64,000 nucleotides of DNA from Opitutaceae bacterium EW11 (lineage in GTDB: Bacteria; Verrucomicrobiota; Verrucomicrobiia; Opitutales; Opitutaceae), in the NCBI GenBank assembly GCA_003054665.1, contig QAYY01000003.1, forward strand, positions 62,001 through 126,000, read 5' to 3'. Each line of letters starts with the position of its first letter. The stretch's first letter is position 1. The notes under the pieces are model-generated. The model saw only the letters and a list, made by a program, of their open reading frames with translations, did not search any database and had not been told where the DNA came from. Position numbers and translations under genes: made by a program. This document shows positions 1 to 64,000 of the stretch, piece after piece.

Positions 1-893
1 TCAACCTGGCCTTCCATTTCTGGAGCGGCGCGATCGTCAACTACCAGGTTTCGCTCCAGCTGCGGGCCACTCTCGGCGGTCCGGACCTGCCGATCTATGA
101 CGATAACCTGGCGCCCACCTGGCAGAATTGGAGCTGGGCTTCGGTCAACACCGCCAATGCCGATCCCGTGCATTCCGGCACTCAGTCGATCTCGGTCACG
201 GCTGGGTCCTGGGCTGCGCTCAACCTCGGATACGTGGGCGGAAACCTCGATCTCTCGCCGTATCACACGCTCACGTTCTGGCTGAACGGCGGCGCCACCG
301 GCGGGCAGAAGTTCAACGTCGGAGCCTCGGTCAACTGGGACTACAACTACCCCTCGGTAACGATCGACTCGGTTCCGGCGAATACGTGGACGAAGGTCGT
401 CATCCCGCTCGCCAGCCTTGGCCTCGAGGGCAAGAGCGGCATCACGACGTTGTACTTCATCAACTCGTCCGGCGGTGATTCGCCGACGTACTACATCGAT
501 GACCTCCACTTCTCGACCGAGGTCGCGCCGACTGACCTCGTGGTCACCGGCTCGATTCCGGCGGCATCCCCGCTGACGATCACGAAGAGCGGCTTCGCTC
601 TCAATCGCCGCACCAACCGCATGGTTCAGACGGTGACCGTCTCCAATCCCACCGGCAGCACGGTCGCGGGCCCGATCTATCTGGTCCTCGATTCGTTGTC
701 CTCGAACACGACGCTCGCGAACGCCGCCGGCACGACCTGGACGGTGGTCCCGACCGGAAGCCCGTATGTGCTCGTCTCGAACGGAGGGCTGGCCTCCCAG
801 GCTTCCGTGCGCGTGTCCCTCGAGTTCACCGTTCCTTCGCTGGGCGGTATCACCTACGCCGCGCGCACGCTGAGCGGTGGAACCAACCCGTGA
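1..893 (+). CDS. C-terminal part of a secreted carbohydrate-binding surface protein (5' truncated)
   Basis: The reading frame is open from base 3 to the stop at 891-893, so the gene begins outside the window. The visible ~296 residues look like two beta-sandwich modules. The first (about residues 35-180) begins 'IYDDNLAPTWQNWSW' and ends 'SPTYYIDDLHF', the pattern of galactose-binding-like carbohydrate-binding modules fused to secreted glycoside hydrolases. The second (about 180-296) is an Ig/fibronectin-like module rich in Thr, Ser and Val. No catalytic residues are visible; an enzyme domain may lie upstream. It ends 43 nt before the PEP-CTERM gene on the same strand. The module type is inferred from sequence pattern; the function of the whole protein is unknown. 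Confidence 0.75.
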   Translation, partial: NLAFHFWSGAIVNYQVSLQLRATLGGPDLPIYDDNLAPTWQNWSWASVNTANADPVHSGTQSISVTAGSWAALNLGYVGGNLDLSPYHTLTFWLNGGATGGQKFNVGASVNWDYNYPSVTIDSVPANTWTKVVIPLASLGLEGKSGITTLYFINSSGGDSPTYYIDDLHFSTEVAPTDLVVTGSIPAASPLTITKSGFALNRRTNRMVQTVTVSNPTGSTVAGPIYLVLDSLSSNTTLANAAGTTWTVVPTGSPYVLVSNGGLASQASVRVSLEFTVPSLGGITYAARTLSGGTNP

Positions 894-936
894 CCGGACG
901 TCATCCCTCGATTCCCAACCTTTAAACCACACGATC

Positions 937-1590
937 ATGCAATCCAGGAAACTATTCCACGCGCTCTCCGCGATCGCCGCCCTGGCGTTCGCCACGGTAG
1001 CCAGCGCCCAACTACAATACCGCGTCACCGTCGACACCAGTTCGCTGGTGGCGAATCCCAACGGCCCGTTCTCGCTGGATTTCCAGTTGAACGACGGATC
1101 GGCCGTGGGCGACGGCAACAATTCCGCCACGCTGGGCAATTTCCAGTTCGGCGGAGGCAGCGGTTGGGGGGCGATCGGCACCTACGGCGGCGCGGCCGGG
1201 AGCTTCGCGTCCGGCATCACGTTGTCGGATACGGATCCGCTGTTGAACGAGTTCTACCAGGGCTTTGTCCCCGGGAATTCGCTCTCCTTCGACCTGACGT
1301 TGACGAGCAACGCGGAATTGGGCGATACGCCCGACATCTTCAGCTTCGCCATTCTCGACGGCGCTCTGATGAATCTCCCGACGCTCTCGTTCGGCTCCGA
1401 TCAGTTCGTCGAGATCAACCTTGGCGACGCTTCGCCCGCGGTCGCGACGTTTACCAGCGTGGATGGGCTGATCACCGTCACGGCTTCCGCCGTTCCGGAG
1501 CCCTCGACCTACGGTCTGCTGGCTGCCGGCCTGATGGCCCTGGCGATCGTCGGTCGGCGAGTTCGAAACGGGCAGCGCGCCCGTTCCTGA
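937..1590 (+). CDS. PEP-CTERM sorting domain protein
   Basis: A 217-residue exported protein. The ATG at 937 is chosen over one at 877 because it directly begins a classical signal peptide (Lys/Arg, hydrophobic stretch, cleavage near 'VASAQ' at about residue 22). The C-terminus carries the PEP-CTERM tripartite signal: 'VPEPSTYGLL', a hydrophobic helix, and the basic tail 'GRRVRNGQRARS'. In this family the signal is cut by an exosortase and the protein is displayed on the surface or built into extracellular polymer. The central region is Gly, Asp and Ser rich with no recognised catalytic motif. A strong terminator follows 30 nt after the stop, so it ends the transcription unit that includes the preceding gene. 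Confidence 0.88.
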   Translation: MQSRKLFHALSAIAALAFATVASAQLQYRVTVDTSSLVANPNGPFSLDFQLNDGSAVGDGNNSATLGNFQFGGGSGWGAIGTYGGAAGSFASGITLSDTDPLLNEFYQGFVPGNSLSFDLTLTSNAELGDTPDIFSFAILDGALMNLPTLSFGSDQFVEINLGDASPAVATFTSVDGLITVTASAVPEPSTYGLLAAGLMALAIVGRRVRNGQRARS

Positions 1591-1620
1591 GCGCAGGCCC
1601 AAGGCTTAGCTTCTGATTCC

Positions 1621-1651
1621 GCGGCGGTCTTCAAGGCCGCCGCTTTTTTTT
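1621..1651 (+). terminator. Intrinsic terminator after the PEP-CTERM gene
   Basis: A 10-bp GC-rich stem (GCGGCGGTCT pairing with AAGGCCGCCGC, one G-T wobble) with a 3-nt loop is followed immediately by eight T residues (1644-1651). Confidence 0.93.
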
Positions 1652-1969
1652 GTGCGGAAAGGGAGGCGGCGCGACGCGCCTCATTGCCAATTAGGATACG
1701 AGCTGAGAGCCGGCGGGGGGCCCCGTGCGCTCCGGCGATTCATATCCGGTCGCATGATTTCGGGACAGCCAAGCAGCGGGCCTCCTGGTATGCTCTTCGT
1801 TCCTCTTCGACAGGCGTACGATGGCTATCCGCATCGCGGCGCTTTCGAGCGGGTTTTTCATGCCCCGTACGCACAACCTCCGAAGGGATCGCCTGCCGAC
1901 GGCGGTTTCTAGGTGGTTTTGGCATCTTCCCGGGGCGGTAGTGGAACTCTGATTACGACCTACGAAACG
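1652..1969. other. Gap and leader before the CE7 gene
   Basis: No convincing gene lies here. A 43-codon ORF at 1821-1952 has no recognisable content and was not called. The stretch holds the promoter-like motif at 1755-1794 and about 170 nt of presumed 5' leader. Confidence 0.6.
1755..1794 (+). promoter_or_regulatory. Promoter-like motif, CE7 copy
   Basis: TGATTTCGGGACAGCCA (1755-1771) is followed 21 nt after its GACA by TATGCT (1789-1794). It is the weakest of five related sites; the others lie upstream of GH5, both GH39 genes and at 51.85 kb. The orientation matches the downstream esterase, whose ATG is 199 nt past the first half. Found by eye; a promoter or activator site is inferred. Confidence 0.4.
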
Positions 1970-3694
1970 ATGAAGACTATCCCGTTGTTTTGGGCGCCGT
2001 TGGCTCTGGCCAGCGCCCTGATCCTCGCGCCCGCCACGCACGGCGCCGCCAATATCGTCAATCAGACGTGGCAGCTCCGGACCGGAGACGACGCCCAATG
2101 GGCGTCTCCGGCATATCCGGTCAACCACTGGCGCGACTACAATCTGGGCATCTCTCCCGAGAGCCATGCTCTTGAAGGAAGCACGTTCTGGCTCCGGCAG
2201 ACGTTCCGCGTGCCGGACCGGTGGGACGGAAAACCGCTGCGTTGCGAACTTCGCCTTTCGGCGGACGACGCGAGGCTCTATCTGAACGGCGAGCAACTCC
2301 CGTTGAAGCGGGACGCGGAGCAGTCCGCTTCTTTCACGCTGCCTCCGGAGCGACTCCGCAGAGGCGCCGAGGAGAACCACCTCGCGCTGCGCATCCGCGG
2401 TCCACACTACTCGGGAGGCGTCGGAACCGATTTTCTGAGGATTCGGCCGGAGAACGGGCCTGCGCCGTCCGTCGCCTTGAGCCTGGGATTTCCGGCGCAC
2501 GATCACGTGTTTTCGAAACGCGACGGCATCGGCTTCAGCCTTACCGCGGTGCTGGCGGAGGCGGAAAGCTCCGCGGGGACGTTGCGTCTCTGCGTGGAAA
2601 ACGAGTTCCACAAGCAGGTCTGCGTGCAGCAGCGGGAGATCGCGCTGTCGGGCGCCCGTGCGCCGATCGAGTTTTCCCTGCCGTCGCTTCCTTCGGGATT
2701 CTATCGCGTCGTCGCTTCCTATTCCGCGCCGGAAATCGAGTCGCAGGAGGTTCAGTGGTTTGCCGTCGCTCCGACGGAGCTGCACTGCCGGGAAACGGCT
2801 CCGGCCGATCTCGCCGACTTCTGGAAACGAGCCAAGGCGGAGCTGGCGGCGGTGGCGCCGGAGTTCTCCGTCACTCTGGACGAGACGCGTTCGACTGCGA
2901 CGCATCGTGTCTACACGGCTTCCATGAAGTCGGTGGAGGGAGTGACGTTGCGGTCGTGGTATGTCGTCCCGAATCGTCCCGGAAAATTTCCCGCGGTGCT
3001 GCATGTCCCCGGCTACGGAGGGACGTTCAAACCGGAATGGTTCACGAACGACGACGACATCGTTCACCTGGGTCTGGAGGTCCGGGGACATGGTCGCAGC
3101 GCCGACGTGATCAACCCGGGCTTCGGCACGCCGGGCTACGTGGGATACAAGGTGCTCGAACCGGAACACTACATCTATCGCGGGGCGTACCTGGACTGCC
3201 TGCGTGCGCTGGATTTTCTGTGCTCCCGTCAGGAGATCGACTCCACGCGCATCGCGGTGGAAGGGGGCAGCCAGGGTGGAGGGCTTGCGATCGCCACGGC
3301 TGCCTTGGCCGACGGACGGCTGAAGTGCTGCGCGACCGCAGTCCCGTTCCTCGGCGACTTCCTGCACCACCTCGAGATCCGCTCGGTGTATATCCCGGAA
3401 TTCGAGGAGACGTTCAAGGCGATGGGCCGAGGGACCTTCAGCGACGTTGCGGTCACGATGAGTTATATCGACACGGTGAACCTTGCGCCGTGGATACGCT
3501 GCCCCGTGCTGATGGGATCCGGACTGTTTGACGACGACTGCCCCTCGCACATCAACTTCGCCGTCTACAACCGGCTCACGGTGCCGAAGGAATACCACGT
3601 GTATCCAGATCGGCCGCACTTCCTCGGGCCCGAATGGGGAACCGACTCACGCGCCTGGCTGCGCCGGCAGTTTGGACTTCCCGAGGTGAAGTGA
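1970..3694 (+). CDS. Secreted acetylxylan esterase-like carbohydrate esterase (CE7/AXE1)
   Basis: A 574-residue exported esterase. The start at 1970 begins a signal peptide (MKTIPLFWAPLALASALI, cleavage near residue 26); an in-frame ATG at 1913 would add non-signal residues. Residues ~30-160 resemble the jelly-roll sugar-binding domain of GH2-type enzymes, ~170-270 form a second beta domain, and ~275-574 are the alpha/beta hydrolase. Visible catalytic features are the nucleophile elbow 'GGSQGG' (Ser434), an acidic cluster 'GLFDDDCP' (Asp ~521-523) and His550 in 'YPDRPH', matching the Ser-Asp-His triad of the AXE1/CE7 family, which removes acetyl groups from xylan-type sugars. It is much longer than single-domain CE7 enzymes (~320 residues) because of the N-terminal modules. 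Substrate identity is inferred. Confidence 0.85.
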   Translation: MKTIPLFWAPLALASALILAPATHGAANIVNQTWQLRTGDDAQWASPAYPVNHWRDYNLGISPESHALEGSTFWLRQTFRVPDRWDGKPLRCELRLSADDARLYLNGEQLPLKRDAEQSASFTLPPERLRRGAEENHLALRIRGPHYSGGVGTDFLRIRPENGPAPSVALSLGFPAHDHVFSKRDGIGFSLTAVLAEAESSAGTLRLCVENEFHKQVCVQQREIALSGARAPIEFSLPSLPSGFYRVVASYSAPEIESQEVQWFAVAPTELHCRETAPADLADFWKRAKAELAAVAPEFSVTLDETRSTATHRVYTASMKSVEGVTLRSWYVVPNRPGKFPAVLHVPGYGGTFKPEWFTNDDDIVHLGLEVRGHGRSADVINPGFGTPGYVGYKVLEPEHYIYRGAYLDCLRALDFLCSRQEIDSTRIAVEGGSQGGGLAIATAALADGRLKCCATAVPFLGDFLHHLEIRSVYIPEFEETFKAMGRGTFSDVAVTMSYIDTVNLAPWIRCPVLMGSGLFDDDCPSHINFAVYNRLTVPKEYHVYPDRPHFLGPEWGTDSRAWLRRQFGLPEVK

Positions 3695-3735
3695 GTTCGC
3701 GATAGCGCGCCTCCTGCGGGCGAGCTGCAACCGTC

Positions 3736-3786
3736 GGACACGATCCTGGCCGTGGATTGCATACGGCCGATCGTGTCCCTTGTTTT
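3736..3786 (+). terminator. Terminator-like hairpin after the CE7 gene
   Basis: GGACACGATC (3736-3745) pairs with GATCGTGTCC (3769-3778). Beyond a 2-nt bulge, GGCCGT pairs with ACGGCC around a 9-nt loop. A T-rich stretch (TTGTTTT) follows. It overlaps the start of the next promoter-like motif. Confidence 0.75.
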
Positions 3787-3821
3787 AGCGACAGGCGGAG
3801 AGAGGGGAGTGGTGCTACGTT
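3781..3821 (+). promoter_or_regulatory. Promoter-like motif, GH5 copy
   Basis: TGTTTTAGCGACAGGCG (3781-3797) differs by one base from the copy at 51848. TACGTT follows at 3816-3821, exactly 22 nt after the GACA. It lies 252 nt upstream of the GH5 ATG, in the gene's orientation. Confidence 0.5.
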
Positions 3822-4001
3822 GGGGAAAATTCGTTCTGCCGCCCCGCGGAACCGCCCGCGGTGTTGTCGTAGAGCCGAACCCCAACCCCCCAGGCATCTC
3901 GCACCACGCAGGTTTCACCGGCCCACGCCAGCAGGAGGTCTCAGAGAGCAAAAGACGTGCGGCGCCGGTGCCAGCAGTGCGCGGCCAGAAAACGCGAATT
4001 C

Positions 4002-4021
4002 TCCGCCCGATTACGGGCGGA
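4002..4021 (+). promoter_or_regulatory. Perfect hairpin in the GH5 5' leader
   Basis: TCCGCCCG and CGGGCGGA form a perfect 8-bp stem with an ATTA loop. The hairpin ends 27 nt before the GH5 ATG and has no T-tract. It lies in the ~220-nt leader downstream of the promoter-like motif. A translational control role is possible but unproven. The rest of the gap from 3695 to 4048 shows no gene. Confidence 0.4.
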
Positions 4022-4048
4022 TGTGTCACCAACAACCCCAAAAAAACC

Positions 4049-5671
4049 ATGATACGAAACCACACCCCGCCGACGACCATCCCTGTCGTGCGAAACCATC
4101 GGAGCAGAATCCTGAACGGCCGACTCTGGCTGAGAGTGGCGTTCTTCCTCGCAGTCCTCGCCGCCATCCCCCTCGGAACCCGTGCGCAATTGCCGACGCC
4201 CACAAGGGGATGGAACCTGGGCAACACGCTGGAACCGCCGAGTGGCGAAGGCACCTGGGGCCCTGCGGCCTCGCAGAACCTCATCAACGCCGTGGCGGCC
4301 GCCGGATTCAACACGGTGCGTATTCCCTGCGCGTGGGACAGCCATGCGAACCAGTCGACGTATCAGATCGACGCCGCCTGGATGTCGCGCGTGAAGCAGG
4401 TCGTCGACTGGTGTTACGCGAAGAACCTGTACGTCATCATCAACATTCACTGGGACGGCGGATGGCTGGAGAACAACATCACCGACACCGTGAATCCCAC
4501 GATCAACGCGAAGATGCAGTCGTATTGGACGCAGATTGCGAACGCGTTCAAAGGCTACGACGGCAAGCTCCTCTTCGCCGGAGCCAACGAGCCGGCCGTG
4601 AGTACGGCGGCGCAGATGAACACGCTGCTGGCGTATTATCAGACGTTCGTGAATGCGGTGCGCGCCACCGGAGGAAACAACAGCACGCGCTGGCTCATCG
4701 TTCAGGGCCCGAGCACCGACATCGACACCACCGACTCGCTGATGAACACCCTGCCCAGCGACTCGGCCAACCGCCTGGCGGTGGAGGTGCACTACTATGC
4801 TCCGTACCAGTGGTGCCTGATGAACGCGGATCAGAGCTGGGGGAAGATGTTTTATTTCTGGGGACAGTTCTACCACCACCCGACTCGCACCGATCGCAAT
4901 GCGAACTGGGGCGAGGAGTCGTACGTGGACTCGGAGTTCCAGAAGATGAATACGAAGTTCGTCAGCAAGGGCATCCCGGTCATCGTCGGCGAATTCCAGG
5001 CGTTCAAGCGGACCGGGTACTCGGATCTGACCGGAGGCGACTTCAACCTCCACGTCGCCGCCCGCACGTATTTCCACAAATACGTGGTCGACGCCGCGGC
5101 GGCCAAGGGGCTCAAGCCCATCTACTGGGATATCGCCTCGCAGATGTTCGACTGGACCTCCGGAGCGGTGACCGACCAGGACAATTTGCGGGCCCTGACG
5201 GGTGGCGCCGCTCTCCCTCCTCCGGGCGGCGGCGGCATCATCGCCAACGGCACCTACAAGATCCTGGCCCGCCACAGCGGCAAAGCCCTCGAAGTCGCCG
5301 GGCTCGGCACCTTCAACGGTTCGAACGTCCAGCAGTGGGGCTATTGGGGCGGCGATAGCCAGCGCTGGGTGCTCACGCACGTCGGCAACAACCAGTACCT
5401 CATCACCGGCCTGCAGAGCGGGAAGGTGCTGGACGTCTCCGGCGGCGGAACCGCCAACGGAACCAACGTGCAGATCTGGACGAACGTGGGCGGCGCCAAT
5501 CAACGGTGGACGATCACGGCGACCAGCGGCGGCTACTACCGCCTGACGCCCACTCACGCGACGACCATGGCCCTCGATGTCAGTGGTGTATCCACGGCGG
5601 ACGGCGCCAACGTGCACATCTGGAATTATGCGGGCGGCGCGAACCAGCAGTGGACCTTCCAGGCTCCGTGA
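4049..5671 (+). CDS. GH5 endoglucanase-like glycosidase with C-terminal ricin-type lectin module
   Basis: A 540-residue secreted enzyme. The ATG at 4049 is preferred to one at 3752, which would add ~100 residues of no recognisable character. The signal peptide is unusual in having ~26 polar, basic residues before the hydrophobic core (~27-46, cleavage near 'GTRAQ'). Residues ~50-390 form a GH5 (beta/alpha)8 barrel: 'RGWNLGNTLE' at the start, 'IINIHWDGGW' around 130-139, acid/base Glu181 in 'GANEP', 'HYYAPYQW' at ~247 and nucleophile Glu314 in 'IVGEFQ'. After a Pro/Gly linker, residues ~400-540 hold three beta-trefoil repeats, each with a 'NVQxW/NVHxW...Q.W' motif, typical of ricin-B/CBM13 lectins. 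It probably cleaves beta-1,4 glucan or mannan-type backbones outside the cell; the exact polymer is not readable. Confidence 0.9.
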   Translation: MIRNHTPPTTIPVVRNHRSRILNGRLWLRVAFFLAVLAAIPLGTRAQLPTPTRGWNLGNTLEPPSGEGTWGPAASQNLINAVAAAGFNTVRIPCAWDSHANQSTYQIDAAWMSRVKQVVDWCYAKNLYVIINIHWDGGWLENNITDTVNPTINAKMQSYWTQIANAFKGYDGKLLFAGANEPAVSTAAQMNTLLAYYQTFVNAVRATGGNNSTRWLIVQGPSTDIDTTDSLMNTLPSDSANRLAVEVHYYAPYQWCLMNADQSWGKMFYFWGQFYHHPTRTDRNANWGEESYVDSEFQKMNTKFVSKGIPVIVGEFQAFKRTGYSDLTGGDFNLHVAARTYFHKYVVDAAAAKGLKPIYWDIASQMFDWTSGAVTDQDNLRALTGGAALPPPGGGGIIANGTYKILARHSGKALEVAGLGTFNGSNVQQWGYWGGDSQRWVLTHVGNNQYLITGLQSGKVLDVSGGGTANGTNVQIWTNVGGANQRWTITATSGGYYRLTPTHATTMALDVSGVSTADGANVHIWNYAGGANQQWTFQAP

Positions 5672-5719
5672 CGCCGTTCAGGCTCTTCTGCTCATAGCCT
5701 CTGTAGGATGAGCAAGCAC

Positions 5720-5756
5720 GGGCGGTGGGTTGTTCTTCGCGAGCAGCCCGCCGCCC
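5720..5756. terminator. Shared hairpin between convergent GH5 and small membrane gene
   Basis: GGGCGGTGGG (5720-5729) pairs with CCCGCCGCCC (5747-5756) with one wobble. The stem continues six more pairs to a TTCGC loop. It sits between the stops of two convergent genes and has no T-tract on either side. Confidence 0.6.
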
Positions 5757-5766
5757 CCAGTGCTCG

Positions 5767-6105
5767 TCAGGGCGTGATCTTCTCGATCTTCACGTCGGTG
5801 AGCCGACCGTCCTCTCCGAGAATCCAGACGCCCTTCACCTCGGTTTGCCGCGGGAACGAATAGGTTCCGAGTTGCACTTCCAGGCCGCGCACCCGGGCGC
5901 TCGTGTCGAGCGTCCGTTTGGCCCGGGCCATCGATGCTGGCCCGATGTACCTCTCGATTTCGGAAACGCCGCAACCCGGCGGCGTGGCTCGAAGGAGCTC
6001 GGCTCGAATGAACGAAGCCGGGCGCCTGAGCGGCACCGAAAGGTACGCCCAGATCGAGAACGCAAGGAGTACGCCCGCGAGGGACAGGAAGACGAGGCGG
6101 CGCAT
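5767..6105 (-). CDS. Small membrane-anchored protein of unknown function
   Basis: A 112-residue protein. The start at 6105 begins 'MRRLVFLSLAGVLLAFSIWAYL', an N-terminal membrane anchor or uncleaved signal without a lipobox Cys. Residues ~34-60 read 'RAELLRATPPGCGVSEIERYIG', resembling the 'P.G.s..eve..lG' pattern of small BamE/SmpA-like periplasmic modules. The C-terminal half alternates hydrophobic and polar residues as in beta strands ('GVWILGEDGRLTDVKIEKI'). It lies 25 nt downstream of the GH3 stop on the same strand and is the last gene of the glycosidase cluster. I do not recognise the family; the BamE resemblance is only a pattern. Confidence 0.6.
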   Translation of the reverse strand: MRRLVFLSLAGVLLAFSIWAYLSVPLRRPASFIRAELLRATPPGCGVSEIERYIGPASMARAKRTLDTSARVRGLEVQLGTYSFPRQTEVKGVWILGEDGRLTDVKIEKITP

Positions 6106-6130
6106 GGCGGGGTTCGAGAGAGGCGCGTGC

Positions 6131-8725
6131 TTACCGGGAGAACGTAACCGAATCCCGGATATCGCTTGCGGACGCTCCGGCGTGGAGAGTCCAGTTTCCG
6201 CCCGGGACTGCGTAGGCTCCCCGTTCGGTGTTCCAACGTCGCAGGGCCGTTTGCGGCACGAGCAGCTTGATCGTGGCGGTTTCGCCCTTGGCGAGATGTA
6301 CGCGCCGAAAACCGCAGAGAGCCTCCTTTTCCCGCGGGTGTGTCTCGGCCGGCGGGACCGCGTAAAGCTGCACCACCTCGTCGCCGTCGCGCGTGCCTGT
6401 GTTCGCGATCGTGAGTGTCGCCTCGATCCCGCCATCGGCCGACGGCGACGCGTGGAGACCGGAGTAGGCGAACGTGGTGTAGCTGAGTCCGTGTCCAAAC
6501 GGGTAGAGCGGCTTCCCGGCGAAATACCGGTAGGTCCGATTGGCCATGGAATACTCTTTGAAGTCGGGCAGATCCTCCGTGCCGCGATAGAAGGTCACCG
6601 GCAGCCGGCCCGCCGGGTTGTAGCTCCCGGCGAGCACGTCGGCAACGGCGGTGCCCCCTGCCTGACCCGGATACCAAGCCTGCACGATCGCGTTGAGATG
6701 GGCGTCCGCCCAAGGCAGGGCGACGGCGCTGCCGGATAGGTTCACCAGAACGATCGGTTTCCCCAGGGCATGGAGTTTCTCGAGCAGCTGTTGCTGCAAC
6801 GCGGGCAGTTCGATCCGGAGTCGATCGCCGCCTTGGTAGCCGTCGTAGTCGACATCCATCTCTTCGCCTTCGAGCTGCGCCGAGATTCCGCCCACGAACA
6901 CGATCAGGTCGGCTTTCCCGGCCAACTGCAGGGCCTCTGCCTCGGGGGCCTCGGGCGCCGGCGTTTTCCACTCGAGAGCGACTTCGAACGGCGCCGGACC
7001 TTGCAGGTATTCGAGCCGGATCGGGACGGATGCGTTTTCGCCGAGCGGAACGGCGGCAGTGATCGTGCGGACGGAGGATTCTCCTCCCGGCGGGGGAACC
7101 CAGGCGTCGACCGCGGTTTTGTCACCGACGATCAGTCGAAAACCGCCGCGTCCGCGGACCAGGAACTGATAGGTGCCTGCAACCGTGGTCTCCAGTTCGC
7201 CGTTCCATCGCGCGGACACATCCTTTTCCGGAACGCCGGGCGGCAATCCGCCGTTGGCTCCGTGACCGTTGCAGGAGACGCAGAGGGCGCGTTCGCTCCG
7301 CGAAACGACCGGTTTGCCGGAGAGCTCAGGATTGGCGAAGTATTCGCCGCGGAACCACAACTGTTGCAGAGGGCGCCAGACGCTGGGCCGATGGGCGTAG
7401 TCACAGCCGTGGGCGTAATCCACTCGCACGCCCGCGGGTTCGAGCGCTGCCTTGAGCCCGGCGAGCACGGTGACCGGGGCCGAGGGTTGTCCGTTGTAGT
7501 TGCCGAGCAGCGCGACGACGGAGGTGGCGTTCGGTCCGATAACGGCCACGTGGTGCAGCGCTTCTTTCTTCAGGGGCAGCAATCCGTCGTTCTTGAGCAG
7601 CACCATCGACTCTCGTGCCGACTGGAGAGCAAGCGCCGCGTGAGCGGGGGTGTCGACATCCGACGGAGGGATGCGGGCGAACGGCACCGCTTCCTTGGGA
7701 TCAAAGAAACCCAGGCGGAACATCGTGCGCAGAAGGGGCCGCAGTGCGCGGTCGATTTGAGTTTCCGTCAGCAGTCCCCGATGCATCGCTTCCACCAGCC
7801 CGGTCGTTTCCCCGAGACAGCGCACGTTCATGCCAGCTTTGACGATCATGGCTTCCGCTTCGGCCTCGTCGGCCGCGAGCTTGTAGTTGTCGATGAGATC
7901 TCCCACCGATCCGCAGTCCGACGTGACATGGCCGTCGAAGCCCCAGTCGGAGAGGAGCCGATAGAGCAGGGGACTGACCGAGCACGGAGTGCCGTAGAGG
8001 GAGTTGTACGCGGTCATCACGATCTCCGCGTGAGCTTCGCGCACCAAAGCTTCGAACGCGGGAAGATAGCTCTCGTGGAGATCGGCCTGCGAAGGCGCGA
8101 CATTCATGATGTGCCGCAGCGGCTCCGGCCCGCTGTGAACGGCGTAGTGCTTCGCACAAGCGGCTGCCTGCAGGTACCGAGGGTCGTCACCCTGCAGGCC
8201 GCGGACAAATGCGACGCCGAGGCGCGAGGTGAGGAACGGATCCTCCCCATAGGTCTCCTGGCCGCGACCCCAGCGCGGATCGCGAAACAGGTTGATGTTC
8301 GGAGACCAGAAGGTGAGCCCGTGATAGATCGTGCCCTCCGCGGACGTGCCGGCGACGCCGTTGAATTTCGCCCGCGCCTCGGTCCCGATTGTCCTCGCGA
8401 TCTGAAACTGGAGGGGCTCGTCCCACATCGCAGCCAGTCCGATGGCCTGGGGAAACACCGTGGCTGTCCCGGCCCTGGCCACGCCATGGAGCGCCTCGTT
8501 CCACCAATCGTACTTCGGGATCCCCAATCTGGGTACACCGGGCGTGGTGTTCGCCATCATCGAGGACTTCTCTTCAAGGGTCATGCGGGAGATCAGGTCG
8601 TCGATGCGAACGGCCTGGGGCTTGGAGATATCCCGATAAACGGGGATATCCTCTTTTGCCGTGAGGAGCGCCAGGGGGAACAGGAGCGCCGCCACCAAGG
8701 CGGGCCCGAAATGGGAATGGTTCAT
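6131..8725 (-). CDS. GH3 glycosidase with PA14 insertion (beta-xylosidase/beta-glucosidase type)
   Basis: An 864-residue secreted enzyme starting at 8725 with signal peptide 'MNHSHFGPALVAALLF' and cleavage near residue 23. The N-terminal barrel carries 'AKHYAVHSGPE' (Lys192-His193) and nucleophile Asp270 in 'VTSDCGSVGDL'; the SDCG form is typical of the xylosidase/arabinosidase branch of GH3, while SDW is usual in beta-glucosidases. A PA14 module (~480-620, 'LWFRGEYFANPELSG...PFEVALEW') is inserted in the second domain, which ends 'YPFGHGLSYTTFAY'. A fibronectin-III-like module closes the protein. It would remove terminal beta-xylosyl or beta-glucosyl units from oligosaccharides. A 219-nt gap separates it from GH97 upstream, so it could have its own promoter. 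Confidence 0.9.
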   Translation of the reverse strand: MNHSHFGPALVAALLFPLALLTAKEDIPVYRDISKPQAVRIDDLISRMTLEEKSSMMANTTPGVPRLGIPKYDWWNEALHGVARAGTATVFPQAIGLAAMWDEPLQFQIARTIGTEARAKFNGVAGTSAEGTIYHGLTFWSPNINLFRDPRWGRGQETYGEDPFLTSRLGVAFVRGLQGDDPRYLQAAACAKHYAVHSGPEPLRHIMNVAPSQADLHESYLPAFEALVREAHAEIVMTAYNSLYGTPCSVSPLLYRLLSDWGFDGHVTSDCGSVGDLIDNYKLAADEAEAEAMIVKAGMNVRCLGETTGLVEAMHRGLLTETQIDRALRPLLRTMFRLGFFDPKEAVPFARIPPSDVDTPAHAALALQSARESMVLLKNDGLLPLKKEALHHVAVIGPNATSVVALLGNYNGQPSAPVTVLAGLKAALEPAGVRVDYAHGCDYAHRPSVWRPLQQLWFRGEYFANPELSGKPVVSRSERALCVSCNGHGANGGLPPGVPEKDVSARWNGELETTVAGTYQFLVRGRGGFRLIVGDKTAVDAWVPPPGGESSVRTITAAVPLGENASVPIRLEYLQGPAPFEVALEWKTPAPEAPEAEALQLAGKADLIVFVGGISAQLEGEEMDVDYDGYQGGDRLRIELPALQQQLLEKLHALGKPIVLVNLSGSAVALPWADAHLNAIVQAWYPGQAGGTAVADVLAGSYNPAGRLPVTFYRGTEDLPDFKEYSMANRTYRYFAGKPLYPFGHGLSYTTFAYSGLHASPSADGGIEATLTIANTGTRDGDEVVQLYAVPPAETHPREKEALCGFRRVHLAKGETATIKLLVPQTALRRWNTERGAYAVPGGNWTLHAGASASDIRDSVTFSR

Positions 8726-8944
8726 GGTCAAAATGGGTTGGAAGACGAAGAAGGGAGGCCGCGCGTGCTCAGCGAGCGCGGCGGCGAAACTCCGCCACCG
8801 GATGCCGACGTCGCATGGCGGAGACCGTGCGCGGCGCTTCCGGCTCGCGGGAGCGTCTGGCTCGCCCGGAACCAGCCGGGCGGCCAGACGCACCACGCGT
8901 TGGGCGGAGAGAGTTGCTATTCGAAACCGGACGAGCGGCTGGAG

Positions 8945-10957
8945 CTAGTTGGCCGCAGGCGCGGACAACGTCGCCGCGTATCCGCCGGCGGGAGACAGGG
9001 CGATGTCGACAAAACTCGTCGCATCGACGGACGAGGTCGTTTCCGCGATGGCTTCGGGACGCGTCGCCGATTCGGCCGTGTCCGAGAAGGCGCGCAACGT
9101 CCACCGGCCGTCGCCGAGGAATTTCAGGGGGACGCGCAGCTTGAGCGGTGCGTCTCCGTTCATCGCCGCGAGGTACCAACGCGAACCGGAACGGCGGGCG
9201 ATCACCACGTGCTGGGCGACCTCGGCGGACAGCACCACGGTGTCGTCCCAGACGGTCGGAAGACCCCGGAAGAATTCGACTCCGGGCTGACCGCGGTAGT
9301 TGGCCGGGCTGTCGCAGAGGCAGAGCATCGGGCTGAAATACACGACGGTTTCGGCGAGCTGGCGGGCGCGGGTGCCGACGACTTGGGCCGGTTGCGTGAC
9401 TTTGAAGTCGGCCGCCGTGCGATTCAGAAAGCCGCCCGGCGTGAAATCCATGGGGCCCAGCAGCCCGCGGGTGAACGGCAGGGTGATGGTGTGCAACGTC
9501 GTGCAGGCGTCGCTCCGGATCTTGTTGTATTCGTTTCCGAGTACACCCTCCTGCGTGATGAAGTTGGGCCAGGTTCGGGCGAGGCCGGTCGGTTTGTACG
9601 CGCCGTGGAAATCCACCAACAGCCGCTTCTCGGCCGCAATGGCGAGCACCTGCTCGTACCACTGCACCGTCTCCTGGCTGTCGTTGTTCATGAAGTCGAT
9701 CTTCACGCCGGCGAAGCCCCAACGGGCCACCTGGGCGAGGACCTTTTCGATGCCCTGGCGCGCGAGATCGCGCGAATCGATCCAGAGGACCAGACGGACG
9801 CCGCGGTCGTGGGCGTAGGCGACGAGTCCGGGAATATCCACATGCGCCGCGGGCTTCGTGAGGTCCGCCTTGGGATTATCCATCGGCTCGTACCAGTACC
9901 AGTCGATGAGCTGGTACGGGAAACCGAGCTCGGCGGCGAAGTCGATGTACTCCTTGTGCGAACGCGTGTCGCCGCGCGACTGGAGACCGGTGAACCCGGG
10001 CTGGCTCGGATTGAGACCCGTCCACCAGGAATCCCAGGCGGTCACGCCCGGCTTGATCCACGACGGATCGGCGATCCGCGAGGGTGTGGCGAGGGTGGCG
10101 ACGAGGCCGTTGGTCAGCAGATCGGCGGCATTGCGCGTCAACATGATCACGCGCCACGGACTGACTCGACGATTGTGCCCGAGGACCAGCCCCCGACCGT
10201 CTTTTCGCGGAGCGAGCGTGGCCTTCGCGCCGGGGCGGGGCGTGCCGTCGGCGCGCGGTCCGACGGCGGAGACGAACATGCCCGCCCAGTCCAGGAGATC
10301 GGACTCCGCAATCGCGGCGTATCCACCCGGCAGCTTCACCAGCAGCGGCAGCACGTGCGGTTGCGCGAGGTTGTCGCTCAGCTGGGTGAGCCGCTTTTCA
10401 GGATACTGGTTTTCGGCGCAGACGGAGAAGTCGCCCGCCCAGCAGGTGAGATCCGAGGGGAAAACGAACTCGGTGAGCTCGTTGGTGAGCACGTACGTCT
10501 CCAAGCCCGGCTGCTCCGGGATTTCGTAGCGCAGGGCGACGCCGTTGTCGTAGGCGCGCAGGATGAGATTCAACCGCCGCGGAGCGTCCGCGTTTTCCTG
10601 CACCGACACGCTCAACTCTCGATAGTGGTCGCGCGTGGAGCGGCGCTGCCCGAGCGGATTGTCCCATACGCTGTCGTGGTCGCCTCGCTTCGCCTCCGTG
10701 ATTTTCGCCTGCCGGCCGAGCGAGACTCCGCCTTCAAGGTCGAGACCGAGTCGGGAATCGACGAGCACCGGCTTTCCATCCAGGGCCACGCGATAATGGA
10801 GACCTTCGGAATCGTTGACCGAAAGCGATACGCGGCCGTCCGGAGAGGTAATCGATTCTTCGCGGGCCTGCGCCAGAGGGAGGCTTGCGAAGGCGAGCAG
10901 TACAAGGGCCGCGCCGAGGGAGCGCGATGCGGTGGGAGCGAAACGATGGAGGCTCAT
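8945..10957 (-). CDS. GH97 alpha-galactosidase/alpha-glucosidase
   Basis: A 670-residue exported protein. The start at 10957 is fixed by a 4-nt ATGA overlap with the stop of the upstream GH29 gene and by the signal peptide ending 'LPLAQA' (~residue 31). The N-terminal beta-sandwich runs from ~32 to ~290. The catalytic barrel follows with 'GVTAWDSWWTG', 'YQLIDWYWYEP' and 'GVKIDFMNNDSQ'. The Asp in KIDFM sits where retaining GH97 alpha-galactosidases have their nucleophile; inverting SusB-type members lack it. A retaining alpha-galactosidase is therefore the better guess, although alpha-glucosidase cannot be excluded. The C-terminal domain is all beta. The overlap implies translational coupling with GH29. 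Confidence 0.88.
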   Translation of the reverse strand: MSLHRFAPTASRSLGAALVLLAFASLPLAQAREESITSPDGRVSLSVNDSEGLHYRVALDGKPVLVDSRLGLDLEGGVSLGRQAKITEAKRGDHDSVWDNPLGQRRSTRDHYRELSVSVQENADAPRRLNLILRAYDNGVALRYEIPEQPGLETYVLTNELTEFVFPSDLTCWAGDFSVCAENQYPEKRLTQLSDNLAQPHVLPLLVKLPGGYAAIAESDLLDWAGMFVSAVGPRADGTPRPGAKATLAPRKDGRGLVLGHNRRVSPWRVIMLTRNAADLLTNGLVATLATPSRIADPSWIKPGVTAWDSWWTGLNPSQPGFTGLQSRGDTRSHKEYIDFAAELGFPYQLIDWYWYEPMDNPKADLTKPAAHVDIPGLVAYAHDRGVRLVLWIDSRDLARQGIEKVLAQVARWGFAGVKIDFMNNDSQETVQWYEQVLAIAAEKRLLVDFHGAYKPTGLARTWPNFITQEGVLGNEYNKIRSDACTTLHTITLPFTRGLLGPMDFTPGGFLNRTAADFKVTQPAQVVGTRARQLAETVVYFSPMLCLCDSPANYRGQPGVEFFRGLPTVWDDTVVLSAEVAQHVVIARRSGSRWYLAAMNGDAPLKLRVPLKFLGDGRWTLRAFSDTAESATRPEAIAETTSSVDATSFVDIALSPAGGYAATLSAPAAN

Positions 10958-12624
10958 TTTTGGGGCGTGATCTCGAATACCGCGGCGATCTCGTTGGGAA
11001 CAGACTTCGGCGCCTCGATCGTCAATGCGTCGGCGGTTTGTGACCAAACGGGCTTCTCGTCGCTGCCGAGCAGCCTGATCGATGCGATCGGCCTGGCGAG
11101 CAGTTTGGCCGCCGTTCCGAGCGATTTGACGTGAATGGCGCTCTTCGGCACGCCCATCACAAACGCGTAGAGCACGTCGCCCTTGCTGGTGAAACGAATG
11201 TCCTCGGCGGTGAAGGGCTTCGTTTTGTCTTCGTTGAAATTCGAGCCGCTGGTCGCCTCGGTGGCCGCAAGCTGGGGACCTTCGCCGAGCAGCTTCCAGG
11301 GGCGCGTGCCGTGGATGGCTTCCTGGTTGATCTGCATCCACGCGGCGATGCCCTCGAGGATCGCGATCTCGTCGGCGTCGGGCGTGCCGTCGCCTTTGAG
11401 GGGGACGTTGAGAAGCAGGTTTCCGTTTTTGCTCACGACGTCGATCAAGGTTTGGATCACCGTCCTGGCCGATTTGTAGCCGTGGTTATCCAGCACGCCC
11501 TTGTCGTAGTGCCAGTTGCCGAGGCACGTATCGGTCTGCCACGGGAGAGGTTCGATGACGTTGCTGCGGCCGCGCTCGATATCGAGGGCCATGCATCGAC
11601 GCTGGTCGGGCTCGAGGATCTTTCCGAAAAGGACGCCGTCATCGCCGCGCCATTGGAGGCCGCGGTTGTAGAAGTGGGCGGCGATCTTCAGCCCCGCGTC
11701 GGTCACGGGCCAGAGCGGCAGGGCGGTGTCGTCGAAATAGATGAGGTCGGGGTGGTACTTGTCGATGAGGTCGATCGTGCGGTTGTAGAACCTTTCACAA
11801 TACGCCTGATCGGGCTGGCTCACGCCGTTGTCCCAATGCCAGCGACCGTAGAGGCTGGTCAGATCGCCGAAATTCGGGCTCGGCGTGTGGCGTTGCTCGT
11901 AGAGATCTTGCGGATCGTAGCCGTCCCACCACGTGCCCTTGCCGTCGGCCTTGGTGAGCTTCCCGTCGTAGGGCACGCCGGCGAGCGGGCCGGTTTTGTC
12001 CGCGCCCTGCGCCGTTTCATACCAGCTCCACGCGTGGGCCGCATGAACGCTCACGCCGAACTTCATGCCGTATTTGCGCGCGGCGGCCGCCCAACCGCCG
12101 ATGAGATCCTTTTTCGGACCCAGGTTCACCGAGTTCCACGGCTGATATTTGGAATCCCAGTTGTCGAAATTGTCGTGGTGGTTCGCGAGGGCGAAGAAGT
12201 AGCGCGCGCCGGCCCGCTGGTAGAGCGCGAGCAGCTTGTCGGCATCCCAGTGCTCGGCCTTCCAAGAGTGAATGACGTCCTTGAACCCGACCTTCGAGGG
12301 ATGGCCGTACAGCTTGAGGTGCTCCTCGTATTGCGGAGCGCCCTGGCTGTACATTTGGCGCGCATACCAGTCGCCGCGCTCGGGTTGGCACTGCGGACCC
12401 CAGTGCGCCCAGATGCCGAACTTGGCGTCGCGAAACCACTCGGGGACTTCGTATTGCTGGAGCGACTCCCAGGTGGGGGAGAATTTTCCGGGCGCAACGG
12501 GCTCGGCTGCCGTGCTAACAATGACGGCCGGTTTTGCCGTGCTGGGGATGGCGTGTGCGGCCGGTAGCGCGAACGCGGCTACCGAGACGCACAGCGAACG
12601 GAGGAGGGACTTGCTTGGGTTCAT
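10954..12624 (-). CDS. GH29 alpha-L-fucosidase (single-domain type)
   Basis: A 556-residue secreted enzyme with signal peptide 'MNPSKSLLRSLCVSVAAFAL' and cleavage near 'AAHA'. The start is the Met that opens this signal. GH29 features are 'KFGIWAHWGPQ' (~68-78), 'YFFALANHHDNFD' (~142-154) and nucleophile Asp298 in 'PDLIYFDDT', followed by 'NGNLLLNVPLKGDG' and 'GIAAWMQINQEAIHGT'. These match the barrel plus C-terminal beta domain that cleaves alpha-linked L-fucose with retention. Length is normal for the family with no extra modules. It is separated by 56 nt from the GH2 gene upstream and overlaps GH97 downstream by 4 nt. The cluster holds a second, multi-domain GH29 at 20733-23081, suggesting two kinds of fucosyl linkage. 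Confidence 0.9.
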   Translation of the reverse strand: MNPSKSLLRSLCVSVAAFALPAAHAIPSTAKPAVIVSTAAEPVAPGKFSPTWESLQQYEVPEWFRDAKFGIWAHWGPQCQPERGDWYARQMYSQGAPQYEEHLKLYGHPSKVGFKDVIHSWKAEHWDADKLLALYQRAGARYFFALANHHDNFDNWDSKYQPWNSVNLGPKKDLIGGWAAAARKYGMKFGVSVHAAHAWSWYETAQGADKTGPLAGVPYDGKLTKADGKGTWWDGYDPQDLYEQRHTPSPNFGDLTSLYGRWHWDNGVSQPDQAYCERFYNRTIDLIDKYHPDLIYFDDTALPLWPVTDAGLKIAAHFYNRGLQWRGDDGVLFGKILEPDQRRCMALDIERGRSNVIEPLPWQTDTCLGNWHYDKGVLDNHGYKSARTVIQTLIDVVSKNGNLLLNVPLKGDGTPDADEIAILEGIAAWMQINQEAIHGTRPWKLLGEGPQLAATEATSGSNFNEDKTKPFTAEDIRFTSKGDVLYAFVMGVPKSAIHVKSLGTAAKLLARPIASIRLLGSDEKPVWSQTADALTIEAPKSVPNEIAAVFEITPQK

Positions 12625-12680
12625 TACGGGGGAAGGGGTGACGATGGGAACGGCGATGGGACGGGGGCGGCCGCTAGCCT

Positions 12681-15107
12681 CTAGCGGCTCCGCAACGTGA
12701 CGCTCGCGGACTTCAGGTTCGCCGATTCCGCGCGGAGCACGATCTCTCCGGGCGCGTGGGTCGTCTGAACCAGCGCCTGTGCGAGGCCGTTGAAGGCGGA
12801 GCGCCCGGGTCCCTTGTCGGGTTCGTGGCAACTTGGGTCGCCGTTGCCGACGCCGATCAGTTTGCCCGGTCCTTCCACGGAGAACGTGATGCGGTTGCCC
12901 GCGGTCGGCACGGTGCGGCCCTGGGCGTCGATGACCTCGACGTTCACGACGGCGAGATCGGCGTTGTCCGCCGCCAGCGCGGAACGGTCGGCGACGAGGC
13001 GGATGGCCGCCGGCTCGCCGGTGGTCTCGCGGGACGTCTCCAGATGCTCGCCTTTGCGGGTGCCCTTGGCGACGAGCTTGCCGGGCGCGTAGCGAACCTT
13101 CCATTCGAGGTGATGAAGCGGCGTGACGGTCTTCTTGCCCAACGAAGCGCCGTTGAGGAACAGCTCGACTTCGTCGCAGTTGCTGTGGACCCAGACGGGA
13201 ATCTCCTGGCCCTCTTTGCCGGGCCAGTCCCAGTGCGGGAACAGATGCAGCACCGGTTCGTTAGTCCACCAGGCTTTGTAGTAGTAATAGCTGTCCTTCG
13301 GGAATCCGCACAGGTCCATGAAGCCGTAGTGGCTGGTCACGACCGGCCACTCGAAGGGGCGAGACTCGCCTTTGTAGTCGAACGCCGCCCAGACGAAGCC
13401 GCCCGCGATGAAGTCGCGCGCTGTGACCGCAGGCCAGGCCTGCTCGACGGTCTGCCCCCCGGGGCCGGCGGTGATGCTGTAGGCGCAAACGTATCCACGC
13501 TCCCGATCGCCGTAGTAGGTTTCCCATTGGTTCGTGGTGTAGATGCCGCGCGTCCCGATCTCGCTCGCGATCTCCGTCGCGACCATGGGCGTGGCGGGCT
13601 TCAGCGCGTGGACCGCGTCGTAGACATCCGGGTGATAGTTGATGCCGATCACGTCCAGCACGCCGAGGAAGCCGACCGGGCTGTCGAAACCGCCGTTCAT
13701 TGCGGCGCTGGTCGGACGGGTCGGATCGAGTTCGCGCACCCGCTCCTTCATCGCGCGAGCCATCGCGGCCGCTTCCGGCGTGCCCTGAGTCCATTGCTCG
13801 TTGCAGAGCGACCAGAGGATGATGCTCGGGTGATTTCGGTCGCGCATCACGAGTGACGTGAGATCGCGGTGCTCCACGGCTGGAGTCTCTTTCGGCGTCT
13901 GGTCGATGTAGGTATCGCCGAGGTGGCGGTTTTCCGCGATGACGAGGAAACCCAGGCGGTCGCACTCATCCAGGAGGAAGGGCGTGACGGGATTGTGAGA
14001 GAGGCGAATGGCATTGCAGCCGACCTCCTTCAGCCTCTCCAGACGCCAGGTGAACAACCGGTCCGGCATGGCGACGCCCACGCCCGCGTGATCCTGATGC
14101 ATGTTCACGCCCTGGAGCTTGAGAGGTTTGCCGTTGAGAAAGAGCCCCCGGTCCGCGTCGAAACGCACGTGCCGCACGCCGAACGTCGTCGTCACCTGAT
14201 CCACGACGCGCCCACTGGCTTTCACGGTCGTGCGGAGACGATAGAGGTAGGGCTTTTGCGTCGACCAAAGGGTGGCGCGGGCCAGCGGCAGCGACTGCAC
14301 GAAGTTCGAACACGACGCGATGCCGAGTTCCGAGACCGACGCTGCTTGCCCAACGACCTGCCCGGCGGCATCGAGAATCTCGCTCGTGACCCCTACGCTG
14401 GCCGACGCCGAGCTCGTATTGCTGACCTGAGTACGCACCGCGATCGCGGCGTCGGCATTGAGCCCGTCGCCGGGGTCGGCGACGGACGGAGCGACGAACA
14501 CGCCGTCGGGCGCGAGATGGACGGGTTCGACCGTGACGAGACGGACGTGCCGGTAAATGCCGCCTCCCTCGTACCACCAGCCGTCGTAGCGCGGATCGAC
14601 CTGCACGACCAGGACGTTGGGCGCTCCGAACCGGGCTGTGTCGGTGATATCGAAACGCGAGCGCGTGTATCCGCTGTATTGCGCGCCGATTTCCTTCCCG
14701 TTGAGCCAATACCGGCTGTTGTTGAACACACCGTCGAATTCGAGCCAGAGGCGTTTTCCCTTTGACTCGGCCGGGATGTCCAAGGCTTTCCGATACACGG
14801 CCGGCTGGATCGAGAGAAACCCGTGCAGCCAATGCCAGCCGTCGGGCATGCCCGGGTAGGTGAACCGCGGCTTCTGGTCGAAGGTGCCTTCGAGCACGTA
14901 GTCGTGCGGGACGTCGACTCGCTGCCAGCTGCTGTCGTCATAGCCCGGCGCGGTGGCCTCGGGCAGGGCGCCGAGTTTGAAGCGCCAGTCGTCATCGAGC
15001 GATCGCGCCATACGCGGCGAATCGGCGGCTGAGAGCCGCAGAGCAAGCGTTGCGCACGCAAGGAGAAGAGCGGCGCGGAGCAGGGGGAGTGCGTTTCGAG
15101 CGATCAT
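12681..15107 (-). CDS. GH2 beta-galactosidase-like enzyme
   Basis: An 808-residue secreted GH2. The start at 15107 is supported by an ATGA overlap with the stop of the beta-helix gene and by a signal peptide ending 'RLSAAD'. The order is a sugar-binding jelly roll ('SWQRVDVPHDYVLEGTF', 'GVFNNSRYWLNG'), an Ig-like domain and a barrel with acid/base Glu437 in 'ILWSLCNEQW' and nucleophile Glu512 in 'MVATEIASEIG'. Downstream are a DUF4982-like domain ('PGKEGQEIPVWVHSNCDEVELFLNG') and an Ig-like GH2 C-terminal domain ('VEVIDAQGRTVPTAGNRITF'). Enzymes with this layout are usually exo-beta-galactosidases; beta-mannosidase or beta-glucuronidase activity cannot be ruled out. Confidence 0.88.
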   Translation of the reverse strand: MIARNALPLLRAALLLACATLALRLSAADSPRMARSLDDDWRFKLGALPEATAPGYDDSSWQRVDVPHDYVLEGTFDQKPRFTYPGMPDGWHWLHGFLSIQPAVYRKALDIPAESKGKRLWLEFDGVFNNSRYWLNGKEIGAQYSGYTRSRFDITDTARFGAPNVLVVQVDPRYDGWWYEGGGIYRHVRLVTVEPVHLAPDGVFVAPSVADPGDGLNADAAIAVRTQVSNTSSASASVGVTSEILDAAGQVVGQAASVSELGIASCSNFVQSLPLARATLWSTQKPYLYRLRTTVKASGRVVDQVTTTFGVRHVRFDADRGLFLNGKPLKLQGVNMHQDHAGVGVAMPDRLFTWRLERLKEVGCNAIRLSHNPVTPFLLDECDRLGFLVIAENRHLGDTYIDQTPKETPAVEHRDLTSLVMRDRNHPSIILWSLCNEQWTQGTPEAAAMARAMKERVRELDPTRPTSAAMNGGFDSPVGFLGVLDVIGINYHPDVYDAVHALKPATPMVATEIASEIGTRGIYTTNQWETYYGDRERGYVCAYSITAGPGGQTVEQAWPAVTARDFIAGGFVWAAFDYKGESRPFEWPVVTSHYGFMDLCGFPKDSYYYYKAWWTNEPVLHLFPHWDWPGKEGQEIPVWVHSNCDEVELFLNGASLGKKTVTPLHHLEWKVRYAPGKLVAKGTRKGEHLETSRETTGEPAAIRLVADRSALAADNADLAVVNVEVIDAQGRTVPTAGNRITFSVEGPGKLIGVGNGDPSCHEPDKGPGRSAFNGLAQALVQTTHAPGEIVLRAESANLKSASVTLRSR

Positions 15108-17497
15108 GGTGAGGTGGAGGGGAGGATCGGGAAAAGGAGGGACTTCTGATTGCGCAAGGCTTCGATCTGCAGTGGATCGGAAGCGCGGCCGTGAGCTGAT
15201 TCTCGCGCGAGCGCGGCCGAATCGGGGACATTGCGGCCGTTGATCGCGAGGATGACGTCGCCCTTTCGGAGTCCTGCCAGGGCGAGGATCGACTCCGATG
15301 GGATTTCCAGGATCAAGACGCCGGCCACCCCTGGCAGCCCGAAGGCGGAACGTTCGTTCTCGTCGAGGATATTGCGCACTCGCGCGCCAAGCCACGTCAT
15401 GGCAGCCGCGTCACGGACCGTGCGCACGGCGGCCGGAGCATCGGGCCGCGGAAGTGCCGGCGTCCTCGCGATCGCCTTCAGCTCCGGTTTTTGCACGCCG
15501 AAGTCGTCCATCGGAAAGTTCTCGAACCCGAGCGCGAGTGCCGGCGAGCCGGGCTGCACTCGGTAGTCGCCGTGTTCGGGGTCGACGAACCGCGCATCGG
15601 CGACGAGGGAGTGTTCGTCGCGTCCGCTTTTCTCCTGCAGCTGTGTGGCCGCGGCGGGCGAGGTCGCGCCGGAAACGTGCACAAGGTTGAAATCCATCTC
15701 CGCGCCCCATGGTGGCGGAGGCATGTTTGCCGGATGGTACGCGGTCCAGACGATGTTGCGCCGAAAGGCGTCGCCGGAATGCGAATACCAAACGTGCGGA
15801 TCGTACCCGGCACCTACGATGACGTTGTTTTCGACGATGCGTCCGAAACCCTCGCGGTTCTTGATGCCTCCGCGCAGGCAGAGGTTGTTTGTGATGACGT
15901 AATTCGACGAGCCGTCATCGAGGTCGATATCCCAGCCGTGGTCGCAGCGCCACCGGTTGTGGAGCAGCTGAATGGGCTTCACGGCATCGAGCAGCGGCAG
16001 ATCGGGCGCGGCTTGGATCCATGCGTTGACCTCGTCGGGATTCGGACGCCAGAAGCGGTCGCGTCCCCAGGAATTGAATGCACCGTGGTCGGCGGTTTCC
16101 TTCACCGTGTCGAAGACATCGCAGTCCTCGATGATATGCCCGCCCCAGCAGCCGTCGCCTATGTTGATGCCGGCCCGAGGAACATCGTAGATCGAGCAGT
16201 GCCGGACCGTGATGCCCTGCGCGAGATCGATCTCCACGCCGGCCGTCTGCTTTTCGACGCGGCCTGTCTGGTGGATGAGGCAATCCTCGACGAGGCAGTC
16301 TGCGGGATAGTTGTTCGTCCGAGGTCCCGGCGTGCGGTCGATCTGGGTCAGCTCCTGAACCTGATCGTAGTTGAAAAGCGGACTCCGCGCCGCGGCGGGA
16401 TCGCCGACAAAACAGATTCCATTTGCGCCCGCCTTCGAGATATGTGTCCCGCGGATGGCGACCCGGCGGTTGTAGTTGCTGACGAAAACCGCGTTGCCGC
16501 CCACTTGGTCGAAGACGCAGTCCTCGAGCGAGCAGTCCTCCGCGCCGCTGAACAGGACGGCGCCGCCGCGGTAGATCGTCCAGTCGGAGCGCAGCAGCGG
16601 CTCCCGATTGTCCATCGCGGTTCGCGCCGCGTGTCGGAAGTCGATTCCCCGGAGCGCTATCGAGCGAACCGGGTGCGCCTCGTCGCCGCGAAACTCCACG
16701 AGCGAACGCAGTCGGGTGGCTTCCACCACGGCGCGGCGCAAGTCCAGGCCGGGCGGCGGATAGAAATAGATCGTGTGGGCCTTTGTATCCAGGAACCACT
16801 CACCCGGGGCGTCCAGCTCCTCGAAGATGTTCTCGACGAAACGAATCGTCTGGTGGGCGGCCGCGCCACGGTTGTTCTGCCACCCGCCTTCCAGCTGCAG
16901 CTTTCCGTCGGCATCGCGACCGGTGATGCGCCAAGTGAAATCGCCCCACAGGGCCGGATGCATGGCGTGAAAGTACGCGCCGGCCGGATTAGCCCAGCGG
17001 GCTGCCCGCTCCGGAGAAAGAGCGTCGGCCGAATAGCCGTCGAAGTAGGGGGAGTGCGGATCGTAGTTCGGGTAGCGGGCGAGGACCTGCCTTTCGCCGT
17101 TGACGAACAGTTCTTCGGTTCGGAGATCCCCGGGAACCTCGGCGCGAACAATGCCATTCGAGCAGGGCTGCCAATTCAGGTTCTCGAGCCTCACGCCGCC
17201 GCTGATCACCGGTGTTTCCCCGGGATAGTTTTGGATCACCAACGGGACTTTTGGAGAGCCCGAATCGGCGCTGGCGAAGACGAGCGGGGCGGACAGGTAA
17301 TACGTTCCGCCGCGGAGGAAGACGTCACCCCGTTTTTCTCTGAGCGCATTTTGCGCGCGTTGAAGCGTCGCGAACGGCTTCTCCAGGCTTCCGGGATTCC
17401 CGTCCTTTCCGCTTGGCGAAACAAAATAAGGTTGGGCTCCGCAAATCGCGACAAACGACAGCGCACAGATCCAGATGGAGAGGGCTCGTGTGGTCAC
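15104..17497 (-). CDS. Right-handed beta-helix enzyme (GH141-like) with C-terminal PDZ domain
   Basis: A 797-residue exported protein. A GTG start at 17497 is chosen because it forms a GTGA overlap with the GH2 stop upstream and opens a signal peptide ('TTRALSIWICALSFVAICGA'). The mature N-terminus 'YFVSPSGKDGNPGSLEKPFATLQRAQ' is the standard opening of secreted beta-helix proteins. Repeated short strands with conserved Asn/Gly turns ('NAVFVSNYNRRVAIRGTHISKAGANGI', split by other coils) fill ~60-640. The size and N-terminus resemble GH141 (fucosidase/xylanase), but the family is not certain. Residues ~700-795 form a PDZ domain ('GVLILEIPSESILALAGLRKG', then 'DVILAINGRNV'), unusual on a glycosidase. 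It overlaps the next GH2 by ATGA. Confidence 0.8.
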   Translation of the reverse strand: MTTRALSIWICALSFVAICGAQPYFVSPSGKDGNPGSLEKPFATLQRAQNALREKRGDVFLRGGTYYLSAPLVFASADSGSPKVPLVIQNYPGETPVISGGVRLENLNWQPCSNGIVRAEVPGDLRTEELFVNGERQVLARYPNYDPHSPYFDGYSADALSPERAARWANPAGAYFHAMHPALWGDFTWRITGRDADGKLQLEGGWQNNRGAAAHQTIRFVENIFEELDAPGEWFLDTKAHTIYFYPPPGLDLRRAVVEATRLRSLVEFRGDEAHPVRSIALRGIDFRHAARTAMDNREPLLRSDWTIYRGGAVLFSGAEDCSLEDCVFDQVGGNAVFVSNYNRRVAIRGTHISKAGANGICFVGDPAAARSPLFNYDQVQELTQIDRTPGPRTNNYPADCLVEDCLIHQTGRVEKQTAGVEIDLAQGITVRHCSIYDVPRAGINIGDGCWGGHIIEDCDVFDTVKETADHGAFNSWGRDRFWRPNPDEVNAWIQAAPDLPLLDAVKPIQLLHNRWRCDHGWDIDLDDGSSNYVITNNLCLRGGIKNREGFGRIVENNVIVGAGYDPHVWYSHSGDAFRRNIVWTAYHPANMPPPPWGAEMDFNLVHVSGATSPAAATQLQEKSGRDEHSLVADARFVDPEHGDYRVQPGSPALALGFENFPMDDFGVQKPELKAIARTPALPRPDAPAAVRTVRDAAAMTWLGARVRNILDENERSAFGLPGVAGVLILEIPSESILALAGLRKGDVILAINGRNVPDSAALARESAHGRASDPLQIEALRNQKSLLFPILPSTSP

Positions 17498-19953
17498 GGC
17501 ACGGAGGGGCGCGGTGTGCTGGGTTGCGTGGTCAGGGTGACGTGACCTGCCGCGAGGCCGTCCGACGCTGCGTTGAGACGAATCTCTCCGGCGGATCGGG
17601 TGGACTGGACGATGATTTGGGCGAGTCCGTTGAACAGGCTGCGCGACCACCGGGCTTGGGAAGCGATGTAGACGTCGGGCTCGTGGCAGTTCGGATCGCC
17701 ATTGCCGACGCCGATGATTTTGCCGGCGCCCTCGAGCGTGAAGTCCACCTTGTTCTGTGCCAGCGGCACGGTCCGCCCCTGCGCGTCGAGCGCAGCGACT
17801 GTGAACACGGCGACGTCTTCACCGTCGGCGTTGATCGTCGTGCGGTCGGGAGTGAGCAGGATGTGCGTGGCCTCGCCGGTCGTCTCGATTTGTGTTTCGG
17901 CGACGACCTTGCCTGCAGTGTCGTAGCCCTTTGCGCTGAGCGTGCCCGGGGCGTAACGAACGCCTCGCCAGAAGAGTTTCGAGTAGCGCTTCATGGCCTG
18001 CCGGCCCTGCGAAACGCCGTTGAGGAACAGCTCGACCTCGGCGCAGTTGCTGAAGGCTTGGACGAGGATTTCCTGACCTTCTTTTCCCGGCCAATTCCAG
18101 TGCGGCGCGAGGTGCAGGACGGGCTGCGAGGTCCACCAGGCCCGGTAATAGTAGAGCGAGTCCTTCGGGAAACCGCAGGTGTCGAGGATACCGAAATGAG
18201 AACTGATGCTCGGCCAATTGCACGGAGACGGTTCGCCGCGATAATCGAACCCCGTCCAGGCGAACGCGCCGGAGAGCCACGGACGCTCGGCAAAGAACGT
18301 CCACCAACTCTCGGCGGTGGTGTCCCAGCCCGGCCACTCGATGTCGTAGGCGCTGACTTGGCCGCGCTCGTAGTTGTTCGCGTAGATGCCGCGCGTGCCC
18401 ACGACGCTGGCCTGCTCGGTGCCGACGATCGGCTGGTTCGGGTGCTGGGCGTGATAGTCGTCGACGTGCGGTCCCAGATGATAATTCCAACCGCGCACTT
18501 CGATGACCGAGTTGATGCCGAGAAAAACGTTCTTTTCGTTTGCCGCGTAGGTGACGGGCCGCGTCGGATCGAGGCGCTTCGTCAAATCCTGCATCGCGAG
18601 GGCCGCGCGCGCGGCCTGCGGCGTGTCGTGCACCGCGAGTTCTTCGTTGCCGATGGACCAGATCGCCACCGACGCATGATTGCGGTCGCGGCGGATCTGC
18701 TCTTCCCAGCGTCGAAGGTTTTCGGAATCGCTGCCGAGCAAACGGCACTCGTCCATCACGAGCAGACCCACTCGATCGCAGACCTCGAGCAGCTCGGGCG
18801 TGGGAGCGTGGTGCGCCGTGCGATAGGCGTTGCAGCCGAATTCCTTCAGCTTTCGCACGCGGAATTCCTGCAGGGCGTCCGGAAGAGCGACGCCGACGCC
18901 GGCGTGATCCTGATGATTGCAGGTGCCGTGGATTTCGTAGCGCCGACCGTTCAGCAGAAAACCGATCTGTGGATCGAAGGCGATCGTGCGCACGCCGAAC
19001 GTCGTTTCCTGACGGTCGATGAGCCGGCCGTCGTTGGACACGGTGGTGATCAGTCTGTAAAGCTGCGGAGTCTCGGGCGACCAGAGTGTGGGCGCGTCGA
19101 TCCTCGTTTCTCCGTGGAACTCGGCGGCCGTGCCGGCTCCGATCGCGATCGTCTGCGAGGCGCAGCTGTCCGGCAGATTCCTGCCGTCCGGCGCCACAAG
19201 GGTCCAGTGCACTTCCGCGTTGGCCGCTGAGCGGCGTTTGTTGATCACGGTCGTCTCGAGGCGGATCGTGGCCGGACCAATCGGTACGTTTTGGGGAAAC
19301 TCGGCACGGACGAACACACCGTCGGGCGCAATCGCGAGGGGCGACGTTTTCTCCAGCCAGACGTGGCGATAGATCCCGGCGCCCTCGTAGTACCAGCCCT
19401 CGAACCGGGTGGCGTCGACACGGACGGACACGGTGTTGGCTCCGCCGAAGTTCAGGACGTCGGTGATGTCTTCGCGGAGCGGCGAGTAACCGCTTTCGTG
19501 GCGACGCACGAGCCAGCCATTCACCCAGACAGTCGCGTCGCGAAACACGCCGTCGAAGGTGAGCCAGACACGTTTTTCGGCATCGGCGGCCGGCATTTCG
19601 AACGTGCGGCGATACCACCCGATGCTGTTGCCTGGGTAGTGCGCGCCGAGCGCCTTGTAGCCATGGTTGCGGTCCGCGGCGGGGTCGAATGGCAATTCGA
19701 CGGCCCAGTCGTGAGGCAGATCCAGCCTCCGCCAGCCTGTATCCACAAAGCCGGGCGAAGCCGGTCCGGAGCTCACGCCCGCTTTGTCGAGCCGGAGTGC
19801 GTCGGGCCAATCGTCGCCCAGGTGAAACGCCCAGCCGGTGTCGAGAGACAGGCGTTCGCGCGGCGTGCTCTCGGCGGCCCAGAGGCCCGAAACGATCGCG
19901 AGCAGTCCGCAGACGACGCTGAGGTGGATTCGACGGAGCACGGGATGATTCAT
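17494..19953 (-). CDS. GH2 beta-galactosidase-like enzyme (second copy in cluster)
   Basis: An 819-residue secreted GH2 with signal peptide 'MNHPVLRRIHLSVVCGLLAI' and cleavage near 'GLWA'. Same layout as the neighbour at 12681-15107: jelly roll ('WRRLDLPHDWAVELPF', 'GVFRDATVWVNG'), barrel with acid/base Glu437 in 'IWSIGNEELA' and nucleophile Glu513 in 'IVGTEQASVVGTRG', then DUF4982-like ('PGKEGQEILVQAFSNCAEVELFLNG') and GH2 C-terminal domains. The two proteins align at the same catalytic positions but differ throughout, so this is an old duplication or separate recruitment. The gap to the DUF1349 gene upstream is 43 nt; its stop overlaps the GTG of the beta-helix gene. Confidence 0.88.
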   Translation of the reverse strand: MNHPVLRRIHLSVVCGLLAIVSGLWAAESTPRERLSLDTGWAFHLGDDWPDALRLDKAGVSSGPASPGFVDTGWRRLDLPHDWAVELPFDPAADRNHGYKALGAHYPGNSIGWYRRTFEMPAADAEKRVWLTFDGVFRDATVWVNGWLVRRHESGYSPLREDITDVLNFGGANTVSVRVDATRFEGWYYEGAGIYRHVWLEKTSPLAIAPDGVFVRAEFPQNVPIGPATIRLETTVINKRRSAANAEVHWTLVAPDGRNLPDSCASQTIAIGAGTAAEFHGETRIDAPTLWSPETPQLYRLITTVSNDGRLIDRQETTFGVRTIAFDPQIGFLLNGRRYEIHGTCNHQDHAGVGVALPDALQEFRVRKLKEFGCNAYRTAHHAPTPELLEVCDRVGLLVMDECRLLGSDSENLRRWEEQIRRDRNHASVAIWSIGNEELAVHDTPQAARAALAMQDLTKRLDPTRPVTYAANEKNVFLGINSVIEVRGWNYHLGPHVDDYHAQHPNQPIVGTEQASVVGTRGIYANNYERGQVSAYDIEWPGWDTTAESWWTFFAERPWLSGAFAWTGFDYRGEPSPCNWPSISSHFGILDTCGFPKDSLYYYRAWWTSQPVLHLAPHWNWPGKEGQEILVQAFSNCAEVELFLNGVSQGRQAMKRYSKLFWRGVRYAPGTLSAKGYDTAGKVVAETQIETTGEATHILLTPDRTTINADGEDVAVFTVAALDAQGRTVPLAQNKVDFTLEGAGKIIGVGNGDPNCHEPDVYIASQARWSRSLFNGLAQIIVQSTRSAGEIRLNAASDGLAAGHVTLTTQPSTPRPSVP

Positions 19954-19996
19954 GAATGTTCGGCTGGTGGATTCCTTGGCCTCAGTGGCTGCCGTC

Positions 19997-20659
19997 TCAG
20001 TCTCCCTTCCAGTAGTCCTTCAGCTCGCGGCGCTGGACGTCGATCTGGGAGAAGTGAACGGTGCAGCCGTCGCCGTCGGGCGATTGGGCGCTGAGGCCGA
20101 TGCGCAGTTTGTCCGTTTTCAGCAGGCGGAACCCGCGGATCGGGAACCACTGATGGCCGTCCTGGGAGGCGTAGAAACCGAACGTGTCCCGCTCCGACGA
20201 GCCGACGACGCGGAAATAGACCGAGCCCTCGGGAACGGGGGCGGAATTGCAGTCGTCGCCGGTGCCGTTGCAGACGACGCTCACGATCCGCGGCGTGCCC
20301 TGAAAGTCCCGCTCGTAGCAGAACTTCGCGAAATGCTCCGCGTCGTTGTAGACCAGCAAGACTCCCGCGTCCCACTTGCCGCGGAATTCAGGGTGGACCT
20401 TTGCCGTGAGAATGAAGGGACCTTCCGGCCGGAAGACGACGCGGGGCGACTTGTCGGTCCGGAACTCCGCTCCGGGCGAGATGAACAGATCGGTTTTCGG
20501 CGGCGCAGCCAGTATCAGCTCGGTGGAACTCGGCACGACGCATTTCGTGGCGGTGTTTTCCAGCGAAGGCTTCCACGGCAGCGCGAGCTGCGAGAGATCC
20601 TGCGCGAGCGCGCCGGACGCAAGAGAGAGACCCAGGCAGAGCAGTTGGGGGAACTTCAT
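19997..20659 (-). CDS. Secreted DUF1349 (concanavalin A-like) protein
   Basis: A 220-residue exported protein starting at 20659 with a signal peptide ending 'SGALAQ' (~residue 19). Most of the mature chain is a DUF1349 beta-jelly-roll: 'FRTDKSPRVVFRPEGPFILTAKV', split over strands, then 'WDAGVLLVYNDAEHFAKFCYE', 'GSVYFRVVGSSERDTFGFYAS' and 'DGHQWFPIRGF'. DUF1349 proteins have a concanavalin A-like lectin/glucanase fold and often sit in glycan-degradation clusters; their activity is generally undefined. It lies 73 nt downstream of the large GH29 and 43 nt upstream of GH2. A carbohydrate-binding accessory role is inferred from fold and location only. Confidence 0.8.
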   Translation of the reverse strand: MKFPQLLCLGLSLASGALAQDLSQLALPWKPSLENTATKCVVPSSTELILAAPPKTDLFISPGAEFRTDKSPRVVFRPEGPFILTAKVHPEFRGKWDAGVLLVYNDAEHFAKFCYERDFQGTPRIVSVVCNGTGDDCNSAPVPEGSVYFRVVGSSERDTFGFYASQDGHQWFPIRGFRLLKTDKLRIGLSAQSPDGDGCTVHFSQIDVQRRELKDYWKGD

Positions 20660-20732
20660 GGGAGAAAAAGAGGTGGTATCGGAGGCTACCGAGCGGAGAG
20701 CGCTGCGGTAGCGCGGTGGCCGCACTTGCGCG

Positions 20733-23081
20733 TCACCGCTGCGGTGCGGGCGGAAGAACAGTGAGCTCGGCGGCCCCGCTCCAGCCGGTGTCGTCGACGT
20801 CGTGCAGCGCGGTGAAACGGAAGAACCGAGCTTCGACCGGAGCGAAGGTCACTTCCTGAAGCATGGGATTGTTGCGGATGTTGCCGAACACGCCCGAAGC
20901 GACCTGCGTGGTCCAATGCTCCCCGTCGGTGCTGGTTTCGAACCGGTACCGATCGACAACGCCGATGAAGACCCAGTCCTGCCGGGGGAGGTAGGCGAAA
21001 CCGCCGATTTTGCGGACGCTGCCCATGTCGACGGTGAGGCTCGGACGTGCCGTTTCGCCGGCGGGCGCGCGGACTTGCCAGAGCGACCGTGCATCGGCGT
21101 CGATCGCGTTTTCGGCAGGAAGCTCGGAGGCGCTCAGGTGCTCACCGGCGCCGATCACCTTCCACCCGGTGGGCGCAAAACCGACGATGGTTTTCGACGC
21201 GACGAGACCCAGCTGTCCGTTGGGTGTGAGAACCGCTGCCTGCACGGTGCCACCCGAGGGAAGCTCGATGGGCGATCGATACACCGGCGACTGCGCGGTC
21301 GGTTCGGAGCCGTCGGTCGTGTAGACGATGGGCAGCTTCCGGGTGTGGGCCAGCGACACCGAACCGTCGCGGCTGCGCTCGGAAATCCCGGGTTCCTTCG
21401 GCAGTGACTGCTTGAATACGCCCACTTCGGCGAGCGTCGGCTCGAGCCGCGAGTCGGTGATGCGCACGCGCAACCGATCGGTGGTCGCGGGCGTGGCGAG
21501 GCGCAGCAGGCGTTTGTGCCCGACCGTCGTCTGCTCATCCAGCAGCTCGGGGGCGGTCCAACCTGAACCGTTCCAAGTCTCGAGGACGAACGACTCGATG
21601 CGCTGGCTCCGGTGGTCGACCGCCTCTTGGAGCGAAACGACGTCGAAAGCGATCGGGGTGGGGAAGGTCAGCGTGACGATGCCGCCACGCGCTCCCGGTG
21701 CCGCCTCCCACCACGAGTCGAGATTTCCGTCGTGCGCGAACGAGGCGTCGCGGCGCGCGGCGGAAGAATCGGCCGTGAACGTCGCGCCGTCGGCGAGATC
21801 CTTCGCGAAGGTGTCGCGAACGACTTCCGCCATCTTGCGGAGCGAGGCGAGTTCGTTGTCCGGAATCAGGCCGCGGGTGTCAGGGGCAACATTGAGCAGC
21901 ATGTTCCCATTCCGGCCCACCGAACGGTAATAGTAATCGACGAGCTCGGCCGGGCTCTTCGCGCGTTTCTCGGCGGACCAGAACCAGCCGTTGAGGATCG
22001 AGGTGTTTACCTCGGCGGGATACCACCACAGATGGGATCCAGGCGTGAGTTTGGCGCGGCTCCCGAGATCGCCGGCCTGCATGTCGGGCCAGGTGAACTT
22101 GTCGGGCGATTGCGAGAGGGGAATGACGCTCCACTCGGTCATTCGGCCGACGCCGCCTTCGTTGCCGACCCAGCGCACATCGGGCCCCTTGACCGAAATC
22201 ACCGCGTTCGGCTGCAGCCGATGAATCAGGTCGTACCAGGCCTTGTAGTCGTAACTCTGTTGGACGCTCGGATCCGGGTTGGCGCCATCGAACCACGCAA
22301 CGGAGATCGGCCCGTATTCGGTGAGCAACTCGTAGAGCTGATTCAGGAAATACCGGTTGTAGTCATCGACCTCATACGTGTGGCTGCCGAAGCCTGGCGT
22401 GGGCGAGCGGCCGCGACTGGGATCCTTCTGGAAGCTCGTGGGGTCGGTGGGGATGGCCGAACGCACCTTGGGACTTTTGTTGCCGTAGAGACCCGCGGGA
22501 TTCGTCGGGTTGGTGCGCAGTTGATACAGATCGGCCGGGGAAAGATAGATGCCGAGCTGGATGCCGTGCCGGCGGCAGGCGTCCGCGACTGCGCGAACGA
22601 GGTTGCCCTTCCCCTCGAGCCAGGGGCTCGAGGCGACCGAATGCTGTGTGTAGCGGGAGGGCCAGAGGCACAGCCCGTCGTGGTGTTTCGCGACGAGGAT
22701 GAGCAGGGTGCCGCCCGCGTCTTTCACCGCGCGAACCCATTGATCTGCGTCGAGCGACGTCGGGTTGAAGAGGGCGGGCGACTCGCGGCCGTCGCCCCAC
22801 TCGACTCCGCGAAACGTATTGGGTCCGAAGTGCAGGAAGAACGTGCGCTCGAGGCGCATCCAGGCGGTCTGGTTGGGCCGCGGCAGGACTTTCCCGGCCT
22901 TTTCGGCGATCGTCGCATCCGAATCCCCTGGCGCGATGACTTGCAGGGTTGCGTAGTCGATGAGCGGGCGAGACGGCTCCGTTGACGCGGCGAAAGTTCG
23001 CTCGTTGGAGGAGACCATCAAGGAGACGAACAGGGCTGCTAGCCGCACCGACCGGGCGGTGAGTGGCGAAATGAAATTCAT
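20733..23081 (-). CDS. Multi-domain GH29 alpha-L-fucosidase with F5/8 type C modules
   Basis: A 782-residue secreted enzyme and the promoter-proximal gene of the minus-strand cluster. The start at 23081 opens the signal peptide 'MNFISPLTARSVRLAALFVS'; Met codons at 23087 and 23108 are alternatives. The GH29 barrel spans ~65-410 ('FFLHFGPNTFRGVEWGDG', 'LILVAKHHDGLCLWPS', nucleophile Asp265 in 'VAWFDGANPD', 'NGNMLLNVAPDTRG'). Two F5/8 type C (discoidin-like) modules follow at ~430-570 and ~640-775. Between them is a short chitobiase C-terminal-like segment ('PIVYTTDGSEPT'). This architecture is typical of linkage-restricted (alpha-1,3/1,4) fucosidases, though specificity cannot be read directly. 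Confidence 0.88.
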   Translation of the reverse strand: MNFISPLTARSVRLAALFVSLMVSSNERTFAASTEPSRPLIDYATLQVIAPGDSDATIAEKAGKVLPRPNQTAWMRLERTFFLHFGPNTFRGVEWGDGRESPALFNPTSLDADQWVRAVKDAGGTLLILVAKHHDGLCLWPSRYTQHSVASSPWLEGKGNLVRAVADACRRHGIQLGIYLSPADLYQLRTNPTNPAGLYGNKSPKVRSAIPTDPTSFQKDPSRGRSPTPGFGSHTYEVDDYNRYFLNQLYELLTEYGPISVAWFDGANPDPSVQQSYDYKAWYDLIHRLQPNAVISVKGPDVRWVGNEGGVGRMTEWSVIPLSQSPDKFTWPDMQAGDLGSRAKLTPGSHLWWYPAEVNTSILNGWFWSAEKRAKSPAELVDYYYRSVGRNGNMLLNVAPDTRGLIPDNELASLRKMAEVVRDTFAKDLADGATFTADSSAARRDASFAHDGNLDSWWEAAPGARGGIVTLTFPTPIAFDVVSLQEAVDHRSQRIESFVLETWNGSGWTAPELLDEQTTVGHKRLLRLATPATTDRLRVRITDSRLEPTLAEVGVFKQSLPKEPGISERSRDGSVSLAHTRKLPIVYTTDGSEPTAQSPVYRSPIELPSGGTVQAAVLTPNGQLGLVASKTIVGFAPTGWKVIGAGEHLSASELPAENAIDADARSLWQVRAPAGETARPSLTVDMGSVRKIGGFAYLPRQDWVFIGVVDRYRFETSTDGEHWTTQVASGVFGNIRNNPMLQEVTFAPVEARFFRFTALHDVDDTGWSGAAELTVLPPAPQR

Positions 23082-23271
23082 CGTCATAGGCTGTCGAAGC
23101 ACGGGCATCGTGAGTTTTGCTGGGACGTCGCGCCGGAGAGTGTTCTGCAAAGGAGCAGGGGATAATGCACGGCGCGTCATGAGGTGCATGTCGCCTGCGC
23201 GGCGGCCCTTTGCCTTGGTATTGCGGGCGGCGGGCGGACTGCCGAGACGGCGACGAAGCGCCATTCAAACT

Positions 23272-23322
23272 CGGGCACGCGGCTGAATGTTGTCAGCATT
23301 TTTCCCGGCTCAGGCGTGCCCG
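23272..23322. repeat. Inverted repeat in the GH29/GH39 divergent region
   Basis: CGGGCACGC (23272-23280) is perfectly complementary to GCGTGCCCG (23314-23322), separated by 33 nt that include a five-T run. It lies in the 479-bp divergent gap 23082-23560, just ahead of the promoter-like motif. The rest of this gap shows no gene. A regulatory role is possible but untested. Confidence 0.35.
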
Positions 23323-23333
23323 GGAGTGTACTG

Positions 23334-23374
23334 TATTTTCAGGACACGCGTGCGGATGGGTCCTCTGTTAGTGT
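23334..23374 (+). promoter_or_regulatory. Promoter-like motif, first GH39 copy
   Basis: TATTTTCAGGACACGCG (23334-23350) is followed by TAGTGT (23369-23374) exactly 22 nt after its GACA. It points toward the GH39 gene, whose ATG is 211 nt downstream. One of five sites with this spacing. Confidence 0.45.
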
Positions 23375-23560
23375 CCATGCGCTCCCGCCGCGAGGGTGTG
23401 AGCTGAACCCCGACACTTTGCCCAAACCCCATCTCCAGATGCTGTGTATCGTTTTGTTGGCCGCGCGCCTGCAGGGCCCCTGTCGCCTCGGCGCCTCATT
23501 CGAGTACGTCGCCGAGCGGGACCGTAACGTCTCCGGTACCGCGCCGGTTGCACGCCGCCT

Positions 23561-25186
23561 ATGAAGATCATCGCGTTGTTTGGATCCATTTTCGCGGTGA
23601 TCGCGACTGCCACTATGGCGTCGGGTGCAGAGGCCGGGACAGCTCCCGTCCTGAAAACGCGCGTTATATCAGCCGACCTCGAGCGGGAGGCGGGGGCGAT
23701 GAGTCGAATGTATAACTTATGTGTGGGCGCGGGTCGTGCTAATGAAGGCCTGCGCGCCGACTGGCAGCGCCAGCTGAGGCGAGTCCGTGAAGAGTGCGGG
23801 TTCCGCTACATCCGGTTTCACGGGCTGTTTTGCGACGACATGGGTGTGTATTTCGAGAACAAGGGGCGCCCGGTCTATAACTGGCAGTATATCGACGAGC
23901 TCTTCGACTTTCTGCAGAGCATCGGGATGAAGCCGTTCGTGGAGCTCGGCTTCATGCCTTCGGGCCTGGCGAGCGGGTCTCAGACGATTTTCTGGTACCG
24001 CGGGAATGTCACGCCGCCCCGAGATTATGCGAAGTGGGAGGCCTTCATTGCGGCTTTTGTGCAGCACTGCACCGAACGCTACGGGCGCGACGAGGTTCGG
24101 TCGTGGTATTTCGAAGTGTGGAACGAGCCGAACCTCGACGGCTTCTGGATGGGGAATCCCGCGAAGAAGCCCTACGAGGAATGGTCGGTCGGTGCGCGCG
24201 CCGAGTATTTCAAACTCTATGCCAGCACCGCGCGGGCGGTGAAGTCCGTCGACCAGGCCTACAAGGTGGGCGGTCCCGCCACGGCGGGCGAGGGGTGGAT
24301 CGACGAGACGCTCGCCTACTGCGCGGAGACCAAAGCTCCGATCGACTTCGTCAGCACGCACAGCTACGCGACGATGAGCGGCTACCTGGACGAGAACGGC
24401 AATGCCGGGACGGTCTTCTCGCCCGACCGAGAGTCCATTACCGCGGGCGTGAAGAAGGTCCGCGCGAAGATCGACCAGTCGCCGTTTTCGCATTTGCCGC
24501 TGCACTATACGGAGTGGAGCGCCTCGTATACGCCATCGGATCCGATCCACGACAACTACGTAAGCGCTGCCTTCATTCTGGATAAAATCCGTCACATTGG
24601 CGCCGCGGCGGATTCGATGTCGTATTGGACTTTCACCGACATCTTCGAGGAAGCCGGGCCGCGCGCGACCCCGTTCCACGGCGGTTTCGGACTGCTGAAC
24701 TACGAGGATCTCGCGAAGCCTTCCTTTTTTGCCTATCAATTCCTGAATCGGTTGGGAGGCACGCAGCTCGCGTGCAGCGATGCGGATTCGTTCGTCTGCC
24801 GCGATGGCGCTGCGGTTCAGGCGCTTTTCTGGGACTTCACCATCACGCACCCCGGGCCCTCGGTGATCAACCAGGTGTATTACGTGCAGGATCACCCGGC
24901 GAAGTCGCTGCCGGCGACGGAGCTGAAGCTCTCGGGTTTGAAGCCCGGCCGGTATGAACTCGCAGCCCGCCAGGTCGGCTATCGCGTGAACGACGTACAG
25001 TCGGCGTGGCGCGATCTGGGGTCGCCGCCACAGCTCACGCGAACGCAGGTTGCCGCGCTGAGCCAGGCTTCGTCCGGTGCGCCGGTGCTCGTCGAATCGG
25101 TCGAGATCGGCGCCGACGGACGGTTCACGAGGCAATTCGCCATGCGAGAAAACGACGTGTGGCTCGTCGAGCTGCGGCCGCTTTGA
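23561..25186 (+). CDS. GH39 beta-xylosidase-like enzyme, copy 1
   Basis: A 541-residue secreted enzyme with signal peptide 'MKIIALFGSIFAVIATATMA' and cleavage near 'ASGAEA'. The barrel shows 'CGFRYIRFHGLFCDDMGVY' (~79-97), acid/base Glu189 in 'FEVWNEPNLDGFW' and nucleophile Glu318 in 'LHYTEWSASY', matching GH39 (beta-xylosidase, alpha-L-iduronidase and related retaining enzymes). A C-terminal beta domain covers ~410-541. It is followed after 156 nt by a TBDR, with no recognised promoter motif between, so co-transcription is likely. A paralogue ~10 kb away (33629-35257) is nearly identical from residue ~54 to ~289. Beta-xylosidase is the default family activity; the substrate is not certain. 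Confidence 0.88.
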   Translation: MKIIALFGSIFAVIATATMASGAEAGTAPVLKTRVISADLEREAGAMSRMYNLCVGAGRANEGLRADWQRQLRRVREECGFRYIRFHGLFCDDMGVYFENKGRPVYNWQYIDELFDFLQSIGMKPFVELGFMPSGLASGSQTIFWYRGNVTPPRDYAKWEAFIAAFVQHCTERYGRDEVRSWYFEVWNEPNLDGFWMGNPAKKPYEEWSVGARAEYFKLYASTARAVKSVDQAYKVGGPATAGEGWIDETLAYCAETKAPIDFVSTHSYATMSGYLDENGNAGTVFSPDRESITAGVKKVRAKIDQSPFSHLPLHYTEWSASYTPSDPIHDNYVSAAFILDKIRHIGAAADSMSYWTFTDIFEEAGPRATPFHGGFGLLNYEDLAKPSFFAYQFLNRLGGTQLACSDADSFVCRDGAAVQALFWDFTITHPGPSVINQVYYVQDHPAKSLPATELKLSGLKPGRYELAARQVGYRVNDVQSAWRDLGSPPQLTRTQVAALSQASSGAPVLVESVEIGADGRFTRQFAMRENDVWLVELRPL

Positions 25187-25342
25187 GCGGCGCCCGCCCC
25201 CTTTCCCCCCCCCCTCCGATCTTCGAGGAAACCGCAGCGCCTCTGCACGCGGTTTTCGCTCCTGCGCGAGGCAGTCCTGGGCTGCGTCTGCGACGGCCCG
25301 TCAATTTCCGGCAACGGAAAACAAACCGGAAGCAATGCAAAC

Positions 25343-28300
25343 ATGAATAAAATAGCTACCCCCAAAGTGCTGGCTCTCTTGACCGCACTCTCACTGGGAG
25401 CCGGGGCCGCCCGGGCGCAATCCGCGCCGCGGGAGGACACGGCCTCTCAGGACAAGACTAAACCCGAGGAGGAGATGATCGTACTCTCTCCCTTCCTCGT
25501 TTCCGCAGAAGAAGACGCGGATACTTATCGAGCCACCTCCACGCTTGCGGGATCACGCGTCCGCACCGACTTAAGGGACGTGGCTTCGTCACTCAGTGTC
25601 GTCACCTCACAATTCCTTCAGGACACCGGCGCCACCAACAACCAGTCGCTTCTGACATACACGACCAACACAGAGGTCGGTGGCCTCTACGGCAACATGG
25701 CGGGCGTCGGCAGCACCTACATCAATGGCGCGGGCGAAAGCGCCACAAACTTGCTGCGGCCAGCCACCAACACCCGCGTGCGTGGCCTCGATTCGGCGGA
25801 CAACACCCGCGACTACTTCCAGACGGACATCCCGTGGGACTCGTTCAACGTTGGCCGTGTCGACCTCCAGCGCGGGCCCAACTCGATTCTCTTCGGCATC
25901 GGCAGTCCAGCCGGCATCATCAACACGAGCGTCAATACCGCCGGCTACAAGACTGAGGGAAAGGTGGAAAACCGGATCGGCAGTTTCGGGAGTATCCGCA
26001 ACTCCGTTGATTACAACCAGGTCCTGATCCCTGATCAGCTCTCCGTGCGCGTCGCCGGCATCTACGACGATACGAAATATCGCCAGAAACCGGCCTACAA
26101 TTTGGACCGCCGCGTGTTCGGCGCCATCCGGTGGGACCCGAAACTTTTCAAGAACGGTCGGACGACCATCCGCGCCAACTACGAGATCGGGGATGTGACT
26201 GCGAATCGGCCCCGGACGCTTCCGCCGGTCGACAGACTCACGCCGTACTTCGATCCGAACGGATTCAACAAGCAGCTTCAAGACGCCACCTTCACGACCC
26301 AAATGGGTATTCAGCCATTTTCGTCCAGCTCGCTTTATCCCGGTGAGAAGGCGAATTTCTGGTTCGGTGGATCGATGGGCGTCAGCAGCGGCGCCGCTCC
26401 CGTATTTACCTACGACAACTCTTCGACGCCTACTTCAGTCCATGCAGGTGGCACTACCACCTATTTCGCCATCGACAAGGAAGGCAAACGCTCGGGTTCC
26501 GTGGGCGGTTTCCCCTATTCACAGCCAGTGGGCATCGCCGGCTACGGCACTTGGGCCTATAATTTGGACCAGTACGGTGCGGCGCACGGTGCGACCGCCG
26601 AGCAGCTTGCGTCGGTGGCGGGGGCCGTTGAAGGATTCTTCAAGGATAAGTCGATCACCGACACGGGCATCTACGACTTCTATAACAACCTCCTGGATGG
26701 CAACACCAAGGGGGAATGGCAGAAGTGGAAGGCCTATAACCTGTCTCTAGAGCAGACCTTCTTGGATGATCGCCTCGGTTTCCAGCTGGTGTACGACCGG
26801 CAGCACTACCGCGACGGGAGCGAGTCGAACCTCGGCTACAACACCTATCTCAGTATCGACATCAACGAATACACCTATCAGTACCCGGGGGCCTACAGCG
26901 CGGCCAACGGCTACAGTGGGGAATATGCCGCGACGAAGAATCCGAATGCCGGGCGCGTCTACACGGGTGGCACCCCCGGCGGCTCGAGCCGGAGCACCGA
27001 GCGTGAAAACCTGCGCGCCACCGCCTTTGGTGAGCTTCGCGCCAAGGACTTCTTCGGCGACTCTCTGCTGGCCAAGATCATCGGTCACCACACAGTCACG
27101 GGCGTCTATTCGGAAGAAAAGTACGACCTCGAGGACCGCAATTGGACCCGCTATGCGCTGACGAACGAGTGGAACGACTTGGTCGGCAAAGGCCCTAAGT
27201 TCGAACAAGGCGGCAACGGTGGCCTTGCAAGCGGTGCTTTGACCATCGACACCCTCACTTACCTTACGGGTTCGGTCGCGGGTTACGCCAGTGCGTCCCA
27301 GCTGGACATTCCCCGGATCATGGGCAGCCAGTCGCCCACGGGGTCGTACTCCGCCAAGTATTACGACTCTCACTGGAAGTGGTCGCTCGATCCGTCCGCT
27401 CCGGATTACGTGGATCCGAGTGCGCCGTGGACCAATCCCACCAAGCGGCCGGACAACACGGACCCAGACACCCAGTCGAGCAATCCCGCCAATTACGTGG
27501 GCTGGAGAGACACGACCGTTACGGTCCTGAACGCCGACAAAGGCGACATCAACAGTCTCTACACGTCCGGCAGCAAAAATCAGCGTAAGACCACCTCTCA
27601 AGGGTTCACGTGGCAGGCCTATCTCTGGGAAGACACGCTGGTCGGCACCTTTGGCTGGCGCCGCGACGAACAGAAGATACGCGCGGCCGCTGCCCCCTCC
27701 AAGGTCGACGCCGATGGCAATGATACCGGAGTTGTCGACATGAACTACGGGCTCGATCCGCTCGATCCGGAAACCGGAGTTTCCACCGGCGAGAGCAAAA
27801 GCTGGGGTCTCGTGCTCCACACGCCGCGCAAGATCCGTGAGCAGCTGCCGTGGGGGAGTGACATCAGCCTTGGTTTCAGTGACGGCAATAACTCGCGTGT
27901 CGAAAACCGCTATGGCTTCGATGCCCAGAAATTGCCAAACTCGAAAGGCAGCACGAAGGACTATAGCATCGTCGTCAGCACGCTGAACGACCGGCTCACG
28001 TTCAGGGCCACCTATTACGATACCAAGGTGAAAGATGCCAACATCTCAAGTGTCACCACCCAAACCTCCACGCTCGGTGCCAACACCAGGGACCTCGTCG
28101 AAAGCGAAATGTATGGCACTACCTCCGCCCTGATTCTTCTGGCGGGCAATGCCGGCGACATGGCAGGTACAGGCCAGGAATGGTACTGGAACTGGGCGAC
28201 CATCGCCCATAATTGGGATAGCGCCTATAATGATCCGAGCACGGATCTTTATAATAACGATCCCGAGACCATCAAACAAAAGGCGGCCGCTGCGTCGTGG

Positions 28301-29134
28301 CTCAGTCAGTTGAAGCCGCAGTCCTGGTTCGACGCGTTTGGCTACAGAGTCAACGTAGCGCAGGCCGCGGCCGGTGACTATAAACACGCCATCAACAACG
28401 GCGTCTGGCAGCCAGTAAACTATGTAAATAATAACCTCGGCTCCAACAACGGCGGCAAGGTCAACGGCCAGTGGCCGACCGGCACCGTGGATTACGAGTC
28501 GAAAGGCTGGGAATTCGAAATCACCGGCCAGCCGACGAAGAACTGGAACGTCTCGATCAACGCCTCCAAGCAAACGGCCCAACAGACTGCGCTGGGTGCC
28601 GGCTTGGTGGCCACCATCGAAGCGCTGTACGCGAAATATCAGACTCCTGCCGGCGACCTCAGGCGCTGGTGGGGCGGCGACGAGCCCATTCGTAACGTGT
28701 TCAATAGAAACGTCTATGCCGCGTATCTCTTCCAGAAGGAGACCAACGGCAAGCTGGTGCCGGAAATGGCACCCTGGCGCTTCAACCTCGTGACGAACTA
28801 CAGGTTCGATCACGGTTTGCTCAAGGGATTCAACGTCGGCGGTGGCTACCGCTGGGAGGACGGAAAAATCCTCGGCTATGCCCTCAACGAGGAGCAGGAC
28901 AACCTCGACGTGAGCAAACCCTACTGGAGCAAGGCGCAGGACTCGATCGACCTATGGGCCGGCTACGAGCGGAAAATCAGCAGCAAACTTCGCTGGCGCA
29001 TCCAACTCAATCTGCGGAACGTCGGTGAAAACCCGCACGTGACGCCGATCAGCGTCGAACCCGATGGGTCTTACGCCCAATATCGTATCCAGGAAGGCAT
29101 GACCTGGACGCTCACCAACACGTTCTCGTTCTGA
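25343..29134 (+). CDS. Large TonB-dependent receptor, copy 1
   Basis: A 1263-residue outer-membrane protein with signal peptide 'MNKIATPKVLALLTALSLGA' and cleavage after 'ARAQ' (~26). A mature N-terminal segment 'IVLSPFLVSAEEDADTYRAT' leads into 'STLAGSRVRTDLRDVASSLS', the signature I associate with Opitutales TBDRs. The plug (~55-230) includes 'LQRGPNSILFGIGSPAGIIN'. The rest is a long beta-barrel rich in Tyr, Trp, Asn and Asp and ends in Phe ('TLTNTFSF'), the outer-membrane insertion signal. It is well above the usual 700-1000 residues, implying long extracellular loops. No SusD-like lipoprotein accompanies it. Uptake of the oligosaccharide released by its GH39 partner is inferred from context. 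A terminator follows the stop. Confidence 0.9.
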   Translation: MNKIATPKVLALLTALSLGAGAARAQSAPREDTASQDKTKPEEEMIVLSPFLVSAEEDADTYRATSTLAGSRVRTDLRDVASSLSVVTSQFLQDTGATNNQSLLTYTTNTEVGGLYGNMAGVGSTYINGAGESATNLLRPATNTRVRGLDSADNTRDYFQTDIPWDSFNVGRVDLQRGPNSILFGIGSPAGIINTSVNTAGYKTEGKVENRIGSFGSIRNSVDYNQVLIPDQLSVRVAGIYDDTKYRQKPAYNLDRRVFGAIRWDPKLFKNGRTTIRANYEIGDVTANRPRTLPPVDRLTPYFDPNGFNKQLQDATFTTQMGIQPFSSSSLYPGEKANFWFGGSMGVSSGAAPVFTYDNSSTPTSVHAGGTTTYFAIDKEGKRSGSVGGFPYSQPVGIAGYGTWAYNLDQYGAAHGATAEQLASVAGAVEGFFKDKSITDTGIYDFYNNLLDGNTKGEWQKWKAYNLSLEQTFLDDRLGFQLVYDRQHYRDGSESNLGYNTYLSIDINEYTYQYPGAYSAANGYSGEYAATKNPNAGRVYTGGTPGGSSRSTERENLRATAFGELRAKDFFGDSLLAKIIGHHTVTGVYSEEKYDLEDRNWTRYALTNEWNDLVGKGPKFEQGGNGGLASGALTIDTLTYLTGSVAGYASASQLDIPRIMGSQSPTGSYSAKYYDSHWKWSLDPSAPDYVDPSAPWTNPTKRPDNTDPDTQSSNPANYVGWRDTTVTVLNADKGDINSLYTSGSKNQRKTTSQGFTWQAYLWEDTLVGTFGWRRDEQKIRAAAAPSKVDADGNDTGVVDMNYGLDPLDPETGVSTGESKSWGLVLHTPRKIREQLPWGSDISLGFSDGNNSRVENRYGFDAQKLPNSKGSTKDYSIVVSTLNDRLTFRATYYDTKVKDANISSVTTQTSTLGANTRDLVESEMYGTTSALILLAGNAGDMAGTGQEWYWNWATIAHNWDSAYNDPSTDLYNNDPETIKQKAAAASWLSQLKPQSWFDAFGYRVNVAQAAAGDYKHAINNGVWQPVNYVNNNLGSNNGGKVNGQWPTGTVDYESKGWEFEITGQPTKNWNVSINASKQTAQQTALGAGLVATIEALYAKYQTPAGDLRRWWGGDEPIRNVFNRNVYAAYLFQKETNGKLVPEMAPWRFNLVTNYRFDHGLLKGFNVGGGYRWEDGKILGYALNEEQDNLDVSKPYWSKAQDSIDLWAGYERKISSKLRWRIQLNLRNVGENPHVTPISVEPDGSYAQYRIQEGMTWTLTNTFSF

Positions 29135-29199
29135 TCTTCTCGTCATCTGAATCTTCCCGTGCGGGACGGACACCGGCGGGAAGTCCGGATTAGTTTCTC

Positions 29200-29237
29200 G
29201 GGGCGCCGGTCTTGATGCGACCGGCGCCCCTCTTTTT
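29200..29237 (+). terminator. Intrinsic terminator after TBDR copy 1
   Basis: GGGGCGCCGGTC (29200-29211) pairs perfectly with GACCGGCGCCCC (29219-29230) around a 7-nt loop and is followed by TCTTTTT. It lies between convergent TBDR and response-regulator genes. Confidence 0.93.
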
Positions 29238-29276
29238 GGGAAGCGCCTGCAAGGCGATCGGAAGGGGCGCGCGCCG

Positions 29277-29960
29277 TTACTTCAGGTTCGTATAAACGGC
29301 CACTGCCTGGGCCCTCGAGTGCACGTGGAGTTTCTCGTAGATGCGGCGGATGTAGGTGTCGACCGTCGGGGTGCCGATACCGAGGGTATCCGCGATCTCT
29401 TTGTACAGATAACCCTGGGCCAGCAACGCGAGGACATCGTTTTCTCGCTTGGAGAGTTCGGCGGAGGCTTTCAGCCCGGGTCGGCGCTGCTGGACCAGTT
29501 GGATGACCTTGCGGGCGATGCCGCTGCTCATCGGCGAGCCGCCGCCGTGCACCTCGCGCAACGCGCCGATCACCGCTCTGCGCGATGCGCTTTTGACGAG
29601 ATAGCCGGTCGCTCCGGCGGTCAGCGCGTCGAAGATGTGGTGGGAGTCCGCGTAGACAGTCAGCATCACGAATTGCGTGTCCGGCAGGAGGGGCTTGAGT
29701 TGCCGCACGCACTCGATGCCGCTCAGCCCGGGAAGATTGATGTCGACCACCACGACGTGCGGCTTTTTGTGCGCGATCTCCGGAAGCGCCGTTTCGACGT
29801 CGGAAAAGGCGCCGGCGAACGTGAAGCCCTCGGCTTGTTGTATCCACTGTGTGAGTATGTCGCGCACCCGGTCGTCATCCTCGACGATCATCGTGACGAT
29901 CGTGGGACGCTGGACCTCGCGGGCGCGCTGGCTTTCGGCTTGCTCGGATGTGTCTGGCAT
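29277..29960 (-). CDS. NarL/FixJ-type response regulator, pair 1
   Basis: A 227-residue DNA-binding regulator. The receiver domain (~22-145) has the acidic pair 'VEDDD', phospho-acceptor Asp73 in 'VVVDINLPGLSG', the Thr in 'MLTVY' and Lys in 'YLVKSA'. The LuxR-type helix-turn-helix is C-terminal (~165-225: 'LSKRENDVLALLAQGYLYKE', '[17 protein letters not shown]'). Its ATG shares one base with the stop of the kinase (TAATG at 29962-29958), so the two are translationally coupled and form a two-component system. It is a close paralogue of the regulator at 47499-48170. Its targets are not shown; nearby GH39-TBDR cassettes are the obvious candidates. Confidence 0.93.
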   Translation of the reverse strand: MPDTSEQAESQRAREVQRPTIVTMIVEDDDRVRDILTQWIQQAEGFTFAGAFSDVETALPEIAHKKPHVVVVDINLPGLSGIECVRQLKPLLPDTQFVMLTVYADSHHIFDALTAGATGYLVKSASRRAVIGALREVHGGGSPMSSGIARKVIQLVQQRRPGLKASAELSKRENDVLALLAQGYLYKEIADTLGIGTPTVDTYIRRIYEKLHVHSRAQAVAVYTNLK

Positions 29961-32900
29961 TAGGGATGGTGGGTGGGGCGGTGCGGGCGGCTGTCCGGCG
30001 ACGGAGCCGGCCGCGCAGATGGCACCGCGACGGCCAGCGTCACACGCGTTCCGCGTCCCTTCCCGCTTTGAATCTCACAGCGACCGCCGATGCGCTCAAG
30101 ACGCTTGCACATGTTGCGGAGACCGTTGGCCGAACGCACACGACTGGGCTGTGTGGTGTCCGCCGGGTCGAAGCCGCAGCCGTCGTCCGTCACGGTGATC
30201 ACGACGGAATCTGACTTCACCTCCACCGAAACGCGCACCTCGGTGGCGGCGGCGTGTTTGACTGCATTGTTGAGCGACTCTTTGAAGGCGAGGAAAAGGC
30301 TGTGCCGTGTCTCGGCGGTCACGGCGCAAGCGGGCACGATGACGGGCAGGTTCAGCCGGCAGCGGAGTCCGGCGGCCGAGAGGAACTCGTGGGCGAAGTT
30401 GCCCATGTAGTCGACCAGGCTGTCGAGTTCGTCGTGGCGAGGGTCGACGGCCCAGACAATCTCGTCGAGCGCCTGCATCACTTCGTGCGCGGTGTGATAG
30501 ATTCCCGACAGCACCGCCGACGCACGGGCGGGTTCGCCGAGTTCGCTTCGGGCGGGCTGGCTCAGCATCGCGATGCGGGAGAGGCTGGCGCCGACGTCGT
30601 CGTGGATATCCTGCGCGATGCGGGCGCGCTCGCGCTCGAGTTCGTGCTGGCGCTCCATTTGTTCGATACGCCGCTGCATGCGGCGATGGGTGAAGTGGCG
30701 CACGGCCAGCGCCACGGCGGCTGCCGCCAGCAGCGCGCAGAGACCGACGAACCACCATGTCTGCCAGATGAAAGGTGCGACGGTGAAGGCCAGGGAGGCG
30801 CCCTCCAGGTTCCACTGCCCGTCGTTGTTGCAGGCAATGACATGGAATCGATAGTCGCCCGCCGGAAGCCGGCTGTAGTAGGCGGTGCGCTTCGCGCCTG
30901 CATCCACCCAGGTGTCGTCGATTCCGTCGAGCCGATACCTGAAGAGGACCTTGCTGGGGGCTACATAGCTCAGGCCGCCGAAGCGAAACTCCAGACGCTG
31001 ATGGCTCGGAACGAGACTCTTCAGCAGAGGATTCTCAGCGGGCGCGACGGGCTTGCCGTCGACCAGCAGCGACTCGAGCACGACTGGCGGCGGGAGACGA
31101 TTGACCTGGATGCGGCTCGGATCGACGAGAAGCACCCCTTTGCTGCTCGCGAAGCATAGGCGGCCGTCCTTCATCTTGCAGCCGGCGCCCTGCAGACCGC
31201 CCGCAAACTCGATGGTGGGCAAACCGTCGTTCTGATCGTATATCTGCCCGGAAATCGTGCGCACGCTGCCGTCCGCGCAGCAGTTCAGTTCGGCCTTTTC
31301 CACGCGCTGGAGACCGTGATGGGTGCTCAGCCAGAGATAGCCGAAATCGTCGTTGAGAATGTAGCAGATGGCGTCATCGGCCAGTCCCTGCGCGATACCG
31401 AGGGTCGTGAAACGCCGGTCCTTGAGTCGCACGAGCCCCCGGTCCGCGGTGCCTATCCAGAGCGTGCCATCCGTATCCAGCCACAGACACTGCACCGCGT
31501 TGCTCGCCAAGCCGTCTTCGCGCCGGAACGTCTCGACCTTCCCGTCGGAGATGTGGGCGATGCCTCCCAGGGCCAAACCGCACCAGATGCCGCCGTGTCC
31601 GTCGAGTGCGATGGCGCACACGCCAGCGTCCGTATCGTTCGACTTGAGCAGCCATTTCGCCCTGTCGTCGGTCAGCTGCCGCAGGCCGTCTCGATTGCCC
31701 ACGAGCATTTCTCCCGCCGCCTCACCCGCGACCAGGGCGAACACGTGGCCGGAAGCCTCGTCGACGGTCGGAGGGCGCACGATGCGGCCGTTTTCGAGGC
31801 GGTAGGGGCTGCCCCACCAGAAATTGCCCACCCACGGAACGCCGGACGGGCTCTCCGTCACCGCGGATATGTACGGGTTGAAGAGGCCCTCGGCGTCCCC
31901 GTAACGTTTCCAGCTGTCGTTGGAATACCGATACAAGCCGGCGCCGTCCGTGCCGATCCACAGCGCGCCGTCTGCGGAAGGCGCTACGGCGTTGGCCGGG
32001 CAGCCTTGCCACTGGTCCGGGGAGACGATCACGGAGAAGGCGGAAGGGTGGATCGACACCATGCCCGCGCTGCCGGCGCCGACCCAAAGGTTGCCTTCGC
32101 GGTCTTCGAGGACGAAACGGATTCGATCCTGCGGCAGGCCGTTGCCGCGGCCGAAATGAACCGCGCGGCGGCTGCCACCGAACACCAGATACAGTCCGGA
32201 CTGGGACGTCCCCACGGCCAGCGTGCCGTCGCGCAGTTCGATGCAGCAGGAGAGCGATTGGTTCGGCCACGGGATGCGCCCGCGATTCTCGATCCAGCGG
32301 CCGTCTTTCCATTTGCGGACCAGTTCTTCGCAGACGATCCAGGCTCCGCCGTCGCGTGCGGCTGCAACGCCGAGCACATAGTTTCTGTCGCGGACCGGAC
32401 CGAGATCGATTGGCTGAAGCCCTCCGTCCACCAGGTGTGCGGCCTTGCCGTTTTCCGCGGACCATATGCTGCCGCTGGAGCTTCGCGACCAGGCCATGAC
32501 AGCGGGAAACTCCGGATCGACGAGCGAACGCAGGTGAAGTCCGCTGCCGTCGAGCGCGTCGAACCCCCCGTGCTGACGCATCGCCCAGAGCCGGCCTTTC
32601 TCGTCGCTGCCGAGCGCAAGCATGCGTTCTTCCTTTTTTCCCGACGGGAGCACGACCGTCTCGAAATGTCCGTCCCGGTAACGTGAGATGGCTCCCGTTT
32701 CGTGCCCGATCCAAAGTGTGCCCTCTGCGTCTTCGAACAGGCACTCGATGCGCTGATCGTGGAGGCCGGGAGTCGTCGTGTTGTAGACCTGGAAGCGCTC
32801 GCCGTTGAACCTCGCCAGCCCGCTTGACGTGCCGAACCAAAGATAACCGTCACGCGTTTGGATTGCGGACGTGACGATATTCTGGGGGAGCCCGTCTTCG

Positions 32901-33016
32901 GTCTGCCAGAGCCGAACCGAATAGCCGTCTGCCAGAGAGGTCACGGCGGCCTCGCAGATCGGCAAAGGAAGCATCAGCACGATGCATGCGGCAAGAAACC
33001 TGAAGGGAAGCGGCAT
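29960..33016 (-). CDS. Sensor histidine kinase with periplasmic beta-propeller and Y_Y_Y domain, pair 1
   Basis: A 1018-residue membrane kinase. After a signal peptide (1-23), residues ~30-690 contain many two-component-regulator propeller repeats of the form 'DGTLWIGTADRGLVRLKD' or 'REGNLWVGAGSAGMVSI'. A Y_Y_Y domain follows (~690-750, 'VLFRYRLDGIDDTWVDAG'). The single membrane helix is ~751-772 ('WWFVGLCALLAAAAVALAV'). The cytoplasmic part holds the HisKA_3 box with His805 in 'IAQDIHDDVGASLSRI' and a HATPase domain ('ESLNNAVKHAA', 'DDGCGFDP'). This is the sensor half of Bacteroides hybrid systems, here split from its regulator. It is divergent from GH39 copy 2. Propeller kinases of this kind sense oligosaccharides; the ligand is unknown. 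Confidence 0.92.
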   Translation of the reverse strand: MPLPFRFLAACIVLMLPLPICEAAVTSLADGYSVRLWQTEDGLPQNIVTSAIQTRDGYLWFGTSSGLARFNGERFQVYNTTTPGLHDQRIECLFEDAEGTLWIGHETGAISRYRDGHFETVVLPSGKKEERMLALGSDEKGRLWAMRQHGGFDALDGSGLHLRSLVDPEFPAVMAWSRSSSGSIWSAENGKAAHLVDGGLQPIDLGPVRDRNYVLGVAAARDGGAWIVCEELVRKWKDGRWIENRGRIPWPNQSLSCCIELRDGTLAVGTSQSGLYLVFGGSRRAVHFGRGNGLPQDRIRFVLEDREGNLWVGAGSAGMVSIHPSAFSVIVSPDQWQGCPANAVAPSADGALWIGTDGAGLYRYSNDSWKRYGDAEGLFNPYISAVTESPSGVPWVGNFWWGSPYRLENGRIVRPPTVDEASGHVFALVAGEAAGEMLVGNRDGLRQLTDDRAKWLLKSNDTDAGVCAIALDGHGGIWCGLALGGIAHISDGKVETFRREDGLASNAVQCLWLDTDGTLWIGTADRGLVRLKDRRFTTLGIAQGLADDAICYILNDDFGYLWLSTHHGLQRVEKAELNCCADGSVRTISGQIYDQNDGLPTIEFAGGLQGAGCKMKDGRLCFASSKGVLLVDPSRIQVNRLPPPVVLESLLVDGKPVAPAENPLLKSLVPSHQRLEFRFGGLSYVAPSKVLFRYRLDGIDDTWVDAGAKRTAYYSRLPAGDYRFHVIACNNDGQWNLEGASLAFTVAPFIWQTWWFVGLCALLAAAAVALAVRHFTHRRMQRRIEQMERQHELERERARIAQDIHDDVGASLSRIAMLSQPARSELGEPARASAVLSGIYHTAHEVMQALDEIVWAVDPRHDELDSLVDYMGNFAHEFLSAAGLRCRLNLPVIVPACAVTAETRHSLFLAFKESLNNAVKHAAATEVRVSVEVKSDSVVITVTDDGCGFDPADTTQPSRVRSANGLRNMCKRLERIGGRCEIQSGKGRGTRVTLAVAVPSARPAPSPDSRPHRPTHHP

Positions 33017-33379
33017 AGGCTCCGGAAGGGGGGAATCCGGGGGGCCGATAGATCGGCCACAGCGTTTGAAAATGGCTCCGGCAGAGGCAGTGGCAAGGGC
33101 GGAACTCAGGGGCGTATCGGAGGATAGCCGCGACGATGGGTCGCCTCTGAGAGCATGGGAACGGAGACCCCCCGTGGAAGTGCGCGAGCGCTCCGAGGGG
33201 CAGGGGTCGCGTCAAGCGCGCGACCGCGTGGAACGTGGGACCGGACCGGCGTTTCCGGGGTACGAGACCGTAGCGCATACGGCATGACGGGCTCAGAAGA
33301 CGGCAACAACGCGCAGACCGGGGAGGTGAGCGGCTGGATTCGGCCGATGTCACGCAGTTTGCGCCCACGGCGTATCCCA

Positions 33380-33420
33380 CGTTTTGGGGACAAGCGTTCA
33401 CGGCCCTTAGGTGGTAATCT
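33380..33420 (+). promoter_or_regulatory. Promoter-like motif, second GH39 copy
   Basis: CGTTTTGGGGACAAGCG (33380-33396) is followed by TAATCT (33415-33420) exactly 22 nt after its GACA. It points toward GH39 copy 2 (ATG 233 nt downstream) in the 612-bp divergent gap 33017-33628. That gap has no gene, but also a short inverted repeat GCACGAACGTGC at 33577-33588. Confidence 0.5.
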
Positions 33421-33628
33421 GCAACTGTCAGCTCCGATCAACCGGGCTGAGCATCCCCTAATCCCCTCAGTTTTACCCATTTTTTCGGCACGATCCTCGT
33501 GTCGCGGTTCTATGTTTCGCCTCGGAGTTTTTCTCGAAGTTCTCGGGCCGGCAAGATGCGGCCCGGATCGTGGCATGCACGAACGTGCAGCCCGCTACGG
33601 GGAAAACTGAGCACCGGCTCCCTTCAGC

Positions 33629-35257
33629 ATGCGTCGTATTCCAGGCTTCTCGTTCGCTCTACTGTTCGCATTTTTCGGCGCCCACCTTGGCGCGCAGGAA
33701 CCGAGCTCGCCGCAGTCGGGCTCGGTCCGCGTCATTGCGGCGGACATGAAAAAGGCCGACGGCCCGACGAACCGCATGCCGGAGTTCTGCGTCGGCGCCG
33801 GTCGGGCCAACGAAGGCTTGAGAGCCGATTGGCAGCGGCAGCTGCGTCGGGCGCGGACCGAGTGCGGATTCCGCTACATCCGGTTTCACGGACTGTTTTG
33901 TGACGACATGGGTGTGTATTTCGAGAACAAGGGACGCCCGGTCTATAACTGGCAGTATATCGACGAGCTCTTCGACTTTTTGCACAGCATCGGGATGAAG
34001 CCGTTCGTGGAGCTGGGCTTCATGCCTTCGGGTCTGGCGAGCGGGTCTCAGACGATTTTCTGGTATCGCGGGAATGTCACGCCGCCCAAAGACTACGCGA
34101 AGTGGGAGGCGTTCATTGCGGCATTTGTGCAGCACTGCACCGAGCGCTACGGGCGCGACGAGGTTCGGTCGTGGTATTTCGAAGTGTGGAACGAGCCGAA
34201 TCTCGACGGCTTCTGGATGGGGAATCCCGCGAAGAAGCCCTACGAGGAATGGTCGGTCGGTGCGCGCGCCGAATATTTCAAACTCTACGCCAGCACCGCG
34301 CGGGCGGTGAAGTCCGTCGATCAGGCCTACAAAGTGGGCGGTCCCGCCACGGCGGGCGAGGGGTGGATCGACGAGACGCTCGCCTACTGTGCGGAGACGA
34401 AAGCTCCGATCGATTTCATCAGCACGCACAGCTACGCGACGATGAGCGGCTACCTGGACGAGAACGGCAATGCCGGCACCGTCTTCTCGCCCGACCCCGA
34501 CGCGATCACCTCCGGCGTCAGGAACGTGCGCGCGAAGATCGACCGCTCGGTGTTTCCCAAGCTCGAACTGCATTATACGGAGTGGAGCGCCTCCTACACG
34601 CCGTCCGATCCCATTCACGACAGCTATCACAGCGCAGCCTTCATCCTGGACAAGATGCGCAACATCGGCCGCTCGGCGGATTCGATGTCGTATTGGACTT
34701 TCACCGACATCTTCGAGGAAGCCGGGCCGCGCGCGACCCCGTTCCACGGCGGTTTCGGACTTTTCAACTACCAGGATCTGCCGAAGCCCTCGTTCTTCGC
34801 CTACAAGTTCCTGCATGAGCTCGGCGACACCCGGCTCGCCTGCGCCGATCCGGCGGCGTTTGTCTGCCGCGGCGAGCGCGGTGCCGTGCAGGCCCTGTTC
34901 TGGGATTTCACGATCACCCATCCGGGAAAATCGGAGATCAATCAGGTGTTTTACGCCGCCGACCAGCCCGCGAAAGCGAAGGGCAAGGCGGAACTCAGCC
35001 TCACGGGTTTGACCGCGGGCACCTATCGGTTGCTCGCGACGAAAGTGGGCTATCGGGCGAACGACGTGCAGTCGGCGTGGCGCGATCTTGGATCGCCTTC
35101 GCAGCTGACGCGCGCCCAGGTCGAGACCCTGCGTAATTCCGCAGCGGGCGTACCCGAGATCGATCAGACCGTCCGCGTGGGAGCGGACGGTCGTCTGACG
35201 CATCCGTTCGCGATGCGCGAGAACGACGTGTGGTTCGTCGAGCTCCGTCCGCTTTGA
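33629..35257 (+). CDS. GH39 beta-xylosidase-like enzyme, copy 2
   Basis: A 542-residue secreted enzyme, paralogue of 23561-25186. The signal peptide 'MRRIPGFSFALLFAFFGAHL' (cleavage near 'GAQ') is unrelated to that of copy 1. Catalytic residues are the same: acid/base Glu189 in 'VWNEPNL' and nucleophile Glu318 in 'HYTEWSA'. From residue 54 to ~289 only about five residues differ from copy 1 and the DNA is nearly identical, whereas the signal region and the C-terminal ~250 residues differ at roughly a quarter to a third of positions. A second block of more than 80 bases (34676-34759) is identical to copy 1. This mosaic suggests gene conversion. It is followed after ~180 nt by TBDR copy 2. Confidence 0.88.
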   Translation: MRRIPGFSFALLFAFFGAHLGAQEPSSPQSGSVRVIAADMKKADGPTNRMPEFCVGAGRANEGLRADWQRQLRRARTECGFRYIRFHGLFCDDMGVYFENKGRPVYNWQYIDELFDFLHSIGMKPFVELGFMPSGLASGSQTIFWYRGNVTPPKDYAKWEAFIAAFVQHCTERYGRDEVRSWYFEVWNEPNLDGFWMGNPAKKPYEEWSVGARAEYFKLYASTARAVKSVDQAYKVGGPATAGEGWIDETLAYCAETKAPIDFISTHSYATMSGYLDENGNAGTVFSPDPDAITSGVRNVRAKIDRSVFPKLELHYTEWSASYTPSDPIHDSYHSAAFILDKMRNIGRSADSMSYWTFTDIFEEAGPRATPFHGGFGLFNYQDLPKPSFFAYKFLHELGDTRLACADPAAFVCRGERGAVQALFWDFTITHPGKSEINQVFYAADQPAKAKGKAELSLTGLTAGTYRLLATKVGYRANDVQSAWRDLGSPSQLTRAQVETLRNSAAGVPEIDQTVRVGADGRLTHPFAMRENDVWFVELRPL

Positions 35258-35392
35258 CGGACAACGGACCTGCCTAGCCCAACGGAAACCAAACATGACC
35301 CATCTTAGCACGCACCTGAGATTTAACGATAAACCACTCAACCGAGTGAGCAGGGCCTGCCAGAGCATTCCGTCCTCCCGCTTCTAACTTTC

Positions 35393-35410
35393 CCCTGCGG
35401 CTCCGCAGGG
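35393..35410 (+). promoter_or_regulatory. Hairpin in the GH39-TBDR copy 2 spacer
   Basis: CCCTGCGG and CCGCAGGG are perfectly complementary around a CT dinucleotide (effectively a 7-bp stem with a 4-nt loop). The stem ends 1 nt before an in-frame ATG at 35412 and 28 nt before the preferred TBDR start at 35439. No T-tract follows. It could modulate TBDR translation or mRNA processing; this is inference. Confidence 0.4.
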
Positions 35411-35438
35411 AATGTACCCAACCATAATAACCCCAAAC

Positions 35439-38400
35439 ATGTACAGGAAACGTACCCGCTTGGTGCTGGCGACGCTCTCAGCACTAACTGTGGCCTCCGG
35501 CTCGCTCAGAGCCCAGGCCGCTCCCACCGACACCGGTCGGCCTGCCTCGTCGGAAGACGAGTCTGTGATCACCCTGGATCCGTTCACGGTCACCACCGAT
35601 CAAGAAGGCTACAAGGCCGACGACACGCTCGCGGGCGGCCGCGTCCGTACCAGCCTGAAGGATACGCCGGCTTCGCTGTCGGTGGTCACGAAGAAGTTCA
35701 TGGAGGATTTGGGAATCACCAACTCCACGGACATGCTGGTCTACACGGCGAGCACCGAAGTGGCGGGGCTCTTCGGCAACTACTCCGGCGTCGGCAACCG
35801 CGGCACTGGCGTCGACTTTGGCGGTGCGGTGGAAAACGCCCGGTTGGTCAATCCGGCCGGCGTGAATCGCGCGCGCGGTCTGACCGCGATGGATCAAACC
35901 CGGAATTACCTGCCGAGCGATATTCCTTGGGACGGTTTCAACATCAGCCGCGTCGATATTTCGCGCGGCCCGAACTCGTTCCTCTTCGGCACCGGCAGCC
36001 CGTCGGGTATCTCCAACGTTTCGACCAACGAGGCGACCTACAAAGACGGAGGAAACGTGGAGGTCCGGTACGGAAGTTTCGGAACCACCCGCGAGTCCCT
36101 GGACTACAACAAAGTTCTCCTCAAGAACGAACTGGCCTTCCGGCTCGACTTGATCAACGGCAACTCGAAGTACAAGCAGGACCCGGCGTTCAGCGATTCC
36201 AAGCGTGTCTATGCAGCCCTGCGTTACGACCCGAGTTTCCTGAAGACGGACTCCGCGCGCACGAAGATCCAGGCCAGCTACGAGCACGGCCAAGTGCGGT
36301 CCAACAATCCGCGCATCCTTCCTCCGGTTGACTATATCACCGGCTATTTGAGGGATCCCCGCGCCAGCAGCACGGGCATCGACCCGTGGATGTTCACGCA
36401 GAACCTCACCGAGGTGGGCGCCGATCCGAACTACAGCCTCTGGGCGAATGCCGGATCGATCGGCAACATGTACCTGTGGGGTGGCACTCCGCAGTTCTAT
36501 TGGGATGGAGTCACCGGCACGTTGCTCGGGCAGGGTGCGTCGAACTACTCCCGCGGACCTGGTTCCACGCCGAATACCTGGCCCGTTCATAGCGTTGGCT
36601 TCAATGGATACGCCCGGGCGGCGAATCGCATCGCCCTCCAGCAAGGCATCAGCGCGGCCAACGCCCCCTATCCGGGTGCCTACGCCAACACGGTGACCTA
36701 CCTCGATCAGACCCTCAGCGACACCGGCGTCTTCGACTTCTACAACAAGCTCATCGACGGCGACAACAAGCGCGAGTGGCAGGATTGGGACGCCTATAAC
36801 CTGACCATCACCCAGAGTCTGTTCCGCGACCGCCTGACCATCCAAGCGGTGGCGGACCACCAGGAATACAGCAGCGGCATGAAGGGGGTGTTCGGCAATC
36901 GTACACCGACGATCATGCTGGACCTCGACAAGTATCTGCTGACGGGGAATCCCACCTGGCTGGGTAATCCTACCCCGAATCCGAATGTCGGCCGGCCCTT
37001 GCTCTTCGCCGATCAGGGCAAATACGAGGACAACAAGATCGTTCGCGACAACTATCAGGTCACGGCCGCCTATGTCCTGGACGTCCAGCGGGATTTCAAC
37101 GCAGACGGCCTCCTCGGCCGGATTCTAGGATCCCACAGCTTCACCGGTCTCTGGTCGAAATTCGACCGCTCCAGCGAGAATCGGAATTTCAAGCTGGACG
37201 GCGTGGATTACGAATACCTGCGCGTGACGGGCTACAATCTCAACGCGCGCCGACGGGACAACGGCTTCAACTGGCTCGCCTACATGGGACCCTCGCTCCT
37301 TGGGACCACGGGTTCGAGCGCCAACCTGGAGAACCTGCTGCATCCCCTCAACCTGCCGAGCGTGGCCAACTTCAATATCTACTCGAACGAGTGGATTGCC
37401 GATCCCTCGGTCAATCGCACCGATCCGTGGACCTATACGGGCAAGGACGGTACTACGACCACCACGACCCAGGCGGACAATCCCGCCAACTATCGCGGCT
37501 ATGTTCAGTACCCGTTCCCCATCATCAGCGGCGCGTCGAATCCCTGGGTTCTCGCGAACAGCGGCCGGAAGGCAACGCAGTCCATCGAGTCCAAGGCGAT
37601 CATGTATCAGGGCCATTTCTGGGATGATACGATTGTCCCGTCGCTGGGATACCGCTCCGACACGACCAAGCAGAGTGGTGCCGACGCGAATACATCGGGC
37701 GATATCGTCAATCTCGACTACCACATCACCGATCCGGGTGTGAAGATGACGACGAACTCGTTCAGCTACGGTGTCGCCGTTCACCTGCCGAAGGCGGTCA
37801 AGAGCCACCTTCCTGCCGGCACGGACGTGACGTTGAACTACTTCCATGGCGAGAACGAGACTCCTCGGGTGCGCTATGGCATGGACGGCAGCATGCTGCC
37901 GAACGAATCCGGAAAGACGGACGACGTTTCGGTCCAAGTTGATGCATTGGACGGCCGCTTCACGGTGCGCCTCACCAAGTTCAAGACGATCAACGCGAAT
38001 TCCTCCGCCTACGTCGGCGTGCCGCTCGCCACCTGGCTGGTCCGCGGACTGCCGGCGATCACGCTTCAGTATGCTGGTTGGGCTTTCGCCGAGCGTCAGC
38101 TCGGGTTCGATCCGGTGACCATGGCGGTCCCGGGAGCGCCGGCCAGTTGGGACACGTGGAGGACGGAAGCCAATCCGTATCGCTGGCGGCCTCATTCCTG
38201 GATGGATACGAATCCGGAGAACGCGGCCGCGTTCGAGCAGGCGATGAAGACGGACTTCGTCAACTTCTTCCCGCAGTCCTACTGGGATACCTGGGGCTAC
38301 AATGTCGACGTCGAGGCCATCAAGCGCGGCGACTGGGTGCATGTCGTCCGCGGCTGGGATGATCCCTGGAATATCAGCAAGATGGGCGGCCGCGACACCA

Positions 38401-39083
38401 TCAACGGAGAGTTCCCGACCCTCGAGCAGAACCTCGAGTCCAAGGGTTACGAGCTGGAGCTCACCTTCCGCCCCGTGCGGAACTGGGACATCACGCTCAA
38501 CGGTTCCAAGGTCGACGCCACGCAGACTGGCTTCGGCGAGACCGCGACCCGTTTCATCGAGGGCATGAAGCACGTCTTCGTCGACACCCCGGTTGGCTAC
38601 GGCAACGTCTGGGGCGGTTTCCAAACGGCAAAGCAGATGTTCAACGGTGACGTCTGGGCGAAATACCTCACGACGAACGCGTTGGTCGGCAGCGCACAGC
38701 CCGAACAGCGGAAATACCGGTTCAACGTGATCTCGAACTACCGGTTCGATCACGGATCGCTCAAGGGCCTGAACGTCGGTGCTGCGTACCGTTGGGAAGA
38801 CAAAGCCATCCTGGGCTACGGCATCTACAATGCCGACATCACCGGCTGGATCCCCGACGTGAATGCTCCCATCTACGGGCCGACCGAACAGCATGTCGAC
38901 CTGTGGATCGGGTATGAGCATAAGCTCACCAAGAAGATCAACTGGAGAGCTCAGCTGAACCTGCGCAATGCGTTCGAGAAGGACCATCTGGTCACCATCG
39001 CGGTTCAACCCGACGGCACGACCGCCCAATCGCGCATCGCGAGCGGGACGACGTATGACCTGAGCATGAAGTTCATGTTCTAA
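35439..39083 (+). CDS. Large TonB-dependent receptor, copy 2
   Basis: A 1214-residue outer-membrane receptor. The ATG at 35439 directly opens a signal peptide ('MYRKRTRLVLATLSALTVAS', cleavage near 'LRAQA'); an ATG at 35412 would add nine residues and sits against a hairpin. The mature start 'ITLDPFTVTTDQEGYKADDT' is followed by 'LAGGRVRTSLKDTPASLSVV', the same family signature as TBDR copy 1. The plug includes 'ISRGPNSFLFGTGSPSGISN'. The barrel ends in Phe ('TYDLSMKFMF'). Similarity to copy 1 is clear but much lower than between the GH39 partners, so the two receptors may take up different glycans. No SusD gene is adjacent. Confidence 0.9.
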   Translation: MYRKRTRLVLATLSALTVASGSLRAQAAPTDTGRPASSEDESVITLDPFTVTTDQEGYKADDTLAGGRVRTSLKDTPASLSVVTKKFMEDLGITNSTDMLVYTASTEVAGLFGNYSGVGNRGTGVDFGGAVENARLVNPAGVNRARGLTAMDQTRNYLPSDIPWDGFNISRVDISRGPNSFLFGTGSPSGISNVSTNEATYKDGGNVEVRYGSFGTTRESLDYNKVLLKNELAFRLDLINGNSKYKQDPAFSDSKRVYAALRYDPSFLKTDSARTKIQASYEHGQVRSNNPRILPPVDYITGYLRDPRASSTGIDPWMFTQNLTEVGADPNYSLWANAGSIGNMYLWGGTPQFYWDGVTGTLLGQGASNYSRGPGSTPNTWPVHSVGFNGYARAANRIALQQGISAANAPYPGAYANTVTYLDQTLSDTGVFDFYNKLIDGDNKREWQDWDAYNLTITQSLFRDRLTIQAVADHQEYSSGMKGVFGNRTPTIMLDLDKYLLTGNPTWLGNPTPNPNVGRPLLFADQGKYEDNKIVRDNYQVTAAYVLDVQRDFNADGLLGRILGSHSFTGLWSKFDRSSENRNFKLDGVDYEYLRVTGYNLNARRRDNGFNWLAYMGPSLLGTTGSSANLENLLHPLNLPSVANFNIYSNEWIADPSVNRTDPWTYTGKDGTTTTTTQADNPANYRGYVQYPFPIISGASNPWVLANSGRKATQSIESKAIMYQGHFWDDTIVPSLGYRSDTTKQSGADANTSGDIVNLDYHITDPGVKMTTNSFSYGVAVHLPKAVKSHLPAGTDVTLNYFHGENETPRVRYGMDGSMLPNESGKTDDVSVQVDALDGRFTVRLTKFKTINANSSAYVGVPLATWLVRGLPAITLQYAGWAFAERQLGFDPVTMAVPGAPASWDTWRTEANPYRWRPHSWMDTNPENAAAFEQAMKTDFVNFFPQSYWDTWGYNVDVEAIKRGDWVHVVRGWDDPWNISKMGGRDTINGEFPTLEQNLESKGYELELTFRPVRNWDITLNGSKVDATQTGFGETATRFIEGMKHVFVDTPVGYGNVWGGFQTAKQMFNGDVWAKYLTTNALVGSAQPEQRKYRFNVISNYRFDHGSLKGLNVGAAYRWEDKAILGYGIYNADITGWIPDVNAPIYGPTEQHVDLWIGYEHKLTKKINWRAQLNLRNAFEKDHLVTIAVQPDGTTAQSRIASGTTYDLSMKFMF

Positions 39084-39097
39084 GTGTGATGGATGAC

Positions 39098-39153
39098 TCG
39101 TGTCGGAATCCGTGCTCACCGCGGCCATGCCGTGGAACCGGATTCTGACACGA
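39098..39153. other. Long imperfect palindrome after TBDR copy 2
   Basis: TCGTGTCGGAATCCG (39098-39112) pairs with CGGATTCTGACACGA (39139-39153) with a single mismatch. A second small stem (CCGCGG with CCGTGG, wobble) lies inside. It precedes the true terminator and may stabilise the 3' end of the mRNA. Confidence 0.5.
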
Positions 39154-39174
39154 CGCTAGCGACATCTTGATTCG

Positions 39175-39209
39175 ACCGCGTCCGCCCCCTCGGCGGACGC
39201 GGTTTTTTT
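39175..39209 (+). terminator. Intrinsic terminator after TBDR copy 2
   Basis: ACCGCGTCCGCC (39175-39186) and GGCGGACGCGGT (39192-39203) form a perfect 12-bp stem with a 5-nt loop, running into seven T residues (39203-39209). Confidence 0.93.
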
Positions 39210-39299
39210 GTGCCTCAGCGACCATAGCCCAGGGAAGGGGAAGTATCCGCCGATTGGATCGGAAGAGACGGCGGTCCCGGGAACTGCTTCGCTGGGCTT

Positions 39300-39557
39300 C
39301 ACGCTTGCGGGTGGGTCGGCGCGTCCCTGCGACGACACCTTCGCTCCGCCCGCGTCGAACCCTGATTTCGCGCTTAACGCAGGCCCGGGTTTCTCTCGCG
39401 CAGGGACGCGTCGCGCCACCCGCAAGCGTGCCGGAGTGCAATGTTTCGTTGGATACGATACATCGTCGCTCATCGGCGTCGACGATCCCTCCGCCCTTGG
39501 AGTGCGGCGGCCTGACGCCGCCTTGAGCGGGCGAGCCCCGGCTCGCCCGCACGTCGC
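39300..39557. repeat. MITE-like composite repeat, copy 1
   Basis: The left part (39300-39430) is bounded by CACGCTTGCGGGTGG and its exact reverse complement. Each end is followed inward by CGCGTCCCTGCG or its complement after five unmatched bases. A 68-nt spacer leads to a 59-bp double hairpin (39499-39557: a GCGGCGG-type stem, then GCGGGCGAGC with GCTCGCCCGC). The same order and spacing recurs at 39855 and 52155. No protein is encoded. The 39210-40182 gap contains only these elements and element B. Confidence 0.85.
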
Positions 39558-39619
39558 AGGCGGAATCAACGCGAAAATAAGCGGACGCGTCGCCAGGGGG
39601 GCAACGAGTTTGGCGGTTT

Positions 39620-39692
39620 GATGTGGGCCGGGTGCCCTCACCCGGCGAGTTGCGACGTCGCAGGTGCGGGGTGAGGGCACCCCGCCCACATC
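39620..39692. repeat. 73-bp palindromic element B, copy 1
   Basis: Begins GATGTGGGC and ends GCCCACATC. It is a near-perfect palindrome centred on GCGACGTCGC, each arm carrying its own small hairpin (GGGTGCCCTCACCC and GGGTGAGGGCACCC). Five more copies of identical length occur in the window. Confidence 0.85.
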
Positions 39693-39854
39693 GAAGGGGA
39701 GAGATCGCATCGAGAGCGTATCCGACCGGCATCGGATTCCGATGCCGAGTCGCGGACAGAGCCGCGTCCTCTCTCGTGACGCTCGACGCGATCGACGAGC
39801 CGCTGGATGCTACGGCACCCGCACCGCGCGAGTGACGGCTTCTCTCAAGGTTCT

Positions 39855-40114
39855 ACGCTTGCGGGTGGGTCGGCGCGTCCCTGCGACGACACTTTCGCTC
39901 CGCCCGCGTCGAACCTCGATTTCGCGCGCAACGCAGGCCCGAGTTTCTATCGCGCGGCAGGGACGCGTCGCGCCACCCGCAAGCGTGTGCTCCGTCGCAT
40001 CCTGTCGGCGAATACGTTCACGCATCCCTCATCCGTCGACGATCCCTCCTCCCTTGGAGTGCGGCGGCCTGACGCCGCCTTGAGCGGGCGAGCCCCGGCT
40101 CGCCCGCACGTCGC
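39855..40114. repeat. MITE-like composite repeat, copy 2
   Basis: Same organisation as copy 1: terminal-inverted-repeat part 39855-39986, 69-nt spacer, double hairpin 40056-40114. The left end reads TACGCTTGCGGGTGG. It is preceded by TCTCAAGGTT, also seen left of the copies near 52.1 and 52.5 kb, so the unit may extend further left. Confidence 0.85.
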
Positions 40115-40182
40115 CTGCAGTTGAGCGCCTCGCGGCGATTGCTCGTCGCGATGCGCCCATGATTGTACCCAAACAAACGCTA

Positions 40183-42843
40183 TCAGGGAGCCGGCTGAAC
40201 GCTGGTCAGAGACACTTGCTGCGTCTCCAACCCCTCGGACTCGGCTCGCAGCACGAGGGAGCCCGCTTGACCCGCGCGGCTGCGGACGATCACGACGGCA
40301 CGGCCGTTGAACGCCTTCCGCTGCGGATCCTGGAACGACTCGAAGCTGATCGGATTTCCGTTGTCGGTGCCGACGATCTCGCCGGGGCCCTGGAGCGAAA
40401 AACGCACCAGGTTGCTGGCCCGCGGGGCGAGAATTCCGGCGGCATCGGTGATATCGACGGTGACGTAGACGAGGTCGGTGCCGTCGGCGCGGAAGGTGGC
40501 GCGATCGGGTTTGAGCGCGATTTTCGCCGCAGCTCCGGCGGTCCGTTGCACGTCTTCGGCCCAGACCTTGCCGTTTTTGTAGGCGACGACTTTGACCTCG
40601 CCGGGGGTGTAGCGCACGTCGTCCCAGCGAAGGCGGAATTCTCCCGGAGCTTTTTTCTTTCGTCCCAGGGACCGGCCGTTGAGGAACAATTCGGCTTCGT
40701 CGCCGGAGGTGTACACGTGGACCGGCGTGACTTGTCCCTCGCGCTCCGGCCAGGTCCAGTGCGGCAGGAGGTGCGCCATCGGAAACTCCGGGCGCCAGCG
40801 CGATTGGTAGAGGAAGAAGCGGTCTTTCGGCAGCCCTGCGAGGTCGATGATGCCGAAGTAGGAGCTGCGCGAAGGCACCGCGATGCGTCCGAGCTCGGCG
40901 AGCTGCTTGGCCATGCGCTCCTTCGCTGCGGGATCGGAGAAGTTCAGCAGGTTGGTCGCGTCGCCGTTGTACGGAGTCGGTTCGCCGAGGTAGTCGAAGC
41001 CGGTCCAGACAAATTCACCGGCGTAACCTTTGACCGCGTCGGCGGCGCGCCATTCCACCTCGACCGGCGTCGACCATTCCTCAGCCGTGAGATCGTACGA
41101 GCTGACCTGGAAGTTCGAGCGCGAGGCCGGATCAAGTTTGTTGTCGCTGAACGGGAAGAAGTATTCGCCGCGCGAGCTGATGGTGGAGGCCGTTTCGCTG
41201 CCGAAGAGCGGGATCGTGGGATTCGCGGCGCGAAACGCGGCGTAGGTTTCGACACGGTAGTTGTAGCCCATCGCGTCGAGCACGTGCTGGTATCCGTTGA
41301 AGCCGCACGGGCCGCCGTTGAAGGCGCCGCTGATCGGGTGCGTCCGGTCCTCCTCGCGCACGATGCCGGCGAGGTGTGCGGCGAGCTTCCAGCCTTCCTG
41401 GCCGTCGTCGCCCCATTGTTCGATGACTTCGTTTCCGATGCTCCAGAGAATCACGCTGGGATGATTGCGGTCGCGGCGGACGAGGGCGCGCAGGTCGGCT
41501 TCGTGCCAGTCGGCGAAAAACCGATGGTAGTCGCCGCGTCCCTTGCCCTTCGCCCAGCAGTCGAACGCTTCGTCCATGACGAGGAAGCCCAGGCGATCGC
41601 ACGCGTCGAGCAGCTCGGGGGCCGGAGGATTGTGCGAAGTCCGGATGGCGTTGCATCCCATCGAGCGAAGGATCTCGAGCTGGCGCTCGATCGCGCGCGG
41701 ATTGATCGCGGTGCCCAGGGCGCCGAGGTCGTGATGGAGGCACACGCCCTGAATCCGGACCACGTTGCCGTTGAGCACGAATCCGCGATCGGCGTCGAAC
41801 GCGATGGTGCGGATGCCGAACGGAGTCTCGACGCGGTCGACGATTTCGTCACCGCGCTTGATCGTGCTGATCGCGGCGTACCGATTCGGGGTCGCGACGC
41901 TCCAGAGTTTGGGAGACGCGACGGTGAGCGTCTGCGTGACCGACGACTCGCGGTGCGACGGCACGTAGAACTTCACCGCGTCGCCTGACGCGGCGGCGGC
42001 GCCGGCGTGCCGGCCCTCGGCGTCCAGGGCGAAGATTTCGGTGCTCACGGTGAGATCGGCGGCGGCGTCGGTGTCGTTGGTCGTGCGGACCTCGACGGAG
42101 ACGAACGCGGCGTCGGGAGCGACGCGCGGGGTCGTGACGACCGTGCCCCACTGCGACACATGGATCGGTCCGGTCTTCGTGAGCCAGACGTTGCGGTAGA
42201 TTCCGCTTCCCGGATACCACCGCGACGATTCCGGAACGTTGTCGAGGCGAACGACCAGAACGTTGTCCGCTCCGGGTTTCGCATAGGGCGTCAGGTCGAG
42301 TTGGAACGAGGTGTAACCGTACGCCCAGCCGCCGACGAACTGGCCGTTGAGCCACACCATCGGGCAGGACATCGCACCGTCCATTTCGAGCGTCAGGCGG
42401 CGGCCGGCGTCTTCGGCGGGAAGCCGGAAATGTTTCCGGTACCAGCCGGGACCGGCCCAAGGCAGCTTGCCGGTATCGCCGGGCAGATCCTGGCGAAAGG
42501 GACCCTCGATGCCCCAGTCGTGCGGAAGGTTCAGCGTGCGCCATCCGCTGTCGTCGAAGCCCGGAAGCACGCATTTGATGTCGCTGCCGAGGTTGCCGGT
42601 CGGCCGCGCGGGTTTGGCGGTGGCGACGCCGAGCATCGGCGCGCTGCTCGGCAGGAGCCAGGCTCTCACCGAAGCGTAGTCAAGTTGTGGCGACATCCAT
42701 TGGGGGTCGCCCTTGTAAAACCGCCAATCGGCGTTGAACGAACTGCGTTCGCGCGGGGCGGCCTGTTCGGCGGCCCGGGCGGACGCCGAGAGGGGCGCCA
42801 GGCAAACGGCCACGAGAGCGAGGAGGCTGAGTAGGTGTTTCAT
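40183..42843 (-). CDS. GH2 beta-galactosidase-like enzyme (third copy)
   Basis: An 886-residue secreted GH2 with signal peptide 'MKHLLSLLALVAVCLAPLSA' and cleavage near 'ARAAE'. The jelly roll ('WRTLNLPHDWGIEGPF', 'GAMSCPMVWLNG') has an insertion before it (~45-95). The barrel has acid/base Glu472 in 'ILWSIGNEVIE' and nucleophile Glu550 in 'PLFGSETAST'. C-terminal DUF4982-like ('HVYTSGDEAELFLNG') and Ig-like domains follow. It starts 22 nt downstream of the DUF5916 gene, so the two form an operon. It is longer than and diverged from the two GH2 enzymes in the 12-20 kb cluster. Exo-beta-galactosidase is the likely activity. Confidence 0.88.
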   Translation of the reverse strand: MKHLLSLLALVAVCLAPLSASARAAEQAAPRERSSFNADWRFYKGDPQWMSPQLDYASVRAWLLPSSAPMLGVATAKPARPTGNLGSDIKCVLPGFDDSGWRTLNLPHDWGIEGPFRQDLPGDTGKLPWAGPGWYRKHFRLPAEDAGRRLTLEMDGAMSCPMVWLNGQFVGGWAYGYTSFQLDLTPYAKPGADNVLVVRLDNVPESSRWYPGSGIYRNVWLTKTGPIHVSQWGTVVTTPRVAPDAAFVSVEVRTTNDTDAAADLTVSTEIFALDAEGRHAGAAAASGDAVKFYVPSHRESSVTQTLTVASPKLWSVATPNRYAAISTIKRGDEIVDRVETPFGIRTIAFDADRGFVLNGNVVRIQGVCLHHDLGALGTAINPRAIERQLEILRSMGCNAIRTSHNPPAPELLDACDRLGFLVMDEAFDCWAKGKGRGDYHRFFADWHEADLRALVRRDRNHPSVILWSIGNEVIEQWGDDGQEGWKLAAHLAGIVREEDRTHPISGAFNGGPCGFNGYQHVLDAMGYNYRVETYAAFRAANPTIPLFGSETASTISSRGEYFFPFSDNKLDPASRSNFQVSSYDLTAEEWSTPVEVEWRAADAVKGYAGEFVWTGFDYLGEPTPYNGDATNLLNFSDPAAKERMAKQLAELGRIAVPSRSSYFGIIDLAGLPKDRFFLYQSRWRPEFPMAHLLPHWTWPEREGQVTPVHVYTSGDEAELFLNGRSLGRKKKAPGEFRLRWDDVRYTPGEVKVVAYKNGKVWAEDVQRTAGAAAKIALKPDRATFRADGTDLVYVTVDITDAAGILAPRASNLVRFSLQGPGEIVGTDNGNPISFESFQDPQRKAFNGRAVVIVRSRAGQAGSLVLRAESEGLETQQVSLTSVQPAP

Positions 42844-42865
42844 GCGGGGAGTCTTTCGAGGAAGA

Positions 42866-45460
42866 TCAGGACGAAAACCAGTAGGTCACCTTGACCATGA
42901 ATTGATTCACCGGCCGCTGGCTGCGGAGGCTCGTCAGAGAAGACCAAGCGTCTTCGCGCAGCTCGGAGCTTCCGCCGTAGCGTTGCTGCGACCAGGCGAA
43001 ATACAGGGTCGAACCGAGCCGATATTCCCAGCGCAGGACCAAATTGGAACGAAAACTGGCGTCGTTCCAGTCCGGTCGCGCGAATATGCAATCGGCGGCG
43101 CCGTCGGCGTCGAAATCGAACGAGCAGTTGCCGTCGGCGATCGACGGAGCGAGCACCGGCCCGAAACGGCGTTCGAGCGCGGCCGCTTCGGGAAGGGCGA
43201 CCTGGCGGTAATCGGTGTAGCGCACCGTGCTCCCGAAAGGATTGCCGAAATACTGGACGCTCAGCTCGGGCCGCAAATGCCATTCGGCGCGCAGCGAGAG
43301 GGAGCGCGATTCGCCTTCGAGGCGCGACACGAGCCAGCGGGCACGGTCGGACGCGGTGTATTGCTGGCGGTCGGAGTAGGTGGTCGCGTCGGCGGCCACC
43401 GTGAGCACGAGGGAGTCCGCGGGACGCACCGAGACCTTGGCGCCGTAGGCCGAGGAGGAAAAGGCGTCCTGCGCCGACTGGCAGCCCTCTGCGTGGACGT
43501 TGGCCCAAAGCCGTTTCGTGACGTCGGTCTCGAGGTATCCCGACCAGTTCCAGCGCGACGGCGCGTAGAGGAGGGGACCGCCCCGCAGCGCGACGGGATC
43601 GCGTCCCGCGCCGGTGGCGCCGAGCAGCGCGTTGCCGTTCCATTTGTTCGCGAATTCGGTGGAGGCGCGAAGATCGACGCCGGAGCCCAGATGTTCGCCG
43701 CGCGTGGTCCAGGTGTTCTCCTGCTCGAGCTTGAGTTCGTACGAGCGGTACCAGCCCGCGGGATCTTTTTCCACGTAGGAGGCGGAAGTCTTGAGCTTAC
43801 GCTGATCGGCCTGCGCGAGGTAGCCCAGGTCATTGAACTCGAGTCCCGGGCTCTTGATCATGAGATCTTCGGTCCAGCGCCAATGCCCCTTGCTCGCCTT
43901 GCCGCCCTGCAGCCAGAGACCTTCGCCGGAGAGACGATCCAGCGTGGCATCGAAGCGCTCGTAGCCGTCGATCGGACGCTGGTAATAGCGCGCCGAGTTC
44001 GTCTGCAGCCGTGCGATCGCGGCGGGTTTGCCCCTCACGTCGGTCGCCAGCGCGACGGCATGGAAGAAATACTCGCGCTCCTGCCAGTAGTGCGTGACGT
44101 CGGCGCCGACGACGCTGGCCGTTTCCGGCAGCTGCGCGGCGAGTTCGGACGAGAGCCCGGTGCGTTGCACGTGGGTGACGATCCCGCCGACCACGGTGTC
44201 TCCGGCTCGGAAGTCCTGCTGGCCTCGTGCGACCAGATAACCCGTGCGCGGCGCGACCTCGGCGGTGCGGGAACCGGCGCCGTCGTCGACGAGCACCGTC
44301 TCGCGATCGGTCGCGGCCGCGAGCACGCCGACCGAGGTGCCGCCGTTGGTTTTTCCGGAAACCTTGAGCGCGCCCAGCAGCGTGCTGGCATCGGGCATGT
44401 CGGAGGCGAGATGCCCGGGCACGAACGACGGAGGCGCGCCGATCCGGCGGGAGTAGAAGAGCGGTTCTTCGCCGAACGGAAACGCGAAGATGTCTTTCCC
44501 CTCGAGAAAGAGGGGCCGCTTTTCGGTGAGGTAGGTTTCGAAAGCCGTGAGGTTCATCACGGCCGGATCCGACTCGACCTGGCCGAAGTCGGGCAGCACC
44601 GAGGCGTCCAGCGTGAAGTTGCTCGAGAGTCCCACCTTGGCGTCCACGCCGGTGTGAAATACGGCGTGGCTGTCGCGATTCGGCGCCGACTCCATGCGCA
44701 TCGAGGCATAGGGCAGTAGCTCCCACCGCCGCGCCGAGCGCAGGCCGGTGATGCCGTGCAGTTCGCCGAAGGACTTCACGAGCCCGGAGTCGTCGTTCGC
44801 GAGGAGATTCCAATCGGACTCCTCCTTGAACCGGTCGATCCAGCGCCAGGCGTGCAGACCCCAGACGGTGTTGCGCGGATCGAAGCGGAGCTGACTGAGC
44901 GGGATGAGAAATTCCGCGGTCCAGCAGTCCGCCTCGTGCGCAACCTTGCCTTCCCAGACCGCGTTCCAGGTGGTGTCCCAACCGTTGTTGGCCAGGACGA
45001 GGTCGATCTTTTGACCGGCTGCCGTGAGGTCGAATTCGAAGCCGGTGCGCTGATCGTGGTAGCTGTCGAAATTCACGCCCATGATGTCGCCGACAAAACC
45101 GTCGCGCTCGCCCTGCTGACGCGAACGCGCCGCGATCGGCTCGTCGTGCGCCCGCATGGCGACGTAGAGATTGCGGTCGTCGTAGAGGATTTTGATCTCG
45201 GTCGCCTGCGAGGCGGCCGCCCCGTACTGCGGTGTCAGCTGGGTGAATACGGAGCTCCATTCGCCGGTGCTCTGCCAGCAGGCGTCGTCCAGGCGACCGT
45301 CGATCGCCGGCGGGGGTCCGGAAAGGCGGGTGGTCTCGTACACCCGCCGGGGGCGCGGCACCGGCGCGGACGCCTCTTTGGCGGGCAGGGCGACGATCGA
45401 GGAACAGAGCCCGACGACGAGGGCGAGGGGGAGAAGGAGGGGAAGAAGCGGACGCGACAT
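42866..45460 (-). CDS. DUF5916 outer-membrane protein with CBM9-like N-terminal domain
   Basis: An 864-residue exported protein starting at 45460 ('MSRPLLPLLLPLALVVGLCS'). Residues ~45-230 are a CBM9/DOMON-like sugar-binding domain: 'PPAIDGRLDDACWQST', 'ATEIKILYDDRNLYVAMRAH' and 'WTAEFLIPLSQLRFDP'. The remainder matches DUF5916, with 'FTLDASVLPDFGQVESDPAV' and 'RPLFLEGKDIFAFP', then regularly spaced amphipathic strands ending 'NQFMVKVTYWFSS', as expected for an outer-membrane beta-barrel. The function of DUF5916 proteins is not established; a role in glycan binding or transport is inferred from the CBM9-like domain, the GH2 partner 22 nt away and the divergent AraC gene. Confidence 0.85.
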   Translation of the reverse strand: MSRPLLPLLLPLALVVGLCSSIVALPAKEASAPVPRPRRVYETTRLSGPPPAIDGRLDDACWQSTGEWSSVFTQLTPQYGAAASQATEIKILYDDRNLYVAMRAHDEPIAARSRQQGERDGFVGDIMGVNFDSYHDQRTGFEFDLTAAGQKIDLVLANNGWDTTWNAVWEGKVAHEADCWTAEFLIPLSQLRFDPRNTVWGLHAWRWIDRFKEESDWNLLANDDSGLVKSFGELHGITGLRSARRWELLPYASMRMESAPNRDSHAVFHTGVDAKVGLSSNFTLDASVLPDFGQVESDPAVMNLTAFETYLTEKRPLFLEGKDIFAFPFGEEPLFYSRRIGAPPSFVPGHLASDMPDASTLLGALKVSGKTNGGTSVGVLAAATDRETVLVDDGAGSRTAEVAPRTGYLVARGQQDFRAGDTVVGGIVTHVQRTGLSSELAAQLPETASVVGADVTHYWQEREYFFHAVALATDVRGKPAAIARLQTNSARYYQRPIDGYERFDATLDRLSGEGLWLQGGKASKGHWRWTEDLMIKSPGLEFNDLGYLAQADQRKLKTSASYVEKDPAGWYRSYELKLEQENTWTTRGEHLGSGVDLRASTEFANKWNGNALLGATGAGRDPVALRGGPLLYAPSRWNWSGYLETDVTKRLWANVHAEGCQSAQDAFSSSAYGAKVSVRPADSLVLTVAADATTYSDRQQYTASDRARWLVSRLEGESRSLSLRAEWHLRPELSVQYFGNPFGSTVRYTDYRQVALPEAAALERRFGPVLAPSIADGNCSFDFDADGAADCIFARPDWNDASFRSNLVLRWEYRLGSTLYFAWSQQRYGGSSELREDAWSSLTSLRSQRPVNQFMVKVTYWFSS

Positions 45461-45494
45461 AAGGCGGAGAAGGCGGGGAGACGCTTGCTCGCTC

Positions 45495-45511
45495 CTTTTT
45501 AATATCCTATT
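45495..45511. promoter_or_regulatory. AT-rich divergent promoter core between DUF5916 and araC-like genes
   Basis: CTTTTTAATATCCTATT stands out as the only AT-rich stretch in the 66-bp divergent intergenic region. It contains a plausible plus-strand -10 box (TATCCT). Promoter function is inferred from composition and position. Confidence 0.4.
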
Positions 45512-45526
45512 CCCGGTGTTCCGACC

Positions 45527-46405
45527 ATGCGAGGAAGCATCAATGACATTCGCGAAATCCACGAACTGGGTGCGGCGACGCGGGAATCGGTCGTGGCCGG
45601 AACGCGCGTCGGGGAACGGGGAGGCAGTTGCGCCCGATTTGTTGGATACACGGAGGCCGGACGCGGTTATCGCTTCGGTCGCATCTCCCCGCCGTTTTCG
45701 CAGGTGCTCGTGACGGAGCGCGGCGAAGGCGTCGTCCTCGTCGACGGCGAGTGGCGGCCTTGCCCGGAGGGTTTCGCGTACATCACGGCGCCCCGGTCCG
45801 TGTGCGCGTACCACATCGGCCCGAAGTGCGACGCGTGGCGGTTGCACTGGAGCATCTATGGAGAGGAATGCCTCCTCCCGTCCGTCCCGCCCGGCTCGCC
45901 GCCACGGCTGGTGCCCGTCGAGGCGACGGGTTTTCGGCACGCGGTCGAGGGCTACTGCCACGAAAACGCGTCGCGGGCCGATGCCGCGGTTCTTGGCCTA
46001 TGGGCCGCGCTCGTCGATCGCGCCGTGTGGCGCATGCTCGACGCCGATCGGGGCGACTCGCGGCTGGACCGGCTTTGGGTCGCGGTTCAGCGGGACTTGG
46101 GAGCCGGCTGGACGTTGGCCCGGATGGCGCGCGAAGTCGGTCTGAGCGAGGAGAGCCTGCGGCGCCTTTGCCAGAAACACCTCAAGCGCTCGCCGGTCGC
46201 GCATCTGGCGAAGCTTCGCATGCGGGCCGCGGCCGATCTCCTTCGCCACTCGGGGGAGAAATTGGACTCGCTGGCGGCGCACTTCGGTTACGCGGATGCG
46301 TTTTCGTTCAGCACCGCGTTCCGTCGCGAGTGGGGGATGGCCCCCTCGCGCTATCGGGAGCAAAACCGCCTCGGCGGGGGCGGTCGTCAGAAGTCGGGCG
46401 CGTAG
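45527..46405 (+). CDS. AraC-family transcriptional regulator
   Basis: A 292-residue cytoplasmic regulator. The N-terminal ~130 residues form a cupin-like sensing domain ('FSQVLVTERGEGVVLVDGEW', 'YITAPRSVCAYHI'). The C-terminal ~100 residues are the AraC/XylS double helix-turn-helix: 'WTLARMAREVGLSEESLRRL', 'SPVAHLAKLRMRAAADLL' and 'FGYADAFSFSTAFRREWGMA' followed by 'PSRYRE'. It is divergently transcribed from the DUF5916-GH2 operon with only 66 bp between starts, the usual arrangement for a local regulator. Ligand is unknown; a sugar from the GH2 reaction is a reasonable guess. Confidence 0.9.
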   Translation: MRGSINDIREIHELGAATRESVVAGTRVGERGGSCARFVGYTEAGRGYRFGRISPPFSQVLVTERGEGVVLVDGEWRPCPEGFAYITAPRSVCAYHIGPKCDAWRLHWSIYGEECLLPSVPPGSPPRLVPVEATGFRHAVEGYCHENASRADAAVLGLWAALVDRAVWRMLDADRGDSRLDRLWVAVQRDLGAGWTLARMAREVGLSEESLRRLCQKHLKRSPVAHLAKLRMRAAADLLRHSGEKLDSLAAHFGYADAFSFSTAFRREWGMAPSRYREQNRLGGGGRQKSGA

Positions 46406-46407
46406 CG

Positions 46408-46433
46408 GCTCTTGGGCGCCGAGGCCCAAGAGC
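46408..46433. terminator. Hairpin between convergent AraC and esterase genes
   Basis: GCTCTTGGG (46408-46416) and CCCAAGAGC (46425-46433) form a perfect 9-bp stem between two convergent stops. There is no T-tract. Confidence 0.6.
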
Positions 46434-46441
46434 GCGGAACG

Positions 46442-48170
<1,729 letters not shown>

Positions 48171-48566
48171 TAGGATAGCGCGGAAATAGATCGCCGGGGC
48201 GAACGGTTCAACAGACGGGCGGAAGGAAGGGGCTCCTGCCCGAGGCGGCCGACCATTCCCCCCCGCGGCGTTTCCACCGTCTGCGGTTGGGGTCGAAGCC
48301 CTCGGCTCCCGTCGGCTTTTCGGTCGCACGCCTCGAAACTCGGAGAACTCAATGAGTCCGAGTTTCCGTAGCGCCTGCTCATGGTTGAAGGGAGTTTCGG
48401 AATCGACGGATCATACACGGAAACGGGCAAAGAGCGCACGTCCCGAATTCCCGTTACGTTGTCCGGAATTGCCTGGCTTGCGGAGGGCGGGCCGGGCTTG
48501 CGGGCGGCCGGGATCGCCGCCCGGAGCCCGCTGTCGCGAGGTGAAATCGACCGAAGCACCGACACG
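48171..48566. other. 396-bp spacer between kinase and regulator of pair 2
   Basis: A 131-codon GTG-initiated frame spans the spacer on the minus strand and touches the regulator's GTG as TAGTG. Its Arg, Pro and Ser-rich translation shows no fold or family, so I do not call it a gene. A separate promoter for the regulator could lie here. Confidence 0.4.
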
Positions 48567-51500
48567 CTAGCCCTGCGCAGACGGGCGGGGAAACTCGACG
48601 GTCAGGGACACCGTCGTGCCGGCCCCGGGCTGGCTGGTGACTCCGCAACGGCCGCCGATGCGCTCCATCCGTTTCTGCATGTTGCCCACTCCGCGGCCTC
48701 CACCGAATCGGGTGGATTCGAGGGGCGCGGGGTTCTGGGGATCGAATCCGCGTCCGTTGTCCTTGATGACGAATGAAAAAGAGTCCTCTCCCACGCTGAC
48801 CGACACGTGCACCTCGGACGCGGCGGCGTGTTTCATCGCGTTGTTGAGCGCTTCCTTGAAGGCGAGGAACAGGTTGTGGCGCGTTTCCGCCGTGAGTGGC
48901 CAGGAAGGCACCTGCACCGGGAGGTCGAGACGGCACCGGACGGACGAACTGGCCAGGTAATCCTGCGCGAACCTCCCCATGTAATCCACCAAGCTGTCGA
49001 GCGTGTCGTGACGGGGGTCGACGGCCCACACGATTTCATCGAGGGCCTGGGTCACCTCGCGAGCGCTCGTGTAGATGCGGGAAAGCATGGCGGCGGCGCG
49101 TTCGGGTTCGGTGAGATCGCCCCGACCGGGCTGGCTCAGCATGGCGATCTTCGAGAGGCTCGCGCCGACGTCGTCGTGGATATCCTGCGCGATTCGTGAA
49201 CGTTCGCGTTCGATTTCGTGCCGGCGCTCCATCGCCTCCATCTTGCGCTGCATGCGCCGATGGGTGATGGCGCGCGCCACCCAGGCGATCGAGCCCGCTG
49301 CGGCGAGCGCGCAGAGGGTGATGAACCATCCCGTCTGCCAGAAGAACGGCGCGACGGTGAAGGCCAGCGTGGCGGCCTCGGGGCTCCAGACACCGTCGTT
49401 ATTGCACGCGATGACGCGGAAGAGGTAGTTGCCCGCCGGCAGCCGGCTGTAGAAGGCGTTCCGCTTCGTGCCGCCGTCGATCCAATCCTGGTCGATGCCG
49501 TCGAGCCGGTATTTGAACAACACCTTGCTCGGGGCGACGTAACTCAGGCCGCTGAAGCGAAATTCGAGGCGCTGATGGCCCGGCGGCAGGCTGTGGGTGA
49601 CGATGCCGGACACGAGGGCCGTCGGTTTGCCGTCGGCCAGCATCGAGCCGATCACGACCGGCGGCGGGTAGGTGTTCGATTCGATCCGCGCCGGGTCGAC
49701 GTTCACGAGGCCTTTCCCGCTGGCGAACCAGAGCCGGCCATCCGGCGTTTTGCAGGCGACGGCCTGGAAACCGCTCGTGAAGGCGACGATCGGCAGCCCG
49801 TCGCTGCGATCGTAGACCTGGCTGGAAAACGTTTTCGCCGCGCCGTCGGCGCAACGATTCAGCTCGGTTTTGCTGATCCGTTGGATCCCGTGATGGGTGC
49901 TCAACCAGAGATAACCGCGCCCGTCGTCGAGCACGGCGCAGATCGTGTGGTCGGCCAGACCCTCGGACTGTCCGAGCGTGACGAAACGCCCGTCCTTGAA
50001 CCGGCTCAAACCCCGGTCTGCCGTCCCGATCCACAACGTACCTTCCGTATCGATACAGAGGCTGTTCACGAGATCGCTCGCCAGGCCGTCCGAACGCCGG
50101 AAATAGGTGGTGCGGTCAGGCGCGATCCGAGCGATCCCGCCCCGCGCAAAGCCGCACCAGACGACGCCGTTTGCTTCGCGTGCGATGCTGCACACGTCGG
50201 GCGCGGAGCTGTCCGGCGATTTCGCCAGCCAAGTCGATTCGCCGTCCTTCCAGAGCCGCAGACCGTTCCGGTTTCCGATCAAGCACTCCTGCGGGCTCGA
50301 GGGAAGGAGCGAATACGCCGGGTTGGACGTTTCCTCGATGCCGGGCGGCCGCACGAAACGTCCCTCTTCCAGCCGATACGGACCTCCCCACCAGAAATCG
50401 CTGGCCCAGACGGCGCCGTCCGCAGCCACGGCGACGGAAGGCACGTACCAGTTGCCCAAGCCTTTTTCTGGGGTGAACTGCTCCCACTTGTCGCCGGAGC
50501 GATGATACAATGCGGCACCGTCGGTCCCGATCCAGAGCGAGCCGTCCGGAGCGGCGGCGACCGACAGGACGCTGCAGCCGTGCGCTCCGGTGGGCAGGGT
50601 CAGGACCGAAAACGCGGTCGGGTGGATGGAGACGAGCCCTGCGCCGCCCGCTCCCGCCCAGAGATTGCCTTCGCGGTCCTCATAGAGAAAGCGGATCCAG
50701 TCCTGGGGAAGACCGTTGGCGCGGCTGAACCGGATCGGCCGCCGGCCGTCGGGGAAAACCAAATACAATCCGGACTGGATCGTCCCGACCGCCAGGGTTC
50801 CGTCGCGCAGCTCGAGGCTGCACGCGAGGGAGCCGTCGGGCCAGGGGATTTCACCGCGGTCCTCGACCCAGCGGTTGTTGTCCCAGCGGCGTACGCGCCG
50901 GTCGCAGAGGAGCCAGGCTCCGCCGTCGGCGGACGCGGCGAGGGATCCCACGTAATTGTTGCTCTTGGGCTGCGGCAGTTCGGCGGGCACGAGTTTCCCC
51001 TGCGACAGATGCGCCGCCCGGCCGTTTTCGACCACCCAGATTCCCGCCTTGGGGTTTTGGGAGAAATTCATCACTCCGGGCCGGTCGCCGGCGATCAGGG
51101 TCGGAACGAGCGTTCCGTCGTCGAGATTGGCTATCGAGCCGTTTTCGTGCATGGCCCACCGCCGGCCCTGTTCGTCGCTGCCGAGGCCGATGATCTTTTC
51201 GTTGCTGGCATTCCCCGGCTGCAAAACCGGTTCGAAGCGCCCGTCCCGGTAACGCGTCACCAGGCCCGAATCGTGACCGATCCACAGCGTTCCTTGGTCG
51301 TCCTCAAACAGCCGGAGCACACGCCGATCCTGGAGCCCGGGGCTGTTCTCGGAATCGTACACCTCGAAGCGCTCGCCGTCGAAGCGCGTGAGGCCGCCGT
51401 AGGTGCCGAACCAAAGATAGCCGTCCCTCGTTTGCACGGCAGACACCACCAGGTTTTCCGGCAGACCGTCGTTCGTCTGCCAGACACGCACGGCGTAGCC

Positions 51501-51590
51501 GTCGGCGAGGAACGTCTCGGCGCGAACGACGCCCGCCAACAGAAGCGGGAGCAGCACGAGCGCGGCCAACGAACGGAGAAGGGCGGACAT
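48567..51590 (-). CDS. Sensor histidine kinase with periplasmic beta-propeller and Y_Y_Y domain, pair 2
   Basis: A 1007-residue paralogue of the kinase at 29960-33016. The start at 51590 opens the signal peptide ('MSALLRSLAALVLLPLLLAG', cleavage near 'VRAE'). The same order follows: propeller repeats (~30-690, e.g. 'EGTLWIGTADRGLSRFKD'), Y_Y_Y domain ('VLFKYRLDGIDQDWIDGG'), one membrane helix (~750-772), HisKA_3 with His805 in 'IAQDIHDDVGASLSKI' and HATPase ('EALNNAMKHAA', 'DNGRGFDP'). The phospho-acceptor His falls at the same residue number as in pair 1. The cytoplasmic halves are more alike than the propellers, consistent with diverged ligands. All catalytic residues are present. Confidence 0.92.
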   Translation of the reverse strand: MSALLRSLAALVLLPLLLAGVVRAETFLADGYAVRVWQTNDGLPENLVVSAVQTRDGYLWFGTYGGLTRFDGERFEVYDSENSPGLQDRRVLRLFEDDQGTLWIGHDSGLVTRYRDGRFEPVLQPGNASNEKIIGLGSDEQGRRWAMHENGSIANLDDGTLVPTLIAGDRPGVMNFSQNPKAGIWVVENGRAAHLSQGKLVPAELPQPKSNNYVGSLAASADGGAWLLCDRRVRRWDNNRWVEDRGEIPWPDGSLACSLELRDGTLAVGTIQSGLYLVFPDGRRPIRFSRANGLPQDWIRFLYEDREGNLWAGAGGAGLVSIHPTAFSVLTLPTGAHGCSVLSVAAAPDGSLWIGTDGAALYHRSGDKWEQFTPEKGLGNWYVPSVAVAADGAVWASDFWWGGPYRLEEGRFVRPPGIEETSNPAYSLLPSSPQECLIGNRNGLRLWKDGESTWLAKSPDSSAPDVCSIAREANGVVWCGFARGGIARIAPDRTTYFRRSDGLASDLVNSLCIDTEGTLWIGTADRGLSRFKDGRFVTLGQSEGLADHTICAVLDDGRGYLWLSTHHGIQRISKTELNRCADGAAKTFSSQVYDRSDGLPIVAFTSGFQAVACKTPDGRLWFASGKGLVNVDPARIESNTYPPPVVIGSMLADGKPTALVSGIVTHSLPPGHQRLEFRFSGLSYVAPSKVLFKYRLDGIDQDWIDGGTKRNAFYSRLPAGNYLFRVIACNNDGVWSPEAATLAFTVAPFFWQTGWFITLCALAAAGSIAWVARAITHRRMQRKMEAMERRHEIERERSRIAQDIHDDVGASLSKIAMLSQPGRGDLTEPERAAAMLSRIYTSAREVTQALDEIVWAVDPRHDTLDSLVDYMGRFAQDYLASSSVRCRLDLPVQVPSWPLTAETRHNLFLAFKEALNNAMKHAAASEVHVSVSVGEDSFSFVIKDNGRGFDPQNPAPLESTRFGGGRGVGNMQKRMERIGGRCGVTSQPGAGTTVSLTVEFPRPSAQG

Positions 51591-51847
51591 GAGACCTGGG
51601 GCAGGAGTCCTTCGCAAAGCAGTGGGGGGTGGAGGCTGTGCGAGGCTAGGGCGCTTGCCGGACGCGGCAAGTTCCGAGAACGACAATAGGCGGACAGGCG
51701 TATTCGCGCCCGAAAGATCCTCCGAGACTGTGTTTTCCGGAAGCGGGCGCGCGCGGCGTTGAAGTCGAAACGGACGACGACGAGTGGCCGCGGGGAGCTG
51801 AGAAAAAAGTCCTGCCCTCCTGCGCAAACCTGGGGGGGAACGTCACG

Positions 51848-51888
51848 TGTTTTAGGGACAGGCGAAAACGTCTAGGATTTGATATTCT
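51848..51888 (+). promoter_or_regulatory. Promoter-like motif, orphan copy facing GH89
   Basis: TGTTTTAGGGACAGGCG (51848-51864) is followed by TATTCT (51883-51888) exactly 22 nt after its GACA. The next plus-strand gene is GH89, 811 nt downstream; roughly 490 nt of that distance is repeat sequence. A terminator-like hairpin lies ~130 nt downstream. Confidence 0.5.
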
Positions 51889-51894
51889 TTGTCC

Positions 51895-52060
51895 CAGCCC
51901 TTTGGGCCGCAGCTGACTCGGTCTCTATTTCATCGCTTGGATTAGGGTCTGGATTGGCTGGGGTTCTTCGGTTTCTGCACCGTTACGGTTCTGGTGTAGA
52001 GTCTTTGGGGCACACTAGGGACGGCGCCAGTTTGGGTAGACTGGCGCCGTCGTCGTGTTT
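51895..52060 (+). ncRNA. Candidate small RNA or attenuated leader
   Basis: The segment between the promoter-like motif at 51848-51888 and the strong hairpin at 52020-52051 is lower in GC than its surroundings. It encodes no recognisable protein and contains a small internal stem (GCCCTTTGGGC at 51897-51907). A transcript from the motif would be ~160 nt. The boundaries are estimates and no known RNA family was recognised. Confidence 0.25.
52020..52051 (+). terminator. Terminator-like hairpin with no upstream protein gene
   Basis: GACGGCGCCAGT (52020-52031) and ACTGGCGCCGTC (52040-52051) form a perfect 12-bp stem with an 8-nt loop. The following sequence (GTCGTGTTTTG) is only weakly T-rich. 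Confidence 0.55.
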
Positions 52061-52154
52061 TGTCGGAGCGCCGGCTGCTGGCCGGCGTTGAATAGAATGC
52101 GGGCGGGACGCCCGCGCTTGTAGGGGGAGCGCATTGGCGGATCTCTCCAGGTCT

Positions 52155-52414
52155 CACGCTTGCGGGTGGGTCGGCGCGTCCCTGCGACGACACCTTCGCT
52201 CGGCCCGCGTCGAGCCCTGAATTCGCGCTTAACGCAGGCCCGGGTTTTTATCGCGCCGCAGGGACGCGTCGCGCCACGCGCAAGCGTGCCGTCGAGCGCA
52301 TCCTGTCGCCGAATACGTTCAAGCAACGCTCATCTGCCGACGTCCCCTCCCTCCTGGAGTGCGGCAGCCTGACGCCGCCATGAGCGGGCGAGCCCCGGCT
52401 CGCCCGCACGTCGC
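52155..52414. repeat. MITE-like composite repeat, copy 3
   Basis: Terminal-inverted-repeat part 52155-52288 (CACGCTTGCGGGTGG at left, CGCAAGCGTG at right with one change in the arm), a 67-nt spacer, then the double hairpin 52356-52414. Spacing matches copies 1 and 2. The 51591-52674 gap otherwise holds the promoter-like motif, the candidate RNA, element B and a repeat fragment. Confidence 0.85.
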
Positions 52415-52441
52415 ACGCCGAATAATCGAGTTTGACGGTTT

Positions 52442-52514
52442 GATGTAGGCCGGGTGCCCCCACCCGGCGGGTTGCGACGTCGCAGGTGCGGGGTGAGGGC
52501 ACCCCGCCCACATC
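52442..52514. repeat. 73-bp palindromic element B, copy 2
   Basis: GATGTAGGC...GCCCACATC, centred on GCGACGTCGC. It differs from copy 1 at only a few positions, including one base in the left terminal arm. Confidence 0.85.
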
Positions 52515-52552
52515 GGAGGAGAGAGATCGCATTGGCGGATCTCTCAAGGTCC

Positions 52553-52570
52553 TACGCTTGCGGGCGGGTC
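52553..52570. repeat. Truncated left end of the MITE-like repeat
   Basis: TACGCTTGCGGGCGGGTC matches the first bases of the composite repeat with its usual left flank (TCTCTCAAGGTCC). The rest of the element is missing. It ends ~105 nt before the GH89 start. Confidence 0.6.
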
Positions 52571-52659
52571 GCTACAGCTTCTGACAGGTATCGAAGTGCT
52601 GAACTGTTAGGGGGGGAGACGGTCGCTTTTCCGGGCGGCCGTCGTCTAGTTCTAGGCGC

Positions 52660-52665
52660 AAGGAG
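52660..52665 (+). promoter_or_regulatory. Shine-Dalgarno site deciding a TTG start
   Basis: AAGGAG lies 9 nt before the TTG at 52675. It supports a non-ATG start that also begins the signal peptide of GH89. Confidence 0.7.
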
Positions 52666-52674
52666 AGGATTCCA

Positions 52675-54975
52675 TTGAAGACAAAAACGCATCTCTTCCG
52701 TCCGCACGGGTTCCGCTGTCTCGTCGCCGCCACGGCGCTGTTCGCCGTCGGTGCGTTTGCCGAAACGCCGGAGCCGGTGGTTCCCGCGGAGGTCCGGGCG
52801 GCCGCCGTCGCCACCGATCCGCTCGCGGCGATTCACGGCCTGATTGCGCGCGTCCTTCCCGCCGCGGAGGCGGAACGGTTCGACTGCGAGGTGTTGCCGG
52901 AGGCGGGTGGGTATGACCAATGCGAATACGGACCGGCGCCGAAAAACCGGATCGTGTTGCGGGGAAACTCGGGCGTTTCGCTGGCGGTGGCGTTCAACCA
53001 ATACCTCCGGACGGAGGCCCGGCTGGATTTCGACTGGCTGGCGGACAGCCCTCTCCAGCTGCGCACTCCGTTGCCGGTGCCGTCGCGCGCCGTGCGTCTC
53101 ACCTGCGCCGCGCCGCAGCGTTTTTTTCTGAATTACTGCACCTACGGCTACACCTTTCCCTGGTGGGATTGGGCGCGGTGGGAGCGCTTCATCGACTGGA
53201 TGGCGATGAACGGCGTGAATCGGCCGCTGCTCCAGTCGGGCCAGGAGGCGGTCTGGCTTCGCGTGTGGCAAAGTTACGGTCTCTCCGCGGACGAAGTGCG
53301 GACGTATTTTTCCGCCCCGGCGCACCTGCCGTGGCACCGGATGGGAAATCTGGATCGCTGGGGCGGTCCGCTTCCGCAGTCCTACATCGACGCCCAGGAG
53401 AAACTCCAGAAGCGGATCGTTGCCCGCGTGCGGGATTTCGGGATGTCGTCCATCCTTCCGGCGTTCTCCGGTCACGTGCCGCCGGAGCTGTCGCGGGTGC
53501 GTCCGGCGGCCAAGATCGTCCGTATCAAACCCGGCTGGAGCGGGATGGCGCCGGAGTATGCCACCTCGTTCCTCGATCCGACGGATCCGCTGTTTGCGGA
53601 GATCCAGCGGAAGTTCGTCGCCGAACAGACGCGGCTCTACGGCACCGACCACCTCTACGCGACGGATCCTTTCAACGAGATGACACCGCCGAACTGGGAG
53701 CCGTCCTACCTGGCCAGCGTGGCGAGGGGGATCTTCAGCGGCCTGAGCGAGGCCGATCCCGAGGCGCAGTGGTACGAGATGACCTGGACGTTCACCTACC
53801 AGAAACGGGAGTGGACCCCCGATCGGCTGCGGGCGATGCTGCACGCGGTCCCCCGGGGGCGCCTCGTGCTGCTCGATTACGCCGGCGAAGAAACCGGGTT
53901 CTACGACACGCACGACGGGGCCTACGGGCTGCCGTTCGTCTGGAACTATCTCGGTAATTTCGGCGGCAATACACACCTCCAGGCGCCGCTGGCCCAGATT
54001 TCCCGTCTCGAAAGCAACGCCCTGAGCGCGAAAAACTGCGTGGGCGTCGGCTCCACGCTCGAGGCGCTCGGCGTGAACCCGGTCGCGTACGAACTGGTTT
54101 TTGACCGCCCCTGGCAGGGGCCGGATTTCGATCCCGCGCGTTGGGTGGAAAGCTACGCGGAGCGGAGGGCAGGGGGGCGCGATCCGGCGGTGGCCGACGC
54201 CTGGGCTCAACTGTTCCGGCGCGTTTTCATCGATCATTCCCCGCGCACCGGGACCTACGGCTCCATTTTCCAGGCGATGCCGGAGATGCCGGAATGGCAC
54301 GGGAGGAAACTGAAGACGGGCGTGGACTATCGCACGCAGGACCTGATGCAGGCGGTGGAACGGCTTTTGCAGGCCTCCGCCGAAAGCCGTGCCTCCGACT
54401 CCTACCGGTACGACGTCGTGAACCTCACGCGCGAGGTGCTCTGCGACCTCGGTCTCGAGGCGCACGGACGGATGCTGGCCGCCCTCCGTGCCGAGGATCT
54501 GACGCGCTTCAGGCGGGAGTCGGCGGACTTCCTCGCGCTCGGCCGAGATCTCGACGACCTGCTGGGCACGCGCCGCGAATTCCTTCTCGGCGTCTGGCTG
54601 GCGGAGGCGCGGAACTGCGGCGCCGCGCCGGAGGAGCGGGACTATTTCGAGGCCAACGCGCGGGAGATCCTGACCGCCTGGCACCGCCCGGGGGGCGAGC
54701 TGACCGACTACGCAAGCCGGCAGTGGAACGGCCTGATCCGCGACTACTATCTTCCGCGCTGGGAAAAGTGGATACAGCTCCAGGACGAAGCGCTCGAGCG
54801 GGGCACGCCTTTCCGGCCCGACGACTATCTGCGCTGGGTGAACGACGCCTGCCGGCAGTGGATCGGTGCACGCGATGCCGCGCGCTATGCGGCGCATCCG
54901 GTCGGGGACCCGGTTGCGACGGCCGAACGCCTTCTCGAAAAATACCGCGAGAAGTCGGCGGCGACTTCCCGATAA
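52675..54975 (+). CDS. GH89 alpha-N-acetylglucosaminidase (NAGLU-like)
   Basis: A 766-residue secreted enzyme with a TTG start at 52675 (good ribosome site, signal peptide 'MKTKTHLFRPHGFRCLVAAT' with cleavage near 'GAFAE'). Residues ~35-130 form the N-terminal alpha/beta domain. The barrel shows the hallmark 'CTYGYTFPWWDWARWERFID' followed by 'WMAMNGVN', 'GQEAVW', 'DPFNEMTPP' with the candidate acid/base Glu, and 'FVWNYLGNFGGNTHLQ', closely matching human NAGLU segments. The C-terminal helical domain is complete. GH89 removes terminal alpha-linked GlcNAc, as in heparan-type chains or gastric-mucin-type caps. It stands alone, flanked by repeats upstream and a 379-bp gap downstream. Confidence 0.92.
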   Translation: MKTKTHLFRPHGFRCLVAATALFAVGAFAETPEPVVPAEVRAAAVATDPLAAIHGLIARVLPAAEAERFDCEVLPEAGGYDQCEYGPAPKNRIVLRGNSGVSLAVAFNQYLRTEARLDFDWLADSPLQLRTPLPVPSRAVRLTCAAPQRFFLNYCTYGYTFPWWDWARWERFIDWMAMNGVNRPLLQSGQEAVWLRVWQSYGLSADEVRTYFSAPAHLPWHRMGNLDRWGGPLPQSYIDAQEKLQKRIVARVRDFGMSSILPAFSGHVPPELSRVRPAAKIVRIKPGWSGMAPEYATSFLDPTDPLFAEIQRKFVAEQTRLYGTDHLYATDPFNEMTPPNWEPSYLASVARGIFSGLSEADPEAQWYEMTWTFTYQKREWTPDRLRAMLHAVPRGRLVLLDYAGEETGFYDTHDGAYGLPFVWNYLGNFGGNTHLQAPLAQISRLESNALSAKNCVGVGSTLEALGVNPVAYELVFDRPWQGPDFDPARWVESYAERRAGGRDPAVADAWAQLFRRVFIDHSPRTGTYGSIFQAMPEMPEWHGRKLKTGVDYRTQDLMQAVERLLQASAESRASDSYRYDVVNLTREVLCDLGLEAHGRMLAALRAEDLTRFRRESADFLALGRDLDDLLGTRREFLLGVWLAEARNCGAAPEERDYFEANAREILTAWHRPGGELTDYASRQWNGLIRDYYLPRWEKWIQLQDEALERGTPFRPDDYLRWVNDACRQWIGARDAARYAAHPVGDPVATAERLLEKYREKSAATSR

Positions 54976-55354
54976 CCGCGCCAGCGCGTGCAGGCCGCCG
55001 AGGGCGGTCTCGGGCGAATTCCGAAGCTCCACACGCGTCGTTGTCGGCGGCTTGAGGCGGTTCGTTCGGCCGCCCACGGACGGGCCTCGGCGATGTCGTG
55101 CGCATTCGGCGGCGAGTTGAGAATTATGCCCGGCCGGTACGATAAGAAGCGTCGCCTTCTTCCTCCCTTTGGTGTGTAAGTGGTGACGTTCCCCAACGTT
55201 TCCGCCGTTCGCAGGCGGAAGCAGACGACAGCCGCCCCGCATCCGTTGTCGGCGAAGGAAAACACCTCGCCTGTTCCGAGAACCGTCAAGAGTCGGACGT
55301 CTGAGCCGATCAGTGATAAACCCCGCTTGTCCGGGGCATGAAGCGCCAGCCCTC
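54976..55354. other. Gap between GH89 and the ErcA-like gene
   Basis: No gene is supported on either strand. There is a modest AT-rich patch near 55119-55150 (GAGAATTATG...GATAAGAAG) that might hold a promoter for the ErcA-kinase operon. No copy of the shared bipartite motif was found. Confidence 0.5.
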
Positions 55355-56557
55355 ATGTCACCTCCCAAACTAGTCCCCAGCGCCAAGGCTTCGACCGACG
55401 AGAGTGGGTTGGAGCTGCGCAAGTTTCTCGCCCCGGAATTCGTTTACGGTCGCGACGCCCTGAACCTGGCGGGCCGCTATGCAAGAAACTTCGGCGCCAA
55501 GCGCGCCCTGCTCGTCACGGATCCCGGCGTGGTGGCGACCGGCTGGGCCGACAAGGTGATCGCTTCCCTCAAAGCGGAGAAAATCCCGGCCGTCGTTTTT
55601 CACGGAGTCGCTCCCAATCCCACCGACCATCAGGTGGCCGAGGGCGTTGAACTCTATCAGGAGTCGGGCTGCGACCTGATCGTCGCCGTCGGCGGAGGCA
55701 GCCCCATGGACTGCGCGAAAGGCATCGGGATCGCCTATGCCAACCGGCGAAGCGTCCTGGAATTCGAGGGCGTGGACGAGGTGCCGCTGCCCGGGCCGCC
55801 GCTCGTCTGCATCCCCACCACGGCGGGTTCCTCCGCGGACGTTTCCCAGTTTTCCATCATCACCGATACGGCGCGCAACCTGAAGATCGCGATCATCAGC
55901 AAGACCGTGGTCCCCGACGTTGCGCTGATCGATCCGTCGACCACGACGACCATGCCCTCCGAGCTCACGGCGGCCACCGGCATCGACGCCCTGGTCCACG
56001 CGATGGAGGCGTACGTCTCGAATGCCAGTTCCCCCGTGACGGACATTCATGCCCTGGCGGCGGTCCAGCATGTCACGGGCAACCTGATACACGCGATCGA
56101 GGAGCCCCTGAATCTCAGGTACCGGAACGAAATGATGACGGGGAGCCTGCTCGCGGGACTGGCGTTTTCGAATGCCAGCCTGGGATTGGTGCACGCGATG
56201 GCGCACAGCCTGGGAGGATTGCTGGATCTGCCGCACGGGATGTGCAACGCCCTGCTGTTGGAGCGGGTGGTCGCGTTCAACTTTCCCGCGGCGCCGGAGC
56301 GTTACCGCCGGATCGCCGCGGCCATGGGGCTGGACGTCGAGAGTCTGCCGCAGGACGACTGCCGCGGTGTCCTCCTCGAGGCTCTGGCCCGGCTTCGGCA
56401 GGCTGCGGGGATCCGCGCCGGCATCGGCTCGATCGGCGTGGCGCGGAAGGACCTTCATCAACTTGCCCTGAATGCGCTGAAGGACCCCTGCACCGCGACA
56501 AACCCGCGTTCGGTCAGCGCGCGGGAGATCGAAAAGCTGTATGAAGAAGCGTTCTGA
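55355..56557 (+). CDS. Iron-containing alcohol dehydrogenase, ErcA-like
   Basis: A 400-residue cytoplasmic group III alcohol dehydrogenase. The ATG at 55355 is preferred to one at 55313. The NAD(P)-binding loop is 'AVGGGSPMDCAKG' (~111-123). All four metal ligands are present: Asp211 and His215 in 'GIDALVHAMEAY', His280 in 'LVHAMAHSLGG' and His294 in 'DLPHGMCNA'. It overlaps the next gene, a PAS histidine kinase, by 17 nt. In Pseudomonas the ErcA protein is an alcohol-dehydrogenase-like regulator working with sensor kinases in control of alcohol oxidation; that context, rather than a catabolic pathway, makes the ErcA assignment attractive. Intact ligands mean it could also be an active enzyme. 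Confidence 0.8.
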   Translation: MSPPKLVPSAKASTDESGLELRKFLAPEFVYGRDALNLAGRYARNFGAKRALLVTDPGVVATGWADKVIASLKAEKIPAVVFHGVAPNPTDHQVAEGVELYQESGCDLIVAVGGGSPMDCAKGIGIAYANRRSVLEFEGVDEVPLPGPPLVCIPTTAGSSADVSQFSIITDTARNLKIAIISKTVVPDVALIDPSTTTTMPSELTAATGIDALVHAMEAYVSNASSPVTDIHALAAVQHVTGNLIHAIEEPLNLRYRNEMMTGSLLAGLAFSNASLGLVHAMAHSLGGLLDLPHGMCNALLLERVVAFNFPAAPERYRRIAAAMGLDVESLPQDDCRGVLLEALARLRQAAGIRAGIGSIGVARKDLHQLALNALKDPCTATNPRSVSAREIEKLYEEAF

Positions 56558-58703
56558 ACCAGACGCCGATCATCGGACGCTCCGGGAAAAGATCATCGGC
56601 CTGGGCGAGCGCTCGATCCGCAAGAGCTACTACCCGCAGCTGCAGCAGCAGTTCGAGGAGGTGGAGAAGGCGCGGGTTTTCCTCCGCACCATGTTCGAGA
56701 CGACGCCGGACAGCATCTGGCTGCTGTCGGCGGACGGGACGGTGCTGGATGCCAACTCGGCCGCGGTGGCCGTGATGGAGTGCGCCTCGGCCGAGGCGGC
56801 GGTGGGCCGCTCCATCTCGTCGCTCGTGGCGCCCGAGTTCCGTGAGGGTTTTCGCGCCTTCAGCGCCCGGGTCGTGGCCGGCCAGGCGGGTGTTCTCGAG
56901 TACGCGTTTGTGGGCCTGAACGGCACCCGGCGCTGGCTGGAGACCCATGCCGCCCCGCTGCAGAGTCATCCGGGTGGTCCGCCGATGCAGCTCGCCGTGA
57001 CCCGCGACATCACCCAGCGAAAGGCGGCGGATGAGGCTCTGCGCCAGCGCGAGGAGCAGTACCGGCTGATTTTCGAGAACTCGCCGGTGTCGCTTTGGGA
57101 GGAGGATTTCTCGGCGGTGAAACGCTTTTTCGATTCGCTGAAGTCGCAGGGGATCGAGGACCTCGGACGTTACTTTGAACAGGATCCCGAGGCCGTGCGC
57201 GCCTGCGCCTCCCGGGTGCGGATCGTCGACGTCAACCGCGCGACCCTCGCGCTCGTCGGGGCCTCCAGCAAGAGCGAGGTTCTGGAGGGTCTGCCGGCGA
57301 TGTTCACGGCGGAGTCGTTTGCCGTTTTCCGAAAGGCACTGGAATGCCTCTGGCGCGGCGACACCGACATGGCGGCGGACACGGAAATCCAAACGCTCTC
57401 GGGACAGCGCCGGCAGGTCACCCTCGGCTTCTCCGTCTGCCAGGGCTACGAGCAGACACTCTCGCGGGTGCTGGTTTCGCTCTCGGACATCACCGAGCGG
57501 GTGGAGGCGGCGAAACGGCTGCATGAATCCGAGGAGCGCCTGAGCCTGACCCTGGAGGCGACGCAGGTCGGCGTATGGGACTGGGACGTCCGGGAGGACC
57601 GCTTCTATGCGTCGCCCACCTATTTCACCATGCTGGGCTACGCCCCGGAGACGCACATGCTGCGGTCAGTGTGGTTGGAACGGGTGCACCCGGAGGACCG
57701 CGCGCAGGTCCGGCAGCAGATCGAGAACCTGCTCTCGGGCGTGTCCGAAACCTATGGCTACGAGGCGCGCATCCGCCACGCCGACGGCAGCTACCGCTGG
57801 ATGCAGGTCTCCGGACTGGCCATGGAGCGCGACCATGCCGGGCGGGCGTCGCGCCTGCTGGGTATCCGGGTCGACATTACCGCGAGAAAGACGGCCGAAG
57901 AAACCCTGCGCCAGATGAACCAGGAGCTGGACCGGCGCGTCCGGGAAAAGACGGCCGATCTGAAGGAAAAGTCCGCCGCGCTCGAGTCGATGAACGGCAA
58001 GCTGGAGGCGACGAACAAGGAACTCGAAGCCTTCGTTTACTCCGTCTCCCACGACCTTCGTGCCCCTCTGCGCAGTATCGACGGTTTCAGCCGGGCGCTG
58101 CTCGAGGATTACCACGAGAAACTGGACGACGAGGGCAGGGACAACCTCCAGCGTATCCGCGCCGGCACTGCACGCATGGGGCAGCTGATCGACGACATGC
58201 TCGCGTTGTCGCGGATCCAACTCGAGCCCATGCGCATCGCGAACACCGGCCTTTCGGAGATCGCCGAGGCGGTCGTGGGGGAGCTGAAGCGGCTCGAGCC
58301 GGGACGTTCGGTGGAGATCGTCATCGCTCCGAATCTGGCCGCCATGTGCGACGCACGTTTCCTCCGCGTCGCGTTCGAGAATCTCCTCGGAAACGCCTGG
58401 AAATTCACCTCCCGCACGCCTCGGGCTCGAATTGAGGTCGGGGTGGACGCGGCAGGCGAGACGCCGGTGTTTTACGTCCGCGACAATGGAGCCGGCTTCG
58501 ACATGCAGTACGCCCGGAGGCTGTTCGGCCCGTTCCAACGCCTCCACACGACCGAGGAGTTTCCCGGCACGGGAATCGGCCTCGCCACCGTGCGGCGCAT
58601 CGTCCAGCGCCACGGCGGCCGCATCTGGGCCGAGAGTTCGGTGGGAAACGGCGCGACGTTCTATTTTACGCTCGGAAAAACTCCGGACACGGCAGGCGAG
58701 TGA
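56541..58703 (+). CDS. Cytoplasmic three-PAS sensor histidine kinase
   Basis: A 720-residue kinase without signal peptide or membrane helix, so it senses an internal or membrane-permeable cue. The N-terminal segment 'RSIRKSYYPQLQQQ' leads into PAS1 (~48-165), PAS2 (~170-335, the long variant 'VSLWEEDFSAVKRFFDSLK' followed by a 'VDVNRATLAL' core) and PAS3 (~345-460, 'GVWDWDVREDRFYASPTYF'). A coiled coil spans ~465-500. HisKA has His504 in 'YSVSHDLRAPLRSIDGF' and the HATPase shows 'NLLGNAWKFTS', 'DNGAGFDMQYA' and 'GTGIGLATVRRIV'. It overlaps the ErcA-like gene by 17 nt. No receiver domain or regulator gene follows, so its partner is encoded elsewhere. Confidence 0.92.
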   Translation: MKKRSEPDADHRTLREKIIGLGERSIRKSYYPQLQQQFEEVEKARVFLRTMFETTPDSIWLLSADGTVLDANSAAVAVMECASAEAAVGRSISSLVAPEFREGFRAFSARVVAGQAGVLEYAFVGLNGTRRWLETHAAPLQSHPGGPPMQLAVTRDITQRKAADEALRQREEQYRLIFENSPVSLWEEDFSAVKRFFDSLKSQGIEDLGRYFEQDPEAVRACASRVRIVDVNRATLALVGASSKSEVLEGLPAMFTAESFAVFRKALECLWRGDTDMAADTEIQTLSGQRRQVTLGFSVCQGYEQTLSRVLVSLSDITERVEAAKRLHESEERLSLTLEATQVGVWDWDVREDRFYASPTYFTMLGYAPETHMLRSVWLERVHPEDRAQVRQQIENLLSGVSETYGYEARIRHADGSYRWMQVSGLAMERDHAGRASRLLGIRVDITARKTAEETLRQMNQELDRRVREKTADLKEKSAALESMNGKLEATNKELEAFVYSVSHDLRAPLRSIDGFSRALLEDYHEKLDDEGRDNLQRIRAGTARMGQLIDDMLALSRIQLEPMRIANTGLSEIAEAVVGELKRLEPGRSVEIVIAPNLAAMCDARFLRVAFENLLGNAWKFTSRTPRARIEVGVDAAGETPVFYVRDNGAGFDMQYARRLFGPFQRLHTTEEFPGTGIGLATVRRIVQRHGGRIWAESSVGNGATFYFTLGKTPDTAGE

Positions 58704-59085
58704 CCTGCCCGCCGACGACCATCGTCGCACGCACGCCATGAGCCTCGGTTTTTTCCAAGGCCGTCAGACCACGAATAGCGGGTCCGGCATCCTCGGCTGT
58801 CGTTTTGGGCGAGCGCGGGGGCCGCGCTGAACGAGTTGGTCGACAGCCACGGTGATACATACAGCGCAGCCGGCCCTCCGCTCACCCTTTTCGCGGAGCG
58901 TGCGTCCAGGTGCGGACAGAACAAACCTGGCGTCGCAGGGACGCGCCGCCCCACCTCCAGCCGGTAGAACAAGAGTCCGCACGCTTGCGGGTGGCGCGAC
59001 ACGTCCCTGTGGCGCGCGAGAAACGCGGATCTGTGTTTGGCGTTAGGCAGCGGTTCATCGCTCGCACCTTTTCTTTCTTTCTTCC

Positions 59086-59158
59086 GATGTGGGCGGGGTG
59101 CCCCCACCCCGCGGAGCGACGTCGCAATTCGCCGGGTGGGGGCACCCGGCCCACAACA
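59086..59158. repeat. 73-bp palindromic element B, copy 3
   Basis: Begins GATGTGGGCGGGG and ends GGCCCACAACA, centre GCGACGTCGC. It lies inside tandem unit 1. Confidence 0.85.
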
Positions 59159-59474
59159 AATCCAGGCGCGCACAGCGGCGCGCCCTCCAGCAAAGAAATC
59201 CGCAGAATCTGCAGCGCCTGCTCCGATGTGGAATGCGGCGACCCGTCGCCGCCCTTGACGCGCCGGCCCGACGGCGCGACTTCCAACTCGAGAAAACACT
59301 CGGCGGAAACCAAACCTGGCGTCGCAGGGACGCGCCGCGCCACCTCCAGCAGGTAGAATACGAGATAGCACGCTTGCGGGTGGCGCGACACGTCCCTGTG
59401 GCGCGCGAGAAACACGGATCTGTGTTTGGCGTTAGGCAGCGGATCATCGCTCGCACCTTTTCTTCCTTTCTTCC

Positions 59475-59547
59475 GATGTGGGCGGGGTGCCCCCACCCCG
59501 CGGAGCGACGTCGCAACCCGCTGGGTGGGGGCACCCGGCCCACAACA
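59475..59547. repeat. 73-bp palindromic element B, copy 4
   Basis: Inside tandem unit 2, exactly 389 bp after copy 3 and almost identical to it. Confidence 0.85.
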
Positions 59548-59895
59548 AATCCAGGCGCGCACAGCGGCGCCCTCCAGCAGAGAAATCCGCAGAATCTGCA
59601 GCGCCCCCTCCGATATGCAGTGCGGCGACCCGTCGCCGCCCTTGACGCGCCGGCCCGATGGCGCGACTTCCAACTCGAGAAAACACTCGGCGGAAACCGA
59701 AGCTGGCGTCGCAGGGACGCGCCGCCCCACCTCAAGCGTGCGTTCGAACGCAACTCTCCACCCTCCGCCACCGTCCTACGACATCTGGCCTCTGCTCTCC
59801 GCCCTCCGCCTCCGATATTGTCCCGCCCTGTCCTCCGTCTTCCGACATCCATGACACACCGCTTCGCCAGCCGGGTCTGATTTGCCCTCGCACGC

Positions 59896-62800
59896 GTGAA
59901 CTTCCTCCGATCCCTCCTGCGCTTTCTCCTGCTTCTGGCCGCGCTCGCGGTCGTCGCTGTTCTGATCCTGCTCACGCCTTCCGCCCAGACGTGGCTCGCG
60001 GAACGCTCCCTCAACCGTCAGCCAAGCGTCCGCGCCTCGCTCGGCTCCTTCTGGATGGGCTTCGGCAAGGTTCAGGTCGAGGAGGCACGGGTGGAGCGCG
60101 ACGGCTACGTCCTCACCGTGCCGGCACTCGAGGCCGCTCTGCCGACGTCCCGCGCCCTCTGGAACCGTCAGCTCGCCGTCCGAAGTCTGACGGCCAAGGG
60201 CTGGACCCTCGACCTCAGCCGCACGCAGCAAGCTCAGACCGCCGCCGCCACGACCGACTCGACGCCGGAAACGTCGAACTCCGCGGCGTCCACGGCCTCT
60301 TCGTCCGAACCTGCCACCGCCACGCCGTCCGCCTCCGCCGCGCCCGCGCCGAAAGCGCCCCCGCTGGGCGAGCTGTGGGTGTCCGCCGTGCGCACGCTGC
60401 TCTCCCAATGGCAGCTTCCGATGGATGTTTCGGCCGACGGCCTCGAACTCGAGGGCGACGTACTCGTCAACCCAGGCCCCGGCGCCCAGCCCGTTGCCCT
60501 CCACACCAAAATCCACGGCGGCGGTTTTTCTTTTGGCCGCGAGGGCTTGCTCACGCTCGAGGCCGAGGCGGCGTTCCTCGATTCGGACAACGTGCCCGTT
60601 TTCTATTCCGTCCGGGGCCGTATTCGCGCGGCGATGACGTCCCCGCGTTCCGTGGGCGCCGTCGCCCTCGGCGCCGATATCTCCGCCCGGGGCGGCTCGC
60701 TCACGGCCGACGCGGTGGAATTCACCGTCAACGTCTCCCGCGCCGCCGCCACCCCGGCCGTTCCGACGCCGGCCGCCGGAGGCGAGCGCTACCTCTGCGA
60801 GGTGCTGCGGGGCGGCGACCGCGTGGTGTCGCTCGCGCTCGACTACCGCCAAGCCTCGCAGCGGCTCGAGGGCGCGTGGAAGGTCGATCTCCGCGAGCGC
60901 GACGCCGCCGCGCTCGGGCCGCTCCTGCCGTTTTCGGGTGGCGACGTGGCGGGCGAGGGGAGTGTCGACGCCGATGTCTCCCTCGACCGGGTCCACGCTG
61001 AGGGGCGCCTCCATGCCTCGGGAAACCGTCTCGCGCTGCTTTCGGTCCCATTGGAACGCTACGGCGCCCACCAACTCGATCTCTCATTCGACGCCGTTCG
61101 GCGCCGCGGAGGGCTGCATGTGGACCGCGCGGAACTCCGCCTTGCCGGCGAGCGGCCCGTCGCCACGGCGCGATCGCTGCAGGCTTTCGAGATCGACGGA
61201 AAAACCGGGGCTGTCGCTCCCGCGGATCCGAAGGCCGACTGGCTCGAAGCCTCGCTGCTGGCTCTGCCGCTCGACGGGCTGCCGCCGCTCCCAGGAGCGC
61301 TCCGCCTCGCGGGCGCCACGGCGGCGGGCGATGTGGTCGTGCGCGCGGCCGACGGACGTTTTTCGCTGCGCTCGCGCACGCCGTTCTCCGCCAGCGGCGT
61401 CGTGCTCCAGCAGGGCGACCGCACGCTTTTTCGCGGCCTCGAGCTTTCGCTGTCGCTCGAGGGAGAACTCGGCCCGCGCGACTGGCGGCTCCGGGCCGCA
61501 CCGCTGCGTTTGAGCCGCGCCGGCGCCTCCCTCGTTTCCGCCGAGGTCACCGCCACCAAAGCCGCGGGCAAAGACCAACCGCTGACGCTTCAGGGAACGT
61601 GGACCGCCGATCTCGCCGCCTTTGCCGCGGAGACTCACGCGCCGCTGTTGCAGGCGTTGGCGGTGCGCTCCGGCACGGGCGATCTTACGCTCACGCTCGG
61701 CCCACTGACGAAGGCGCAGGGCAAGGCCGAACTCGCCGGCACGGATACGGCGCGGCATCTCGCGGCGCGCTTCGACATCGAGACCGACGCCTACGGCTCG
61801 GTGGTCTTTCACCTTCCCCTCACCATCGCCTGGGGTTCGCAGGTCTCCGAGATCGCGGCGGACGGCACCTGGACGTCGCCGGCCAGCGGATACCCCGTGA
61901 ATTTTCGCCTCAGCGGGAAAAACGCCGAACTCGATCAACTCCGCTGGCTCGCCGGTCCGGTCGGCGCGCTCTACGGCACGGAGTCTCCCGCGGCGGAGAA
62001 TCGCCCCGACTCCGGGCGCGATACGGTGCCTTTCTGGGGGGCGCGGCCCGGGCAGGTGATGGTCGCGCTCGACCAGCTTCAGGTCGGCGAAGATCTGCTG
62101 AAGGAAGTCCACGGCACGATCACGCTCGACCCGCGAGGGCTGCAGCTGAAGTACGGCGGCTACATCGCGCCCGACGGCAATCTCACGCCCGTCGACGGCT
62201 CGGTCAGCTTCGACCCCGCTGCGGCCGATCCTTACGCGCTCAAGCTCACCTTCGATCCCGTGACGATCGACGCGACTCCGTATTTCGCCGCGCCGCGCGC
62301 CGGGGAGGACGCGGAATTTCACGGCAAGTTTTCCGTTACGAGCACCGTTGTCGGCTCCGGCAAGACTCTTGCCGATCTCGTCGGCCGCACGCAGTCGGAG
62401 TACCGCCTCTCGAGCACCAACGGCATCGTGCGCCTCCTGAAGACGCACGTGACCCTCGCCGGCCCGGAGCCGACGAAGGCTCTGGCCGACACTGCCGGCC
62501 GGGTGGGCTCGGCGCTCGGGTCGTTTTTCGGCGCCAAGGGCCTTCACGATTCGGGCGCGGTCAAGGTGAACCCCACGACCCAGGCCGTGTTCGATCTCAG
62601 CTACGGTGTCGCGGAAATCGGATACAAGGATCTGAGCTTCGTCGCGCGCCGCGGCGCGGATGGGGACGTCCGCATCAGCGACCTCGTGATGAACGGCGAT
62701 CACCACCGCCTCGTCGGCTCGGGCAAGATGACGGCGCTGAAAGGCAAGCCCCTCCGCGCCTGGCCCCTGGAAGTTGAGTTGAAGCTCGCCGCCCACGACG

Positions 62801-62976
62801 ACATTGCGACGATCCTCGGGAAAACCGGGTTGCCCGTAAGCGCGAAGGGCGAAGACGGCTTCATCTGGCTCGAGCAGCCCTTCCATTTCCGAGGCACGCT
62901 GGAGCACCTCGACACCGCCGAGTGGCACGACCTCCTGCATAAAGCCGCGCAGAAGTCCGAGCCCGCGAAAAAGTAG
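59896..62976 (+). CDS. AsmA-like envelope protein
   Basis: A 1026-residue protein with a GTG start at 59896. An N-terminal membrane anchor (~4-26, 'LLRFLLLLAALAVVAVLILL') is followed by 'AQTWLAERSL', the typical opening of AsmA/TamB-type proteins. A low-complexity Ala, Ser, Thr and Pro linker covers ~112-155. The rest is a long series of amphipathic beta strands ('GEGSVDADVSLDRVHAEGRL', 'VHGTITLDPRGLQLKYGGYI') as in beta-groove lipid-transfer proteins. The C-terminal region ('LSYGVAEIGYKDLSFVARRG') resembles the AsmA C-terminal domain. Such proteins bridge inner and outer membranes and affect phospholipid transport. It is unrelated in function to the glycan locus and is bordered by repeat blocks on both sides. 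Confidence 0.8.
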   Translation: MNFLRSLLRFLLLLAALAVVAVLILLTPSAQTWLAERSLNRQPSVRASLGSFWMGFGKVQVEEARVERDGYVLTVPALEAALPTSRALWNRQLAVRSLTAKGWTLDLSRTQQAQTAAATTDSTPETSNSAASTASSSEPATATPSASAAPAPKAPPLGELWVSAVRTLLSQWQLPMDVSADGLELEGDVLVNPGPGAQPVALHTKIHGGGFSFGREGLLTLEAEAAFLDSDNVPVFYSVRGRIRAAMTSPRSVGAVALGADISARGGSLTADAVEFTVNVSRAAATPAVPTPAAGGERYLCEVLRGGDRVVSLALDYRQASQRLEGAWKVDLRERDAAALGPLLPFSGGDVAGEGSVDADVSLDRVHAEGRLHASGNRLALLSVPLERYGAHQLDLSFDAVRRRGGLHVDRAELRLAGERPVATARSLQAFEIDGKTGAVAPADPKADWLEASLLALPLDGLPPLPGALRLAGATAAGDVVVRAADGRFSLRSRTPFSASGVVLQQGDRTLFRGLELSLSLEGELGPRDWRLRAAPLRLSRAGASLVSAEVTATKAAGKDQPLTLQGTWTADLAAFAAETHAPLLQALAVRSGTGDLTLTLGPLTKAQGKAELAGTDTARHLAARFDIETDAYGSVVFHLPLTIAWGSQVSEIAADGTWTSPASGYPVNFRLSGKNAELDQLRWLAGPVGALYGTESPAAENRPDSGRDTVPFWGARPGQVMVALDQLQVGEDLLKEVHGTITLDPRGLQLKYGGYIAPDGNLTPVDGSVSFDPAAADPYALKLTFDPVTIDATPYFAAPRAGEDAEFHGKFSVTSTVVGSGKTLADLVGRTQSEYRLSSTNGIVRLLKTHVTLAGPEPTKALADTAGRVGSALGSFFGAKGLHDSGAVKVNPTTQAVFDLSYGVAEIGYKDLSFVARRGADGDVRISDLVMNGDHHRLVGSGKMTALKGKPLRAWPLEVELKLAAHDDIATILGKTGLPVSAKGEDGFIWLEQPFHFRGTLEHLDTAEWHDLLHKAAQKSEPAKK

Positions 62977-63010
62977 GGCCGTCCAGCGTCCGCGATCCCC
63001 CTCTGCTTCC

Positions 63011-63083
63011 GATGTGGGCGCGGTGCCCCCACCGCGCAGAGCGGCGTCGCAACCCGCCGGGTGGGGGCACCCGACCCACAACA
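63011..63083. repeat. 73-bp palindromic element B, copy 5
   Basis: GATGTGGGCGCGGTGCCCCC...CCGACCCACAACA. The centre is altered to GCGGCGTCGC, making it the most diverged copy, but the length is unchanged. Confidence 0.8.
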
Positions 63084-63381
63084 ATTCCGGGCGGCGACAG
63101 GTCGCCGCATTCCAAAGCGGACGGTCCAACGACGAAGCGTGTATCCTGCTTCAAACTACGCGAAACAACGCGCCTGCGGGGGGCGCGACACGTCCCTGTG
63201 GCGCGCAAGACAGCGAGACAACCTTCGGGGTGAGATCAACACCCAGATCCATAGGCCCATGCGGTTGAATCCGATGCTGGAATCCGCCTCCCCGGGAGCG
63301 CGGGCGTCCCGCCCGCATCCATTCCGACCGCGGGCCAGCGACCCGCGCTCCAATTCGACCCCGGCCCGCACCACCCTCCGA

Positions 63382-63454
63382 GTTGTGGGCGGGGTGCCCT
63401 CACCCCGCACCTGCGACGTCGCAACCTGCCGGGTGAGGGCACCCGGCCTACAAC
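63382..63454. repeat. 73-bp palindromic element B, copy 6
   Basis: GTTGTGGGCGGGG...CCGGCCTACAAC, centre GCGACGTCGC. Confidence 0.8.
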
Positions 63455-63750
63455 AATTCCAGCGGCGCACAGCGTCTCCCCTCGACGAAACAAATTGCCG
63501 TCGCAGGGACGCGCCGGCCCACCTGCAAACCCGCGCCGCGAGGGTCCACGCTAGACGCACGCCCCCTGCGCCCCTCCACAGCTGCTGTGTCTCCAACGTT
63601 CGCCTACAATTTGCTTGTATGAGAAGCCGTTGCCTGTAGCGTGCTTCCGCAATGCGGCGAGAGGTACACCCCCACACCCCGGCCCGACAGGGCCATTCCT
63701 TGGCCCGTGCCCGTTGGTACCTGCGCCGGGCCAATCGACCTCCGTCCTGA

Positions 63751-63769
63751 CCGGCCTCGCCGGACTTTT
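63751..63769 (+). terminator. Short hairpin with T-tract before the DUF4190 gene
   Basis: CCGGC and GCCGG form a 5-bp stem with a CTC loop, followed by ACTTTTTT. No plus-strand gene ends nearby. It lies ~10 nt before the DUF4190 ATG, so it may be a leader element or chance. Confidence 0.3.
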
Positions 63770-63777
63770 TTCTCCCC

Positions 63778-64000
63778 ATGACGACTCCAGCTCCGTCCCC
63801 ACAACCCCACGACAACGTTCCTCCGCTCCCGTCCGCGCCGAAGACATCCGGCATGGCGGTGGCATCCCTGATCCTCGGCATCCTCAGCGTGATGGGCGGG
63901 GCGATCCTGCTCTTCCCGATGGTGCTGGCGATCGTGCTCGGGCACATCGCCTATTCGAAGACAAACAAGGATCCCTCGGTGGGCGGCCGCGGCATCGCGC
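63778..64000 (+). CDS. DUF4190 membrane protein (3' truncated)
   Basis: The first 74 residues run off the right edge. A Pro-rich start ('MTTPAPSPQPHDNVPPLPSA') is followed by the DUF4190 pattern: 'MAVASLILGILSVMGGAILL', 'MVLAIVLGHIAYSKTNK' and 'GGRGIA', i.e. one membrane helix, the GHIA turn and the start of a second helix. DUF4190 proteins are small two-to-four-helix membrane proteins of unknown function, often with Pro-rich N-termini. Confidence 0.8.
   Translation, partial: MTTPAPSPQPHDNVPPLPSAPKTSGMAVASLILGILSVMGGAILLFPMVLAIVLGHIAYSKTNKDPSVGGRGIA

Follow-up and report, generated by a model that had tools for sequence, protein, structure and literature searches.

How do two genes that lie side by side in one genome come to be almost the same along one stretch and clearly different on either side of it? 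The window analysed here, 64,000 nucleotides from one contig of Opitutaceae bacterium EW11, raises this question with two genes of glycoside hydrolase family GH39, A and B (Table 1). An earlier note on this DNA had proposed that a recent gene conversion kept the catalytic face of the two enzymes identical while their neighbouring receptors diverged; each part of that proposal can be set against the divergence of the pair, segment by segment, and against homologues from related genomes.

The two GH39 genes and their surroundings

Both genes are found where the earlier note had placed them, and each matches Pfam Glyco_hydro_39 (PF01229, 472 positions), A at profile positions 3-469 and B at 4-471. 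The best PDB matches of B are the beta-xylosidases 4m29 (E 5e-142) and 4ekj (E 9e-142), over residues 32-542, and the sequences of A and B mark them as probable beta-xylosidases. The catalytic segments are conserved as in these solved enzymes; the N-terminal ends of A and B are unlike each other. No close GH39 gene other than A and B was found in the genome, the third match being 32% identical; the two stand in direct orientation, ~10 kb apart, with unique genes between them. Among the genomes compared, the source genome is the sole member of its genus. One of the two GH39 copies of genome G115 (G115a, locus L146) is 79.5% identical to gene B and serves below as a reference.

Table 1. Positions in the window of the two GH39 genes, their neighbours and the putative tracts
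Feature	Positions	Strand	Basis
GH39 gene A, 541 aa	23561..25186	+	ORF; PF01229 E 3.6e-110
GH39 gene B, 542 aa	33629..35257	+	ORF; PF01229 E 1e-106
TonB-dependent receptor A (Plug domain)	25343..29134	+	ORF; Pfam
TonB-dependent receptor B (Plug domain)	35412..39083	+	ORF; Pfam
Response regulator (receiver + LuxR-type HTH)	29277..29960	-	Pfam
Sensor histidine kinase (Reg_prop, Y_Y_Y, HisKA_3, HATPase_c)	29960..33016	-	Pfam
Putative conversion tract 1 in A (codons 78-282 + next two bases)	23792..24408	+	dS 0.19 (0.12-0.29)
Putative conversion tract 1 in B	33860..34476	+	Same dS and identical-block evidence as in A
Putative tract 2 in A, 88 bp identical to B	24606..24693	+	Longest identical block
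Putative tract 2 in B	34674..34761	+	Longest identical block; silent codon counts
Apparently unconverted segment of A between tracts, with presumed nucleophile E318	24409..24605	+	dS 1.13, codons 283-346

The receptors downstream of A and B are strongly diverged, as had been claimed (35.1% identical over 1289 aligned positions), and each has relatives of its own elsewhere in the family. Searches in which two candidates were scored per genome returned relatives of receptor A at 50-57% from three other genera of the family (G020, G063, G051, G003, G126, G143, G225 and G019) and relatives of receptor B at 52-65% from five other genera (G143, G014, G083, G029, G210 and G115); a third receptor in the source genome is 46% identical to receptor A and 39% to receptor B. 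G115a itself has a neighbouring receptor that is closer to receptor B (49.5% identity) than to receptor A (36.3%), and a B-type receptor adjoins GH39 in both G115 and G029. G020 has a GH39 gene, an A-type receptor and a pair of response regulator and histidine kinase genes inside 13 kb, and G029 has the same regulator pair; near GH39, relatives of the response regulator occur at 69% in G029 and 61% in G020, those of the histidine kinase at 57.7% and 56.5%. Because receptors A and B have separate relatives in other genera, the cassettes appear to be old, and the two receptor lineages would be older than the genus, unless acquired sideways. Divergence of that age, with relatives in other genera, gives no indication of selection having worked together with the conversion.

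The G115 relative (74%) of the alpha-L-fucosidase-family gene beside A (20733-23264) lies close to the B-type GH39 gene (L146), so that gene order and GH39 ancestry disagree. The surrounding genes at 12681-15395, 17494-19953, 40183-42843, 6131-8896, 42866-45961 and 48567-51827 encode three GH2 enzymes and one GH3 enzyme, one DUF5916/CBM9 protein and another histidine kinase of the Reg_prop/Y_Y_Y kind, and the locus, judged by its predicted gene content, is a large glycan-use cluster. A 956-codon minus-strand ORF at 52552-55422 has no Pfam match at E 1e-5 and may not be a gene.

Synonymous divergence along the pair

Estimated by segment with bootstrap intervals (values capped at 3), the synonymous divergence (dS) between A and B is saturated in the N-terminal segment (codons 30-77), 0.19 (95% CI 0.12-0.29) in the core (codons 78-282), 1.13 (0.64-3.0, upper limit capped) in the mid segment (codons 283-346), 0 in codons 347-377, a span that holds most of the 88-bp identical block, and 1.43 (0.98-3.0) in the C-terminal segment (codons 378-541); mid and C-terminal segments together give 1.34 (0.95-3.0, capped), against 0.19 in tract 1. 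Windows of 30 codons moved along the A-B codon alignment gave ~1.1 at alignment codons 61-90, 0.06-0.43 across 91-300, 0.69-0.97 at 301-360 and 0.16 at 361-390; the remaining windows are at 1.0-2.0 or saturated, except the last, of 7 codons (0.41). At the nucleotide level, the identity of the mid and C-terminal segments is 0.68-0.77. The uniform synonymous divergence that the earlier note had named as the contrary outcome was not found: dS is strongly uneven, which favours gene conversion, or an equivalent homologous replacement, over simple duplication.

The five residue differences between residues 54 and 289 are as previously stated, and so are the differing ends (25 residues are aligned in the first 30 columns, of which 6 are identical; C-terminal dS as above) and the identical block, which at 88 bp is slightly longer than had been reported. 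Near-identical DNA is likewise present, but it starts at about codon 78 and not at codon 54. Residues 54-72 are invariant in 17 aligned proteins, so that protein identity there is uninformative on conversion; as that alignment indicates, the identity reflects family-wide conservation and not conversion of the DNA. Tract edges are thus misjudged when protein identity alone is used.

The last identical block of tract 1 lies at 24351-24408 in A, and the tract ends at 24408 in A and 34476 in B. Codons 78-282 differ at 25 nucleotides, 21 of them at third codon positions, and the silent differences of tract 1 (21/189 codons) are evenly spread (P 0.935), with no sign of multiple events within it. In tract 2 (codons 348-376), A and B differ silently at 0 of 25 codons, against a median of 9/25 over 190 pairs; at the tract 1 rate, the count of 0/26 silent differences has P 0.047, only a hint that tract 2 may be younger than tract 1.

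These patterns are unlikely to be due to chance. The best-segment log-likelihood ratio (LLR) of the A-B scan is 29.6, compared with a maximum of 11.4 in 500 permutations, and ranks first of the 190 pairs among 20 sequences, the second pair reaching 16.8. This set was drawn up without three of the 23 foreign matches (G074, G024 and G234, identity <=59%) and without G107 (gene in two pieces), G083 (partial) and a G014 fragment. The silent difference of A and B is the lowest of the 190 pairs in the core (22/186 codons) and only the 79th lowest in mid plus C (70/157). Right of codon 282 there is a run of 27 silent matches, a length that 0 of 10,000 permutations reached; counted more strictly, over the whole gene, the 26 consecutive silent matches of codons 347-377 have P 0.0069. 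The best single scan segment, codons 78-383, covers both tracts plus the gap, and a second scan to its right found nothing (P 0.675) because tract 2 had already been taken in. The two-tract division therefore rests on segment dS, not on the scan, and the dS intervals of the gap (codons 283-346) and tract 1 do not overlap.

Two side observations concern the mid segment. Over codons 283-346 of A (24407-24598), the mean distance to homologues is 0.311, compared with 0.237 for B and 0.243 for G115a. Separately, two genes from different genera, G115a and L149 of G206, agree at 30 of the 31 silent codons in alignment columns 319-359 and at 191/327 elsewhere (LLR 11.8 vs. a 95th percentile of 10.2 over the 190 pairs), a weak hint of a separate exchange there.

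A probable homologous replacement, its direction and its age

Trees were built by segment. The core tree joins A and B (UFBoot 100) and rejects both B with G115a and A with G115a (AU 0.0004 and 0.009). The pooled-flank tree joins B with G115a (UFBoot 97), yet A and B as sisters are not rejected (AU p 0.18); the same holds for the N-terminal tree (44 codons; UFBoot 97, AU 0.09) and the C-terminal tree (165 codons; UFBoot 96, AU 0.25). In the mid tree (67 codons) the three arrangements fall within 1.2 log units, A with B being slightly best, and the tract 2 tree (28 codons) favours A with B by 5.2 log units, the other arrangements not being rejected. Whole-gene GH39 trees in this group could misplace copy A.

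We consider it highly probable that A-type and B-type sequence underwent homologous replacement, of which a donor copy in another genome is a special case. A and B would be old GH39 paralogues, each paired with a different TonB-dependent receptor from lineages long apart; once the genes had gained most of their divergence, ~617 bp of one gene would have been replaced by the sequence of the other through homologous recombination, and the 88-bp stretch would have been homogenised too, in the same patchy event or in a later one. The conversion was presumably non-reciprocal and within the genome, since the unique genes between the direct copies have been kept, and a simple crossover would have deleted them. 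As recombination requires local identity, the location of both tracts in more conserved parts of the gene may be sufficient neutral reason for their positions.

Several other histories could produce a similar middle and different ends. Uniformly old duplicates under strong synonymous constraint in mid-gene, whether from codon bias or RNA structure, would fit a middle that is more conserved family-wide at the protein level; yet 18 homologues, from 17 other genomes, stand at a core dS of 0.76-2.14 from A or B, and in tract 2 the next-lowest of the 190 pairs has 4 silent differences where A and B have 0. Because homologues show no synonymous conservation in the tract, the similarity belongs to the A-B pair, and we reject synonymous constraint on the core dS of the homologues, leaving it a negligible probability. 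A collapsed or chimeric repeat in the assembly is every bit as improbable: the 6.40-Mb genome is a draft of 45 contigs, but both genes lie inside one 700-kb contig, completeness is 99.99% and contamination 0.32, and collapse would yield identity, whereas tract 1 has 25 differences whose concentration at third positions makes an artefact unlikely. Alternatively, A and B could have arisen by a younger duplication, with other GH39 sequence later taking over the ends of one copy. This too would leave the middle similar, and the fucosidase gene near the B-type GH39 of G115 suggests that A's position could be ancestral; we nevertheless regard this history as decidedly unlikely, since it calls for three or more replacements in A (at the N-terminus, over codons 283-346 and at the C-terminus) plus a different receptor, where two tracts are simpler, and the upstream regions of A and B have no blastn similarity at E 0.01.

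The strongest of the alternatives concerns only the source of the donor sequence. If the middle of A came with incoming DNA, its donor being a B-type gene in a different strain or species and not the B of the same genome, the pattern would be the same, and the tract dS of 0.19 could predate the transfer. No other of the 20 sequences comes nearly as close to A's tract as B does (the lowest of 190 pairs), and B lies ~10 kb away in the same genome; we hold an outside donor to be possible but rather unlikely.

Within the preferred reading, homologous replacement, the direction of tract 1 can be judged from G115a. The distance of A to G115a exceeds that of B by 0.130 (N), 0.109 (mid) and 0.067 (C) per site, with CIs all >0, whereas in the core the difference is -0.007 (CI -0.021 to 0.008). 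Relative to other homologues, the core ratios to G115a are 0.62-0.65 for both A and B; outside the tracts they are 0.73-0.74 for B and 0.91-1.10 for A. Both cores are as G115a-like as B outside the tracts, or closer, which favours transfer from B into A; with B as putative donor and A as putative recipient, this is the better-supported direction for tract 1. Neither copy of tract 2 resembles G115a in this way (ratio 1.25 in A, 1.09 in B). Compared piecewise, G107 and G083 are closer to B than to A in the mid and C pieces and about equally close in the core, which is consistent with transfer from B to A and does not test direction; the same comparison for the GH39 fragment of G014, on the same contig as its B-type receptor, was uninformative on direction. 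The GH39 gene of G107 (L163) is in two pieces in different frames, corresponding to B residues 32-336 and 358-542.

A variant in which the copies swap sequence repeatedly and in both directions, the main tract going from B to A and the 88-bp tract later from A to B, seems to us unlikely; were it true, two receptor-specific uptake cassettes would share one enzyme core while the receptors and the enzyme ends stay separate.

The event was not recent, contrary to the original proposal: over the stretch in which A and B differ by a dS of 0.19, B and G115a differ by 0.85. From this simple dS ratio, we infer that its age is roughly a fifth to a quarter of the B-G115a divergence.

The active site and comparison with known systems

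E189 (in WNEP) and E318 (in TEWS), which we take to be the acid/base and the nucleophile of GH39, respectively, are invariant in 17 aligned proteins. In a predicted model of B (mean pLDDT 78), strands at residues 54-59, 83-87, 124-129, 183-187, 235-242, 263-270, 313-320 and 352-355 can be read as the eight strands of the barrel. Tract 1 spans predicted strands 2-6 together with E189, and tract 2 spans predicted strand 8 and its loop (359-373, low confidence); strand 1, to the left of tract 1, and strand 7 with E318, in the segment 283-346, lie outside both. With the presumed nucleophile unconverted and strand 1 left of the tract, the pattern of tracts does not match the active site; neither a catalytic face kept identical by conversion nor the adaptive reading is supported.

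Replicates of the mosaic were sought in two ways. No second GH39 copy at E 1e-20 occurred at any of 80 genome contig loci, the best 80 of a longer list, with flanks of up to 10 kb, several being shorter at contig ends. A family search of 252 genomes, in which at most 5 candidates were scored per foreign genome, gave 23 matching genomes, and only G000 and G115 had two GH39 matches at E <= 1e-120. Neither search found a second tandem pair on which the comparison could be repeated, and the two GH39 copies of G115 are not mosaic (core dS 0.72, mid plus C 0.58). In literature searches, publications joining gene conversion, glycoside hydrolase and polysaccharide utilization dealt, by their titles, with eukaryotes, which is no proof of absence from print.

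The process itself is known. Gene conversion between bacterial paralogues is described for tufA/tufB of Salmonella, a gene of 1185 nt (PMC5485169), and A and B would resemble that case in non-reciprocal, tract-like transfer, in having two copies on one chromosome and in gene length. The tuf copies are, however, near-identical along the gene, whereas A and B are so only in the copied middle and fall to 0.68-0.77 in the mid and C-terminal segments. PMC6053082 treats concerted evolution that is still under way over whole genes and leaves partial cases, in which it has ceased, to later study. A and B share with its cases a similarity between paralogues that exceeds that between orthologues, but only inside the tract; unlike them, A and B would represent a partial conversion, no longer ongoing, in one genome. 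The pair would be an unusually clear new instance of partial ectopic conversion, one between diverged paralogues in a glycan-use locus and with a relative date.
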